From Girardinichthys multiradiatus (lineage: Eukaryota > Chordata > Actinopteri > Cyprinodontiformes > Goodeidae): a stretch of DNA of 64,000 bases. This document shows positions 1-64,000 of this stretch, in pieces. The stretch's first letter is position 1; each line of letters opens with the position of its first letter. Location of the stretch: positions 1,364,001-1,428,000 of the forward strand of contig NC_061806.1 in NCBI RefSeq assembly GCF_021462225.1, in the 5' to 3' direction. The position numbers and the translations under genes are program-made. Under the pieces are notes generated by a model. That model ran no database searches. It had not been told where the DNA came from and saw nothing but the letters and a program-made list of their open reading frames with translations.

Positions 1-700
1 CTAAACTGGACTGTACACATCAGCTCCCTCAACTGAGACTGTCTGTCCCCATTGCTCCGGCTTCTCCAAACTTTTGGACATCCATGTAAAAGGGAATGTA
101 AATTCTTCCTTTAAAACCAGTTTGGCTGTTGTTGACAGTGATGACAGAAGAACTCGGGATGTGGAGGAGCAGGCTGTCCTCATTGATCTTTTTCAGGCCT
201 CTAATTCATTAACTAGTTCTCGATTTATTGAGGTGAGCCACGGACTGTGCCAAGGTTATGGAAGCAAACACCCACTCAGTCCCCACCTTGAACACTCTGG
301 GTCAAATGAAATTGAGGTCAATTGACTGTTGGGCGAACCCACGCTCACACTGTTCCCTCCATCAGCCACTGCCTTCTCATTACCAGCAATTTTTTTTTTG
401 TGCGCCCCCCCCACCCCACCCCCTTTAGCAGGGGGGGGCGCATTAGCAGATACATTATCAGCTGTAATGTGGTTAGGAAAGGCTGTGTGAGTCATGAGAA
501 TCCTACAAGCTCCACAATAGTGCTAATAATGTATCACCAATGATAGTGGCATCACACTGAGCTATTGATTACAGTGCAGCACACGGATAAAGTGACCAAT
601 AAATAAACGCCACAAGCCAAACATACAACCCAGAAATTATACAGCTATTGAAACAGTGCCTTGTACAACTCAGTAGCAGTTTGCTCTACGTCTGCATGTG
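1..700. other. Unassigned left-edge sequence
   Basis: No family is recognised. A short open stretch on the plus strand (about 74-230) ends at a good donor-like GAG/GTGAGC near 230, but no acceptor of matching phase or known domain was seen, so it is not called an exon. A G/C homopolymer-rich patch lies at about 405-438. Confidence 0.3.
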
Positions 701-705
701 CTTTG

Positions 706-741
706 GATGGATGGATGGATGCATGGATGGATGCATGGATC
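706..741. repeat. (GGAT)n microsatellite
   Basis: Repeated GGAT/GCAT tetranucleotides are seen directly. Such tracts often mark the 3' tail of RTE-type LINEs in fish, but no LINE body is recognised beside it. Confidence 0.8.
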
Positions 742-959
742 AGGGAATGTCTTCTGTTTTCTTAATAAATTTGTGGTGTACAAGTAGCACGGTTCATCCT
801 TATTATCACCTGTCCTATCGTCTGAGTCAAGCTGGGGACATACTACACAACTTTTAGTCTGAAAAGACACAGAGTTCACATTCACAAACTGGTTTCAGCA
901 GATTTTTGTTTCACAACTAAAATACCAAGGATCACACACTTAAGTGGGCTTGCTGAGGG

Positions 960-1270
960 ATCACATCCTACAAGATCTGTAGGGGTCAGGGTCCAGACCC
1001 CGGGTCATCCGGATCTGGGCAGTACCGGCGCTGTCTGCCTGCCTCTGCCCCAGGAGGGAAGGGGACCCTCCGGCTTCCTCCCACAGTCCAAAGACATGCC
1101 TGTTAGGTTAATTGGTGTCTCTAAATTGCCCTTAGGTGTATGAATGAGTGTGTGCTTGGTTGTTTGTGTGTTGCCCTGTGATGGACTGGCGACCTGTCCA
1201 GGGTGAACCCCGCCTCTCACCCATAGACTGCTGGAGATAGACACCAGCTCCCCCATGACCCACTATAGAA
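960..1270 (+). repeat. LINE 3'-end-type interspersed repeat (RTE/Rex-like)
   Basis: This stretch follows the very common teleost repeat that runs through CTCCCACAGTCCAAAGACATG, a TTAGGTTAATTGGTGTCTCTAAATTGCCC-like core, GATGGACTGGCGACCTGTCC and AATAAGCGGTAGAAAATGACTGACTGAC. The order of blocks and the tetranucleotide-like tail identify a 3' end of a non-LTR element in plus orientation. No coding part is left. The family name is from general knowledge, not from a search. Confidence 0.65.
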
Positions 1271-2335
1271 TAAGCGGTAGAAAATGACTGACTGACTGAA
1301 GTTTATAATAAAGTTTCTTCTATAAATATCAAGCAGAGCTATAAAGCATTAGCTGTGATGCTCTGCTTGTGAAAGTAAATCTGTTGGGTAATTTCTTGTC
1401 ACTCAGACAACAATTCTGAGCGCTACTCTGCCGGACAGGACACGGTAAAAAAAAAAAAAAAAAGAAGTAAGAGTAAACAAACAGTTCGAGAAGATAGAAG
1501 ATATTCCCTGAATATGGACAGACTATTATTCTTTTCTGCAATACTTTAAATTAATAGAGATGTGGTTAAAAATGCTTAATACGCCACAAATTAATTTCTC
1601 TAATTAAAATTCTGATTTAGTGTTGGCTGTGTTTTTTGTAATATTCATGTTGACAGTTTGGAACATTCAGAACATTTGTTTTGTCATATTGGGCTGTTGG
1701 TGGGTTTTGGAAGGACTTTCAGTGTCCGCTTTATTTTAAAAAGATTCTTTCTATCTTAGCAGACAACACTATAGTGTTTGGACTGGATTGCATAAACAAT
1801 AAGTGTAAATTTGTGACAAACAATTGTGATTTGAAAATGTTTTGTCCATTAATGTTGATTAATTAAAACTAAACCTTATAAAACAACAACAAAATGAATT
1901 GATTTAATTTCATTTTGACCATTATGTTAAAAATTTGAATCATGTCATTTCTGTTAATAATTCCTCCTCTTTATCATTTACCTAAGAGACATTTCTGAGT
2001 TACTTCTATATGTTTTCTGTTTTGTTTTTTTCTTGCTTCTCTTTTATCAACATGTGATCGGCATGGTCAGAAACTGTAATGTAATAAGTTCATTATTGGT
2101 TTGTATCATGCCTACTGTGATTTTACATTTATGGTTATGATGTGTTATTACAAATACCGTTTTCAAAAACACACCAAAACACAGCCTGCAGCTGATGTTG
2201 TGTCCCACCCACCCAATAATTTTCATTTGCTGTTTCCAGATTTGGCTCAAACGGTCTCTAGTCTTTACCCCCTCCCACCAACAGGTTTTTGTCCCCACTC
2301 ACCCTGTAAACTGTTAGTTTCCTGATGGGGAATTT
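1270..2335. other. Unassigned AT-rich stretch
   Basis: It contains a 17-A run at about 1446-1462 and long AT-rich sequence. No gene, RNA or recognisable transposon was seen. Confidence 0.4.
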
Positions 2336-2592
2336 TGGGTGTAAATGGTAAATGGACTGAACTTATATAGCGCTTTTCCAGTCATACAGACAGCTCAAAG
2401 CGCTTTACACTAGAGCCACATTCACCCAATTGCACTCACTAACGCTCACACATTCATACACCGATATGCAGATCGGTAGGCAACTTGAGGTTAAGTGCCT
2501 TGACATATGGGAAGGAGGAAGCTGGAATCGAAACCACAACCTTCCGATTGCAAGACAACTAGTCTTCCTACTGAGCCACAGTTGCCACAGTG
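2336..2592 (+). repeat. Teleost interspersed repeat (L2/SINE-like tail unit)
   Basis: The block order AAATGGTAAATGGACTGAAC, TATATAGCGCTTTTCCAGTC, CAAAGCGCTTTACAC, ACACATTCATACACCGAT, GTTAAGTGCCTTG and a closing ACTGAGCCACAGTTGCCAC is a repeat met throughout teleost genomes. It has no open frame of its own. Its exact class (LINE tail or SINE) cannot be decided here. Confidence 0.6.
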
Positions 2593-2874
2593 TGTCCCAA
2601 GCCTTATGTCTTTCTATAAACGAGATGTGTCAGTACACCTGTAGATTTTCAGTCGGCAAAAAAACTGTAAAACATGAATAAATAAAAGCAGGTATACCTA
2701 AACCTATAAACCTCAAGACCTGATGTAGCTGATGTGAAAAAAGTGGATATATCAGTAACCATCTGTAGGTTTTATACAGGTACATCTAAACAAATGTTAA
2801 TATTGTGTAAAAGCGCACTATTTTTTGCCAGTCATGTCAGGAAGTGAAACGGTTATTTTATAGAGATTCATTCC

Positions 2875-3250
2875 ACATAGAGTAAAATATTTCAGGGTTT
2901 TATTCCTTGTAATTTCAATGATCTTCAATGATCAGAAATATCACATTAGACCAAAAAAGGATGTTTTAGGCACAAATTCCAGTCACTCCAGGCACTCAAT
3001 ACATGGTTGAGCCTTCTCTTGCATGAATTAGTCTAGAGGCGATCAGCCTGTGGGACTGCGTAGGTGTAATGGAAGCCCAGGTTGCTTTGATAGCTGCCTT
3101 CAGGTCATCTGCCTTGTTGGGTCTGGTGTCCCGTCTATGGAGTTCAGGTCAGGGGAGTTTGCTGGCCAAACTTTTTGCCAGTATTCTAATTTTCTGAGAC
3201 ACTGAATTTTGGGTTTTGATTATCTGTAATCATCAGAATTACAAATAACG
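2875..3250 (-). pseudogene. Internally deleted Tc1-like element
   Basis: Read on the minus strand this gives the 3' end of a Tc1 transposase close to that of the full copy at 4.1-5.9 kb: the region complementary to its last 60 or so codons (AATACATGGTTG, GGCGATCAGCCTGTGGGACTGC, GAAGCCCAGGTTGCTTTGATAG, AGGTCAGGGGAGTTTGCTGGCC). The terminal part GAAATATTTCAGGGTTTTATT matches the inner TIR of that copy. The N-terminal half and most of the catalytic core are missing, so it is a dead relic. Confidence 0.7.
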
Positions 3251-4141
3251 AAGGCTTGCAATGTGACACAATGTCTAGAAATACAAACCTGTTTTTAGGT
3301 TCTATTCTTATTTTTTATCTGCGAGTATCCATACATTGATTGAATGTACCTCAAATTCCATACTTTCCTGTACTTTTCCAGACTGTGAGGGAAACATGTG
3401 TTAAAGTGCAATAAATGCAGTGTGCTTCCAAAGTTAATGACCAATCACGATAGAAAATGATGATGTTTAACACTGACCAAAATAACTGTGGAAATCTTTT
3501 GTAATCCAGCTGGCCTAAATTACCAAATTCACACGGAGGATGTTTCTTAATGTACTAACCAAAAAAACCCAAAAACTATTTTTAGTTTTGTTTTTGAATC
3601 AGTACAAATGTTACGGATTGTAAGAATGCAAACAGTGAGTTGAGCAAACACCTCAATGTCTATTGGGGTTATTTCTATACAGAAATTCTGCGCTCAATAC
3701 CAGCGCAAATACAAACTCGATACTTGACCAACAGCGCAGCAATCTTTTTAAAGGCACAGGCTTCTTTCTAATGAAAAGGAGCAAAAACTATACATTTATA
3801 GTGTGACAATATGTTCATTGTCTTAGTAAATTCAACTGGGAGAAGGCAATTCAACACCTATTTAATACAATTTTTTTAAAGTTTCCCTGTTTCCCACACT
3901 TCACTGTGTAGCAAAAAAAATGGACAAAGTAACACCATTAGCAAGTGTTAATATTCTTTATTGAAGAATCGGATTCAGCTGTGCTATTACTTTGATTTTA
4001 TTATTATTGGTTCTTTTAAGTTTGTGTGTTTTCTTTTTAAGGTCAGATTGCTGCTAATACACGGATATTTCCCACAAGAAAATGATTATTTTATTCTAAA
4101 ATAGATTTTTACAGTGTAGACATGGATCTGGGTTGTACAGA
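3250..4141. other. Unassigned stretch
   Basis: AT-rich sequence with no supported gene or repeat family. Confidence 0.4.
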
Positions 4142-4482
4142 TACAGGTCCTTCTCAAAATATTAGCATATTGTGATAAAGTTCATTATTTTCCATAATGT
4201 CATGATGAAAATTTAACATTCATTTAACATTCATATATTTTAGATTCATTGCACACTAACTGAAATATTTCAGGTCTTTTATTGTCTTAATACGGATGAT
4301 TTTGGCATACAGCTCATAAAAACCCAAATTTCCTATCTCACAAAATTAGCATATCATTAAAAGGGTCTCTAAACGAGCTATGAACCTAATCATCTGAATC
4401 AACGAGTTAACTCTAAACACCTGCAAAAGATTCCTGAGGCCTTTAAAACTCCCAGCCTGGTTCATCACTCAAAACCCCAATC

Positions 4483-5487
4483 ATGGGTAAGACTGCCGAC
4501 CTGACTGCTGTCCAGAAGGCCACTATTGACACCCTCAAGCAAGAGGGTAAGACACAGAAAGACATTTCTGAACGAATAGGCTGTTCCCAGAGTGCTGTAT
4601 CAAGGCACCTCAGTGGGAAGTCTGTGGGAAGGAAAAAGTGTGGCAGAAAACGCTGCACAACGAGAAGAGGTGACCGGACCCTGAGGAAGATTGTGGAGAA
4701 GGGCCGATTCCAGACCTTGGGGGACCTGCGGAAGCAGTGGACTGAGTCTGGAGTAGAAACATCCAGAGCCACCGTGCACAGGCGTGTGCAGGAAATGGGC
4801 TACAGGTGCCGCATTCTCCAGGTCAAGCCACTTTTGAAGCAGAAACAGCGGCAGAAGCGCCTGACCTGGGCTACAGAGAAGCAGCACTGGACTGTTGCTC
4901 AGTGGTCCAAAGTACTTTTTTCGGATGAAAGCAAATTCTGCATGTCATTCGGAAATCAAGGTGCCAGAGTCTGGAGGAAGACTGGGGAGAAGGAAATGCC
5001 AAAATGCCTGAAGTCCAGTGTCAAGTACCCACAGTCAGTGATGGTGTGGGGTGCCGTGTCAGCTGCTGGTGTTGGTCCACTGTGTTTTATCAAGGGCAGG
5101 GTCAATGCAGCTAGCTATCAGGAGATTTTGGAGCACTTTGTGCTTCCATCTGCTGAAAAGCTTTATGGAGATGAAGATTTCATTTTTCAGCACGACCTGG
5201 CACCTGCTCACAGTGCCAAAACCACTGGTAAATGGTTTACTGACCATGGTATCACTGTGCTCAATTGGCCTGCCAACTCTCCTGACCTGAACCCCATAGA
5301 GAATCTGTGGGATATTGTGAAGAGAACGTTGAGAGACTCAAGACCCAACACTCTGGATGAGCTAAAGGCCGCTATCGAAGCATCCTGGGCCTCCATAAGA
5401 CCTCAGCAGTGCCACAGGCTGATTGCCTCCATGCCACGCCGCATCGAAGCAGTCATTTCTGCCAAAGGATTCCCGACCAAGTATTGA
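4483..5487 (+). CDS. Tc1-like transposase, 334 aa, DD34E
   Basis: It encodes the cut-and-paste transposase of copy A, which binds the element ends and inserts at TA. Residues 1-50 form the first helix-turn-helix (SERIGCSQSAVSRHLSG), and a second DNA-binding region with GRKR follows to about residue 115. The catalytic triad is visible: D in FSDESKF, D in FQHDLAPAH and E in PNPIENLW-like SPDLNPIENLW, with exactly 34 residues between the second D and the E. The C-terminus is KGFPTKY. The length is normal for the family (about 340 aa) and no stop or frameshift is present. The start ATG follows the left TIR directly. This is the best candidate in the window for a functional mobile-element enzyme, although activity is not shown by sequence alone. 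Confidence 0.93.
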   Translation: MGKTADLTAVQKATIDTLKQEGKTQKDISERIGCSQSAVSRHLSGKSVGRKKCGRKRCTTRRGDRTLRKIVEKGRFQTLGDLRKQWTESGVETSRATVHRRVQEMGYRCRILQVKPLLKQKQRQKRLTWATEKQHWTVAQWSKVLFSDESKFCMSFGNQGARVWRKTGEKEMPKCLKSSVKYPQSVMVWGAVSAAGVGPLCFIKGRVNAASYQEILEHFVLPSAEKLYGDEDFIFQHDLAPAHSAKTTGKWFTDHGITVLNWPANSPDLNPIENLWDIVKRTLRDSRPNTLDELKAAIEASWASIRPQQCHRLIASMPRRIEAVISAKGFPTKY

Positions 5488-5498
5488 GTGCATAACTG

Positions 5499-5669
5499 AA
5501 TCAGAATCAGAAAAGCTTTATTGCCAAGTACGTTTTTGGACATACAAGGAATTTGTTTTGGCGTAGTCGGTGCAATACAATACAAATTAAACAGTATAAA
5601 CATATCTACTATATAATATAAATATATGTGCACAGTTTTAAGTGAGTGAGAGTACATGATTACATGATG
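5499..5669 (-). mobile_element. 5'-truncated LINE tail inserted in Tc1 copy A
   Basis: Comparison with Tc1 copy B shows an extra block between CATAACTG and TACATGATTATTTG. The block is the same as the 3' end of the LINE fragments at 30,631 and 38,410 (AATCAGAATCAGAAAAGC, TTATTGCCAAGTACG, TTTTTGGACATACAAGG), in minus orientation with the (TTCTGA)n tail at its left edge. It stops after about 150 bp, a normal 5' truncation. At the right edge the motif TACATGAT is locally repeated. Confidence 0.85.
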
Positions 5670-5939
5670 TACATGATTATTTGAAGGTTGACGTTTTTTG
5701 TATTAAAAACACTTTTCTTTTATTGGTCGGATGAAATATGCTAATTTTGTGAGATATGAATTTTGGGTTTTCATGAGCTGTATGCCACAATCATCCATAT
5801 TAAGACAATAAAAGACCTGAAATATTTCAGTTAGTGTGCAATGAATCTAAAATATATGAATGTTAAATTTTCATCATGACATTATGGAAAATAATGAACT
5901 TTATCACAATATGCTAATATTTTGAGAAGGACCTGTATA

Positions 5940-7090
5940 TTTCTGTGATTTCTGATAATTTAGCATTATATTTTTATTTATGATAACAAGAGTCAGTAAG
6001 TTAGGTCGTCACTGGTTCTGACAAGTCAGCTTCAGTCTGACCTTATCCTTTATTGTTTACTCTTTTTAGAATTAGCCACAACAGCCACTAAATATTTTAG
6101 CACTGAACAGAGGACTGATATGGGGAGGGTACTAAACTATTTACTGGCTGATGGAGCCACCTGCTGGTGGACATTTTCCTACACTAATTTGGACCTGCAG
6201 TAGAACAAAGCATTGCATGGTGTAGATTCTACCTCAACTCTTCACTGGGGAAACGTATCTCGATAGAGGAAACAGACCTCACACCTTAATGGGGCTGTCC
6301 GCAAGTAGCTAACGTTAGCTTATGTTGTCTGGCATGTTTTCTACTTCACTGTTGCAGATACAAGAGCGTTAACAACAATTAAAAAATTTGTAGTGCTAAC
6401 ACGAGGTAAAATCAACAAAAAGCAACACATTATGCCCCGATGTAAAGAAATCAAGAACACATTAGAAGCAAAGTGACTGACATCTATCCGCCTGAAAAGT
6501 GTTCCGAACTGTTTGTTGCCACTGCAGGACACTTTGCAGTTCAGGTACCAGGGGAGTTGGCTGGTGTAGTTTTACTTCCCCTTGCATTTCCACTCCAGGG
6601 ACAAGGACCAAATCAAACGAAAGCAGGTAGATATCTACCACGAAAATCTCCTGGATAAGGAGGTCGGACTTTCTGGATGGACTCTGAACCAAAGCTCGAG
6701 ATATGTTGAGATTTGCCTTTAAATACATTGATAAAATCTGCTAACTTGAAAGTATTTAAATAAAGGAGGCACCATCTCATCAAAGGATTTTTAGGAGATT
6801 TCAGCGAGTAAAATTCTAATATTTTACAGCTTCCATGTTCTTAGATTCGATTTAAAGCAAACAGTTGCAGCATGTGAGTGTTTGTTACTGTTCCACCAAA
6901 CCGCACCTTCTAGGCTTTAATAATTAAAGGCTGGTGGATTACAAACATTTTCTTTGGAGATAAAACTGGTTTTGATTCAGTTTTAGAGCTTAACTGCCAT
7001 AAAACTGTGTATATTATGTCTTTAGACAGTCAACTGCAATCCCCATTGGATCTCTGCATTTCTGTCTCTTGAAGTCTGGTGTCATGATCA
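5940..7090. other. Unassigned stretch
   Basis: No supported gene. The section around 6240-6720 has slightly higher GC and may be an old repeat, but no family was recognised. Confidence 0.3.
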
Positions 7091-7359
7091 GTGTAGTTTA
7101 TATAAAATCCATTGTGCCCATGGATATTATTGAACAATTTGGAGTGACCCTTGTGGCTTTTACACCATAAATGCCATAAAACAATCTGATACAAATACTT
7201 TTTTGGTCTGATTTTACTGTTTTATTCACCATCTGGACTCTGCAACAATCCCAAGGGAAAGTCAGAGGATGTGGTCTAGATTCTAGAACCCGAACGTCAA
7301 ACCACAGAAACAAACAGCCTGAGTAGATAAAAAGCATCTGGAAAGTTACATTCTGTAGA

Positions 7360-8232
7360 AGGAAAAAGCATTCAGGGACCCATAGTTGAAGCTCCCTAAA
7401 AGATGGTTATAAAAATTTGGGACTCCAGTTACCACAGTGAGATTGTCCAAAAATGGAGAAGGATTAGTGCTAATGAATGTTCCCAGGACTGGCCTAACAA
7501 AATGACTTTAGAAGTGCATCAACAACTTATCCAGGAGGTCAGAAAAGAACTAAGAACAACATCAAAGGCACTGCTGGTTTTAGAGGATGTAAACTGGGCA
7601 AAAATGCTACTGCTGAGCAAAGTCAGCACAAATGCCCACCTTATGTTTGTTAGAAACCATGTTGACAACCGTGACAGAAGGTGAACCTTTCAGAACATAT
7701 GCCTCCCTGCAAGAAAATCCTGAATGAGAATGTGAATTTGTGATGGAGCAAGTGGATCGATGGATGGTTCAAAAACAAAAAATAAAAAAATGAATAAACA
7801 AACAAAAGTAAAACTAAATGGAAATTTCTGTGGGGATTATTCCAAGACTGGATTTAAATAAATAATGACGTGAAATGTGCTGTTCATGCTCGGAAAGGTT
7901 GCTGAAATTATACAAATTTTGTTAAGGGGAGAGGCCAAAACCCCTCAGCAGCAATTTAAAAAAGTCATTGGCAGTTACTGTGAATGCTTGATGGCGGTTG
8001 TTGCTGCCAAGGGTGGCACAACCCATTATTAAGTTTAGGGCCAATTCTGTTGTCATTTAGGGGCAGGTTGATTTGAATAGCTTTATTCCCTTACTATGAA
8101 ATTATGAATATTATGAAATCATTATTTGAAAACTGCATTTTGTATTTATTAAGGTTATCTTTGTTAAATTTGTTTCATTATCTGAAATATTTAAATGTGA
8201 CAAGGAAGGCAAACACTTTTTCATGGCACTGT
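7360..8232 (+). pseudogene. Decayed Tc1-like element
   Basis: An open segment at 7403-7684 corresponds to the N-terminal half of a Tc1 transposase: IVQKWRRISANE, then an RRLIQEV-like LIQEVRKELRTTSKALL, and later LLSKVSTNAHLMF. At 7880-8040 the DNA matches the end of such genes (GTTCATGCTCGGAAAGG, CGGTTGTTGCTGCCAAGGGTGGC, CATTATTAAG for the stop). The right terminal repeat follows: AAAACTGCATTTTGTATTTATT to GGCAAACACTTTTTCATGGCACTGT, near 8230. The central catalytic part is deleted and several shifts occur. It belongs to a different Tc1 subfamily from copies A and B. Confidence 0.75.
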
Positions 8233-8234
8233 TT

Positions 8235-9030
8235 GTAGATCTTTTTAAAGGTAATAGCATAATTAGGGATTCTGCTTATTTTTTGAGCACCACAATGAAG
8301 AATTTTTATCTGTGGAGAAAATATGGTCCATATCTGCTGGCAGCAGTGCTGTTTGCTTGGATAGAGACAAATCTATAATTACCAGCAGGTTTCGCTGGCA
8401 GAGCTACATAAATGCACTGGCAGGAAGGAGGCAAGTACTGGGTGCTGTGTGAAAGAAAATGGTATGATGGCGTCGATAGCAAAGCCTGGGCAAAATCTCG
8501 GTTTGGGAAAACACAATTTTAAGATTTGCATCAAAACTTTGACAGGATGAAAATATGCCAACATCAACAGGTGTGTTTTACTGAAATGTGAAGCTAGATG
8601 TTTGTTTAGGCTTTGAAAGTGACTGAGCAGAGCTTGTATCCATCTGTGTGTTTTTCATTTCCAGTTTTTCCAAAGTCTGGTCGCAAAGAAATACAATTTC
8701 CTTCCCCAGCAGGGATAGAGATTTTATGTGATAGACCAACACAAAATACAGTACTTGGAATTCTAAAATTTTCTTTCTAGAATTGCAAATGAACTGAACA
8801 CATTCTTCAACAGGTTCAGTTCAGCAACAAGCCCAGCATCCTTCTCTCCTGCCCCCAGCCAAACAGACATCCCATCCTCCTTTCACTAAAGCTTTTCTGT
8901 CACAGCGCAAATGTTTTATCTTCCACCTCAGCCATGGACCCTTCTGCTTCTACATATTTTTTTTTTTTCAAACAAACCAGAAGATGCTGATGCTCCCCTG
9001 AGGGGTCCCCTTCTGCCTGTCTGTCTTTAG
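8235..9030. other. Mostly unassigned, with a short Tc1 terminal relic
   Basis: The segment AGATTTTATGTGATAGACCAACACAAAATAC (8710-8755 region) matches the sub-terminal part of a common fish Tc1/MITE family. The same motif recurs near 27,975 and 61,325. The rest is unassigned. Confidence 0.45.
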
Positions 9031-9034
9031 AAAT

Positions 9035-9142
9035 CAAGTGAAGAAGCAGCTGGAGAGACTGAACTGGAAAAAGGCTGCAGGTCCAGATGGTGTCAGCCCC
9101 AGAGTTCTGAAAGCATGTGCAGCTCTGTGGGATTCTGCAGCA
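9035..9142 (+). mobile_element. LINE reverse-transcriptase fragment
   Basis: One frame reads KKQLERLNWKKAAGPDGV followed by SPRVLKACA, the start of the RT domain of L2/Rex-type LINEs, where GPDGV is the landmark motif. It is about 35 codons long and ends abruptly at GCATGTGCAGCTCTG, where an antisense Tc1 relic begins. Confidence 0.75.
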
Positions 9143-9800
9143 TCTATCAGGTTTTCTTCCAAAATTGCCCTATATTTAGCTTCATTCATCTTCCCATGAA
9201 CTCTAACCACCTTCCCTGTTCCTGCGGAAGATAAGCATCTCCTCAGCATAATGCTGCCATCATCGTTTTTTTATGGTGGGGATGGTGTGTTCTGGGGTGT
9301 TTTGCAGGGTTAACTTTTCTCCACCCATATTGTTTTGCATGTAGGACATAAAGTTGAATTTTGGTCCCATCTGTTCACAGTGTCCCTACATGGGTTGTAG
9401 CAAACTGCAAGCAGAATGTATGAGAGCTTACTTCTACCAATGGCTTTCTCCCTGCAATTTCTCCAAAAAAGAGACATTTTGTGTAGTGCCTGTCTAATAG
9501 ATATCGTTGTCAACAGATCCTCCGACCTGACCTTTGGATCTCTGCCATTCCTCCAAATATAGGATGTTTTACGTATTTTGTCTGCTTCACTGATTAATGC
9601 TCTCCTTGCCTGGCGTGTAGGTCTAGGTGGATGACCTTGTATTGGTAGTTTTGCAGTTGTGCCATACTGTTATCTTTGTTTGGATGATCGATTGTGCTTT
9701 GACAAGAAATATTGTGGCATTTGAATGTCCTGCAGCATGAGATGTTATTGCATCCCCACATAAACCCCTAGCATTGAAAGAAGGTTTCTTGCCAAGACAT
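9135..9800 (-). pseudogene. Decayed Tc1-like element, antisense
   Basis: The minus strand gives SSAGTGKVVRVHGKMNEAKY and RAILEENLIDAAES, the part of a Tc1 transposase between the first and second catalytic Asp. Further right it continues as degenerate upstream coding sequence. The same subfamily occurs at 43.5-43.96 kb. No open catalytic core is left. Confidence 0.7.
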
Positions 9801-9963
9801 TTTAGACGATATATTACCTCAATTTACAGCAACCTTTTAACGCTGGCAGTGCACAATAAAAATGAATACTGGCCCAATGGACATTATGTTCTGGTTTAGG
9901 GTTGATAAAAATACACACAACCTGGTCAACCTTCAGTTTGGGTTTTCCATGCATATGACTAAC

Positions 9964-10235
9964 CTGGTAATCACTGGGCCAGAATGTGCTGACAGCCAGC
10001 TCCACCTGGTGCCACTGGTGCCCCTGGGAGCCTGAGATATTCCAAACAGCGCTGCCCTTGGGACCCCCGTTGACCCGGATGTAGACCTGTAGGGCCCCAG
10101 GACTGTGGCCGTCACGGCTGTACAGGAAGTAGCTGAACTGAATGCAGTGGGTGTCGTTCTCACTCAGGGGGAGCAGGTACAGTTGTGCTCGCTGGCCCCC
10201 CAAATGCTGCGAGGAATTGACCATCATAAAGGATC
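9964..10235 (-). CDS. ptpru: MAM-domain exon of a type IIB receptor tyrosine phosphatase (ptpru-like)
   Basis: This minus-strand exon encodes most of a MAM domain, the adhesive N-terminal module of receptor phosphatases of the PTPRK/M/T/U group, displayed outside the cell. Visible landmarks are [51 protein letters not shown] and [17 protein letters not shown]. The END-THC and ELAVSTFWP motifs are diagnostic of this group. The [13 protein letters not shown] and QWHQ stretches fit PTPRU best from memory; PTPRT or PTPRK are the alternatives. On the minus strand it is bounded by acceptor CCCACCAG (10,236-10,237) and donor CAG/GTTAGT (exon end 9964), giving 272 bp, which I recall as the usual size of this exon in the family. 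No other exon of the gene was found, so it sits alone between large introns. Confidence 0.8.
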
Positions 10236-10299
10236 CTGGTGGGAAAAACAGCAAATTATTATTTTCTTGTTGTCTTACAGCCCAATTAACAATGACATT

Positions 10300-11446
10300 T
10301 TCAGATTACTGCAGTAATATGAGCTAGCTTTATCTACACATATTTTACAAATAACAGATATGTGAGTTTTTTCACCTGTAAGACAGAGCTAAACAAGCCT
10401 AAATATATAAAGTCACGGGGTCTAACTGGTTGGGCTTCCTGTAACACTTCTAGAATAGAAATATCATGTTAGTTTTCAGCCGCTGAAGATTGCCTACCAT
10501 CATTCTATTTTTAAACCACCGGAACAGAGCCCAAGTGCCAGAGCTGACAGGTTCATGGATGTTTCTTAGAATATCTGTTAGTTCCTGCCAGGCTATTTGT
10601 TTAAATGCGGTGTGCCTGTGCTGCTACCTGCTCTCTGCCTTTACAGGGGCTACTATCACTTTCTTTCCTCAGAACTGCACCAGGTGTCAGATTGGACTTT
10701 CATCTTAAAATGAGGTTCAGAGATATATCAGCAGCTTTCTTATTTACCTGCAGCCCAGCAGAGTCACTCAGGACAAGAGGGGTGCATCACATTAGATAAA
10801 GGAGAAATAAGTGGGCTGGTTTGCCTTTGAAGGTTGCTTTCAAGCTAACATTAAGCTGAAACTGAGTTAGGAAGTGTTTTTTTGCCTAAGTGTTGTTTAT
10901 GTACCCCTCAAACCTTCAAACATTTCCTTTTCACATCACAACTTGGCTTGTAGGATAGTTTAGAAGCCTCCAATTTTTAACTTAAAAGGTTTTAATGACT
11001 TGCTACGTATCGGAAAAAAAGTATTGTTTTAAAGTATGAATTTCTCCAATTTTGTGCTAAAACATGGCAACATTGGACTCTGCTAAGGAGAATCAAGCAG
11101 GGCTGGAAACAATGGTCCAGATGGCCCACCCTGATCGGTCATACATGATCCCTGCAGATGATCCTAATAAACATGTGAGTGTAGTGTACATTAGTATTAA
11201 GATGGTAAATAGTTTTTCAAAACTTTTACAATACTTTAAGCACACTCTTTATAAAATAAAAATGAATGGAAGATTTACTATTTGTTTTAGTTTTAACAAA
11301 TGATATTTCGCGAGTTCATTATATTTCTTAGTGGTACTAACTATATGGGTTTAAAGTTGGCTGTATTACCAATAAATACTGATGCTAAATACCACACAGG
11401 GATTTTACTGTAATCATGTTTATGGTTTGTAACAAAATCCAAAATC
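10300..11446. other. Presumed intron with no recognised feature
   Basis: It follows the ptpru exon on the upstream side of that gene. A short plus-strand open segment (11,064-11,175) ends at a donor-like CAT/GTGAGT, but it lacks a convincing acceptor and a recognised domain. Confidence 0.35.
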
Positions 11447-11451
11447 CATTT

Positions 11452-11836
11452 TGTTAGATAAATGTACATACATTATTCAGTTTTCATTCTACATTGCTCA
11501 TTTACTATCTAGATGTGCTGTTTATATTACTGATTGAGAATGGTTGTTATCTCCTTATATGCATAGAGGAATATGATGTTGCAACATGAGCACAGGATGT
11601 GAGAACAGTCTGTTTTCACATAAAGATAAACTCCCTCAGCAGTTGAAATCTCATGTAACTAGGGCGTTCCTTTTCTAATAAAAGCATGAAGAGCGGAGAC
11701 TGTCTTCAGAGTGTGTTTGGAGGATTGTAACTGAGACAGTCTCCGGGACACTCTCCTTGCAAGTTAAAACAAACTAACTTCTCTGTGTCTTTCTTTGTGC
11801 AGATGTTGTAATGAGTGTTGGGGTTTAAACCTAACA
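11452..11836 (+). repeat. ERV1 5' LTR
   Basis: It runs from TGTTAGATAAATG to GTTTAAACCTAACA. An AATAAA polyadenylation signal lies at 11,677-11,682, which sets the R region just downstream. The 385 bp match the 3' LTR with no difference that I could see. Confidence 0.95.
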
Positions 11837-11842
11837 TTTAAA

Positions 11843-11862
11843 TGGTCCTTCGAGAGCCGGAT
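11843..11862 (+). promoter_or_regulatory. ERV1 primer binding site (tRNA-Tyr type)
   Basis: TGGTCCTTCGAGAGCCGGAT starts six bases after the LTR. Without an extra AG it is complementary to the 3' end of vertebrate tRNA-Tyr (ending TCCGGCTCGAAGGA plus CCA). ERV2 has the same site without the insertion. Confidence 0.8.
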
Positions 11863-12094
11863 TCCAAGATACCTGACGATCCCAGCGGGTGAGAGAGATC
11901 CAGGTAAAACTCCGTGGCCACGGTAAAAAGACCTTTTCCGGGACTGGTTCTCCCTGACAAGCTGGAATCCAAGGGTTGACGGAACTCCAAAGACGCAGAG
12001 AAGTGTGAGTAAATCTTATGATTAAAAGAGGGATGAATGACAAAAGAATAAAATAGTAAAACCCTGACAATTCTAGACACTATCAGGTACAAGA

Positions 12095-12298
12095 GAAGAA
12101 TACAGTTAAATTCCGCAGGAGGGTAGGCTCCCTTAGTTGAAATAGACTAATTAAATTCTACGTTAAGGACGGCGGAGTCCTCTGTTAGGAAACTAAGAAG
12201 AATACAGTTAAATTCCGCAGGAGGGTAGACTCCCTTAGTTGAAATAGACTAATTAAATTCTACGTTAAGGACGGCGGAGTCCTCTGTTAAGAAACTAA
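12095..12298 (+). repeat. 102-bp tandem duplication in the ERV1 leader
   Basis: Two copies with a period of exactly 102 bp differ at a few positions (GGTAGGCTCCC in the first, GGTAGACTCCC in the second). Each copy contains two short hairpins: GGAG-GGTAGG-CTCC, and AGGAC-GGCGGA-GTCCT. The location between primer site and gag is where retroviral packaging elements lie. Confidence 0.85.
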
Positions 12299-12546
12299 TA
12301 AAAGGAGCGAGTGAGTGTGAGAGTGGAAAAATAGCCACCACTAGGTGACTGTTTTTCATATAAATTAAACAAGGAACAAATGGTGAGCCGTTGCGGATGC
12401 ATGTAGGCAAGAAAATTCCACCTTAACAGGTTGAAGTGAATTTTACCGCAACAGGTTAGTTGATCACCATCTTGTTTAAAAAGTATTTCCAGTATTTAGA
12501 ACACACCAGGTGTTAAAACCATACTGGAACTAAAAGTCGCCTAAAA

Positions 12547-13961
12547 ATGGGTAAGGGACAAAGTAAAGAAAAACAAAAGTTACTTGATAATTTATCATGC
12601 AAAGATTGGAAAGTAGTAGAAAAGGAAGAAACAACAGCTGTGGAACCATTGTTACTGGGTAAAACATTATAACTTTAATGGAAAGTTATCCACGGCTGCC
12701 TTAAAAGACTTACAAGGTAAAATAGCTAACAAATGTAAACAAAATGAAAAACAAATGAAAAGAAAAAGAAATAATGTTTCACCGAAAGGAAGATGATGAA
12801 TATTCAGGTCCTTATGCAGCCTTACAGCAACAATTAGCCCAACAAGATGAAGAGGCGGCTGGGGAAGATGAAATAACTGAGCCTATGGCTCCCCCTGTCG
12901 CCCCAGTTCCCAAAAATCCACCTAAATATACACTAAAAGATATAGGAAGTAAGCCTAAATTACAGAAAGACGGTGCAGTAGGGAACTGGTCAACAACCCT
13001 ATCTGGGGACTTTAATAGTGTGTTAAGCCCTCCCAGGGAACCTCAAAAGTTACTAAGTTTTGAGGAAGAGGGACTTGAAGTACAGACTTTCCCTCTGATA
13101 GAACTTCCAAATCCACGATCAGGACAGAATGATCCGGCTGTAATAAGGGTATATCGAACATGGACACAAGATGATATTAAAAAGGCAGTAGAGGGCATTC
13201 CCCACCCTAGAGAAGATGTTGAGGAATGTTTGAAACAAATGGAAGACCTTAGACGTTCTTATCACCTGAACGGAGCAGAAGTACAACAGGTGTGGATGTG
13301 CAAGTTAGGCCCTGACTGGTTTCATGTTAAAGGAACTTATACGCCTACTCAAGCAGATGGTACCAACCGAGTTGCTGACAGTGATGATCTGACAGAACAT
13401 GTGAACCCCCTATTGGAAAGAATTAAAGCTAAATATAAAAAGAGAGCAAATTACACTGAAATAGGAAGGTGCCGACAGAAACCAGATGAACCATTTGATG
13501 AATATAGAGCAAGAATGGGAACGGTGTTCAAGGTTCACAGTGGTCTAGAATCAAGTGAAGATGTAAACAGTGCCTTCCAACAACAGTTAAAAAATGCACT
13601 CCATTCAGGTTCGTCACCTGAAATACATGGCTGGGTAAACCGCCATTACATAGGAATGAGTGGAGGCTTATTACGGGATTACATCAACCATGCCCTGCAT
13701 GCAGAAAAAGTTATAAAAAGTAAAAAGACCAAACAAAAAGACACAGTGTTCTACCACGAGGAAGAGACAGCCTGTTTTGATAATGCAGTTTATTATCAAC
13801 AAACACGAGGCAGGGGGCGTGTTAGAGGTCGAGGAAGAGGTAGAGGCAAAGGACATTTTGGAGCACAAATCCAAGAGCATGCTGGTCCTGTGGAAAAGAG
13901 GGACATATGGCTAGAGACTGCCAAAGTAGCTCTGCCCAACAAAACTATAGTGCGTGACTAG
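12547..13961 (+). pseudogene. gag: ERV1 gag (frameshifted)
   Basis: Gag forms the virus core. The likely start is ATG 12,547, giving MGKGQSKEKQ, a myristoylation-type N-terminus. This frame stops after about 41 codons. The sequence continues in another frame to about 12,790, and a 395-codon open frame follows from 12,774. That frame carries an acidic Pro-rich segment, a capsid-like region (VQQVWMCKLGPDWF; EPFDEYRARMGTVFKVHSGLE; QQQLKNAL) and a Gly/Arg box (TRGRGRVRGRGRGRGKG). The CCHC knuckle CWSCGKEGHMARDC (13,880-13,921) lies in yet another frame, that of pro. So at least three frame changes separate parts of one gene. ERV2 keeps the box and knuckle in one frame, which shows that the last shift is a mutation. 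Confidence 0.88.
13955..13961 (+). promoter_or_regulatory. TGA-CTAG at the gag-pro junction
   Basis: In the frame that joins the CCHC knuckle to protease, the only stop between them is TGA followed by CTAG. UGA-CUAG is a known strong stop-readthrough context in animal and viral mRNAs. A possible stem (AGGGG with CCCCT, 14 to 36 bases downstream) follows. ERV2 has the same heptamer at the same place. Confidence 0.6.
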
Positions 13962-14345
13962 CACCAGAGCCGCAGGGGAAACTGAGCACACAACCCCTTG
14001 GTGAAATGACAGAAAGGGTACTTTTGACTGAGGAGGGAGAAAACATATTAAATCTGGAAGACCTGTTCTATGTAGAAAAAATTAGACCAAAAATAACATT
14101 GATAGTACAAGGCACACCTATCACGTTCCTTTGTGATTCTGGAGCATGTAGAACCACCCTCAGAGAGCCACTACCACATGCAAAGCCTAGTGGAAATTAT
14201 GCTGTGCTCAGAGCAGCCCAAGGAGTGACAAAAAGGGTTACTGAGACTGAACCCATATGGCTCAGAGACCCGGAAGGAAAAAACATGCCAACTTTCGGTA
14301 CTGATATTGCCAGAATGTCCAGTAAATCTACTAGGTAGAGATGCG
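13958..14345 (+). pseudogene. pro: ERV1 protease
   Basis: The retroviral aspartyl protease cleaves the viral polyproteins. The active-site loop is visible as FLCDSGACRTTL at about 14,128. The flap and core follow, and the C-terminal motif PVNLLGRDAM lies in another frame at about 14,319, so a one-base shift breaks the domain near 14,300-14,338. There is no ATG of its own at the junction, as expected for a readthrough product. The first Met in frame is at 14,006. Confidence 0.82.
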
Positions 14346-14942
14346 ATGGTCGCCTTACAACTAATCATATTGCCAACTCCTGATGGATTAAAAATAGCTA
14401 GGGAAAGGCCTGAAAATGTATATGTAATGCAGGGAGTGGGAAGCCCAAACTATTACTATACATTGGACATCCCAAATAAAGCACCAACTTCCACGGGGTC
14501 ATTTCTCGTAGATGAAGGAAAAAATTCCATACAAAACCCTCAGGATGTAATGTCACCTGATGACCTACATGTTACAATGTGGTACACAAACAAACCAGAC
14601 ACCAAATACAAAAGCGAATTTGACAAAATCACTCCAGTAAAAATAACAGTGTCATATGTGTACTCAGACGTGACAGCAAATGCCGCAGCTGCAGTAATAC
14701 TGCCAGATACAGTCAAAAGGTTGTTTAGACAATACTCAGAACCTCATATCTCACTGTGTAAAGAGACAACTGAAGAGTGGAAAAACTTGGGCCAATTAGT
14801 AAACAGTGGTGAAAGAGCAAGAGATTGGGTTGCAACAGGTGTAAACACCTGGTACAGTCAATCAACCCTGATGACAAAAAAGGCATTGTTTTGGACAGTG
14901 ACTGTCCAATCCGGAGTGCATCTAGACAAAAAGGAAAAGTGA
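14307..14942 (+). pseudogene. ERV1 pol linker module between protease and RT (2H-phosphoesterase-like motifs)
   Basis: After the end of protease (residues 1-25 of this frame), about 185 codons lie before RT, much more than in typical gammaretroviruses. Residues 86-150 show two short motifs of the form hydrophobic-His-x-Thr/Ser-hydrophobic: LHVTMW (His 88, Thr 90) and PHISLC (His 147, Ser 149). A helix-like stretch, strands (KITVSYVY; AAAAVIL) and a helix (TVKRLFRQY) lie between them. Paired H-x-T/S motifs with PHhSL at the second site are the signature of 2H phosphoesterases. Their spacing here, 59 residues, is shorter than the usual 75-90. The frame ends at an in-frame TGA (14,940) followed by more pol in the same frame. 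The enzyme assignment is inference. Confidence 0.5.
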
Positions 14943-15857
14943 CATATCTTCTTTACTAAGGAACAAGAGGAACTGTTGAAGCTGGTTCCTGAAAAACTAT
15001 GGTCTCAAGGGCCAACAGATGTTGGCCTAGTCAAAACAGCGCTTCCTGTTGTAATAAGACCCAAAACAGAATACAGGGCTAGAGTGAAACAATACCCGCT
15101 AAAACCTGATGCAATGATAGGAATTGAACCAGTTATTACAGATTTGAAAAAGGCAGGAGTGTTGATTGAATGTGCTGAGTCACCCTGTAACACTCCTATA
15201 TTCCCTGTAAAAAAGGCACCTCCATCTGTAGGGTGGAGGATGGTTCAGGATTTACAAGCAGTTAATAACGCAGTCATTCAAAGATCGCCGTGTGTAGCAG
15301 ATCCACACACACTGTTGAATTCTCTGAACCCAAAAGCTAAGTTTTTCACTGTAGTGGACATAAGCAATGCATTTTTCTCTGTGCCACTGCATAAAGACAG
15401 TCAGTACTGGTTTGCTTTCACATTTAAAGGAAAAAGGTACACCTACACAAGGTTACCTCAGGGATATTGTGAGAGTCCAACAATCTACTCTCAAGTTTTG
15501 ACCTCCAGTCTGTCCACCTTCGAGCCTCCACAAAACAGTCAACTATTAACATATGTAGATGACATACTGGTGGCATCAGAAACAGAAGAAGCATGTAAAC
15601 AGGACACTTTAGCTCTCCTAACACATCTAGCAGGAGAAGGCCATAAAGTAAGCAAAAGCAAGTTGCAATTTTGCAAAGAAACAGTAAAGTATTTGGGTCA
15701 TCAATTAAGTTCAGGAGGAAGAACAATAATGGAAGAGAGAAAAACAACAATATTACAAAATGAAACATTAAAAGACATGCAACAACAATCGCCAAAGCAG
15801 GAACAACAACAATGGCAAAGAAAAGGGGCACAATTAAAAGATGGTATTTTCACCTGA
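14943..15857 (+). pseudogene. pol: ERV1 reverse transcriptase (polymerase part)
   Basis: It keeps the fingers and palm of RT, which copies viral RNA to DNA. Visible: LPVVIRPKTEYRARVKQYPL, WRMVQDLQAVN, VVDISNAFFSVPL, RLPQGYCESPTIYSQ, the catalytic LTYVDDILVA and KYLGHQLSSGG. After that point the thumb, connection and RNase H are absent. The frame runs straight into a piece with WQRKGAQLKDG, which belongs to the start of integrase, so a large internal deletion lies near 15,725. The upstream in-frame TGA at 14,940 separates it from the linker. Confidence 0.88.
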
Positions 15858-16183
15858 CCAGAAAATAAACCAATCCTACCAAAAAACCTATACAAATGGG
15901 CAGCAATATTGAGTCATGGTAAGTCACATGTCTCAACAGGAGGGATGACAGGATTGGTAAACCAAGTATACACAACCTATGGATTCAACTCCTATTCAAA
16001 AAATTTGTAGAAGCTGCTTAGTATGTGCAAAACACAAAGCATAAAGAAGAAGTATTGGCATTCACCTAAGTGGGAAGGGCCCTATCAGGTGTTGTTGACT
16101 ACTGGAACTGCGATTAAGATTGCAGAAAGGAACTCATGGATCCATCTAACACATTGTAAAAGAATAATAGAACATGACTAAAA
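15805..16183 (+). pseudogene. ERV1 integrase remnants
   Basis: Two separated ends of integrase are present. At 15,810-16,030 lies the N-terminal zinc-binding part (RKGAQLKDGIF; ILSHGKSHVSTGGMTGLVNQ; CAKH-like end), interrupted by a stop at 15,857. At about 16,060-16,180 lies the C-terminal GPY domain ([29 protein letters not shown]). The catalytic DDE core between them is deleted. The domain ends at TAA 16,180-16,182. Confidence 0.8.
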
Positions 16184-16260
16184 TAAATTTCTCAATAGCA
16201 GTGTTTACCCTAACTATCATTGTTTGTGTTGTAGTAATAGCATTGTGGTATCTGTTGTAG
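16174..16260 (+). CDS. Small hydrophobic reading frame between pol and env
   Basis: ATG overlaps the stop of the integrase frame (CATGACTAA). It encodes 28 residues: MTKINFS, then a fully hydrophobic run [18 protein letters not shown], then a stop. It could be a single-pass membrane peptide, a remnant of an envelope signal sequence, or chance. Its position, where retroviral env starts often overlap pol, favours the signal-sequence reading. Confidence 0.35.
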
Positions 16261-16299
16261 CATTGTAGCTCTTCATCTGACCTTCAGAGGTAGTCCGGC

Positions 16300-17464
16300 T
16301 ACAAAGGGGGCTGCAATTATAGTTTGCAGTTGTCTCAAACCGGTGAAGATTGTCCACAGCTCTGCTACAGGTTTTTAGGAAGGGCTCCAATCTACAGAAA
16401 GATGTTCACCCCTACACACAAAAAGATATTGATAATAGGGAGCATCATCTCAATCATAGTTGTAAGTGCCCTGTTAATATGGGAAAGAAATCACAAAATG
16501 CAAAAAAGAAGAACAGGGTACTATAATCCTAATCGATCCAAAATCCAACATGAAATATTAAAAAACCCCTGTAAAACTACAGATGGGGATAGCAGTAGAA
16601 CAAAAGAACTGTATTTCTGCTATCAAACTAACAGAACACAGACTGTGTTCACTTTTGATCGAAACTTGCAAATAGGGGGCTATGGGGCAAACAGCTGGGA
16701 TGGGTATGACTGGTATCTAGATTGTAGTGGTATGAAACAATCAAGATGACCCTACTTACATAGACAGCATAGGAATACCAAGAGGGGTCCCTGATGAATA
16801 TAAATTAGCAGATCAAGTAGCAGCAGGCTTTGAATCCACCCTATGTTGGTGGTGTACAATCAATAAAAATGTAGACAGAATCAACTACATCCATTATAAT
16901 GTGCAGAGATTAGGAAACAAAACTGAAGAAGGTTTCTCCGCTATCCATGAACAACTGTCAGCTACCTCACTTATGGCTTTCCAAAATAGAATTGCCGTTG
17001 ACATGCTCTTAGCTGAGAAAGGAGGTGTTTGTTCCATATTTGGTGGTCAGTGTTGCACTTTTATACCAAATAACACCGCAGCTGATGGAAGCCTGACTAA
17101 AGCGTTGGAAGGCCTTAGATCACTCAACGACAAAATGAAAGACCATTCTGGAGTTGACACCTCAATGTGGGATGGTTTTGGGGAAATGTTTGGAAAATAT
17201 AAACAACTAGTGTTTTCAATATTAATGTCTATTGCTGTGTTTGCAGCTATTCTCACCTTATGTGGATGTTGTTGTATTCCTTGTATAAGAGCCTTGTGTT
17301 CTCGAATAATCACCTCTGCTATACAACCAGTTAAAACAGAGCTCTCAGAGATGTATGCCCTTATAAGACCAGACGAGGACTCAGATGAAGACCCTGATGA
17401 GACAAGCAACGAAGAGACATCTCTGCATTTTCCAGACTTGTATCCAGACCCTGATGGTTATTAG
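16300..17464 (+). pseudogene. env: ERV1 envelope remnant (SU fragment and TM subunit)
   Basis: Envelope mediates entry. The 5' open part (Met 16,402 onward) has a membrane-spanning signal-anchor (ILIIGSIISIIVVSALLIW) and a short N-glycosylated ectodomain piece ending near 16,748. Most of the surface subunit is missing. The transmembrane subunit is largely open from 16,901 to 17,464. It has a heptad region, an immunosuppressive-domain-like stretch QNRIAVDMLLAEKGG, the CX6CC motif CSIFGGQCC, a membrane anchor (VFSILMSIAVFAAILTLCG) with a Cys-rich edge, and an acidic tail ending PDPDGY. The CX6CC motif marks a gamma-type envelope. It resembles envelopes common in percomorph fish ERVs. Confidence 0.85.
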
Positions 17465-17589
17465 GGAGGTCCTCTGAGTGTAACTTTTTATGCATTGCAA
17501 TGATTTCATGACTGAAAATCTGAAAAGAAGTAGTCACTGAATGATGTTTAAAATTGATATAATGCTAAACTGAATAAACAGGTGGGAAA

Positions 17590-17974
17590 TGTTAGATAAA
17601 TGTACATACATTATTCAGTTTTCATTCTACATTGCTCATTTACTATCTAGATGTGCTGTTTATATTACTGATTGAGAATGGTTGTTATCTCCTTATATGC
17701 ATAGAGGAATATGATGTTGCAACATGAGCACAGGATGTGAGAACAGTCTGTTTTCACATAAAGATAAACTCCCTCAGCAGTTGAAATCTCATGTAACTAG
17801 GGCGTTCCTTTTCTAATAAAAGCATGAAGAGCGGAGACTGTCTTCAGAGTGTGTTTGGAGGATTGTAACTGAGACAGTCTCCGGGACACTCTCCTTGCAA
17901 GTTAAAACAAACTAACTTCTCTGTGTCTTTCTTTGTGCAGATGTTGTAATGAGTGTTGGGGTTTAAACCTAACA
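17590..17974 (+). repeat. ERV1 3' LTR
   Basis: It has the same 385 bp as the 5' LTR, from TGTTAGATAAATG to CCTAACA, preceded by a purine-rich AGGTGGGAAA. It is followed by the duplicated CATTT. Confidence 0.95.
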
Positions 17975-17979
17975 CATTT

Positions 17980-19865
17980 CAAAACATTGTAATTCAGCAG
18001 GCTATAATATATGTATGCATAAAGTTTAGGACAATAACTTTGGGGCACTAGATTTGCATTACTTTGCTAGAAAACAGAACATTTTTACTTAGCAATGACG
18101 CTGACTGATGCAGTCACACAGTCACTGCCTCCATTTCTGTTTTATAAATGTTACTTCTTATAAAGTCGTCAGCTACTCTCTCCACTCAGTCTATCTACAT
18201 CCTTTCTCTGTTTCTCCTCTATGTCAATTGTTGTTTAACTTCTGTGGCTGCATAAGTTGAAGCTATAGCAAACGTGTAATTTATGCACATTTGGCAGCAT
18301 CTGCCTGTGGATTTTAGTTTTAGTTTTTTTCCACACACCACCCTTTCTCTTTATGGCTTTCCATTGTGTGTCCTTAGTCTTCAGGCATATTTAGCTTTCA
18401 CTTGGCAGTTGACATTAGACACAAACGTCCTCTTGGCATTCATGCCTAGTTCAAGCACTTTAGTTCTTATTTTAAACAGTAGACAGCGAGATAAAATCTG
18501 TCTGTATTCAACTAGTGGCAGAATAGAAGTCTAAAGAGGAAGTGCCGTCCTAATACAAAAGGTTTGGTCCCATTAGTGTAACTTTTTAGCCGTTTTACAA
18601 GTCCATCAAACATTTAGCATAAATTATTCCATCAGTGTTTATACTGAATTTTGCATATACTTTTTACTATATGTAAAAACTAGGCAGCTTTTTTAGATGC
18701 TACCGAGCTCGTCTTTACAATTGCTGAGGACCCCTTGCCTTGCAAGAATAGGCATGTGTGCAGCCGGCCGAAGCAACCGGCCTCGCCACCCAAAAATAAC
18801 CCATGCAAAGTTGTTCTGCCTTGAGTCGCCATACGCATGGACAGATATGGTGAGAACAAATCAGGTGATTGGTCAAGCCCAATGTCAGAAAATGTTTAAA
18901 TAAAATGTTTATGGGCCGATTAACATGGTAAAAAAGTGCACTGGCCCACCAGGTAAACATCTGGTATGACCAGTCCAGTCCTGGAGTCAACATAGGAAAG
19001 TTAGCACATACAGGAGTAACAGACCAAAACTTAACTGTACAAACTGGGTTTGCGTGGATTCCCTTTCCTGCCACTATTATACTACTAGGTTTGAGGATAC
19101 CAGGTCACTTTTCAAAAAAGGATGTGCTATAAAGACATTTGATTACCTAATGATATCCCAGAAAGTAAAGTCATGTTTCTACTATGGGTTCCTGAAAGTT
19201 TGTTTTACAGAACCTAACTTCCCGCAGCCTTTAAATTACCTAGGCTGTTTATTGTGTGTGTTTCCACTGTGAGTTCTATAAATTGGTCATTTAAGTAAAT
19301 TATCCCCTGATGCTAAGCGGCTCCCTCTTCAGTCGAAGTGTCGCTGTGAGCTGGGGAAACAGATATCTGCCCACTGGAACAGTAGTCCAAAATGTGATTA
19401 AAAACAGAAAAATCAGACTAATACAGCCTTTCACTGAGATTGTTTCTTAATGTTTATAGTTTAGAAGCCATTGACTCTTACTTCAAACTGTGTGAAAATG
19501 TGTACGTAGAACGAATTTGAAATGAACTATGCCAATCCTAAGTTTCTGAAAGAAAGGATAAAAGGAGAGCTCTGAGAGATAATAATATCCTACCTAAAGT
19601 AAAGTAAAGTTATTTATGACAATTTCATAGCAGTTAAGCCCTGAAACTAAATTAAAATTCCTTCTTACTCAAAAGTTTGTAATAATATTTAAAGCCTGCG
19701 AGATGTTTCTCAAAACAGTTAATGTGATCACTTTATCTCATAACATAACCATATTAAAATATGTTTACTGTCTTTAAATTTTTTGATAAGAACACTACTC
19801 TTTATGTCTCTGTGAAGAGCCTAGAAGTGGAAGTCCGCGCTACCTTTAATTACATATTTCCCCTT
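17980..19865. other. Unassigned stretch
   Basis: No gene or transposon was recognised. A locally GC-richer patch at about 18,700-18,860 has no open frame that resembles a known protein. Confidence 0.35.
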
Positions 19866-19867
19866 AT

Positions 19868-20410
19868 GTTGTAGCTTTACTGGATGAGTTCAAATACATG
19901 GGGTTAACCATCGAGGGGAATGTGTAAATCAGAGGTGAAGACGAGAGTGGAGGCAGGGTGGGGTAGATGGAGACGAGTGTCAGGAGTGATGTGTGACAAA
20001 GGGAAAGTCTACAATACAGTGAGATCTGCTATGACGTGGTTTGTGCCACAGTCTAAAAGACAAGAGGATGAGTTGAAGGTGGCAGAGTTGAAGAGGTTGA
20101 GATTTTAATTGACAGTGACTAAGATGGACTGGATTAGAAATGAGCAAATCAGAGGAACAGCTAAGGTTGGGTGCTTTGGAGACATATATTAGAGAGGCAA
20201 GGTTGATATGGTTTTACATGTACTGAAAAAAGATTGTGGATACAGTGGAAAGAGGATCTTAAGGATGGAGCTGCTGAGCAGAAGAAAAAAAGCAGGACCA
20301 CAGAAAAGATTTCGACATAGTAAAGGGGGCCAAGGAGATTGGTGGTGTGGCAGTTGAAGAGCAACGGATAGGGTAAGATGGAGGCAGGTATTTGACCACT
20401 CGTCTTGGCA
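19868..20410 (+). mobile_element. RTE/BovB-like LINE fragment
   Basis: Several frames together give the C-terminal end of an RTE-type ORF: a KYMGLTIEGN-like FKYMGLTIE, then VKTRVEAGWGRWRRVSGVMCD, KGKVYNTV, VAELKRLRF, then TMD-RNEQIRGTAK and REARLIWFYMY-like degenerate sequence. These are the DNA motifs for EEFKYLG and RWRRVSGV seen in RTE elements. Shifts and stops make it non-functional. Confidence 0.75.
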
Positions 20411-20479
20411 GAATATATAATAAGTATACATTTAAACTGGTTTATTTCCTGTCATAGACATGGATCCTTTTAAGCATAT

Positions 20480-20625
20480 TCAATATATTTGAATAGGGTT
20501 GAGGTCATTAAGGCCATCCCAGAACCCTGTTGTTAGCCTGCATTATCCATTCCAAAACCAGTTTGGATACGTGTTTATAATTATTATCCTTTATCCACAC
20601 CTGGTGTTGTGCAATGCACCACTAC
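20480..20625 (-). pseudogene. Short Tc1-like relic, antisense
   Basis: GGGTTGAGGTCATTAAGGCC, CCATTCCAAAACC and ACGTGTTTATAATTATTATCC correspond, on the minus strand, to the region around the second catalytic Asp of a Tc1 transposase. It is too short and decayed for more. Confidence 0.5.
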
Positions 20626-21347
20626 CACTGGTAGGGGAAAATGCTACCAGCATCGGCACTCATTTCTTGCAACTAGTAAATTTGTTATGATGTAAACAGT
20701 GACGATGGAGTACCATCAGTTTCCAGTTTGGGATTTTATTGGTTTTGGTGGTTTCAGTACTTGTTAAATCAATTTGTTCTGAGCAGTGGACCGACACACT
20801 GGTTACAGATTTTGTAAAAACAAAATCAGTTGTGGCATCTATATGCAAAGCATTGGCACTGACAAGCCCAAGGTGTGTGAGAAGATAATTTTTCTAGTGG
20901 GGGTTCTGGGCTTTTAGCACAACTTTTCTACATAATACTAGCAGAAAGTATTTGTGCAAAAGTTAACTTAAGGTAATCCAATTTCAACTTTCAAAGACAG
21001 CCCACCAAACAGAGACTGGCAGTTTATTCATTAGAGGAAAAGCCTTTTATTACTGCGTTTATTAATTGCCAATATTAAAAGCTTGCTGAGGTTGGAAGTA
21101 AGTGGACTGTACCACAACACCACCACGTTGTCTACAACCCACACAATAACAGTCCTATGATCCTTTGTCACACTACTGCCAGTTTGCCTTGTGTTTTAAA
21201 TGTGTCTGGCTTTAAGTGAACACCATTCCAATAGAGCCTTTCCATGCATGTGTGTTTCTAAAGAAAATGCATTTTAAATTCAGGTACATCAAGCTGCAAA
21301 GGACGTTTTAGACATGTCGAAATATTCTGTGGTATAAGCATCACACA
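20625..21347. other. Unassigned stretch
   Basis: No supported gene, RNA or repeat family. Confidence 0.35.
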
Positions 21348-21349
21348 TA

Positions 21350-22603
21350 CAGGGGTTGGACAATGAAACTGAAACACCTGGTTTTAGATCACAATAATTT
21401 ATTAGTACGGTGTAGGGCCTCCTTTTGCGGCCAATACAGCATCAATTCGTCTTGGGAATGACATATACAAGTCCTGCACAGTGGTCAGAGGGATTTTAAG
21501 CCATTCTTCTTGCAGGATAGTGGCCAGGTCACTACGTGATACTGGTGGAGGAAAACGTTTCCTGACTCGCTCCTCCAAAACACCCCAAAGTGGCTCAATA
21601 ATATTTAGATCTGGTGACTGTGCAGGCCATGGGAGATATTCAACTTCACTTTCATGTTCATCAAACCAATCTTTCACCAGTCTTGCTGTGTGTATTGGTG
21701 CATTGTCATACTGATACACGGCACCGCCTTCAGGATACAATGTTTGAACCATTGGATGAACATGGTCCTCAAGAATGGTTCGGTAGTGCTTGGCAGTGAC
21801 GCGCCCATCTAGCACAAGTATTGGGCCAAGGGAATGCCATGATATGGCAGCCCAAACCATCACTGATCCATCCCCGTGCTTCACTCTGGGCATGCAACCG
21901 TCTGGGTGGTACGCTTCTTTGGGGCTTCTCCACACCGTAACTCTCCCGGATGTGGGGAAAACAGTAAAGGTGGACTCATCAGAGAACAATACATGTTTCA
22001 CATTGTCCACAGCCCAAGATTTGCGCTACTTGTACCAACCGACGTTTGGCATTGGCATGAGTGACCAAAGGTTTGGCTTTAGCAGCCCGGCCGTGTATAT
22101 TGACCCTGTGGAGCTCCCGACGGACAGTTCTGGTGGAAACAGGAGAGTTGAGGTGCACTTTTAATTCTGCCGTGATTTGGGCAGCCGTGGTTTTATGTTT
22201 TTTGGATACAATCCGGGGTAGCACCCGAACATCCCTTTCAGACAGCTTCCTCTTGCATCCACAGTTAATCCTGTTTGATGTGGTTTGTCCTTCTTGGTGG
22301 TATGCTGACATTACCCTGGATACCGTGGCTCTTGATACATCACAAAGACTTGCTGTCTTGGTCACAGATGCGCCAGCAAGACGTGCACCAACAATTTGTC
22401 CTCTTTTGAACTCTGGTATGTCACCCATAATGTTGTGTGCATTTCAATATTTTGAGCAAAACTGTGCTCTCACCCTGCTAATTCTCTGCTCTTACTGGTG
22501 CAATGTGCAATCAATGAAGACTGGCTACCAGGCTGGTCCAATTTAGCCATGAAACCTCCCACACTAAAATGACAGGTGTTTCACTTTCATTGTCCAACCC
22601 CTG
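21350..22603 (-). mobile_element. Tc1/mariner element, DD36E type
   Basis: The 1,254-bp element has ends CAGGGGTTGGACAATGAAAC and, inverted on the right, TTTCATTGTCCAACCCCTG. TA flanks both sides (21,348-21,349 and 22,604-22,605). The terminal repeats are short, about 30 bp. One transposase gene fills the inside on the minus strand. Confidence 0.92.
21402..22428 (-). pseudogene. Tc1-like transposase, DD36E, one frameshift
   Basis: The start at 22,428 gives MGDIPEFKRGQIVGARLAGA with two helix-turn-helix regions (TKTASLCDVSRATVSRVM; TRTVRRELHRVNIHGR). A one-base shift near 22,010-22,030 moves the reading frame before the first catalytic residue (FSDESTF). The second Asp is in YQYDNAPIHTA and the Glu in SPDLNIIEPLWG, with 36 residues between them. 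This spacing defines the DD36E (Incomer-like) group rather than classic DD34E Tc1. The C-terminus KGGPTPY is normal and the rest is open, so a single indel inactivates the gene. Confidence 0.88.
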
Positions 22604-22605
22604 TA

Positions 22606-24735
22606 TATGGCAGCATATAGAGAATAAAGAGAAGGGGACCTAAAATGGAGCCTTGTGGTACCCCACACAGAAGAGGAGGACAGATTATTGATCATGACAT
22701 AGAAGGTTCTATCTGTTAGATAAGAAGTAAACCACTTTAGTGCAGTGCCACAGATACAAAGTGGTTCAAATGAGGCAAAAGTTACAGAATGGTCCACTGT
22801 GTCAAAGGCTACTGTAAGGTCCAGCAGAAGCAGAACATGTCACTAACTGTCAATAGGCATAGCTATGTCATTATGTAACTTTAACAGGGTGGTCTAAAAA
22901 ATTCAATTTATCACAAAAGGTTGGGTTTTTGAGAAGACATCTAACAACAGCATGTTTAAAAGCAATTAGTGCAGTTCCTTAGCTAACACTGAAGTTTATA
23001 AAAATTACAAGTGCAGGATCAACAGTAGTAAAAACCTTGTTTATCAGTTTAACGAGGGCAGTTAATAGGTCTCATATGTTGGACATTGGTTCAAACTGTT
23101 TAAAACGCGCTAAAACAAGAGCAACAGATAGATCTACAATATTAGCTGTGCCAGAAACCTGTTTTATAGATGTCACTTAGTAAAATAATTTAAGAAAATT
23201 GTCACATAGTCTCTAATGCATCAAGCAGAACAGAGGTTGAAGGATTCAAAACAGGTAATGAGTTAATTGAGGTAAACACCCTGGTCCTTAACAGGTCTCT
23301 GGTACTGAGCAAGACTGTCCCTCAGTATTTCCAGAGATACATGCAGTTTGTCTTTCTTCCATTGTTGTTCAGCTTTTCTGCATTGTCTGCTGAGTCCACA
23401 GGTGACATCATTTAACCAGGGCTAAGCTCTGGGTTTGGTAGGTTTAAACCTAATGGGAACAATAGAATCCAAGATCTCATTGCAAGTCACAAAAAGAGGA
23501 AAGAAAATTATCAGGACAGAATGGGGTGGGGTGTCCAGTCCAGTTGAAGCAACAAGCGAGTCTATAAAAGCAGCAGTGAACTCTCCAGCTATAGCAGGTG
23601 TCACGATGTGATGGTAACAACTGGCTGCCAGTGACCTACTGGCTGGAGAGGGAGCTCCAAGGTCAATAATAATAGGGTAAGGATCTGAGGCAGTACTATT
23701 TCAGAGAGGGAGATGGACAACCCATTAGAAAAACAAGGTCAAATGTATGTCCAAGGTGATGTGCTGGTTCACTTACTGATTGTGTTAAGGTTAAAGATGC
23801 CAAAAACCTTGACAATTCAGAGGCTACGGAGTCAGAAGGACAACAAACATGGGTATTAAAATCCCTACAAATTAAAGATTATCATAAATAGTAATAAAAC
23901 CGGCAAAAAATTCAAAAGAACTGCTGGATAAAATCCTTATATTTAAGTGTATGGTAAACGATGGCACATAAAACACGATGAGTGAGCTTAGTCACAAACA
24001 GCAGCAGTTCAAAGGATTAATAGGTCACTGAGGGCAAAAGTCTGCATTTACAATTGTGTCTATAGATCATAGCAATTCCTCCACCATGACCTGCCAAACA
24101 TGGTGAACTGACTAAGGAGCAGGAGGAACTCTGAGAAAGAGCCGTGGTCACCTGGTTTCATCCACATTTCTGTCAACAAGAGGGAAATCCAGGAAGTCAA
24201 AGTGGGAAAAATAGTTCATAATAAATGTTTTGTTTGAGAGGGATCTGTTATTAATCACAGCCATACAGATGGAGTGCTGGTCAGTCTCCTGAGTGACGTG
24301 GCCAGGTGGACGAGAATGTCATGCACACAACTCTGTTGTGTTCTGAGGGTGGGGGGAGCATGCAGCAGGCTTTGACAGAATTGACAGACTAGAGCCAGCA
24401 GAGGCAATACTTCTTTAGGACAACGCACATCATAATCATCTTAAGCGCTGTCAAGGGACGAAGCCAAATGCTTTATAAGTTGTCTGCCTGTCTTTCCACG
24501 TGTTTTGCGTTGGACAGTACTACAAGGTAAGGCAATGATAGTACACCAAAAATAAAAAGGTATTGCGGCTAGGAGAGATATTGGCGTTTTCAACTGTCCA
24601 ATAATGCCGTTCAGTTGAACGTTTTCTACCATGACTCCATTATTTCAAAGGGCTTGGTGATTGGACACAACTAGCAGTTGCAGCAGAGGTAGACAACAAA
24701 ACACACATAATGGCACCATCTTGTCTTCAATTCAA
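22606..24735 (-). mobile_element. L2/Rex1-like LINE fragment, antisense
   Basis: Minus-strand pieces, read from right to left: endonuclease-like sequence (about 24,100-23,600), then the region between endonuclease and RT (PWLNDVTCGLSRQCRKAEQQ and KKDKLHVSLEILRDSLAQYQ, about 23,420-23,290), then RT motifs ALKWFTSYLTDRTF and a degenerate GxLLFSLYM ending at 22,610. The RT catalytic YADD and the 3' end are absent: the fragment stops exactly at the right border of the DD36E element. Many stops and shifts are present. The left part (24,330-24,735) is assigned only by continuity. Confidence 0.7.
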
Positions 24736-24741
24736 CTATTA

Positions 24742-26344
24742 CAGGTCCTTCTCAAAATATTAGCATATTGTGATAAAGTTCATTATTTTCCATAATGTCA
24801 TGATGAAAATTTAACATTCATATATTTTAGATTCATTGCACACTAACTGAAATATTTCAGGTCTTTTATTGTCTTAATACGGATGATTTTGGCATACAGC
24901 TCATGAAAACCCAAAATTCCTATCTCACTAAATTAGCATATCATTAAAAGGGTCTCTAAACGAGCTATGAACCTAATCATCTGAATCAACGAGTTAACTC
25001 TAAACACCTGCAATAGATTCCTGAGGCCTTTAAAACTCCCAGCCTGGTTCATCACTCAAAACCCCAATCATGGGTAAGACTGCCGACCTGACTGCTGTCC
25101 AGAAGGCCACTATTGACACCCTCAAGCAAGAGGGTAAGACACAGAAAGACATTTCTGAACGAATAGGCTGTTCCCAGAGTGCTGTATCAAGGCACCTCAG
25201 TGGGAAGTCTGTGGGAAGGAAAAAGTGTGGCAGAAAACGCTGCACAACGAGAAGAGGTGACCGGACCCTGAGGAAGATTGTGGAGAAGGGCCGATTCCAG
25301 ACCTTGGGGGACCTGCGGAAGCAGTGGACTGAGTCTGGAGTAGAAACATCCAGAGCCACCGTGCACAGGCGTGTGCAGGAAATGGGCTACAGGTGCCGCA
25401 TTCCCCAGGTCAAGCCACTTTTGAACCAGAAACAGCGGCAGAAGCACCTGACCTGGGCTACAGAGAAGCAGCACTGGACTGTTGCTCAGTGGTCCAAAGT
25501 ACTTTTTTCGGACGAAAGCAAATTCTGCATGTCATTCGGAAATCAAGGTGCCAGAGTCTGGAGGAAGACAGGGGAGAAGGAAATGCCAAAATGCCAGAAG
25601 TCCAGTGTCAAGTACCCACAGTCAGTGATGGTCTGGGGTGCTGTGTCAGCTTCTGGTGTTGGTCCACTGTGTTTTATCAAGGGCAGGGTCAATGCAGCTA
25701 GCTATCAGGAGATTTTGGAGCACTTCATGCTTCCATCTGCTGAAAAGCTTTATGGAGATGAAGATTTCATTTTTCAGCACGACCTGGCACCTTGCTCACA
25801 GTGCCAAAACCACTAGTAAATGGTTTACTGACCATGGTATCACTGTGCTCAATTGGCCTGCCTGACCTGAACCCCATAGAGAATCTGTGGGATATTGTGA
25901 AGAGAACGTTGAGAGACTCAAGACCCAACACTCTGGATGAGCTAAAGGCCGCTATCGAAGCATCCTGGGCCTCCATAAGACCTCAGCAGTGCCACAGGCT
26001 GATTGCCTCCATGCCACGCCGCATTGAAGCAGTCATTTCTGCCAAAGGATTCCTGACCAAGTATTGAGTGCATAACTGTACATGATTATTTGAAGGTCGA
26101 CGTTTTTTGTATTAAAAACACTTTTCTTTTATTGGTCGGATGAAATATGCTAATTTTGTGAGATAGGAATTTTGGGTTTTCATGAGCTGTATGCCAAAAT
26201 CATCCGTATTAAGACCATAAAAGACCTGAAATATTTCAGTTAGTGTGCAATGAATCTAAAATATATGAATGTTAAATTTTCATCATGACATTATGGAAAA
26301 TAATGAACTTTATCACAATATGCTAATATTTTGAGAAGGACCTG
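24742..26344 (+). mobile_element. Tc1/mariner DNA transposon, copy B
   Basis: It has the same ends and inner arms as copy A (CAGGTCCTTCTC and GAGAAGGACCTG), flanked by TA at 24,740-24,741 and 26,345-26,346. It lacks the LINE tail that interrupts copy A and is nearly identical elsewhere. Confidence 0.95.
25070..26067 (+). pseudogene. Tc1-like transposase, copy B (frameshifted)
   Basis: It is the same protein as in copy A up to FQHDLAP. An extra T (CACCTTGCTCAC against CACCTGCTCAC) shifts the frame at about 25,794. An 8-bp loss (GCCTGCCTGACC against GCCTGCCAACTCTCCTGACC) at about 25,860 brings the downstream part to a different frame, so the final Glu of the DD34E triad is not joined to the rest. 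The remaining differences are substitutions such as KH for KR. The protein is inactive in this copy. Confidence 0.93.
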
Positions 26345-26349
26345 TACAT

Positions 26350-27427
26350 GAGTCTCTAGCAACCAAATTCTTCCTCATTGCAGATATTTGGCTATGCATA
26401 TACAGCAGGTCTTGATGCTCAATTCTGATTTTTTGCTGAAATCAAATTTTTTTGCATGGTCATTCAAACTACTAATTAAATACAACCAACATCAGACTTC
26501 AGTCTGAATGGTTCATGACCCCAAAGTGACCTGCATGCGCACCCTCCAGACCGAGGGTACTCTACTCTACGCTGACGCCTTCTGCGCATGCACACTGTTT
26601 ACGGACGTAATAGTGGATGTTGGCGTCTCTGTGTTATTATTAAGTTGGTGAGCATTGGGTGCCAACAAATTTATGAACACATCATAACAGGACAACGAAA
26701 GGCAAGAAAAAAGAGAGCACAGCTATTAACAATGGCCTTTTGTGTAGCAGTGACCGCTACTGCTGTAAAGTAGTCTGTGTTGAGGCATAGTCAGAACCAG
26801 GACAATGATGTGAAAGTCGTACACTTTGAAAACTATCGAATACGTATCCAATTTAATACCACATATGAAAGTGGCACAATTCTGCCATTTTTAGAGGTGA
26901 AAAGATTGGAATTAGGCCGTTCTGACTACAGTAAAAAAGTCGAATATAGGTACCATAAGGGCAAAAAAGTGGGATTTGGGCTACATTTGCCTGTGTGAAT
27001 GTAGTCTATAATACTTGTCACTTTCATATTAAATGTGATTAAGACAATGTTTAAATTACAATAATTCATCAATGAGTATATTTACCAGTGAGTCTGCAGA
27101 ATGTACCCTTTGGGATAACATCAAATTTTTCTTTCATGTAGCTCACAGAAAAATAAAAACATGCTTACTGCAAATAAAAACTAACATCAACCTGCTAAGA
27201 GACACAGCCAGGGCAGACAGCAGGTATCGTGGGTAGTGTAGTTGCCTGAGAACCACAATTGAAGGAGAGTGCAATCACAATCTGGTCTTTTGCCATCAAT
27301 CATACTGACACAGTTATTAGGCCCTAATGGCAGCCAAGGGAATGCTTAAACCAGAGAGATGACGATAATACTTACATTCTGACATGCAGGGCGGGAATCA
27401 GCACACATATCACCTGCCTTATAAACA

Positions 27428-27465
<38 letters not shown>

Positions 27466-27915
27466 AAGAGCGGAGATCTAAGTCTAGCTGATCTTCCTAG
27501 CACTACTCCTCCTTCAGCTCATCTTGTTCCCCTTTGTCCTTTTTCAGCAATGAAGGCAGTAATTGAAAAATATCACAAAATACATCATATTAGCAGGTGA
27601 TGTGATGAGTCAATTCTCTCAAGGATATTTTTCCTGGTTTATAACTGTTTTTATATTGCATATTAGAGCATAGGTGCCAATAGTAAACCACAATCTTATG
27701 ACACCTTATTGAGCGTTGAAACAGGAGACGTTCTGAGAGTGGTTATTTATTTGGGAGTAAGTTGAAGAAAGGAACTTAATTATAGTATTATAAGTGTACT
27801 TGTAAATTAACATTATGTGACTTTCTTGTGACAGAGTGGCATCATTTGGTATTTAAAGAGATGCTGCCCTGCAGCCTGATTTAAGGGCTTACTGGTAGAA
27901 TGTAGTCAGATTTAC
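26350..27915. other. Unassigned, with a (CA)n microsatellite
   Basis: A (CA)n tract lies at about 27,428-27,462. The part around 26,440-27,000 may be an old DNA transposon but has no recognisable transposase. Nothing else is supported. Confidence 0.35.
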
Positions 27916-28140
27916 AGTGCCACTTTTTTCAACTGAACTTTTTCACTATACAAGAACAACTTTCAATATATTTTATTGGGATTTTATATGGTAGACTAAC
28001 ACAAAGTAGAACTCAACCCTGAAGTAGAAGCCAAGAGGTTCAAGGCAACTCTGTAGGAGCTGCAGAGATCCACAACTCACATGAGAAAATCTCTTGACAG
28101 GACAACTACGAACTGTATACTCAACAATTCTGAACTAGCC
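27915..28140 (+). pseudogene. Tc1-like 5' relic
   Basis: The terminal part ACAGTGCCACTTTTTTC, TTTTATATGGTAGACTAACACAAAG is followed by coding sequence for the N-terminal half (CAAGGCAACTCTGTAGGAGCTGCAGAGATCC, GGACAACTACGAACTG). These blocks are typical of one fish Tc1 subfamily. It stops where the ERV2 LTR begins. Confidence 0.6.
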
Positions 28141-28186
28141 AGTGTTTGAAAAATGTATATAAGTTATCATTGTTTAGTTTAAATCA

Positions 28187-28561
28187 TGTTAATGTCTGAA
28201 GTTCTACTATAGTTAAGATGATTCCTATGATTGCTTTCTCAATGTGAAAAAGTGTTTGTGGACGGTTAAGGAATGCGGTCTGGAGTGGAACACTCCCTGG
28301 ACATGACAAGCTTATACCATATATGGGAATGACTACACTTTTAGGTTGAAATCTCTGTAAGAATTGGTTGAACCAATTCCCACTTTTTGCTTGTAGGAAT
28401 GTGAGTTATAAATAAAAGGCTGGTGCAAGGATTTTCCCTTTGTGAGAAGAAAGTCGCTGTTCTGGCAGAGGACTGTCTCACCCTTGCAAGTCAAACTTAT
28501 TTGGTTCAACTTGTGCCTTATTTTACACTTTTCTGTGTTTATCAGCTTTCTAACTCTAACA
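28187..28561 (+). repeat. ERV2 5' LTR
   Basis: The end is clear: CTCTAACA followed seven bases later by the primer site. AATAAA lies at about 28,411. The start at TGTTAATGTCTG is a guess, based on the usual length (371-385 bp) and TGTT start in ERV1 and ERV3. Confidence 0.65.
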
Positions 28562-28567
28562 TTTCTT

Positions 28568-28585
28568 TGGTCCTTCGAGCCGGAT
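28568..28585 (+). promoter_or_regulatory. ERV2 primer binding site (tRNA-Tyr)
   Basis: TGGTCCTTCGAGCCGGAT is a perfect 18-base complement of the 3' end of vertebrate tRNA-Tyr with CCA. Confidence 0.85.
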
Positions 28586-29138
28586 CGCTAGAAATCTGCC
28601 GCCCGGGGCCCAGCGGTGCGTGTGGGGTTTCAGTCTGCGCAGCCTTCAGAACGTAAATCCTGCACAGTGAATTCTGTGTTTTATAACCACCGAATTGACC
28701 GAGGGGCACCGGGAGGTGGATCAATGCGTTCTGACAGCTGACAGCTGAGATGTGTTGTGGGGAATTCTGATTTGGATATTAGGTGCCATCAAATCTCAGT
28801 CTAAAACCCCAGCACTCTCCGAGAGTAGAACTGAATGCAGAAAACTGGATCAAAACTAGTCGTTTGATCTAGAAGCCCGTTTTCCGGGAGATTTTGGGGG
28901 CCCGTTGAGGAATTTAGTTTGATTTAATGGTAGGCCACAAAAAAATATATAAAAACTATACCCGTTAGATAAATATATATAAATAGAGCAGAGTCCGAAT
29001 AATAATAATAAACTAGAGTAAATAGGATATATAATAAAGCACAAAGAATCAAATAAATAGCGCTAATATAAATTAATGGAAGTAGAACTCAGTTCTTAAA
29101 AATAGTTTTTAATAGATAAAAAAACAACAAATCTTAAA

Positions 29139-30000
29139 ATGGAAAACTGCGTCCAAAAGCAGCCCCCGTTAGAAGGAGATGCAAAGTTTATGCACTCAAA
29201 AGATCCAGATACTGTAAAAATCCTCGCTAAATGGCAGAAAGATTATAATTTTAAAGGTTTTTCAATTCCTCCTTGTACCCATTTGGTACAGAGACTAAAA
29301 CAGAAAGTCAAACTTTAAAAAAAACCCAAAAAACAAGTAGGTTTTTATAGCAGAAGATAACGACGCTTGTGTACTAAGGTGGAGGGGCAGGCAGCCACAA
29401 CCCCAGGGCGCTGCTGCAGCTGCGTTTGCCCTGAACCCTTAGTGCCAGTGGAACAGATAATCCACGACTTGCGGTGTTGTGGGAAATTGTTAGAAGGAGA
29501 GTTAAGACAGAGAGAAGATTATACCATCATTAACCAGACTAAACAGAAAATAAGCGAGCCAATAATTGAGTACAGAATGAGAATGGTAGAAGTGTTTAAA
29601 AGGAATAGTGGACTGCAACACGATTATGCAGATGATAGTCCCTATCAATAGCAGTTAAAAAATGCCCTCCAGACAAATGCTTTGCCTAAGATTTGTAACT
29701 GGGTCACAAAATATAATATTGATCTACCCACCTGCTCGGTTAGCAGTTGGCAGTACTGGGCAATGCAAAAAACAACCCCCTACTGATACCTTCTATGCTG
29801 AAGATGAAATATTTTATGCAGGACCAGTAAGTAGGGGGAGGGGTAGAGTCAGAGGAATTTTCAGGGGAAGAGGCCTTAGGGGGCGTGGACGGAGGCAAGT
29901 GAGAGGGGGAGATGATGGAAGAGATGATGCATGCTGGGCTTGTGGACAGCATGGTCATTGGGCTAGAAACTGTCCAAATGGGCACCCCTGTCAACCATGA
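29139..30000 (+). pseudogene. gag: ERV2 gag (stops and shifts)
   Basis: The probable start ATG 29,139 gives MENCVQKQPPLEGDAKF and is open for about 55 codons. It lacks the myristoylation glycine of ERV1. A capsid region follows (29,500-29,750) with IIEYRMRMVEVFKRNSGLQ and, after a CAG-to-TAG stop, QLKNALQTNALPKICNWV. These align with EYRARMGTVFKVHSGLE and QQLKNAL of ERV1. The final open part (to 30,000) has a Gly/Arg box (RGRGRVRGIFRGRGLRGRG) and the CCHC knuckle CWACGQHGHWARNC. It ends at TGA-CTAG. Confidence 0.85.
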
Positions 30001-30004
30001 CTAG
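29998..30004 (+). promoter_or_regulatory. TGA-CTAG at the ERV2 gag-pro junction
   Basis: The stop after HPCQP is TGA followed by CTAG, the same heptamer as in ERV1. The frame stays open for the next 24 codons up to the CACTA insertion. Confidence 0.6.
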
Positions 30005-30295
30005 ATGATAGAGGGGACACTATAGATAATACTCATGATGAAGATGAAGAAATGATAGACATTGCGGCAGCATACACTGAAAAAAAGGAAACTGACATTT
30101 GTTGAATATGTAAACGTCTTTATTAACTTTAACAAGATTGTTTCATGTATTGAAAGAAAATGTAATTCCATTGTATGTATACTATATTATATACATAGTT
30201 TGTGTTTTAACATGTTCAATTCATCTTGGGATAAAGTGAATCAGTCATGTTAATATAAGGTTTCTCACGATATTGCTCTCCTAAAACGAGAAAGT

Positions 30296-30361
30296 TTAAA
30301 AAAATCCCGCCCAACGGTATCTGACTCCTTCACATCCACAGCGAGGTGCAGCTCAGCTCGG
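30296..30361 (+). promoter_or_regulatory. Putative CACTA first exon and donor
   Basis: A GC-richer patch (ATCCCGCCCAACGG, AGCGAGGTGCAGCTCAGC) ends in a consensus donor CTCG/GTAAGTATG. It is placed as expected for a non-coding first exon just inside the left end. No transcript evidence is available. Confidence 0.4.
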
Positions 30362-30630
30362 TAAGTATGGAATCTATTTCAGTATTAACTAAGCAACGAT
30401 GTTTAATATATTCTCGGATAGCAACATGAAAGACCAGTTTTTAAGGGATCTATTCTTGTCGTGTTGTTTAATGGTCATATCCAGAGTTTCAGCTGCCATT
30501 AAATGCGTCTCTTTCTGTGCAAGCTAACTTTATGTTGCTAACTAGATGTTCCTACCTTGTTAAATCTGACAGACTAGGACATATACTGGCAGAAAGAATG
30601 ACTTAGTATGAATAATCCCTTGTAGTTTTT

Positions 30631-32070
30631 CAGAATCAGAATCAGAATCAGAATCAGAAAAGCTTTATTGCCAAGTACGTTTTTGGACATACAAGGAATT
30701 TGTTTTGGCGTAGTCGGTGCAATACAATACAAATGAAACAGTATAAACATATCTACAATATAATATAAATATAAGTGCACAGTTTTAAGTGAGTGAGAGT
30801 AAATGTAGAGCAGTATAAGATGCAAGAGCAATACAACAGTGCAGGTGATCATTGTGCAAGTAAAGCAGTGCAAGTAAAGCAGGAGTCCAAGCTGAGCGTT
30901 AATGTAACGCATAGAGTTACAGTTTACAGGTGTCCTGTCAGCAAAAAAAGGGGGGGTGTGGGGGAAAGGGAGAGTGTCAGGGTGGTTTCCGGGCTTTGTT
31001 AACCAGGCTGGTGGCAGATGGGAAAAAACTGTTCTTGTGGCGTGAGGTTTTGGTCTGGATGGACCGCAGCCTCCTGCCAGAGGGGAGAGTCTCAAAGAGT
31101 CTGTGACCGGGGTGGGAGGGATCAGCCAGAATCTTCCCTGCCCGCTTCAGGGTCCTGGAGGTGTACAGTTCCTGGAGCGACAGTAGACTGCAGCCAATCA
31201 CCTTCTCAGCAGACCGAATGACACGCTGCAGCCTGCCCTTATCCTTGGCTGTAGCAGCGGCGTACCAGATGGTGATGGAGGAGGTGAGGATGGACTCAAT
31301 GATGGCTGTGTAGAAGTGCACCATCATAGTCTTTGGCAGGTTGAATTTCTTCAGCTGCCGCAGGAAGAACATCCTCTGCTGGGCTTTCTTGATGAGGGAG
31401 CTGATGTTTGGCTCCCACTTGAGATCCTGGGAGATGATGGTTCCCAGGAAGCGGAAAGATTCCACAGTGTCAATTGTGGAGTCACAGAGGGTGATGGGGG
31501 CAGGTGGGGCTGGGTTCTGCCTGAAGTTCACAACCATCTCCACTGTCTTTAGAGCGTTGAGCTCAAGGTTGTTCTGGCTGCACCAGTCCAACAGATGGTC
31601 CACCTCCCATCTGTACGCAGACTCATCACCATCAGAGATGAGTCCGATCAGGGTGGTGTCGTCCGCAAACTTCAGAAGCTTGACAGACTGGTGACTGGAG
31701 GTGCAGCTGTTGGTGTACAGGGAGAAGAGCAGAGGAGAGAGAACACAGCCTTGGGGGGAACCGGTGCTGATGGTCAGGGAGTCAGAGACGTGCTTCCCCA
31801 GCCTCACGCGCTGCTTCCTGTCAGACAGGAAGTCAGTGATCCACCTGCAGGTGGAGTCGGGCACACTCAGCTGGGAGAGCTTCTCCTGTAGCAGAACTGG
31901 GACGATGGTGTTGAAGGCAGAGCTGAAATCCACAAACAGGATCCTGGCATAGGTTCCTGTGGAGTCCAGGTGCCGGAGGATGAAGTGAAGGGCTAGGTTG
32001 ACTGCATCATCTACAGACCTGTTGGCTCTGTAGGCAAACTGCAGGGGGTCAAGGAGGGGGTCGGTGATGT
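30631..32070 (-). mobile_element. LINE fragment copy 1 (L2/Rex-like RT 3' half)
   Basis: It lies in minus orientation with the 3' tail (TTCTGA)n at 30,631. It starts at the codons for [21 protein letters not shown] inside the RT domain. A 318-codon open frame (31,933-30,977) contains [70 protein letters not shown] and the C-terminal [18 protein letters not shown]. The catalytic FADD is intact. The 5' half (endonuclease) is missing. Confidence 0.88.
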
Positions 32071-32299
32071 TTGCTAATGCTGTTTGCTAAATTAGCATCT
32101 GCTCTCAAATATTTGATGTTTAGTTGACTAGCGTTGTTGGACAACCAGGAGCACATCTAGTGCTTTTGGCCATTTTTTCCGACAGTACAGAGATTACTTA
32201 ATGGGGCCATTAATGGAATGCTGCAAAGTACATTTTTGTTTGCTCAGGTATTTAATGTTGGCTGCAGTCATATTAGTAAGAGGCGGGAAAAAGACGTCA

Positions 32300-32870
32300 A
32301 TCACCAAAGGCTCAGGCTTGAGAGCAGGTACTCTCTAAGCGGATGGATACGGGACTCTCACTGTTCCCTCAAAAATAATCAAATACACAATCTAACAACT
32401 TCAAAACGTTATCGTGGACACTTTGTGACCTGCACATTCACCACGCTACGAAATAATAATGTATAATTATGTAACATTACGAGACATGAAGCAAATACTC
32501 GTAACTACATTCCTAGGACGGGTGTAGCTGTACGCCACCCGCGCTTTTGAAATCCCTCCGCACAGCATCCGTCTCTGGAATGTAGTTCAGGTTCTGTGCG
32601 AAGTTCTGTTTCCCGAACTTCTTTAGGTTTTGGCTAGAAAACAACTATGTCTTGTAATGTTATGTTATTATTTTATAGCGTTGTAATTATGTAGGTCACT
32701 ACTTTTCCATGACAGCGTTTTTGAGTTGGTGGATTGTGGATTTGAGGCAAAGATAAAGGTTCCTCTCTGCATTGTTTTTTGTTGCTGTTTTTGCTGCAGA
32801 TTGACAGACCAAATCCATCTCTGGATATCCTGTTAAGTCTTTTGCTGTGGGCTCTATTGTTTGTGGCGGT
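32300..32870. repeat. Long imperfect palindrome in CACTA 5' region
   Basis: Sequence at about 32,383-32,490 is the diverged reverse complement of 32,645-32,755 (for example CACAATCTAACAACTTC with its inverse GAGTTGGTGGATTGTG; GTAACATTACGAGAC with its inverse). Inner arms CTACATTCC/GGAATGTAG also pair. The likeness reaches outward to 32,300 and 32,870. The right arm ends in a donor-like GGCG/GTGAGT (32,868). This arrangement fits a duplicated, inverted promoter/exon block upstream of the transposase gene. Confidence 0.55.
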
Positions 32871-33254
32871 GAGTTGAGTTTTTCTTATGTAATCCAATGT
32901 AAAACATGTGCCATGAATTCTACTTTTAGAAACAGTTTTTTTTTCATTGTCAGGGAGATAAATAGATGCTGCATATGTGCTTTATAATAAAAAGTGTTCC
33001 TGATATTGTCTACCCTCTCAAGTATGTTAATAAATGAACTAACCTTTCAAGATATGTCACAAGAACGTAAATGCAAGTATAAATAGACAGAACGAATAAA
33101 AAAATCATTAACCTTTTAGCTCCTCATTGTTCACTACTGTTATCTCTGATATATAGACTTATTTTAGCCGCTTGTCATGCATTATTAAATTAAAAATATT
33201 TGGTGGATTTCTTAACAGACACTAATCCATTATTGTCCTTTTTCTTCTTTTCAG

Positions 33255-35951
33255 TGAATGATGCTGTGAATGTGGCCCTATAAAGCCTGCCCCTCAGTTT
33301 TACCAAGTAGGTCTAAAGTATTAAGTCATTATAGAGTAAAACATAGATATCATGGGAATAATCATTGTTTTCCATGTCCTCATTTAAGCTTTCCATGCAA
33401 TTTTAGGACATGGAATGCACTTTTGATTCATTTGAATAGATTTCATGTGTCTGAAGGCCATTGTCAATCAGAGGGCTGTGTATTTAGTTGCCATTTATGT
33501 CCTTGTAAAGATCTTGTCTTTGAAAGGAATTATTGGGCTCATATTTATGCACACTTGAAAGAAAAATGAGGTGGTGACATGCCCATTTTTTGATTGCAAT
33601 TTTCAAACAAGTATCTTTGGAAAATTTAAATCCCATAAGAGCAGAACACATAATTCTTATTCAATAACAAATTTTAAGCCTGGAATCATAACAATAGCTA
33701 ATGCTGTTCCACTGGAATCTGTGGAAACCCCTATTGTTGACAGTGACAGTAATGAAGCGTTCTTGAATGCACAACCAAATTGCAGTGTTGATGTCCCACT
33801 TGACCTTCCAAATGAAATAAAGTACACATTTGCTGGCGCTTCGTTAAAGTTAGAACATTTTAACCACGTTCCAAGCACAGCAATCGATGAGTTTTTGCAA
33901 GAGCTTCACCACTTAACCAGTTCTGTCTCAGCAGCCCTCACAGATGGTGTTCTGGCTAAGATCTTTCATAAGCACAGGCTCCAAATTGACAGAGATATCA
34001 TAGGGGAAATAACTGCTTCTCTGTGCAAAGGGAACCCTATTAATAAAGCCATAGAGAAGGGTGGTCCTTTGAGTTCTGCATACCAAAGAAAACAATATTA
34101 CAAGGCAAATTTTAATATTGTGGAACCAGTGGAATACATATTAAATGCTACAGAAAAGAGAACCTTTCAGTACATCCCCATTCTTGAGTCCCTTAAATTG
34201 CTGTTGAGTCGGAAAGATATTGTGGATAATATATTGTGTTGTTACAAAAAACAAGGTGAAACAGAGAAGGAAGAAGTTGTGTACAAGTCTTTTTGGGATG
34301 GTTTGCATTGTAAGCAAAAAAATTTTTTTTCAGAGCAAGAGTTAAGGGTATCTATTGGTTTGTATGTTGATGACTTTGAGGTCTGTAACCCCTTAGGCAC
34401 CTCCCGTAAAACCCACAGACTTTGTGGAGTGTATTGGGTGCTGAGTAACCTGCTGCCAGGGTCTCATTCATCTTTGTCCTTGATTTACTTGGCTGTTCTT
34501 TACAAAACAGATCATGTTAAGTTATATGGTTATGATAAGGTTTTAGAGCCACTCACGTGATCTAAAGGCATTGGAAGTTGATGGAATTTTTGTCCCACAA
34601 CTAGGTACAACGCTGAAGGGCACAATGCTGACTGTTGCTGCAGACAACTTAGGAGCTCATGGAATAGCGGGGCTTTGTTGAAAATTTCACAGGCCCCTAT
34701 TTTTGCCGCTTTTGTACTGCAACAGCTTCAGAAATTAGATCACATGAGGTTAGAGAAGGTTCTTTCAGCCTGCGCACAAAGGACATACATCAAACCCATG
34801 TCAAAGAAGCCATAGAGAGAGGCATCAGCTGTTTTGGAGTGAAAAGAGCTTGTTGTCTTACTGAGACACTTTCTCACTTTCATGCTGTCAGTGGCTATCC
34901 TCCAGACATAGCCCATGATCTGTTCGAAGGCATTGTACCTGTTGAAATAGCATGTTGTCTCACATTAATAATATCAAAGAAGTATATCACCTTGGATGAT
35001 ATTAACAGCTCAATCCTTCATTTCCCATACCGGTGGACTGACAAAACAAATAAACCTCACATCTTGCCCAAAAACCTCTTGAGTAGGAACACGATTGGTG
35101 GTAACGCCCATGAAAACTGGAGCCTGCTAAGATTGCTCCCATTTCTAATCGGGCCAAAGATTCCTGAGCATGATCCAGCATGGAAGGTCTTGTTAGATCT
35201 AAAACTGATTGTTGAGCTTGTAGTTGCTCCTGTCCACAACGATGAGTCTATTGCATACCTTGAGAGCAAAATTTCTGATCATAGACAAAGGTTTCAAGAG
35301 CTGTTTCCCAACAAAAGACTGCTGCCCAAACACCACTACATAGAACATTACCCACAGCTAATAAGGTATTTTGGGCCTCTTGTGGGTCTTTGGACCCTCA
35401 GGTTTGAAGCAAAGCACAGTTTTTTCAAAAAAGTAATTAAACACAAGTTGCTTCAAAAACGTTACCCTCTCTCTGGCTGTCAAACATCAGTTCATGATTG
35501 GGTACCACTTGTCCTCACCAAATATTGCTAAACCAATGCTGGATGTCTCAAGTGTGTCTACTGTTCTTTTAGATTTTTTAAAGAAAGAAGTAGCTCAAGC
35601 TTTTAAACGTCAATATTTTGATGTATCTAACATACATATTGCAAAACACATTTGCAGCAAAGGATTAAGCTACAAGGCAGGTATGTTAGTTATCCATGGG
35701 TCTGAAGATGGCTTGCCTGAACTTGCAGAAATCCATCAAATATGTGTTTTTGAACAGAGAATTTCTTTTGTGTTGAAACTGCTGTGTGGGTGGTATTGTG
35801 AGCATTATGGTGCCTTTGAGCTGACTCCATCTCCAACAAGAGAATTTGCTGTTGTGGAAATATGTGAGCTAATGGATGAGTATCCCCTGGCTTCCTATTT
35901 GGTTGGGTGTGCGCGGATGGTGACCTTAAAAAGATCAGTCTGTGTCATGAG
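33255..35951 (+). pseudogene. CACTA transposase with N-terminal C2H2 fingers (frameshifted)
   Basis: The exon begins after an acceptor TTCTTTTCAG at 33,254. The N-terminal part has C2H2-like fingers: CFPCPHLSFPCNFRTWNALL with HLNRFH, CHLCPC with HIYAH, and CPFFDCNFQ with HKSRTH. The core shows GLYVDDFEVCNPLGTSRK and YWVLSNLLPGSHSS, a conserved Asp-rich block of animal CACTA transposases, then YPPDIAHDLFEGIVPVE, TIGGNAHENWSLLRLLPF, HHYIEHYPQLI and LRFEAKHSFFKK. Single-base shifts occur near 33,567 (KEK to VVTCPF), near 34,557 (LEPL to DLKALEV) and near 35,450, and a TGA lies at about 34,676. It is a dead copy of a roughly 900-aa enzyme. The exon ends at a donor GAG/GTAAGG. Confidence 0.78.
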
Positions 35952-36129
35952 GTAAGGAAACAAATTTAACGGCTTGCGCATTGCAAGACCTTAATGTTCA
36001 ACTAATATTACACTAAGTCAGTAATCCTTCAAAGACACAGGCTCCTCATTGAACATGTGAGATTTTGATGGTTATGTATTCCTCTGGAACAAAACATGAT
36101 TGACTTAACGTTAATTTGTTTTCTGACAG

Positions 36130-38253
36130 ACGATGAACACTACGATGTCCTCAGCAGTCCTCAGAGTGATCCTGGGGCCAGACAGCTGCCAAAGGGTGGT
36201 GTTTCCTACTGGCCTTCATACAACTGTGCCTGAACTGCAGAATGAGATAAAAACTAATTGCGAACTTTCTGAACCATTTCGTCTGCAATTCATGGACACA
36301 CTTTTTGACAATTCGTTTATGAACTTAACTTCCATGGACGAAATAGAAGACAAAGCTACAGTCAAGGTGATATACACAACCGCCGAAGCTCAAGATGCTG
36401 GTGCTCTCAGTTTTCCCTGTTCAGCCATCACTCCTCCTCGTGACATGACATCTGATTCTCGTGGCTGTGCTGTGATTCCGACATCAGAGTCCACTTCTTC
36501 ACGGTCTTTATGGCCTGATACATTCATTGTACCTCGTTTTTCGTATGATGCAGAGTTGAAGCTTGAAAAGGCGCATGAGGCTCTCAGAAAAAATGGGACT
36601 TTGCTGATCCCCGATCCAAAGCTGAAATCAGATGTACTACAGGGGTTGATACAGGAGGTAGTCAAACAGAAAGTCTATCTCACCGACCAGGAGTTCGACC
36701 AGGTTGCAAAAGCCCTAATCATGAGGCATCCATGTTTGGAGGAAAGGGGCTCAAACACTGGCTATGGTGGATGGAAAACCCGCCTCAAGTACAAGTTGTC
36801 AAACTATCGCACACACCTCCGGAAAATGGGTTGTCCTGAAGTATGTATAAATGCCCTGAAGTGTAAACCAGATGGAAAGCGTTCTCCTGCCTTTAATGTA
36901 AAGAAACCAAAGAGGGGTGAGGTGGCATATTGGCATAAATTTTATTAAAACGTTTTCACTCCCCTGTGGTTTTAAAGTCATTTGTCTGCTGTGATTTGAT
37001 TAGCTGTAGATTAAAATTTAGGTAGGATTGTAATTCAAAAGTAATTCAAAGTTTGTAATTCAAAGTTGGAATGACCGTTATTAAGAAGAGCAATAGAGGC
37101 AGCAGTCTAAAGTGCTTTCATGTGTCACCTTGTGGCTGTCGATCCACACAGCAGGAACTGCTGGACAAACAATTTACCCCCACCCCTCCACTGCCGCTTA
37201 GTAGCAGCTTCTTCAGATCTGCTGTAAGACGGAGCGCTACAGGAGGTCCTTCCTGCTCACAGCCATCAGCATCTACAACGGCTCTTTGAAGAAACCTTCA
37301 TAATATGAGCTATAACAACATTTAATTTTACTTTGGGATTAATAAACTATTTTTGAATTGAATTACTTTCACAGCAGAGCATGTAAATGAATGCGTTAAC
37401 GTCCATAAATTCTTTACACGCACTTCATTCAGATCATGTTTTGTTGGGTTTTTTTTGCCCAATTTTTGTCTTTGTTTTGAAAACTTGTTAAAATGTTATG
37501 TGTTGTAATAATCTTTCAGGATGACATTGATACTGCCAGGGAGAGGACTCTGCATTTTCCTCAACGAGGACCCTGATGACCTTGTCCAGGAGTACATGGT
37601 AAGTTTGTGTAGGTGTAATCCAGGTGTAAAGTTTTAAAGAATAATTTTTAACTAGAATAAAGATTTTCTAAATAAACATGAATCTGGCATATACAAAGCA
37701 TTTTACAATGAAAACAAGAATCAGTATTTTCTTAAACAAGATGTTTAATATTTTTATACAGTTTTGCCTCAATTACTGCTCTGGGTGGGTTCAACTTTTA
37801 CCAAATGGTATGTTTTATTTGATTATTAAATTAGTTTATTATTTAATTGAATAAATGGGATTACCCCAGTCGTTTCACCCCTACTGTAAAGTATAAAAGT
37901 AGAATCTACATGTCTTTTAAAAAGAAATTATTTTTTATCACCAGGACATGACTGAGGCTACTACACTAAGTGCCATAGAAGCAACAACTGTTGGAATCTA
38001 CATATCTAAAGGAACTCCCAACGGTGACAATAATGATGTCGGAGTTGTTATCGAAGGTGTGGTTGTGCTTCGCGATCTTGACAATGTGGCCCTTGCATCT
38101 GCAATGCTGTTTGGGCTTTGTTACTGCTTAAATTTGAGGTATCCACAAAAACTTCCTTACACCTTTGAGGTGTTTCAAAAAATAATAATGGAGTTGGATG
38201 CAGCCCAACTTTCAAAAAAGGTGCAAAGCCTGAAAGCTAAAATGCATCAGTAA
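36130..38253 (+). pseudogene. CACTA companion gene, SAMD3-like (exons with internal deletion)
   Basis: The first exon (after acceptor CTGACAG, start ATG 36,133) encodes 271 codons. It has a PB1/ubiquitin-like N-terminus (SAVLRVILGPDSC, VFPTGLHTTVPELQNEI), a linker, WPDTFIVPRFSYDAELKLEKA and a DNA-binding-like block (YLTDQEFDQVAKALIMRHPC, GGWKTRLKYKLSNYRT). It then stops after VKKPKRGEVAYW. Fish proteins of this kind, often named SAMD3-like, continue for hundreds of residues; here that middle part is missing. Two late exons remain: 37,520-37,598 (GRGLCIFLNEDPDDLVQEYM, donor GTAAGT) and 37,945-38,253 (ending LPYTFEVFQKIIMELDAAQL). A LINE tail (about 37,120-37,370) lies in the deleted zone. The function is unknown; it probably acts in transposition as a second element protein. 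Confidence 0.72.
37120..37370 (+). mobile_element. 5'-truncated LINE 3' end
   Basis: A frame ends TERYRRSFLLTAISIYNGSL, the typical C-terminus of an L2/Rex-type ORF2. The 3' part follows, with AATAAACTATTTTTGAATTGAATT. The tail TTGAATTGAA resembles that of the small element at 52.18 kb. Confidence 0.65.
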
Positions 38254-38409
38254 TGACCAATCCCTGTTTTTGAAAGAACTGATGTGGCTTGTTCTCTTCC
38301 ACCACTAGTATTTGTTAAGCAAAGATGACTGCAACAGTTAGCCAATACAGTAAGTGTTAATGTCTTAGTGTATTATTTTTTTCAAGTTGACATTCATTCA
38401 CATGTTCAT

Positions 38410-39829
38410 CAGAATCAGAATCAGAATCAGAAAAGCTTTATTGCCAAGTACGTTTTTGGACATACAAGGAATTTGTTTTGGCGTAGTCGGTGCAATACAA
38501 TACAAATTAAACAGTACAAACATATCTACAATATAATATAAATATATGTGCACAGTTTTAAGTGAGTGAGAGTAAATATAGAGCAGTATAAGATGCAAGA
38601 GCAATACAACAGTACAGGTGATCATTGTGCAAGTAAAGCAGGAGTCCAAGCTGAGCGTTAATGTAACTCATAGAGTTACAGGTTACAGGTGTCCTGTCAG
38701 CAAAAAAAGGGGGGGTATGGGGGAAAGGGAGAGTGTCAGTGTGGTTTCCGGGCTTTGTTAACCAGGCTGGTGGCAGATGGGAAAAAACTGTTCTTGTGGC
38801 GTGAGGTTTTGGTCCGGATGGACCGCAGCCTCCTGCCAGAGGGGAGAGTCTCAAAGAGTCTGTGACCGGGGTGGGAGGGATCAGCCAGAATCTTCCCTGC
38901 CCGCTTCAGGGTCCTGGAGGTGTACAGTTCCTGGAGCGACAGTAGACTGCAGCCAATCACCTTCTCAGCAGACCGAATGACACGCTGCAGCCTGCCCTTA
39001 TCCTTGGCTGTAGCAGCGGCGTACCAGATGGTGATGGAGGAGGTGAGGATGGATTCAATGATGGCTGTGTAGAAGTGCACCATCATAGTCTTTGGCAGGT
39101 TGAATTTCTTCAGCTGCCGCAGGAAGAACATCCTCTGCTGGGCTTTCTTGATGAGGGAGCTGATGTTTGGCTCCCACTTGAGATCCTGGGAGAGGATGGT
39201 TCCCAGGAAGCGGAAAGATTCCACAGTGTCAATTGTGGAGTCACAGAGGGTGATGGGGGCAGGTGGGGCTGGGTTCTGCCTGAAGTTCACAACCATCTCC
39301 ACTGTCTTTAGAGCATTGAGCTCAAGGCTGTTCTGGCTGCACCAGTCCAACAGATGGTCCACCTCTCATCTGTACGCAGACTTGTCACCATCAGAGATGA
39401 GTCCGATCAGGGTGGTGTCGTCCGCAAACTTCAGAAGCTTGACAGACTGGTGACTGGAGGTGCAGCTGTTGGTGTACAGGGAGAAGAGCAGAGGAGAGAG
39501 AACACAGCCTTGGGGGGAACCGGTGCTGATGGTCAGGGAGTCAGAGACGTGCTTCCCCAGCCTCACGCGCTGCTTCCTGTCAGACAGGAAGTCAGTGATC
39601 CACCTGCAGGTGGAGTCGGGCACACTCAGCTGGGAGAGCTTCTCCTGTAGCAGAACTGGGACGATGGTGTTGAAGGCAGAGCTGAAATCCACAAACAGGA
39701 TCCTGGCATAGGTTCCTGTGGAGTCCAGGTGCCGGAGGATGAAGTGAAGGGCTAGGTTGACTGCATCATCTACAGACCTGTTGGCTCTGTAGGCAAACTG
39801 CAGGGGGTCAAGGAGGGGGTCGGTGATGT
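38410..39829 (-). mobile_element. LINE fragment copy 2 (same breakpoints as copy 1)
   Basis: It is nearly identical to copy 1 and in the same orientation. It starts at the same RT codon and ends in the same (TTCTGA)n tail with one unit fewer. One change (CCTCTCATC for CCTCCCATC) turns a Trp codon into a stop, splitting the frame at 39,362-39,366. A roughly 16-bp internal duplication present in copy 1 is absent. Confidence 0.88.
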
Positions 39830-39848
39830 CTTCACCGACCCCCTCCTT
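39810..39848. repeat. Snap-back palindrome at the 5' end of LINE copy 2
   Basis: AAGGAGGGGGTCGGTGA (39,810-39,826) is followed after five bases by its exact reverse complement (39,832-39,848). Copy 1 does not have the second arm. Confidence 0.9.
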
Positions 39849-40689
39849 TCATGTTACTTATTGTCAGTGGGAAACCTGAATACCAGTTTTCCTGCACATT
39901 CGGTGCAATGTGTGCATCAAACTCTGCTGTTCTATAATGGATGTAAAATGTGCCAGTTTGACGGTTCTTCCAGGTTATGGAATAAAATGACTGCACCAAT
40001 GAGCCAATGCAATAATTGTTAATGAGCGATTGCATTTAAAAACAAACTGACATTTCATGTGTGTGGAGGTCCAGATACCAGTTTTGTTGTATGTTTTGGT
40101 GCAATTTATTTTCATCAATTCACCATTTGTTACGGCTGTAAAATGTGCCATTTTAACTTTTTCCAAGACATTGAATAAAAGCTTTTATTGTTTCAAAATT
40201 GTTTCTAAACGTCAACTTATTTGGTGGGGAGAAAGTGGTTAACAGGATGTTGAAAATAGAATTAACTTGATTTACATTTAAAATCTGTTTTTGATTTAGA
40301 ATAATGTATGTTTTTGGAATAACAATTATTTTGAAATGTTTAATGATATTAAAGTAATAACATTATTAACTAACATCATTAAATAACATCATTAACTAAC
40401 CCTAACATTATCAAGGTGTCATTAGAATATAAAATTAATGTTGAATTTAAGTAATCAAATTGTGTTGAAGTCAAATGATAAAAGTGAAATGATTGCAGAA
40501 CTTAATTTATTCAAACACATTTTAATCATTTTGTAGCAACATAAAATACTTGTTTTTACTGAATATAACAACTTTGTGTTAAATGAACACAACAGTGTAG
40601 ACTGCTGCCAAAGTAAAAACATTGTGTGCAACCAATGTCCAATATTGCATTGAGTAAATCCAATGCATTTTTTTTTTTTTAGTGTATAT

Positions 40690-41285
40690 GGATAAGCTAA
40701 GATCCTCTCCAAATGCAACAGTATATGTCAGTCTACATGAGATACTAAAAACTTGACCTACTGGTATAATATAAAGATCTGAGTGAATATGTGATACAAA
40801 CTGACTAATATAATAATGAAAGTTTTTCAACAAGTGATGCTCATCCAGGAGGAAGACAGTGTTCCTAGGGAATGCAGCTCATTTATTAACAATCCATTTT
40901 TTCTCAGATAGGTAGAAGCTGGAGAAATAACATCACACTGTGTGGAAGTTTTGCTGACTAATCATAGGCTGGATCTATGAAACATTATGTGCACAGACCA
41001 AATGACCAAACGACCCAAGACCAAATGACCAAGGTTCTGACTGACATATGAACGTCAGTGACCTGACAATGATAACCTGACACTTCTCCAGACTGGACGG
41101 ACCCAACAGACAACACCTTCAAGGTGGACCCCACAAACACCACCTTATTTATCCTTGGTGGATAAAAAGAATTGAAGCATTCAAAACAGACCTAGTGGAA
41201 ACACAAGGGATTATGAAAAAACAATGTGCATTTTAAAAATATAAAAAGAAAATTTTATGGGAATTTTTGTAAATGAAATTGCTCT
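40690..41285. other. Unassigned stretch right of CACTA
   Basis: No ERV2 continuation is seen here. A short direct repeat GACCAAATGACCAA occurs twice near 40,997-41,030. No gene is supported. Confidence 0.35.
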
Positions 41286-41289
41286 GATA

Positions 41290-41520
41290 GAGAAGTAAGT
41301 AAGAAAAATGTATTTGTATAGCACATTTCAGCGGCAGGGCAATTCAAAATGCTTTACATTACAAAAATATAAAATCCTAAAAAACCATCAAGTGGATGTT
41401 CATGACAGCCATGGGGGGAAAAGTTGTCAGTGTGTGAATGTGTGTGAATGGGAATAACTGATTTCATTAAAAAGCGTCTTTGGGGGACCTTAAATGCGCT
41501 AATAAAGGTCTGATGTTCTA
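41290..41520 (+). repeat. Degenerate L2/SINE-tail-type repeat
   Basis: TTGTATAGCACATTTCAG, CAATTCAAAATGCTTTACATT, GTGTGTGAATGGGAAT and AAAAAGCGTCTTTGGGG keep the block order of the common fish repeat also seen at 2.34 kb. Confidence 0.45.
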
Positions 41521-42385
41521 ATGATCATTTACCAAACTTTTACCTCTATAAGGTTTCCAGAATTTTTCCAAAATCATATAAAGATAGCAATGGTTCTACC
41601 TGTATTGAAATACTAATAAACATAAGAAAGCTCATAGAGCGGTCTACAATTTTTCACAATTATTTTACAAACAGAGTAATCAAACTTTTATGTGTCCAAT
41701 TTCTGTCCATGTTGTCTGTCTGTTTTTGTGAAATGAATGTCTGTTTTATGTTATGTAAAAATTAGGGTACATGTGCAAGATAATTAAAGACAACAAGAGC
41801 AAGTATGGGAAGAAACTTGTGCCATCAGAAACTGAATTTGAATTGCTCAGACTGAATCTGTATTTTTGTAATTTGAAATTAAATGCACTGGTTTGAAAAT
41901 GAATTTCACTAAACTGAAAGTGAATATAATGGTTTAAAACCAAATTTGTTTGCTTTGAAAATTGCTTTGCTTTGTATTGAAAATTCAGTTTGATTACTTT
42001 CACTTTCAGATGTGAAATTCAATTTCAGTTCCAAAATTCAGTTTTTTGTGTCACACATCCGGGTCTTTGAAGCCACATATTAATCAAACAAAGATTTACT
42101 GATTCACGGATGTCTTCACTATTGCTGTGTCCAAATTCAGGACTGCGTCCTTTGAAGGACGCATTTGTAGGCCGATGAAGTCCTTGATGAGGCGACAAAT
42201 GCTGTCCAATCTCCAAGGTTACAACAAATGCGTCCTTCCTTTCCCCAGATTTGAAGGATGGGTCTGGTGTATCCTCCGTGGACCATCCTATCCCATGATT
42301 CATTGCGGGTTGAAGTAGATTGTTCAAAAGGAAGTAGCAAATGCCGGAGGAGAGATAAAAGTTGTGAATAAAAATGGATATATTG
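41520..42385. other. Unassigned stretch
   Basis: Short motifs GAAAT/TTGAAA alternate around 41,840-42,040. At 42,120-42,340 the sequence is GC-richer and contains internal complementarity (GTCCTTTGAAGGAC). No gene is supported. Confidence 0.3.
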
Positions 42386-42389
42386 CACA

Positions 42390-43478
42390 AGGCGTTCCCA
42401 GGACAGCCGAGAGACATAGTCCCTCCAGTGTGTCCTGGGCCGTCCCCTGGGCCTCCTCCCGGTGGGACGTGCCTGGGACACCTCCCGGGGAAGGCGTCCA
42501 GGAAACACCCGGTATAGATGCCCGAGCCACCTCAACTGGCTCCTCACCCTATCTCTAAGGGAGTGCCCGGCCACCCTACGGAGGAAGCTCATTTCAGCCG
42601 CTTGTATCCGTGATCTCGTTCTTTCGGTCATGACCCAAAGTTCATGGTCATAGGTGAGGGTAGGAACGTAGACCGACCGGTAAATCGAGAGCTTTGCTTT
42701 TCAGCTCAGCTCTCTCTTCACCACAACGGACCGACACAGTGCTCCCATTACTGTGGCAGCCGCACCGATCTGTCTGTCAATCTCCCGCTCCATTCTTCCC
42801 TCACTCGTGAACAAGACCCCGAGATACTTAAACCCCTCCACTTGAGGCAGAAACTCCCCTCCAACCTGAAGAGGACAAGCCACCCTTTTCCGGTCGAGAA
42901 CCATGGCCTCAGACTTGGAGGAGCTGATCCTCAACCCAGCCGCTTCACACTCGGCTGCGAACTGCCACAGCGCATGCTGTAGGTCTTGGCTAGAGGGGGC
43001 CAGCAGGACCACGTCATCTGCAAAAAGAAGAGACGAAATTCTCTGGTCCCCAAACCAGACCCCCTCCGGCCTTTGGCTGCGCCTAGAAATCCTGTCCATA
43101 AAAGTTATGAACAGGACCGGTGACAAAGGGCAGCCCTGCCGGAGTCCAACATGCACCAGAAACTGGTCCGACTTAGTGCCGGCAATGCAAACCAAACTCC
43201 TGCTCCGCTTGTACAGAGATCGGATGGCACCTAGTAAAGGGCCCCCAATTCCATACTCCTGGAGCACCCCCGACAGGGCATCACAGGGACACAGTCGAAT
43301 GCTTTCTCCAGGTCCACAAAACACATGTGGACCGGTTGGGCAAACTCCCATGAACCCTCGAGTACCCTGTAGAGGGTATAGAGCTGGTCCAGTGTTCCAC
43401 GGATGGGAAGAAAACCACACTGCTCCTCCTGAAGCCGGGGTTCGACTATCGGCCGGACTCTAACACTGCACATCACCT
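42390..43478 (-). mobile_element. RTE-clade LINE fragment (Rex3-like), antisense
   Basis: The minus strand encodes the C-terminal two thirds of the RT region: EEQCGFLPIRGTLDQLYTLY, PVHMCFVDLEKAFDCVP, VGLRQGCPLSPVLFITFMDR, LLFADDVVLLAPS, ISSSKSEAMVLDRK, FKYLGVLFTSEGRMEREID, then after a short deletion MTERTRSRIQAAEMSFLRRV and GRRPRGRPRTHWRDYVSRL. FADD is intact. At least two frameshifts (near 43,280 and in the 42,550-42,700 zone) and loss of the 5' and 3' ends make it dead. The HEL-WVMTERTRSRIQ and RGRPRTRWRDY blocks are typical of the Rex3-like group. Confidence 0.82.
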
Positions 43479-43479
43479 A

Positions 43480-43961
43480 AAAAACATACTATCCCCAAGT
43501 GTGCAACATGTAATGGGCAGCACTATGATGGGCAAATGCTTTTGGATGGCGCAAAATACATACTGGCTGATGGCCCAGAATCTTCATTCAAAGATGGAAC
43601 GGCATGGTCTACCCATCAGTTAGAATATCCCAGGTAATGGTCAGAAAGAAATCTAATTGAGAATTTGAGGCATAACTCTAAAACTGCTGTTCACCAACAA
43701 AAACTTTGCATAAATGTCATTCTGTCGAGCAACATGTGGATCTAGAAAAATAACAGCTTGGGGAAGCAGAATACTAATGCTGGTCACATTTTAGATTTTA
43801 TTTGAAAAAAACAAGTTGAGAAAAATGTAGTTTTCTTCCACTTCACAATGATCCAGTACATTGTGCTGGTCTATCACCTAAAACTTTCATAAACATTTAA
43901 GTTGGCTGTTGTAACATGAAGAAACCTTCAACGTTCGTGAATACCTTTGCAAGACATTGTA
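43480..43961 (+). pseudogene. Decayed Tc1-like element, 3' half
   Basis: It starts with AACATACTATCCCCA and GGGCAAATGCTTTTGG, then a region matching the catalytic Glu area (AATCTAATTGAGAATTTGAGGC, AAAACTGCTGTTCACC). It ends with the terminal repeat GAATACCTTTGCAAGACATTGTA near 43,961. All frames are broken. It adjoins the LINE directly. Confidence 0.65.
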
Positions 43962-43964
43962 TAG

Positions 43965-45145
43965 TAAGACTTCAGGCTTTATTTCGATCAGTCCATAACT
44001 TTCCGGAAAAACAAAAAAACAAGTTAGTGAAAAGGTAAGTGAGATCCATGGACATTCTAGATATAAAGAGATTGAAAATGCATTTCACAAAGCCTCCCTG
44101 ACCACTATCCTCTAACTCCCTCAGCTGAGCCATCCCTGGCCCCAAAAGCATGGATGTGGTGTCAACCTGCCCGGAATATCCTATGATAAAAAGCAGCTAC
44201 TGTCCGTTGAGATCTTGGACAACACTGATATTTTTCTCTCACTCAAATGTTTACAGGATAAAAAGCTGAGCAGTCTATTGGCTTATATTCCTCTGCAGCT
44301 GCTTTGATGTGCCAGGGCTCCAGGGGGGCTGTGTGCTTAAATCCCTTTTTCTTCAGCTGTGAGACTTAGTCTTGAAGCGCAAGTCTAAGACTGTCCTTAT
44401 GAAAACGACTGCATGGAGAAGACTGGGAGTGGGGAGGAGGCATTCACAATATATAGTTCCATCAATAACACTGCTATTCTTAGTACATTCAAACACCTTT
44501 AATAAACTGTTTGGTAAAGCCAACACTGATAAAAGTGACAGTTTGGGTCTGCTGAAGCCAGTCAGTGGCTAACTGAGTGAAGAACACATCCCATCTTCTT
44601 GACTCAATCACCATAAGTTGTTCGCCTCAGTCCAATGAGCCAGACACTTCCTGAGTTACTGGGCTTACCAGTGCCAGCTGCCATTTTTGCAAACAGCATA
44701 GACGAATTGTCAGGGTGTTAAAGCTATTATATAAAATGACTTTGTTTCCAGGTTTTCTGTTCTGAGTACTGCTTGTTAGAGTCGTATTGTGTTAGGAAAA
44801 AGAAATTGCCTATCCAGTATTTTTGTATGCGGTCTCTGGGTACAGTTTCCTGAGGTCAGGGTATTGCATTCATGTTAAACTACCATCAAATTCATTCAAA
44901 GAGCAAATGTAGACAGACAACATATTCACCCAATCATATTCCAATTCGTAGCCATTAGACATTGTCTTTAAGCTGCTGTTATACTGTTTCCTAACCTGCC
45001 ATCTATGCTTGCTGTAAGTAAAGTATGTGACAGGAAGTCCTGTCATATACTTCAAAGATGGTGTTCCATATTGTAAAAAAAAAGGGTTAAAATAGTAAAA
45101 AAAATCATTCATGTTTAATGTATGATTAGGACAGATAAATTAAAA
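43965..45145. other. Unassigned stretch
   Basis: No gene, repeat family or RNA could be supported. Confidence 0.35.
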
Positions 45146-45148
45146 AAT

Positions 45149-45882
45149 GTTACAGTCAGGAATCCAGGTGTGTGCTGTCTGTGTGTGGTTCTGTCTCCCT
45201 GAGGTAGCAGGTTCAATTGGTAGGGGGAGATGAGCTGCTGCAGTCCTTCACACCTGTGATTGATCAGGCTCATTAGTGGAGCTTGTAAGGAGCAGGCTGC
45301 CGGACATCAACACCTGAGTGTCTTAGTGGTACCTCCAGCCCTGTGTGAGATTTTTTACAATCATCCAACTTTGGAAAATCTAGCCTTGGCTTCCCTTCCT
45401 CCTTTAAAGGTTACTTTCTGGAAGCTTTCTGAGTGACCCCAGCTACGAAGCTTTAGCACTCAGACTCATGCTTCTTGGAACAATAACCTCCTGAATCTCA
45501 GCCCCAAGACCGCCACACCCAAGGCTTCTTGTTGGCTCCTTCTTTCTGGAAACCTGAAACGAACCTCTCAACACGCCCGACAAAGAACCGCTCCACACGC
45601 CGATCTATTCAGGCAGCCACCCTGGACTCACTTACCTCCTCCGAACCTGGATCACCGCCTTCACCCGTAAGCAGACAATCGATCTTATCCATTCACTCTT
45701 TAACCTACACATCTAATCACCATTCTGCCCTCCTTTCACCAGTGGCGTGCCAGACCGAACCCCTGAAGCCTCTCCTAGATCCAGCTCAAACTAACCCTTA
45801 TTACAATGAACTGTCAAACCTAATTAGTCTCCTGGAGTTTCTGCGTGTGGGTCAAAAACTTTCTAAAACTGTGACAAATACA
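45149..45882 (+). repeat. Possible solo LTR of a Gypsy-type element
   Basis: The block begins TGTTACAG and ends CTGTGACA, giving imperfect inverted ends with TG and CA. It has the C-rich, non-coding style of fish Gypsy LTRs, and GTGTGGGTCAAAA near the end recalls LTR R/U5 sequence. No target duplication is visible, so the call is weak. The open frame at 45,529-45,909 has low complexity and resembles no known protein. Confidence 0.3.
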
Positions 45883-45899
45883 AAAAAAATCCTAATTAA

Positions 45900-48800
45900 A
45901 ACTTTATAACTGTTTCATGAGCACATCTTTACGTGTTTTATGTGGAACGAAGGGTTATACTCCGCCTGACTAACTCCTGGAACGTTTAAAGTCCACCAGT
46001 TTTTATATGTGGTATGGGCCTGGAAAGTTGTGAGCTCATCTCAACAAGAAAAAGATAGAGCTTTAAGACTTTAAAAACCTAAACATTTCAAGTGTCTCAT
46101 CTGCTCAGCAAAATACCGGAGGTGGGATTGGCTGACAACATTAAGTACAGCAGTGCATATGACTACCACCTGATGAGGGGACATTTGACCTGACCAATGT
46201 GAGCGCAGATCACCCTGACGTCATTTAACTGCACTCTTATTTATGGGACAATAAATGATTCACACTGTTTTTCTGGGGCAAACTTTGGATATTTTATGCT
46301 AAACAGAGCCACAACATTTCCCCTCAAGGTAAGCTGGCTGACTGCTCTGTGTCTGTGTGCTTAAACTCGCCATCAGCAGAGATGCAGATCAACCGTTGCG
46401 CTCACACACTTTTGTCTGTCTTTGAGATGTCTATTCCCTCATTTTAAACTGGACCGTGATGCTTTCAACTTCACCTTAACTGTAAGAATTGGAACAGAGG
46501 GTTCACAACGGTCAAACCGATTCATGAAACTCAGATGAACGAAGAACCTGCAGACTCCTGCACTTCTTTTTCTCTCAGACCATCACACAGGTAGCTACAG
46601 CCAAAATAACAGCAGAGGTGTTTTATTATGCAAATTAAAGATGTTGTCTGCTAATGTGCCAAAACAGTATCCGGATCTTCTCAAAAAGGAACATTGTAGT
46701 GTTTTAGAACCCTTATGACCAGCATTATATGTAGAACACCTGGATTTATTTTGGTTTATGGCTAGAAAATTATCTAAAGAATGTGTTTCTACACTTGGAT
46801 CAAAATTTCAAACAAGCTCTCTCCGGCTTCCTCTTTGTGAAAGAATATATTCTGCTATTGGTCTAGAAAGCACCAAATGATTTTGGGCCGAGTTGCTTGT
46901 CAAGTATGAACCATTTCTCAGGTATTCAAAGAGCTGCTTACTCAGGGTTCCCAGAACCAGAACTAAACAAGGTGAGGCAGTATCTAGTTTCTATACAGGT
47001 CACATCTGAAACAAACTCCCAGAAACCTCAGATGATCCTTTTAATGAGGGCTGAAAATATTTTCATTTACATTTGTTTCGTTGACCCCTTTAATTTCTCT
47101 ATTTAAACATATTTTTCTTTTATGCACTACTTTTATTCTTATGCTTTATTTGCTTTCTGTCCAGTCAAGCAGTTTGGATTGACTTGAATGATGACAGTTT
47201 TGGTGAACAAGGTAGGTTACAGTTGCTGGATGATTGGCATAACAGAAATGCTAACTGGTAAATGGCCTACATGGATATTTTTCAGGTTTAAGTTAAATAT
47301 AATAAATAAGTACTACTTTATTTTGGAGCCAGTTAAGATAAGTTACGAACATCGGTTAAATAATTTTATACTGAATTAACCTAGAACTAGATATTGGTAA
47401 ATTATTTCAATCTTTTGAAATAAGTAAGGAGAGATTTTTTCAGCATTTAAAATGATTGTAAAAAACAGCAGACAACAAAAACTATGAATTTGCAAAGCAG
47501 GATTTTCCTAAAATACTAAGTTTTTAATAGGTATGCTCAAATAAAAAGTGTTTCTGCATAGCAAACCTCTGAGTCACCCAACGTCATGTACATTGGGTCA
47601 CTACAGAGTTACTTCTGTCACTGTGTGCATGATGGGACAGGTTGATTTCTGGTGCTTATCAAACATGATGATTATACAGAACAAACTTAAAAATCAGACC
47701 AACATTATGATTTACAGCAGCTGGAGTGGAGTAGGGTAGAAAAGAGACTTCCTCAAGGTTAGAACAAGCACGGATTTTTAAAAACATTTCCTAGCTTGAG
47801 GTCAACATGATTAATATAGTAATTAGAGAATGATATGAACCCATAAAGATATCACTATCTCTGATAACCTTACTCAACACCTGAGGATAAACACGTGAAC
47901 AATAGGGCATATTGTATAAGTAGACACACACTGGTGTAAAAAAAAGAAAAGTACATGCCCAATGCAGAGAAAATATCCATAAATCCATAAAAGCTGATAA
48001 GGCTCCATCTATTTCTCCCACAACCCTGCCAAGGTTGAGGGAACATGCATTAAGAGATTAGTGGATGGCCTGAGCACCCTGAATTCATATTAGAGCGTGG
48101 GGTGGAAGCCTGATTTACAGGTCTGGCTTCATTCTGCCTGGTTACAAAGAGAATGAAGAGGAGCTGAAAGAGGAAGGGCAGGAAAGATGAGCGACGCAAA
48201 AAATAGGGAGAGATAGCAGGGAGCTTTTATGTTTATGTTAGAGGCTGTCATTTCTCGTTAGAATCCCTTCGCTGCCATCAATAACGCTTTATAGGACTCT
48301 GGCAGCATATTCCACATAATGACAACACCATCTTTCCTTTGAAAAGGCCAAGAGAAACCTGCTGCATTTTAATCAAATGTTTCATATGTTCTACCTCCCA
48401 CCGCCTCTGTCTCCATTTGCCATGAAAAGCCCAGTTCTGGCTGGCGCTAATGTGGACGCTGCGTCTGATGAGAGCAACAACTGCTCTTTCTACTTTAGGG
48501 CATCTGGAGAATTTGTTCCACATTTTCAATTTGGGCACCGAATTTGATAGTTGCTCACAGCAGTTTCTTCTTTTTCCATCTGATCCTGCAACCAAGTCTG
48601 ACCTCACATGGCGCTGCACATTCTAGAAATGCAGGATGTAAAGTAGTGGAGGTGGTTGGGGGGCAGAGGGCTTTAGGTGTATCCTCCTGTTTGTTCCTTT
48701 TGTTATCTGGCTGCAGGAAGCGATTGGTTCGGCTGATTCCATCCAAGATGTCAGATTTTGCCATAAACAAAGTGACATGGGTTGCCATCCAAATGCAACA

Positions 48801-49100
48801 GCTGCTGGTTGTGAACGAGACACTGAGGGACACTAAACGTCCCACGGAGAATATGAGCTGGAGAGCAGCTAACAGTGGGAGCCAATGAATTCTCCAGATG
48901 AATTTCTAGAATCTGGAGACTAACGAGAACAACAGAATCATTTACCATGTTTCTACACCATCACCATCACCATACTGGGTGAAATGTGCTAACCATGAGT
49001 GCCTCATGTACAGCAGTAATCCCTGGGTTCCTCTGTTCTGATCACTAAAACCCTTAAACTACATGTTTCTCATCTTGTTCCAGTATTCTCTCCTGCAGAG
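45900..49100. other. Long unassigned stretch
   Basis: No mobile-element motif or gene was recognised. The 48,100-48,900 part is GC-richer and has overlapping open frames on both strands, but none shows a known domain and codon use is not persuasive. It could hold conserved non-coding sequence. Confidence 0.3.
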
Positions 49101-49117
49101 AGAGCTCCTGTCTGCCC

Positions 49118-49270
49118 GTATGCAGCGCCTTCAGAAACTATTCATACTGCTTGAACTTTCACATACCGCCATGTTTGTAGCAAAGTTATAATGCCTCAGA
49201 AACGGTGGATCATCATTATAGCAAATGATGAGCTACTTAATTAGATTTATCTTTTAAAAAATCACATCAG
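49118..49270 (+). repeat. Tc1-type terminal relic
   Basis: CGTATGCAGCGCCTTCAGAAACTATTCATACTGC matches the left terminal repeat of a common fish/salmonid Tc1 subfamily, followed by degenerate subterminal sequence. No coding part remains. Confidence 0.5.
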
Positions 49271-49556
49271 TCTCATAAATCTTGCAAAAATGTATTCTAA
49301 ACAAGTAAATCTTCTTCGTCTGGGTCCCTAATGGCATACTTCTATTTAATGTTAGAAGCTCAATATTAGCACTTCAAAATTAACACTTTAACTGAAAACT
49401 GAGTGATTATAAACCAAATGTCTTCTTTGATGGTGATGTGTTTCTCAGACAGTCAGTCAGTCCATCATTCTCTGACTGAATCAGCACTATGTAGCCCCAT
49501 CATTGTGTCATCAGATGCTGTCTACGCAGGAATGTTCTGTCGCGTCTCATTAGCTC

Positions 49557-49927
49557 TGTTAGGGTTTGAAAACTTTTGTATTGTTTATCACTCATGTCTG
49601 CTCTAAGTGCTTTTCCCTCCTACATGCCACAGAAAGGGATATGGGGAGATGAGTGAGTTATGCTTTTATCAGTAACATCTAGGGGCTGTTCGTACCAGGT
49701 CCCCACTCCCTCTTTGTTTAAAATCAAGACACATGAACCCTAACCTTTCTGACCCCCCCCCCTCACACACACACCCTGAATGTTTGTTGAACTGTGTGTG
49801 AACCAGCATGTATAAGAGAGAGGGGTGCCAACACTTTGTAGTCTGCACTGCAAAGTGAGCTACCCTTGCTGCAAGTAAATCTGACTGTATCGTTCTTGCC
49901 TCTGAGTTGACTAATTAATACCTAACA
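49557..49927 (+). repeat. ERV3 5' LTR
   Basis: It runs TGTTAG to CCTAACA. It differs from the 3' LTR by small indels (GTATAAGAG against GTATAAATAAAGAG; different C and CA runs) and by an inversion of 48 bp at 49,559-49,606. The amount of difference marks an old insertion. Confidence 0.92.
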
Positions 49928-49933
49928 TTAACT

Positions 49934-49950
49934 TGGTCCTTTGAGCGGAT
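49934..49950 (+). promoter_or_regulatory. ERV3 primer binding site (tRNA-Tyr type, decayed)
   Basis: TGGTCCTTTGAGCGGAT differs by one substitution and one deletion from the perfect tRNA-Tyr complement in ERV2. Confidence 0.7.
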
Positions 49951-50084
49951 AGATTTCAATAACCTTATTTTCTTTGCTTTAACAGTGACTCTCAGAGGAT
50001 CCAGAGAGTGACCAAGAGGTCAACTCTGAGGTGAGACAGTTTTAAAATAGAATAAGCGCTAAGATAAGAAAAAGTCGTTGGTAG

Positions 50085-50249
50085 TGTCTCGCCGTAAGGA
50101 GACAGCAATTGGATAGGTTTTATTTTGCCGGAAGGAAATAGCGATAAATTTAGGTAGGATCTCGCCACAAGGAGATCAGAAACGACTAGGTAGTTCCGCC
50201 GTGAGGGAACTGGATAATTTGGTTGGTAGCATTTCGCCGGAAGGAAATG
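50085..50249 (+). ncRNA. Array of five hairpins with conserved octaloop (ERV3 leader)
   Basis: Five 20-base hairpins start at 50,085, 50,121, 50,158, 50,192 and 50,230 (spacing 36, 37, 34, 38). Each has a 6-bp stem and an 8-base loop GCC(G/A)(T/G/C)(A/G)AG. The stems differ completely but pair in each case: TGTCTC/GAGACA, TATTTT/GAAATA (one G-T), GATCTC/GAGATC, AGTTCC/GGAACT, CATTTC/GAAATG. Loop conservation with stem covariation is strong evidence for RNA structure. Its place between primer site and gag suggests a role in genome packaging or dimerisation, which is inference. Confidence 0.8.
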
Positions 50250-50496
50250 AAATTAAATGTTGCATAATAAGGGAGCTCATAAACTAAGCTGGGTCAACCA
50301 TACATATTGCTGAAGGGACATAAATATGTCAAAATACTAACCCCTCTTTCTGCCTCAGTGATTCCTGGAAGCTGTGAGGAGTGTTACCTGTGTGACGTTT
50401 TCCTATGGCTGAATAAACCTTTTAAACTTTCAGTACTGTCTGGCTGAATCTTGGGTCCGCCTTATTCTGATTCATAGCAGAAAAATCAGGCCAAAA

Positions 50497-51427
50497 ATGG
50501 ACCCATCACCAGCACAACAGTGGCGTACCCACGTTGATGAGACCCTTTCCTGCTTGGGTTCCGGCGTGGAGGAAATAATTTCCACATTACGTTCTGGCAA
50601 TCTTGTCTTTGAGCTGCCACCGTCACAAAGAAACCACGCCCAAGTAACACGGACAACAGCAGAGGTAAGGCAGCCACGCCTCTCTCCGCCTGAGATGTTC
50701 AGGGGAGACTCAGACCAATGTCGAGCTTTTCTAACTCAGTGGGAAATTCATTTTGAGCTTCAGCCGTCATTTATTCCCACTGAACGTTCCAAGGTGGCGT
50801 TTGCCGGCAGGAAAGGCAAAACAGTGGGGAACTGCTGAATGGCATAACAGGTCTGCATCTTGTGATCTTTCTGAAACTTTTTCCAAGGAACTCATTCGAG
50901 TTTTTGACCCGGTCATTCCAAGTCGTGAGGCCGCAAGAGGATTATTGTCCCTCAAACAGGGTGATCAACCTGTTTCGACCTATATAATTGACTTTCATTT
51001 GTTGGCTGCAGAGAGCCCTTGGAATGAGGCAGCACAGATGGATGCATTCATGAAAGGATTAAACGAAGACATCAAGGATGAGCTAGCGACCCGTAACTAT
51101 CCTTTTTCCCTGAAACAACTCGAGGATTTGGCTGCTCGCATTGATATTCGGCTGGCAGAGAGAAGGAAGGAGAAGCACCATGAGAAGGGTCGCTCATCAT
51201 TAACTCAGTCTTCTGCACACCGGTATGAGAGAAGGAGTCGGTCACCTCTCACAGAGGAAAATGATAATTGTGAGCCCATGCAATTGAGCAGAACGAAGAT
51301 TACCCCTGAGGAGAAAGATCATCGGAGAAGATTCAAGCTCTGTTTTTATTGTGGAGAGAAGGGACATTTAGCACTCAGGTGTCCACTAAAAGGACAGGCT
51401 CAGCAGAGGAAGGGAGGTCTCTACTGA
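50497..51427 (+). pseudogene. gag: Chromovirus gag (one frameshift)
   Basis: The start MDPSPAQQW leads into a capsid-like domain (PPEMFRGDSDQCRAFLTQWE, FELQPSFIPTERSKVAF), the region related to vertebrate domesticated Gag genes such as the RTL/PEG10 group. Near 50,800 an indel shifts the frame. The second frame continues with DPVIPSREAARGLLSLKQGD, AQMDAFMKGLNEDIKDELA and ends with the CCHC knuckle CFYCGEKGHLALRC. The stop at 51,427 lies just after the knuckle. Confidence 0.85.
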
Positions 51428-51429
51428 GC

Positions 51430-52177
51430 CAAAGTCAACTAACTGCCTCCTCCTTCTTGTTTCCTGCTCGTTTTCAAACCTCTTCCATGTCTCTCCAGGG
51501 GGCCGTGTTTATTGATTCAGGAGCAGATACTGAATTCATGGACGAAACATTTGCAAATAAGAACGGCATAAAACTTATTCCATCAGCTGACACAAGAAAC
51601 GTGCTAGCTTTGGATGGTCACAGCATGAACAATTCACACCTCAGGACGGAGGGGATTACCTTAACAGTTGGAGGTAATCATCAAGAAAAAGTAACTTTCA
51701 TGATCATTAATTCACCTGAACTTCCTGTAGTCCTAGGGGCCTCCTGGTTGCAGAAACACAACCCTCACATTGACTGGAAGAAAAAAGAAGTTCTGGGTTG
51801 GTCTGAGTCATGTTCCGCTGACTGTCATTTGTCTGCTGCTACGGAGGTCAGTGTGGAGAATGAGGTTGAGGAGACACATCCGGATTTATCCAAGGTACTG
51901 CAAGAATACCATGATTTAAAGGAAGTATTTAATAAAATCAAGGCCACAGCTCTGCCACCCCACAGACCATATGATTGTGCTATTGATTTGCTTCCTGGCA
52001 CATCAACCCCTAAAGGCAGAACCTATTCATTGTCTGGTCCAGAGCACAGGGCCATGAAGAATTATGTTGATGAGGCATTAAGGGCAGGGCACATTCAACC
52101 TTCTTCGTCTCCTGCAGGTGCTGGTTTCTTTTTTGTTGGGAAGAAGGATGGCTCGTTGAGACCATGCATTGATTATT
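51430..52177 (+). pseudogene. pol: Chromovirus protease and RT start
   Basis: The aspartyl protease site is FIDSGADTEFMD (about 51,515), with VVLGASWLQKHNPHIDW at its C-terminal end. After a linker, RT begins: PPHRPYDCAIDLLPGT, MKNYVDEALRAGHIQPSSSP, FFVGKKDGSLRPCIDY. The frame is cut after CIDY by the small retroelement; RT resumes at 53,445. The frame overlaps the end of gag, as usual. Confidence 0.85.
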
Positions 52178-53444
52178 CAATTCAATTCAATTCAAAGATA
52201 CTTTATTGATCCCCGAGGGGAAATTAGAATTCCAGTACAACCCATCCAAACATACATCATGACACAAGACAAGGGAGACGGGTCACCGAGGCTTTGCTGC
52301 CCACTCACAGGCGCTGCCCTTGTTAGATGAGAAAAGAGGCCACATTAGGTAAGTAGAGGGAAAAAATCATATTTCACACTTTATCCTTAGCAGGATACAG
52401 TTTGAGATTGCAAAAAACCTCAGCACAAAGAAGCAACAAGTTGACAAAACAACATCATGCCGGGAACAGTGAAGGTGGTGTGAGGGGGTGCATATGTTTA
52501 TCTTGAGCATGTGTGTGTGTGCAAGTGAGTGTGTGCAAGTAAGTCCATGAAGCACTGTCACAGAGGCCATTGTCCTTGATGGTTCGTTGGAATGTTCATC
52601 AACCGGTTCTGAGCAGGTCCACAGGTGTCCTCAGGGAAGGGAGGGGGCAGAGGGAGCAAAGCGTCATGTTTACTTAACTTCCAGGAGACGTTGAAGATAG
52701 CCAGCCATCAAGGCAGGGGAGCCAGATTGAGAAAAACAATAATTATTTGGGTTAGGCTGACTCATAATTTTCCGTCAGCCTTGAGAGTCTCGCTGGTGCT
52801 TCTCAAAGGCGAATCCGAATAGCCAAATTCCTGGTCTTTCTGCCAGATCCAAGCGAACAACTTTCTCCAAGATTTATACCATTTCACCCCTGAGTCCAGG
52901 AACCGCAACCTGCCTGCGATCCTGTATAAGGATCACATCCAGTCTCCGATTCAGCTCACGTAACATCTCAGTCTGAGTGTTGATTGCTCTGAAGATCCCA
53001 TCACACATGCCAGGCAGCCTCACAATGGCCAGAACAGCTGCTGACATTCTTCGAATTTCTCGATATGCCAGGTAACCGCTGACTCCAAAAAGCAGAAATC
53101 TTGATATCAAACATCCAATTATATACACATCTTCCACATCCTCGACTGACATTATCGACAAACACACAATCCTCCACTTCTGCCAGGAGTCCATCGTGTA
53201 TCCAGAGAAAAATGTCCCGTCCGGGCAAGCGGGCTCTCCCGACCCCTGTCTTCTCGTCGAGAAAATTTGATCAATTGCATTGAGAGACCAGCTGACCAAA
53301 TCCATATTTTGGAAGAATTTGGAAGATGTGCAAAAAGAGGCTCCAAAAAGAGACAAGACACAGAGCTGAAGCAGGGCAGATATGGGAGGGGTCCCGGAGA
53401 CAGAGAAAAAGCGTCCACCTCCACCGAGAGCAGGAAAAGAAAGA
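52178..53444 (-). mobile_element. 1.27-kb retroelement encoding a small membrane protein
   Basis: The insert splits the RT codons of the chromovirus between CIDY and RGLNEITVKNRYPL. Read on the minus strand it has a roughly 140-base 5' leader, one 143-codon frame, a roughly 690-base 3' region, AATAAA (in GGGATCAATAAAGTATC) and a tail of TTGAA repeats, the plan of a reverse-transcribed, LINE-mobilised RNA. It encodes no reverse transcriptase, so it would depend on another element. The TTGAATTGAA tail matches the LINE tail at 37.36 kb. Confidence 0.65.
52874..53305 (-). CDS. Putative 143-aa single-pass membrane protein of unknown family
   Basis: The best start is at 53,305 (MDLVSWSLNAIDQIF); the frame is open further upstream to 53,497, but that part lies in leader and flanking sequence. 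Residues 16-60 are polar, with CPDGTFFSGY and SWQKWRI. Residues about 61-82 form a hydrophobic span (YIIGCLISRFLLFGVSGYLA) followed by Arg-rich YREIRR. Residues 84-125 look like an amphipathic or coiled helix (RAINTQTEMLRELNRRLDVI). There is no signal peptide. No domain is recognised. It may be a captured host gene or a protein belonging to the element; the frame is intact. Confidence 0.5.
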   Translation of the reverse strand: MDLVSWSLNAIDQIFSTRRQGSGEPACPDGTFFSGYTMDSWQKWRIVCLSIMSVEDVEDVYIIGCLISRFLLFGVSGYLAYREIRRMSAAVLAIVRLPGMCDGIFRAINTQTEMLRELNRRLDVILIQDRRQVAVPGLRGEMV

Positions 53445-54060
53445 GGCCTTAATGAGATAACAGTTAAAAATAGATATCCCTTACCACTCATGAACACAGG
53501 GAGCCAAGATATTTTCTAAGCTGGATCTAAGGAATGCATATCATCTGGTCCGAATCAGAGAAGGAGATGAGTGGAAAACGGCTTTTAACACGCCTACGGG
53601 CCATTATGAATACAAGGTCATGCCATTTGGACTTACTAACGCTCCTGTAGTTTTTCATTCATTGGTTAATGACGTTCTAAGAGACATGGTGGGTCAATTC
53701 GTATTTGTTTATCTTGATGACATACTGATTTATTCTCAAGATCTGGAAACCCACAGAAAACATGTCAGAGCTGTTCTCCTGCATCTTCTCCAAAACCAGT
53801 TGTTCGTCAAGGCAGAAAAATATGAGTTTCACATCACTACCACTTCCTTTTTAGGCTTCATCATTTCCCCAGATCAAGTGCTTATCGATCCCTCCAAAGT
53901 AAAGGCTGTTTTGGAATGGCCTGTTTCAACTGATCGCAAGCAACTTCAAAGATTTCTGGGCTTCGCAAACTTCTATAGAAGGTTTATTAGAAAATACAGT
54001 CTTGCTTGCTACTCCCCTGAACACTCTTACCTCTTCCAAGACAAAATGTTTGTGGAATAA
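53445..54060 (+). pseudogene. pol: Chromovirus RT, second part
   Basis: It resumes with [17 protein letters not shown], loses a few residues and shifts frame near 53,515 before [20 protein letters not shown]. It then gives [18 protein letters not shown], catalytic [13 protein letters not shown], and [11 protein letters not shown] to [16 protein letters not shown]. Another shift follows near 54,010-54,030. Confidence 0.88.
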
Positions 54061-54781
54061 GGATGCAGAGAAGGCCTTCAATAAGTTGAAGGAGCTCTTC
54101 ACGTCAGCTCCAGTGTTACAGTCTCCTGACCCAGAGAGACAGTTTATTGTGGAGGTGGATGCCTCAAGCACTGGGGTCGGAGCCGTATTAGGCCAAAGAG
54201 GTGAGGATGATCGTGTTCACCCATGTGCCTTTTTCTCAAGGACCCTGTCTCAGGCTGAGCGGAATTACGACGTGGGAAACAGAGAGTTACTGGCCGTCAA
54301 GTTGGCATTGACAGAGTGGAGACATTGGCTGGAGAGGACTAAGGTGTGGTCTGACCATAAAAACTTGGAGTACCTGAAGTCAGCAAAACAGCTGAACCCC
54401 AGGCAGGCAAGGTGGGCTCTGTTTTTTGGTCGTTTTAATTTCTCCCTATCTTACAGGCCAGGGAGTAAAAATGGCAAACCTGATGCCCTATCCCGGATTC
54501 AAGAGCCCGCAGAATCTCAGTCTGCGGGTGAAGAGGAGTTTATCCTTCTGTGTCCCAAGTGGAAAAGGGAGGTCCAGGAAGCCATTAGAGATCTGCCTAT
54601 CCCACCATCATGTCCACCTGACCGCTGTTTTGTCCCTGAACACCTTGTGCCTAAGGTACTGGAGTCCTGTCATTGCTCTCATTTAGTTTGTCATCCAGGA
54701 ATCAGCAGAACCATTCAGACATTTCGAACTCAGTTTTGGTGGCCATCGCTGGTCAAGGATGTCAAAGACTTTTGTTTCTGA
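54010..54781 (+). pseudogene. pol: Chromovirus RNase H and integrase N-terminus
   Basis: RNase [69 protein letters not shown]. The catalytic Asp, Glu and Asp are visible in these blocks. It is followed by [14 protein letters not shown] and the integrase zinc-binding start [19 protein letters not shown]. The frame stops at 54,781, where a shift leads into the next integrase frame. Confidence 0.86.
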
Positions 54782-55940
54782 ATGCACACAATGTTGTCGA
54801 GCCAAGCCTTCTCGTCGCCCCCCTGCGGGGTTGTTGCACCCATTGCCCATTCCCCCTCGCCCATGGTCGCACATTGCGATGGATTTTGTGACAGGTCTAC
54901 CGGTTTCTAATGGTCACTCTGTACTACTGACCATAATTGACAGATTTTCTAAGATGGTTTATCTGGTGCCCTTGGAGAAGCTTCCATCTGCTAAGGAGAT
55001 GGGTGAGATATTGACCCGAGAAGTTTTCAGGCTCCATGGAATCCCTAATGACATTGTTTCCGATAGAGGACCCCAATTTGTGTCACGTTTCTGGAAGGAG
55101 TTTTGTTCTTTGTTGGGAATTTCTGTTAGTCTTTCCTCAGGGTTTCATCCTCAGTCTGATGGCCAAACCGAGAGAGCCAACCAAGAAGCTGAAACCAAAC
55201 TTCGTATATTATGTGAGTCTGACCCGACCAAGTGGCCACAAAATTTGCCCTGGGTTGAATACGCCATGAACTCTATGCAATCAAGAGCCACTGGTTTGTC
55301 TCCTTTTCATGTTGTGTTTGGTTTCCAGCCACCCATGTTTTCAGTTCAGGAGAGAGAAGCTAATGTTCCGTCCGCCCAAGCGGCTGCCCAAAGGTGCCAA
55401 AGAATATGGAGAAAGGCCAGGTCGATGATCAGAATGTCACTGGTTCAGTCAGGAACGGCCAACCGGAGACGGATCCCTGCCCCTAAATACCAGGTGGGGC
55501 AGAAAGTTTGGCTCTCCGCCAAGGACCTCCCATTAAGGGTAGAATTCCGTAAATTGGCACCCCGATTTGTTGGACCTTTCCCAATCTCCAAGATCATCCA
55601 CCCTGTCGCTGTACAACTGAGATTACCCAACTCCATGAGGATTCACCCCACGTTCCACGTTTCTCAGGTCAAGCCCTTCGTGGAGCCCCGACTTGGGCCC
55701 ACCTCCGGGCCCCCTCCACCCATCCGGGTCATTGATGGTGGTCCAGTGTTCTCGGTCCGGCGCATTCTCAGGTCCAGGCGAAGAGGACGTGGAATGCAAT
55801 ACCTGGTTGACTGGAAGGGCTATGGGCCCGAGGAACGGACTTGGATTCCTACGAGGTTCATTATTGATAAGGACCTAATTCGTAAGTTTCATCGACTCCA
55901 TCCTGATCAGCCTCGTGGTCCGTCAGGAGCCGGACCTTAG
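54759..55940 (+). pseudogene. pol: Chromovirus integrase with C-terminal chromodomain
   Basis: It begins with the last two Cys of the zinc finger ([12 protein letters not shown]). The catalytic core holds Asp 42 (MDFVTGLP), Asp 102 (VSDRGPQF) and Glu 138 (GQTERANQE), 35 residues between the last two, so the DD35E triad is complete. A GPF-type C-terminal domain follows ([17 protein letters not shown]). Residues about 331-382 form a chromodomain ([32 protein letters not shown]), which in chromoviruses directs insertion to marked chromatin. This reading frame is open, but it is separated from the rest of pol by a frameshift. Confidence 0.9.
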
Positions 55941-55951
55941 AGGGGGGGTAC

Positions 55952-56105
55952 TGTTATGATTCTGGCACGTCTGCTCTACCCTGTCTCCCTGGCTGCAATC
56001 AGCAGATTAGATGCACCTGGTGGCTGCTGCAGTGTAGTGCAATCTGTGGAATGTGTCTTGGACCTGTGTCTTCCCTGATTTATACTGACTTGTTTCTGAG
56101 GTAGG
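55952..56105 (+). repeat. Chromovirus 3' LTR, truncated
   Basis: TGTTATGATTCTGGCACGTC follows a purine tract. Sequence beyond about 56,105 does not resemble the LTR end found before gag at 50,400-50,490. Confidence 0.6.
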
Positions 56106-57090
56106 TGCATGTTAACAGTTTTGCAGTTTAAGGTACACTAAGATGGGTTTGAATGAAGAAACTGTGGGTCCGCCCATAGGCTGCCCATCAGAGGTTAGTT
56201 CTGCCTGACTCCGCCCACCTACTAGGTTGGTTCATGCCTTTGCTGTCATGGAAACGCTCAGCACCTCCCTTCCTGAGTTTTAACACTGTTTAAGAGACAA
56301 AAGAATCAAAATGCTTGTAGTGATTGTTGCCTTAAAAACATGTTTTTTGTATAATGATAAATGATGTAGCATGACATTTAGATTTATGTGTTTTACTATT
56401 AAAAGGTTTTACTATTAAAAGGTTAATGAAATAGTTTAAACTGGTTTGAAGAATTAGTTTTGCATGCAGAATCATTGGTGATTTATTAGATTGAAAGTTT
56501 TCCCTGGTGCCATTAAGCTAGCTGACAGTTCAAGATATGCCAAAAGTAAGGAATATATATTTTTGATAAAGAATCAGAGTTATGATTTCATACTTGACAG
56601 GAATTATTTATTAGATTAAATTTGTAGAGTGTATGCATCAGAATTACATTAGATTTCCATTAATCTAATACTTATCTTCATACAAGACAAATCAGGATGA
56701 TATGTGATTTATTTCTAAGTGAAATATTGATGAACTGAATAACTGAAGTTTGTGTTTTATTGTTAATGGAACTGAATTGCAGGTAAAAACATCTGGATTT
56801 TCTTTATGTTGCTTTCGTTAAATTCATAGTGACATAGTTATGTCAGAATTCATTTCTTTGGTTCTATGTAATGTGATCTTGGTTACTAGAACATTCTTGT
56901 TTAAACCTTTCGCTGGATTGTCGCATGGGTTGGACCCTGCGCCAGAAGGGGGGAATGTCAGAATAAAGTAACATGGGGATATTACCAAGATCATTTTTTT
57001 CCACATCTTTGTGTGAAGGTAGGATGTTGTTTTACTGTCAAAACCTGTCCACTGTGTTTTCTCAAGTTTCACAGATGGTGAAGGCTGCAT
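56105..57090. other. Unassigned internal sequence of ERV3 or an older insert
   Basis: It is AT-rich, with a doubled 16-mer TTTTACTATTAAAAGG at about 56,393-56,424 and GAAGGGGGGAATGTCAG at 56,945. No retroviral coding motif is recognised before the integrase end. Confidence 0.3.
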
Positions 57091-57260
57091 TACCAGTAAA
57101 CACAGGAAGTCCAGGTGCTGGAATGGCCCATATCAGATCCTACTAGACACCCAGGAAAGCTGCAGGAAAGCTCCAGCTCCTCCAGGACAAGTCATCTTCT
57201 AACTGGATCATCCACGGCCTAAAAGGTGTGAGGACAGCGGACCACCACAAGACAAAGAAC
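57090..57260 (+). pseudogene. ERV3 integrase C-terminal remnant
   Basis: The GPY domain is seen as RWNGPYQILLDT, then after a frame change NWIIHGLKGVR, which matches the WIH-HCKR end of retroviral integrase. No catalytic core is present. Confidence 0.6.
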
Positions 57261-57545
57261 TGTAAGCTGATCACTGGCGAGTGATTGAAGAGGTGGTTGA
57301 AGAACACTGTTCTTACAAGGGCACAATAATCCCTTGGGCAGTGCCACGTTATTTCAGAATCTACTTAAGGCCATCGCATTGCCTGAAAGTTAGAAATCAT
57401 AAGGTCATTTGCCTCACTGCACACACACACCACAGTGAGAGACACATAGACAACATACAGGGAAGACCTCTACACATTGCACATAACCTTTCTCTGGATG
57501 ATGGACTGGTGACGTCTGCAACAGAGAGACAGTCAAACATGCGCC

Positions 57546-57590
57546 ATGATGCTTATTCTCCTTAATTTCTTAATATTTGGTGGCTACTAG
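57546..57590 (+). CDS. Short hydrophobic frame at the ERV3 env start
   Basis: MMLILLNFLIFGGY followed by a stop lies after the integrase end, at the place where ERV1 has its 28-residue hydrophobic frame. It may be a broken envelope signal peptide. Confidence 0.3.
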   Translation: MMLILLNFLIFGGY

Positions 57591-57599
57591 GGGCTCCTT

Positions 57600-58300
57600 T
57601 GCCTCGACAGCAAGGGTCAGCCAAATTCTTTTCTCCCACTTTGACAGCGAAACTGACTCTGAGGAGGAAATCTCGGATGCTTTTATCTAACTTTCATGTT
57701 TATTGCTTGATGTCTATCATTATGGTACAAATTTGAATGAGTTCATTTCCACCGTTGTTTAGTTGGACTATGGAAGCCTAACTTCCAGCAGGTTAGAGTT
57801 CCTGTTTCTAAATATATTTCTAGAGGAGCTTCCTACGACCGCCCACCTGTACCAGACTGGTAACAGGGCAGCTTGAAGCCATGCATCAGGCCGTGCTGGA
57901 GAAGCATCTCTGGTGGAGTAGCCATGGAGAAGGGCAGGTTTCTAAAATCCAGACTCAAAAACGCAGATGTTGAACTCAAATCCCATATATGTGTGTATTT
58001 GTGTGTGAGAGAGGCAGAAGAAAAAGTTTAGTATAGGTTCAGATTTTGCACAAAGAAATATAATCAGTCAGTCAGTCAGTTGTCCACCTGCCTGTCACTT
58101 CCTTCCACAACATGAACTATACTCCTTTCTAAAACAACTTTCTTTTCGCATCTCTAATGTCCCTTTTCAATTTTACCTTCTTTTCCGACTGATCGCAATA
58201 TTTAAGACAAACGAAACTTCCTTCAGGAAAGTTTTAACTTCTTTTTTTTTTTACTTATTTACACTTAAACTTCCACGCTGTAAAAAACCAAACTTATCTT
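57600..58300. other. Unassigned ERV3 env-region sequence
   Basis: Broken frames with no clear envelope motif. It lies between the presumed env start and the antisense ERV-B fragment. Confidence 0.3.
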
Positions 58301-59291
58301 CCAAATTAAAGCACATTTAACACAATCATCCCCACTTTTTCCTTTCATTATTTTATAAATCAGAGTATGAAGAAGGAGACACCCCTGATGCCTCAAGGTT
58401 CCAGAACCATATCTTTTTTTACCCATTCAGCGGCACGTCTGCCGACTGGCTTTTCTCCTTTATGAGGTGTAGAAAATTGCTAAAAACTACCCGCAAAACC
58501 CTGTGTTCTGCTTTATCTTATTGTTACCAATAAGAACCTCCCTGTTATTCCTTTACAGGGTAACCGGGCCCTCAGCTGATGTCCTCCCTCTCGCAACTCT
58601 GGAACCTAATTAATTAGTTAGGAAATGATGGTTAATGTGTAATAAAAATAATAATATACATTATATCATACAGAGCAACTTCTCACCCAGATATATTTGA
58701 AGACAAATAGTTCGGATCCAATCGGCCAGAAGCCGCAGGCGGGCACCAGAACTCCCCTCCGTAAAATGGAAGTGGACTGAGAACAACTCTCAGGCTGGCC
58801 AGGCATCCGTGTCCCATCCTGCGGATTCCTCTGGCACGTTAGATCCTGTTCGTGACGCTAAAATTGTTGTGGAATTTTCTTATCAAAGTGGGTAGAAGTT
58901 GACTCATAACAAGAGAAAATCCGGACTTTGTCTTTTATAAGTTTTATTCAAAGGCATTCAGTGTTTGAAGACCCTGACACTGAGGTTAGTCAGTGAAATA
59001 GAGCCCTGATCAACATTTACACACAGTATTTATACCAAACATGACAGTGTTATCTCAACTTCAAAGAGTCTGTGTTTTATGACCCCAGACCCTTCTCGGG
59101 TTCAGAGGTGACAAAGTTATCTAGGAACCCATCTGTCCTTCCCGAGATATCACCCTAAAGCATGAGTTTTAACCATTAAACTTCTGATAATGGCTTTTAC
59201 AGCTTCCTCCTCTAACACAGATGCTCAGAGGAGTGAGGTAACCCAAAGGTCATACACTTTGGAACACTTAATTAAAATAATTTCCATCACA
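58300..59291 (-). mobile_element. ERV-B fragment in antisense: LTR and leader
   Basis: The LTR runs on the minus strand from 59,291 (TGTGATGG) to 58,865 (CCACAACA), 427 bp. A primer site follows at 58,843-58,860 (TAGCGTCACGAACAGGAT on the minus strand), which, apart from one base, is complementary to the 3' end of a tRNA-Ser (CGA type). Leader sequence continues leftward to an unclear border. It belongs to a different family from ERV1-3. Confidence 0.6.
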
Positions 59292-60119
59292 GTTTGTTGT
59301 TTGATTCCACGTGCTATTAATGATCAACCATTTTTAGTACCTGTTCCTATTGATACTACTTTCTTCCGAGATAGGAAAACATAACCAGCTGGTGGAGGTT
59401 ATTTTTCCTTGGGTGAGGAATTATATTGTAAGGCAAAGCAGAAATGTTAGTAGATTTTCTAGTGAGACTAATTTAATATGTGCTACTACAGGAATTCTTT
59501 ATAGATTTTGGGGTAATAGGAATCAATAAGATTTCCAGATATAGGTACAGATATTTGTATTGTTCAGGAGGAAAACACACCTTATTTTCTTGGAAAGACA
59601 GAAGGTTGCAAAACTATTATATCTGTTTCATGTGCTTTAATCAACAGACATAAATTTGAGTCATGTCCTATCAGAACTGCTGCTTATACTATTTGAGGAT
59701 CTTTGGTCCCAGATCCCTTTGTGTTAACTTTTAATCTTACACCCGTACCAAATGGAAGTAAGTTGTATGGCCAGGCAGGTAAATTAACCAGGGTTCTTGT
59801 TACTTTTCCTAGTAGAGATGGGTACTCATGTCCTAAGAACATGGTTTGGATGTGTGGAAATAGATAATATCTGTATCTGCCTGCTAATTGGTCTGGAGTA
59901 TGTTATCTAGCTCATTTACTACGTACAGTCACAACTTATAATTCAATCAGCCCATTATTAGAGAGGAAGGGTTCACTGTTCTGACCAAGGAGCAGCAAGC
60001 TCTTAGAACATGAGTTTGAAAAGTAGAATGGCTTTGGATTATCTGTTAGCTGAGAGGGTTGATGGTTTTGAAGAATTTTCCTTTTAATTGTGATTACCTT
60101 GTAATCAGAAGAAAGGAGT
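59292..60119 (+). pseudogene. env: ERV-B envelope remnant
   Basis: Decayed envelope gene on the plus strand. Near 59,820-59,930 the surface-subunit end is seen as CPKNMVWMCGN and LPANWSGVCYLAHLL, a landmark block of gamma-like envelopes. Near 60,010-60,060 SRMALDYLLAERV matches the start of the immunosuppressive-like region of the TM subunit. Stops and shifts are many. It ends at a purine tract AGAAGAAAGGAGT before the plus-strand LTR. Confidence 0.65.
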
Positions 60120-60404
60120 TGTAATGGAAATCCTTGTATTAAGTGCTCTAAGGAGTTCTAAAGTGTATGACCTTTAGGTTACCTCTCTTTCTTCAGAACA
60201 TCTGTGTTAGAGGAGGAAGCTGTAAAAACCAGTATCAGACGTTTAATGGTTAAAACCCATTCCTTTTGGGTGATGTCTCAGGAAAAGCAGATGGTCTGCT
60301 CATAGATAACTTTGTTACCCCTGACGGTCTAGGCCATAAAGCACAAACTCTTTTAAGTGGTGATAACACCCATATACTCTTTAAATACTGTGTGTAAATG
60401 TTGA
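60120..60404 (+). repeat. ERV-B 3' LTR, truncated, in inverted relation to 58,865-59,291
   Basis: TGTAATGGAAATCC to TGTGTAAATGTTGA is the reverse complement (diverged) of the antisense LTR. Shared blocks include AAGTGTATGACCT, AGAGGAGGAAGCTGTAAAA and GTTTAATGGTTAAAAC. It stops at 60,404 where ERV3 env sequence resumes. Confidence 0.75.
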
Positions 60405-60507
60405 CACCACACTGGACCCAAAGACAGATGATTATGATGACACAGAAAAAGTTTATTTTACCGAGCTACAAAATAAAGACCACTACTCCTATGATGACAT
60501 GTTGTAA
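60405..60507 (+). pseudogene. env: ERV3 env cytoplasmic tail
   Basis: The frame DPKTDDYDDTEKVYFTEL ends in YSYDDML and TAA. It is an acidic, Tyr-rich tail placed just before the 3' end of the provirus, comparable to the acidic tail of the ERV1 envelope. Confidence 0.5.
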
Positions 60508-60666
60508 ATGGAAATATCTTTGACGCCTGAGTGTATTCATAATTGTACTTCATAAAATGACTTTATAGCAGATAATCTGCTTACCGTCCGTGGGTTTTTC
60601 GCTCACACAGTGTTTTCTTTTACATGTATCTAATCATGACTTTCTTTGTGATAAAAAAGGAAGGAC

Positions 60667-61049
60667 TGTTAGAGCAGACATGAGCGATAAACAATACAAA
60701 AGTTTTCAAACCCTAAGTGCTTTTCCCTCCTACATGCCACAGAAGGGATATGGGGGAGATGAGTGAGTTATGCTTTTATCAGTAACATCTAGGGGCTGTT
60801 CGTACCAGGTCCCCACTCTCCCTCTTTGTTTAAAATCAAGACACATGAACCCTAACCTTTCTGACCCCACACACACACACACACACACCCTGAATGTTTG
60901 TTGAACTGTGTGTGAACCAGCATGTATAAATAAAGAGAGAGGGGTGCCAACACTTTGTAGTCTGCACTGCAAAAGTGAGCTACCCTTGCTGCAAGTAAAT
61001 CTGACTCTGTATCGTTCTTGCCTCTGAGTTGACTAATTAATACCTAACA
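60667..61049 (+). repeat. ERV3 3' LTR
   Basis: It is preceded by the purine tract AAAAAAGGAAGGAC and followed by AGCTC. It contains a (CA)n run, TATAAATAAAG and the same end as the 5' LTR. The segment 60,669-60,716 is inverted with respect to the 5' LTR. Confidence 0.92.
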
Positions 61050-61289
61050 AGCTCTATGAAAATAGATTCTACTATTTTTTTAAACCTTTTGTTGAGACCT
61101 GGAGCAGTGTTCAACTCAAGGTTTAGAGACCTCAACTACGTAGAGAATAAGACTGTAACTTCATGTATTCACTGGCATCTAAATAAACAGTTTATCATAT
61201 TTTTATTTGAGCTCAATGTGATGTCATGATGAAGGCTTTTTATTTATATGTACTAACAAATCTGGCTTTTAAGCACTATTAATGCTACA

Positions 61290-61760
61290 CATTACAACAA
61301 TAAACCTGATTGATAGGGGTTTAACGTGACAGGCCAACACACAGTAGTGCATAACTGTGAAGTAGAAGGAAAATATTAGCAGGTTTTAACAGTTTTTTAC
61401 AAGTAAAATCAGACGTTTGGTCTCCAAACCACATGTATTCATGTTTTCAACCACATTTATTCTGATACACTAAAATAAAATAGTCTTATGGCCTGTGTGT
61501 AATTTTTTAATTTGTTCTATGAAGGCCTCAAAAGTTTGCTGGAGAACTCTAGTGAACATGTAGCATTCTGAAGACCAAGTGTGAAGGCTTCAGTCACATG
61601 CTGTAGAAAATCACAAGGCCTACAACACGGTTTTGAAAATAAGTGGGGTCTGTCCTCAAAGAGCCCACTAAGACTCTGAGAAGAGACAAGAAGAGAGTAA
61701 TGATTTTTAAAGTCCTGGATCAGGCTTTAAATTTTCATTCCATTTGGGCTGTTTCATGAC
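61290..61760 (+). pseudogene. Decayed Tc1-like element, 5' half
   Basis: The terminal region (ACGTGACAGGCCAACACACAGTAG, CATAACTGTGAAGTAGAAGGAAAAT) is followed by the pre-coding region (GAAGGCCTCAAAAGTTTGC, GAACTCTAGTGAACATGTAGC, CTGAAGACCAAGTGTGAAGG) of a fish Tc1 subfamily, then decayed N-terminal coding sequence. The catalytic half was not recognised. Confidence 0.6.
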
Positions 61761-62745
61761 TAAGACCAACTTTGAAATTTTCTTAACGACACTGGTTCTG
61801 CTTGAAGTGAGCCACCATTGTTCCTGACAGTCTAAGGAACATGCTCCGGTTGTAACTGGTGAGCCGAAAAAGGAAATATAGCAGTAGCAATGTTCGGGTT
61901 TTGATTTGTTTTTGATCTTCTGAGTACTTATTATTGTTGCTTAAGGTCTTTCTGTATTAATTTCATTGCTCTGTATTCTGCTGCTATGAGCGTAACTTTT
62001 CCTTTTCACTGCCTGTTTTTCTGCCCGAGCTCCATGTCCTGATCTCTTTGTGTCAGGCTGCAAGCTTTTGTCTTTTTGTTAATAATAAATCCTTTTATCA
62101 TTATACAGCTCCTATGTTCCAGTCTGTGCTTTGGTCTGGCTCAAACCTTTGACGTGATCAGGTAAATGTTGCCAAGTACACCCAACTATCTTTCCAGGAG
62201 ATGCCTTTCGGAGCAGTTATTCCGGCAGCCCGAGCAAAAAATTGGTATTGAAAAGGTGAAAACTAAAGGGATACTGGGTCATTTCATGTTTTCAAAGCGC
62301 ACATAGTGTTAATAAATAGAAGGAAAAAAAAAACCTGTTGCAAGAAAAACAGGATCTTTACTGTTTTACTGCCACAAAATGAAAGTTATTTAGGGCCAAT
62401 TCATCAAGCACAGAGGTTTAGAAAAAAAGCAAGCTTGAAATACCCTATTCCAAGTAAGTTCCTTAGTCTTGGCACAGGTAAGGGTTTTCAGCCCCTCAAA
62501 ACACAGTGTGGCATGTTTGGCAGAGCTGCTCCGACCAGCTGACATAAGAGGATAAAAGTCAACTCAGTATGCAGGCTAATCTTCTCGGTGTCAGAAATCA
62601 ATAGTGAATTAGCCGCCACCTTGGGACATTGTGTGGGCTGACTATGTTTGCTTGCCATCCTGGGGCCCTGTGATGTATCCCACCTGCCCTCTGCCTTTTT
62701 ATCTAACTCCTGTGATCTACTGTAGAGAACATCACCCAGTTCTAG
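61760..62745. other. Unassigned stretch
   Basis: No supported gene or repeat family; possibly more decayed Tc1 sequence at the left. Confidence 0.3.
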
Positions 62746-62751
62746 AACCCT

Positions 62752-63105
62752 GATAATGGCTCCATGGATCTAGATACTTTAACACTTGTCTTAGTTTATA
62801 AATCACTGAATGGCTTAGCACCAAAATCCATTAAAGATTTATTGTCGTTATATCAACCTTCCAGACCACTCAGGTCTTCTGGTTCAAGTCTACTCTGCAT
62901 CCCCAGAATCAGACATGGAGAAGCAGCATTCAGTTTAGAGTCGCTTCTGACTGTCAAACATCATTAATATCAATCTGTAGTACAACTTTTCTTTCCTTTC
63001 ATTTATAATGCCAAAGCTATGTAATTTCTTTCTAGCTGTTTTCTTATGTTTCGTTAAATAAAGCACTTTGAATTGTCTTGTTGCTGAAGGGTGCTACCCC
63101 AATAA
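62752..63105 (+). mobile_element. L2-type LINE 3' end
   Basis: A frame from 62,764 gives LDTLTLVLVYKSLNGLAPKS, DLLSLYQPSRPLRSSGSS and RHGEAAFSLES, the typical C-terminal block of fish L2 ORF2. The 3' region follows, with AATAAAGCACTTTGAATTG, CTTGTTGCTGAAGGGTGCTA. It is 5'-truncated. Confidence 0.8.
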
Positions 63106-63890
63106 TCTTGCTATGCCTTGCTTTACTGTTTGTTTCATCTCAGCCGACTGTAAACCTTTTGGGGAGCAGCTTGTTCTGCTCTGTGCCAGTATTCGCCTCT
63201 TTGCCCTTTTTCTTCTGATTCTCTGGTCATTTAGTAAACAGGATGTACCATTTCCTGGGCCCCACTCCTTCGTTCCATTCTCTCCTATAGTAGAAAATCA
63301 GAGCTCACAGCAGAGACATAACGGACACATATAAAGCTAATGGAAGCTCTGAAACTGCTGTAGTGATGTACATGCAATGCATTTGGTTACCTCCTATGAT
63401 ATATCTTACCCTTCACTTAGATCTCATGCAGCCAATACCTTCTCATATTTCTTGAAATTACTGAAAGCAATTTTAGAGGCAAGGCAAACAAAAGAACACC
63501 TGAGGACACCGCTGAGTCATTTCTCGCCTTGTAGAGAAATATTTACCAGTCAGCCTGATATGTAGCATAAACATTGTCAGACATTTAATATTAAAAATTT
63601 CAGGATTTTAATGGTAATTTTTGTCAAGACTCACTTTGTTGGAAATTCACATAAATTTAATGGAGTACATTTTACAAATAATATCAGTTTCATACAGTAT
63701 GTGTGATGAAATACAATATATAACAAAACTGCAGCAAGTCATGTGACACTGATAGTATGTTTTATTAATCAATCAACTTAGTTGTAACTGCGCGAACAGA
63801 AAAGAAGTTGCTATGACTGACTGATATACCAAATTAACAGAAACCTTACACACAGGGCCTAATCTTCAAACATCCCAAATAGCGGGTGCT
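63105..63890. other. Unassigned stretch
   Basis: No supported gene or repeat family. Confidence 0.35.
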
Positions 63891-63894
63891 AATT

Positions 63895-64000
63895 TGAGTG
63901 TACAAAAAATAAATTGCACGTGCAATAAGTGGGCGTGTTGCGTGTGATTTCCAAAGATTGCACGTGCAATGGATAACAGGTGCAAAAGAGGTGCAGACTG
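63895..64000. repeat. Possible MITE edge with palindromes
   Basis: The palindrome ATTGCACGTGCAAT occurs twice (about 63,913 and 63,957), with GGGCGTGTTGCGTGTGATTT between. Such sequence is common in fish DNA-transposon-derived short repeats. It is cut by the window end. Confidence 0.35.

What the first reader, a model, noticed from the sequence alone, without database searches (positions are those of the whole stretch)
50085..50249. Five covarying hairpins with one octaloop in the ERV3 leader
Five 20-base units at about 36-base spacing share the loop GCC-R-N-R-AG, while their 6-bp stems differ and still pair. Covariation inside a single locus is hard to explain by chance or simple duplication. 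The place, between primer site and gag, points to a packaging or dimerisation signal with repeated loops.
Basis: seen in the sequence. Interest (0 to 1): 0.75.

Follow-up and report, generated by a model that had tools for sequence, protein, structure and literature searches.

The report
Hairpin array in fish retrovirus leader
A fish endogenous retrovirus carries, ahead of its first gene, a row of small RNA hairpins that show the same loop on stems that keep pairing while their letters change, probably the tag by which the virus packs its own RNA.

Summary
Five hairpins (50085-50249) pair at 30 of 30 stem positions; their loop motif carries a stem nowhere else in the window. A two-core pattern had 355 matches against 10 for its control. 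I read 80 arrays with 367 core units, 2-8 per array, most often five. Hairpins 1, 2, 3 and 5 show double substitutions that keep a stem pair; in assigned units a T>C change at pair 2 was always met by G (25 of 25), and for hairpin 5 in 58 of 60 listed genome-wide. On a weakly supported tree such changes arose several times and never went the opposite way. The array lies behind a Tyr-type primer site and a likely splice donor, and 353-361 nt before gag in three relatives, the place of the murine leukaemia virus packaging signal. Two gag-less copies keep the leader to 9-23 nt before the gag start. Best reading: a multi-hairpin packaging signal; binding and packaging are inferred. Loop kissing is unlikely. 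New variant of a known kind.

The parts
49557..49927 (+). 5' LTR of the provirus, flanked by the 5-bp target duplication AGCTC (49552-49556 and 61050-61054)
   Evidence: 49603-49927 matches 60713-61049 at 94.7%; ends and duplication read from the sequence
49934..49950 (+). primer binding site, tRNA-Tyr type (TGGTCCTTTGAGCGGAT here)
   Evidence: position after the LTR; found in 31 of 39 copies by the pattern used, 30 of these reading TGGTCCTTCGAG; tRNA identity recalled, not tested
50028..50036 (+). likely major splice donor GAG|GTGAGA, intron would start at 50031, 54 nt before the first hairpin
   Evidence: best donor score in 49820-50500 by a recalled matrix; a strict donor 8-mer lies within 200 nt upstream of the array in 69 of 80 arrays; use not shown
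50085..50104 (+). hairpin 1, TGTCTC(GCCGTAAG)GAGACA
   Evidence: relatives show C-G to G-C at pair 3 in 4 of 67
50121..50140 (+). hairpin 2, TATTTT(GCCGGAAG)GAAATA; weak in this copy
   Evidence: relatives show T-A to C-G at pair 2 in 6 of 78
50158..50177 (+). hairpin 3, GATCTC(GCCACAAG)GAGATC
   Evidence: relatives show T-A to C-G at pair 2 in 5 of 75
50192..50211 (+). hairpin 4, AGTTCC(GCCGTGAG)GGAACT
   Evidence: A.C mismatch at pair 5 in 16 of 58 relatives; not part of the RNAalifold consensus
50230..50249 (+). hairpin 5, CATTTC(GCCGGAAG)GAAATG
   Evidence: relatives show T-A to C-G at pair 2 in 14 of 62; genome-wide pattern, 245 matches
50070..50253 (+). whole array of about 36-nt units, each with GGTA or GGTT just before the hairpin
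   Evidence: tag in 315 of 340 assigned units
49928..50341 (+). part of the ERV leader kept in this copy; at 50342 other sequence begins (a nested Ty3/gypsy element), ERV sequence probably resumes near 57039
   Evidence: 39 of 39 copies align up to 50340/50341; in copy L255 window 57039-57099 lies 17 nt after the leader end
60667..61049 (+). 3' LTR of the same provirus, with a 48-bp inverted stretch at its start
   Evidence: ends read from the sequence

Best explanation
The array is a selected RNA element of the genomic RNA of a Tyr-primer ERV family: 2-8, usually five, short hairpins that present one core, CGCCGNAAGG, on stems whose letters are free as long as they pair, each preceded by a GGUA/GGUU tag. 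It most likely serves as a multivalent packaging signal. It lies behind a likely splice donor, so only unspliced RNA would carry it, and several nucleocapsid domains of Gag would bind the repeated hairpins side by side. Shown by sequence: position, pairing, covariation, conserved core, change of unit number, retention of the leader in gag-less copies. Inferred: transcription, donor use, Gag as the partner, packaging. Open: whether the apex is an octaloop closed by C-G or a GNAA tetraloop on CC/GG with a two-base bulge.
For: Pairing: 1,891 Watson-Crick + 60 G-U of 2,040 cells in 340 assigned units from 80 arrays. Where the 5' arm changed T>C at pair 2, the 3' arm has G in 6/6, 5/5 and 14/14 (hairpins 2, 3, 5). 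Genome-wide for hairpin 5, of the first 100 of 245 matches 38 are T-A, 58 C-G, 2 T-G, 2 C-A (hand count; control pattern 0). Tree without hairpins: independent pairs on supported branches 3 (hairpin 5), 2 (hairpin 3), 2 (hairpin 2), 1 (hairpin 1); the partner went the same way in 2.6, 2.0, 1.7, 0.7 on average, the other way in 0. Alignment of 24 of the 80 arrays: covariation score 0.109, reached by 0 of 500 shuffles; slid structures at most 0.082. Place: donor 8-mer upstream of the array in 69 of 80, gag ATG 353-361 nt after the last hairpin in 3 loci; the MLV packaging region lies between splice site and gag start (PMC7599994 section 18). Two gag-less copies (L258, L248) align with gag-bearing L306, L295 and L297 up to 9-23 nt before their gag ATG; 35 of 39 near copies share that gag-less body (counted).
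Against: No binding, packaging or probing data. Single-sequence folding leaves hairpin 2 mostly unformed and, in some contexts, 1 and 5; the RNAalifold consensus has hairpins 1, 2, 3 and 5 but another fold at hairpin 4. Shared mismatches without compensation: hairpin 4 pair 5 A.C in 16 of 58, hairpin 5 pair 6 C.T in 13 of 62, hairpin 1 pair 6 T.T in 5 of 67. Among the 40 near copies no compensation is seen. The sign tests on the tree have too few pairs to reach 0.05 for any hairpin alone; only 10 of 76 inner branches are well supported, the result for hairpin 4 was cut from the output, and recombination between copies could move whole hairpins. In one search further pair types are not above shuffles (133 of 500), one slid structure also has 4 pairs changed on both sides, and related rows can exceed shuffles without structure. 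A related ERV group has no such array in 20 of 20 leaders. Only one genome could be searched.
Confidence: 0.6

Rival explanations
1. The hairpins are an RNA export, splicing-control or translation element: a host protein binds the repeated core or the GGUA tags and keeps the RNA unspliced, exports it or starts translation.
For: Repeated identical loops fit a host RNA-binding protein; the array follows a likely donor directly, and two units contain donor-like TAG|GTAG; purine-rich AAGGA stretches in the units.
Against: The donor-like match is only in some units; the purine-rich stretches follow from the core itself; no Rfam family matches (window 49000-52000, E up to 1: none).
Confidence: 0.22
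2. Dimerisation signal: loops of two RNAs kiss.
For: Retroviral leaders dimerise through hairpins of this region (PMC516450 passages; PMC7599994 section 18); N=G loops hold CCGG.
Against: Loops are conserved but not self-complementary; N is G in only 85 of 367 units.
Confidence: 0.08
3. DNA-level array, like the protein-binding repeats in the leader of Drosophila gypsy (recalled): tandem sites for a DNA-binding protein, with no RNA role.
For: Tandem repeats in an ERV leader with a conserved core; N=G cores resemble ETS sites (recalled).
Against: Arm letters vary in a paired way, which a DNA site does not need; N varies over all four bases.
Confidence: 0.05
4. No function: inverted repeats kept paired by template switching or arm-to-arm correction during reverse transcription, and spread with the family.
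For: Copying errors at hairpins can make arms complementary (general knowledge); the copies are many and related.
Against: The loop stays while stems change; apart from two mixed cells on each side at hairpin 1 pair 3 and a few single cases, shared mismatches sit in the outer pairs; compensated variants sit between the linkers of their own unit (the assignment rule), and all 13 exact CATTCC/GGAATG hairpins have N=G, so they were not copied from hairpin 4, whose N is mostly T.
Confidence: 0.05

Closest known systems
Murine leukaemia virus core packaging signal (stem-loops SL-B, SL-C, SL-D)
   Same: Place between splice site and gag start; neighbouring hairpins, several of which are needed together for tight nucleocapsid binding (PMC7599994 section 18, read); GACG tetraloops take part in packaging in alpha- and gammaretroviruses (PMC516450 passages).
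   Different: Here 2-8 hairpins with CGCCGNAAGG; that MLV has a pair of hairpins with GACG loops is recalled; no palindromic partner hairpin identified here; binding not tested.
HIV-1 psi hairpin (GGAG tetraloop)
   Same: Short leader hairpin with a purine-rich tetraloop (PMC7599994 passages).
   Different: Single hairpin and another loop sequence.
Drosophila gypsy insulator (recalled)
   Same: Tandem repeats in the leader of an ERV-like element.
   Different: Protein-binding DNA sites; no paired variation expected.
Leader module of the sister ERV group in the same genome (window 12094-12301; L325-L344)
   Same: Tyr-type primer site in the leaders printed, donor-like sites, and a hairpin-capable module of about 100 nt present twice in 15 of 20 and once in 5 of 20 leaders.
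   Different: Other hairpin sequences; the GCCGNAAG array is in none of the 20 leaders.

Membership tests
Retroviral packaging signal (gammaretrovirus type) | lies in the leader between splice donor and gag start | tested here: met
   donor 8-mer upstream of the array in 69 of 80; gag ATG 353-361 nt downstream in 3 loci. Donor use not shown
Retroviral packaging signal (gammaretrovirus type) | conserved RNA stem-loops | tested here: met
   covariation, with the limits given under evidence against
Retroviral packaging signal (gammaretrovirus type) | GACG tetraloops | tested here: not met
   loops are GCCGNAAG
Retroviral packaging signal (gammaretrovirus type) | bound by nucleocapsid and needed for packaging | not testable with these tools
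   needs biochemistry
Retroviral dimerisation site | self-complementary loop or palindrome | tested here: not met
   loop not self-complementary; CCGG only if N=G, 85 of 367
GNRA tetraloop hairpin | GNRA closed by a Watson-Crick pair | tested here: inconclusive
   family loops read CC-GNAA-GG, but the energy model favours the octaloop over the full GNRA form in 5 of 5 window units, by 0.2 to 3.4 kcal/mol; for hairpin 2 alone the best fold keeps only CC/GG
Known RNA family (Rfam 15) | match up to E = 1 | tested here: not met
   0 matches in window 49000-52000

The most novel reading that the evidence does not exclude
A packaging signal built as a row of interchangeable hairpins whose number (2-8) changes by block duplication, so that Gag avidity can be tuned by copy number; a gag-less relative kept LTR and leader almost to the gag start and spread, carrying the array as its ticket into particles made by others.
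Probability: 0.3. Interest if true: 0.78.

Novelty: new variant of a known kind. Interest (0 to 1): 0.62.

Why it matters
Packaging signals are known in detail for a few retroviruses, mostly of mammals and birds. Here one genome holds hundreds of pattern matches (355) to a modular leader element with a variable number of units, so covariation, copy-number change and the link to gag-less amplification can be read directly. If the function holds, it shows avidity through repeated like hairpins as a packaging strategy in fish ERVs, and it gives a simple sequence handle (CGCCGNAAGG repeats) for finding such leaders elsewhere.

Tried and rejected
Viral collection: pattern scans of IMG/VR for two or three cores (capped lists; 34, 9 stretches) gave many contigs; none of the 229 loci held had two hairpins of 5 bp or more within 120 nt, and the loci added were not checked that way. 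A search for retroviral contigs with the second ERV's RT found none.

Owner of the array: I first considered that the hairpins belong to the LTR of the nested Ty3/gypsy element. Rejected: in 34 of 39 copies one match runs from within the ERV's LTR through primer site and array to 50340/50341; in three more the LTR matches separately, and in two (L252, L276) only the leader matches.

Two early notes of mine said or implied that most copies pass from 50341 into the window's 57037 stretch. This was wrong: of the 39 copies only L255 does so next to the array; in 61 of 63 loci holding the post-array stretch the following 300 nt belong to one shared sequence.

U-G intermediates: one search lists six T-G cells at hairpin 5 pair 2; the stems show five of them to be one-base shifts (GGAAAT), so I do not use them as wobble intermediates.

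Near copies: among 40 close copies I found no compensation; I went to more distant arrays for that reason. Rows set aside: 27 of 367 core units could not be assigned to units 1-5 and are left out of the pair counts; two of them, 128-129 nt upstream of the array in L293 and L315, are probably not part of it. The 40 distant arrays come from contigs C1-C7 only, because only the first 100 places are listed; I fetched 40 of the 42 new arrays counted there by hand. The pattern and the core rule fix the loop core and the G after it, and the pattern also a C before one core and a purine at one 3' position, so these are not free in that set.

Sister leaders: hairpin density in the second ERV's leader is not clearly above chance (stems of 6 bp or more: 26 of 500 simulations at least as high; 5 bp or more: 239).

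Literature: searches listed no paper that I recognised as describing such an array (open-access library only). Seen of papers: PMC7599994, passages and section 18 whole; PMC516450, PMC5086612 and PMC8672886, passages only; all others, search listing only.

Full report
What was claimed and what is there. They are there exactly. All 30 stem cells pair, one of them U-G. The five stems differ: the 5' arms depart from their majority at 9 places and the 3' arms at 8. Dealing the 3' letters anew within columns reaches 30 of 30 in 5 of 200,000 trials. The loop motif occurs 24 times on both strands of the window, and only these five have stems of 5 bp or more. In 100 Markov sequences of 64 kb, 15 of 1,060 motifs had such a stem. 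Measures that ignore the loop are less convincing: z = -2.3 for the folding energy of 50060-50270, with three of the five hairpins in the best fold; 5 hairpins with stems of 6 bp or more, reached by 4 of 500 simulated sequences, but 132 of 500 when 5 bp is enough. Hairpin 2 is weak in this copy.

What surrounds it. The provirus runs from 49557 to 61049, with LTRs 94.7% alike over the aligned part and a 5-bp target duplication AGCTC read from the sequence. A primer site of tRNA-Tyr type (identity recalled) follows the 5' LTR, then a good splice donor at 50031 (matrix recalled), then the array. A Ty3/gypsy element with a chromodomain (Pfam) lies downstream; the copies align with the window up to 50340/50341 and not beyond. 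ERV sequence probably resumes near 57039, since in the copy L255 that stretch lies 17 nt after the leader end. The array belongs to the ERV and not to the gypsy LTR: in 34 of 39 copies one match runs from within the LTR through primer site and array.

The genome. The window lies on a contig of a 1.15-Gb assembly. Two contig lengths (52,235,030 and 46,654,526) equal those listed for proteins of Girardinichthys multiradiatus, a goodeid fish, so I take that as the host. The leader query had 1,161 first-look candidates, of which 40 were scored and all 40 matched, at 89-100% (the window itself is one of them). A pattern of two cores at array spacing, with no stem letters fixed apart from those next to the cores, had 355 matches against 10 for the reversed control.

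Close copies. In the 39 fetched copies plus the window, each hairpin keeps its own stem letters; 6 of 6 pairs are intact in 34, 37, 34, 26 and 26 of 40. Stem columns vary no less than linkers (mean minority fraction 0.032 in both, 0.035 in the rest of the leader), and loops vary most (0.057); I attribute the latter to CpG decay, which I did not test. There are no compensatory changes among them. That is what dead copies of one lineage would show, and it neither supports nor refutes the structure. The commonest loop of each unit is GCCGNAAG, with N differing between units.

Distant copies. Forty further arrays (L285-L324) include ones with different stems at the corresponding hairpins. Over 80 arrays and 367 core units, 340 could be assigned to units 1-5 by their linkers: 1,891 Watson-Crick, 60 G-U and 89 mismatched cells of 2,040. 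Hairpin 1 changes C-G to G-C at pair 3 (4 of 67, and five more among unassigned units). Hairpins 2, 3 and 5 change T-A to C-G at pair 2 (6 of 78, 5 of 75, 14 of 62). Given the 5' change T>C in these units, the 3' side is G in 25 of 25. Hairpin 4 has single cases only (A-T at pair 5, G-C at pair 6, one each). On a tree from flanks only, the changes give 3, 2, 2 and 1 independent pairs on supported branches for hairpins 5, 3, 2 and 1; the partner goes the same way or does not differ, never the other way. No single hairpin has enough pairs to reach 0.05 in the sign test, the tree is weakly supported (10 starred of 76 inner branches), and the output for hairpin 4 was cut. In an alignment of 24 arrays that I chose from the 80, the covariation score exceeds 500 of 500 shuffles and all slid structures, while further pair types do not exceed shuffles (133 of 500), and one slid structure also has four pairs changed on both sides; the tool warns that related rows can exceed shuffles without structure. 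The RNAalifold consensus of the same alignment has hairpins 1, 2, 3 and 5 and a different fold at hairpin 4. Genome-wide, the hairpin 5 pattern that allows all four combinations at pair 2 has 245 matches (control 0); of the 100 listed I counted 38 T-A, 58 C-G, 2 T-G and 2 C-A.

Against this stand shared, uncompensated mismatches: A.C at hairpin 4 pair 5 (16 of 58), C.T at hairpin 5 pair 6 (13 of 62) and T.T at hairpin 1 pair 6 (5 of 67), all in the outer two pairs. A.A at hairpin 5 pair 5 (5 of 62) comes from one-base shifts. Hairpin 1 pair 3 also has two C.C and two G.G cells. Thus the inner pairs are mostly held, and the base of the stem is looser.

Anatomy of a unit. Each unit has a GGTA or GGTT tag, a stem and the core CGCCGNAAGG; the tag is present in 315 of the 340 assigned and 17 of the 27 unassigned units, and GGTAG is the majority form in units 1, 3, 4 and 5. 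N is T 145, C 103, G 85, A 34 of 367. The closing C-G next to the loop is never replaced by another Watson-Crick pair in the assigned units, though its G is part of the search core; this would suit a recognised core. The letters allow a GNAA tetraloop on a CC/GG stem with a two-base bulge; the energy model prefers the open octaloop to that form in all five window units, by 0.2 to 3.4 kcal/mol. This stays open. Units per array: five in 40 of 80, range 2-8 (arrays with decayed cores are undercounted). Two long arrays read 1-2-3-x-2-3 and one 1-2-3-x-2-3-4-5, as if a block of three had been copied (x is an unassigned unit whose stem is of the hairpin 1 kind).

Relation to gag. Five of the 40 distant arrays and one of the 39 near copies have gag-like sequence downstream in the same sense within the stretch fetched. 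In three of them the gag start codon could be placed, 353-361 nt after the last hairpin. Two gag-less copies compared (L258, L248) align with L306 up to 1204-1208 (gag ATG at 1217), with L297 up to 1192-1193 (ATG 1215) and with L295 up to 1083-1084 (ATG 1106), that is, to 9-23 nt before the gag start. 35 of 39 near copies share that body without detected gag (counted; about 1.2 kb downstream of the leader query was held, so gag further away is not excluded). So copies that lost gag kept LTR, primer site and nearly the whole leader, though a stretch between primer site and donor is shorter in the two compared. A donor 8-mer lies upstream of the array in 69 of 80.

How it most likely works. Unspliced RNA alone would carry the array; Gag, through its nucleocapsid domain, would bind several like hairpins at once; avidity gives selectivity. 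This parallels murine leukaemia virus, where the packaging region lies between splice site and gag start and tight binding needs three stem-loops together (PMC7599994 section 18), and where GACG tetraloops play a part (PMC516450 passages). It is the same place and principle with another loop and more units; membership in that family fails on the loop and is untested on binding. Gag-less copies need Gag from elsewhere, so they should keep whatever packaging needs, and they kept the leader. That fits, but leaders may also be kept for reverse transcription or for no reason.

Rivals. An export, splicing or translation element read by a host protein is the main rival. Dimerisation by loop kissing is disfavoured, since the loops are not self-complementary. 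A DNA-binding array does not need paired variation. Arm correction without selection does not explain why the loop stays while stems change.

Sister group. The second ERV of the window (11452-17974, identical LTRs) has a Tyr-type primer site too, and an RT closer to MLV-type enzymes (MMLV reverse transcriptase E 4.5e-47, best hit 1.8e-51) than to HIV's (about 1e-21) among solved structures. The 20 leaders fetched for its group lack the array but carry another hairpin-capable module of about 100 nt, twice in 15 and once in 5. Tandem duplication of leader modules may thus be a habit of these viruses; the hairpin density there is not clearly above chance.

Limits. One genome; relatives in other species could not be searched; function is inferred from place, structure and analogy. 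Literature searches covered an open-access library only.

Noticed in passing
60667-60716 against 49557-49606: About 48 bp at the start of the 3' LTR are inverted relative to the 5' LTR, between TTAG and CTAA ends. 51 of 79 fetched copies show the 5' LTR orientation, 0 the inverted one, 28 not scorable: apparently private to this copy.
   Followed up: yes
11452-17974: A young ERV (LTRs 100% identical over 385 bp) with Tyr-type primer site, gag and env reading frames, and a 102-bp leader module in tandem at 12094-12301; its gag has relatives in many fish.
   Followed up: partly
L325-L344: Leaders of 20 gag-bearing relatives of that ERV hold the hairpin-capable module GGAGGGTAGRCTCC + GGACN6GTCC, twice in 15 and once in 5, although their gags are 63-99% identical to the window's.
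   Followed up: partly
50342-56100: A Ty3/gypsy chromodomain element sits inside the ERV; LTR remnants matching each other were not found on its two sides, and its RT region is interrupted around 52210-53490. Its outer limits were not determined.
   Followed up: partly
59010-59265 and 60155-60404: Inverted pair of about 250 bp, 79% alike, inside the provirus: possibly remains of another element.
   Followed up: no
4142-5498 and 24740-26078; 30635-32070 and 38408-39829: Long repeated stretches, 97-98% alike. An ORF in the first pair looks like a DNA-transposon transposase, one in the second like a non-LTR reverse transcriptase (judged from the ORF letters, not searched).
   Followed up: no
L299, L306, L312, L295, L297, L283: Members with the array and gag-like sequence: possible kin of the helper lineage of the gag-less copies; in the three whose start codon was placed (L306, L295, L297) the frame is broken after 221-251 codons.
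   Followed up: partly
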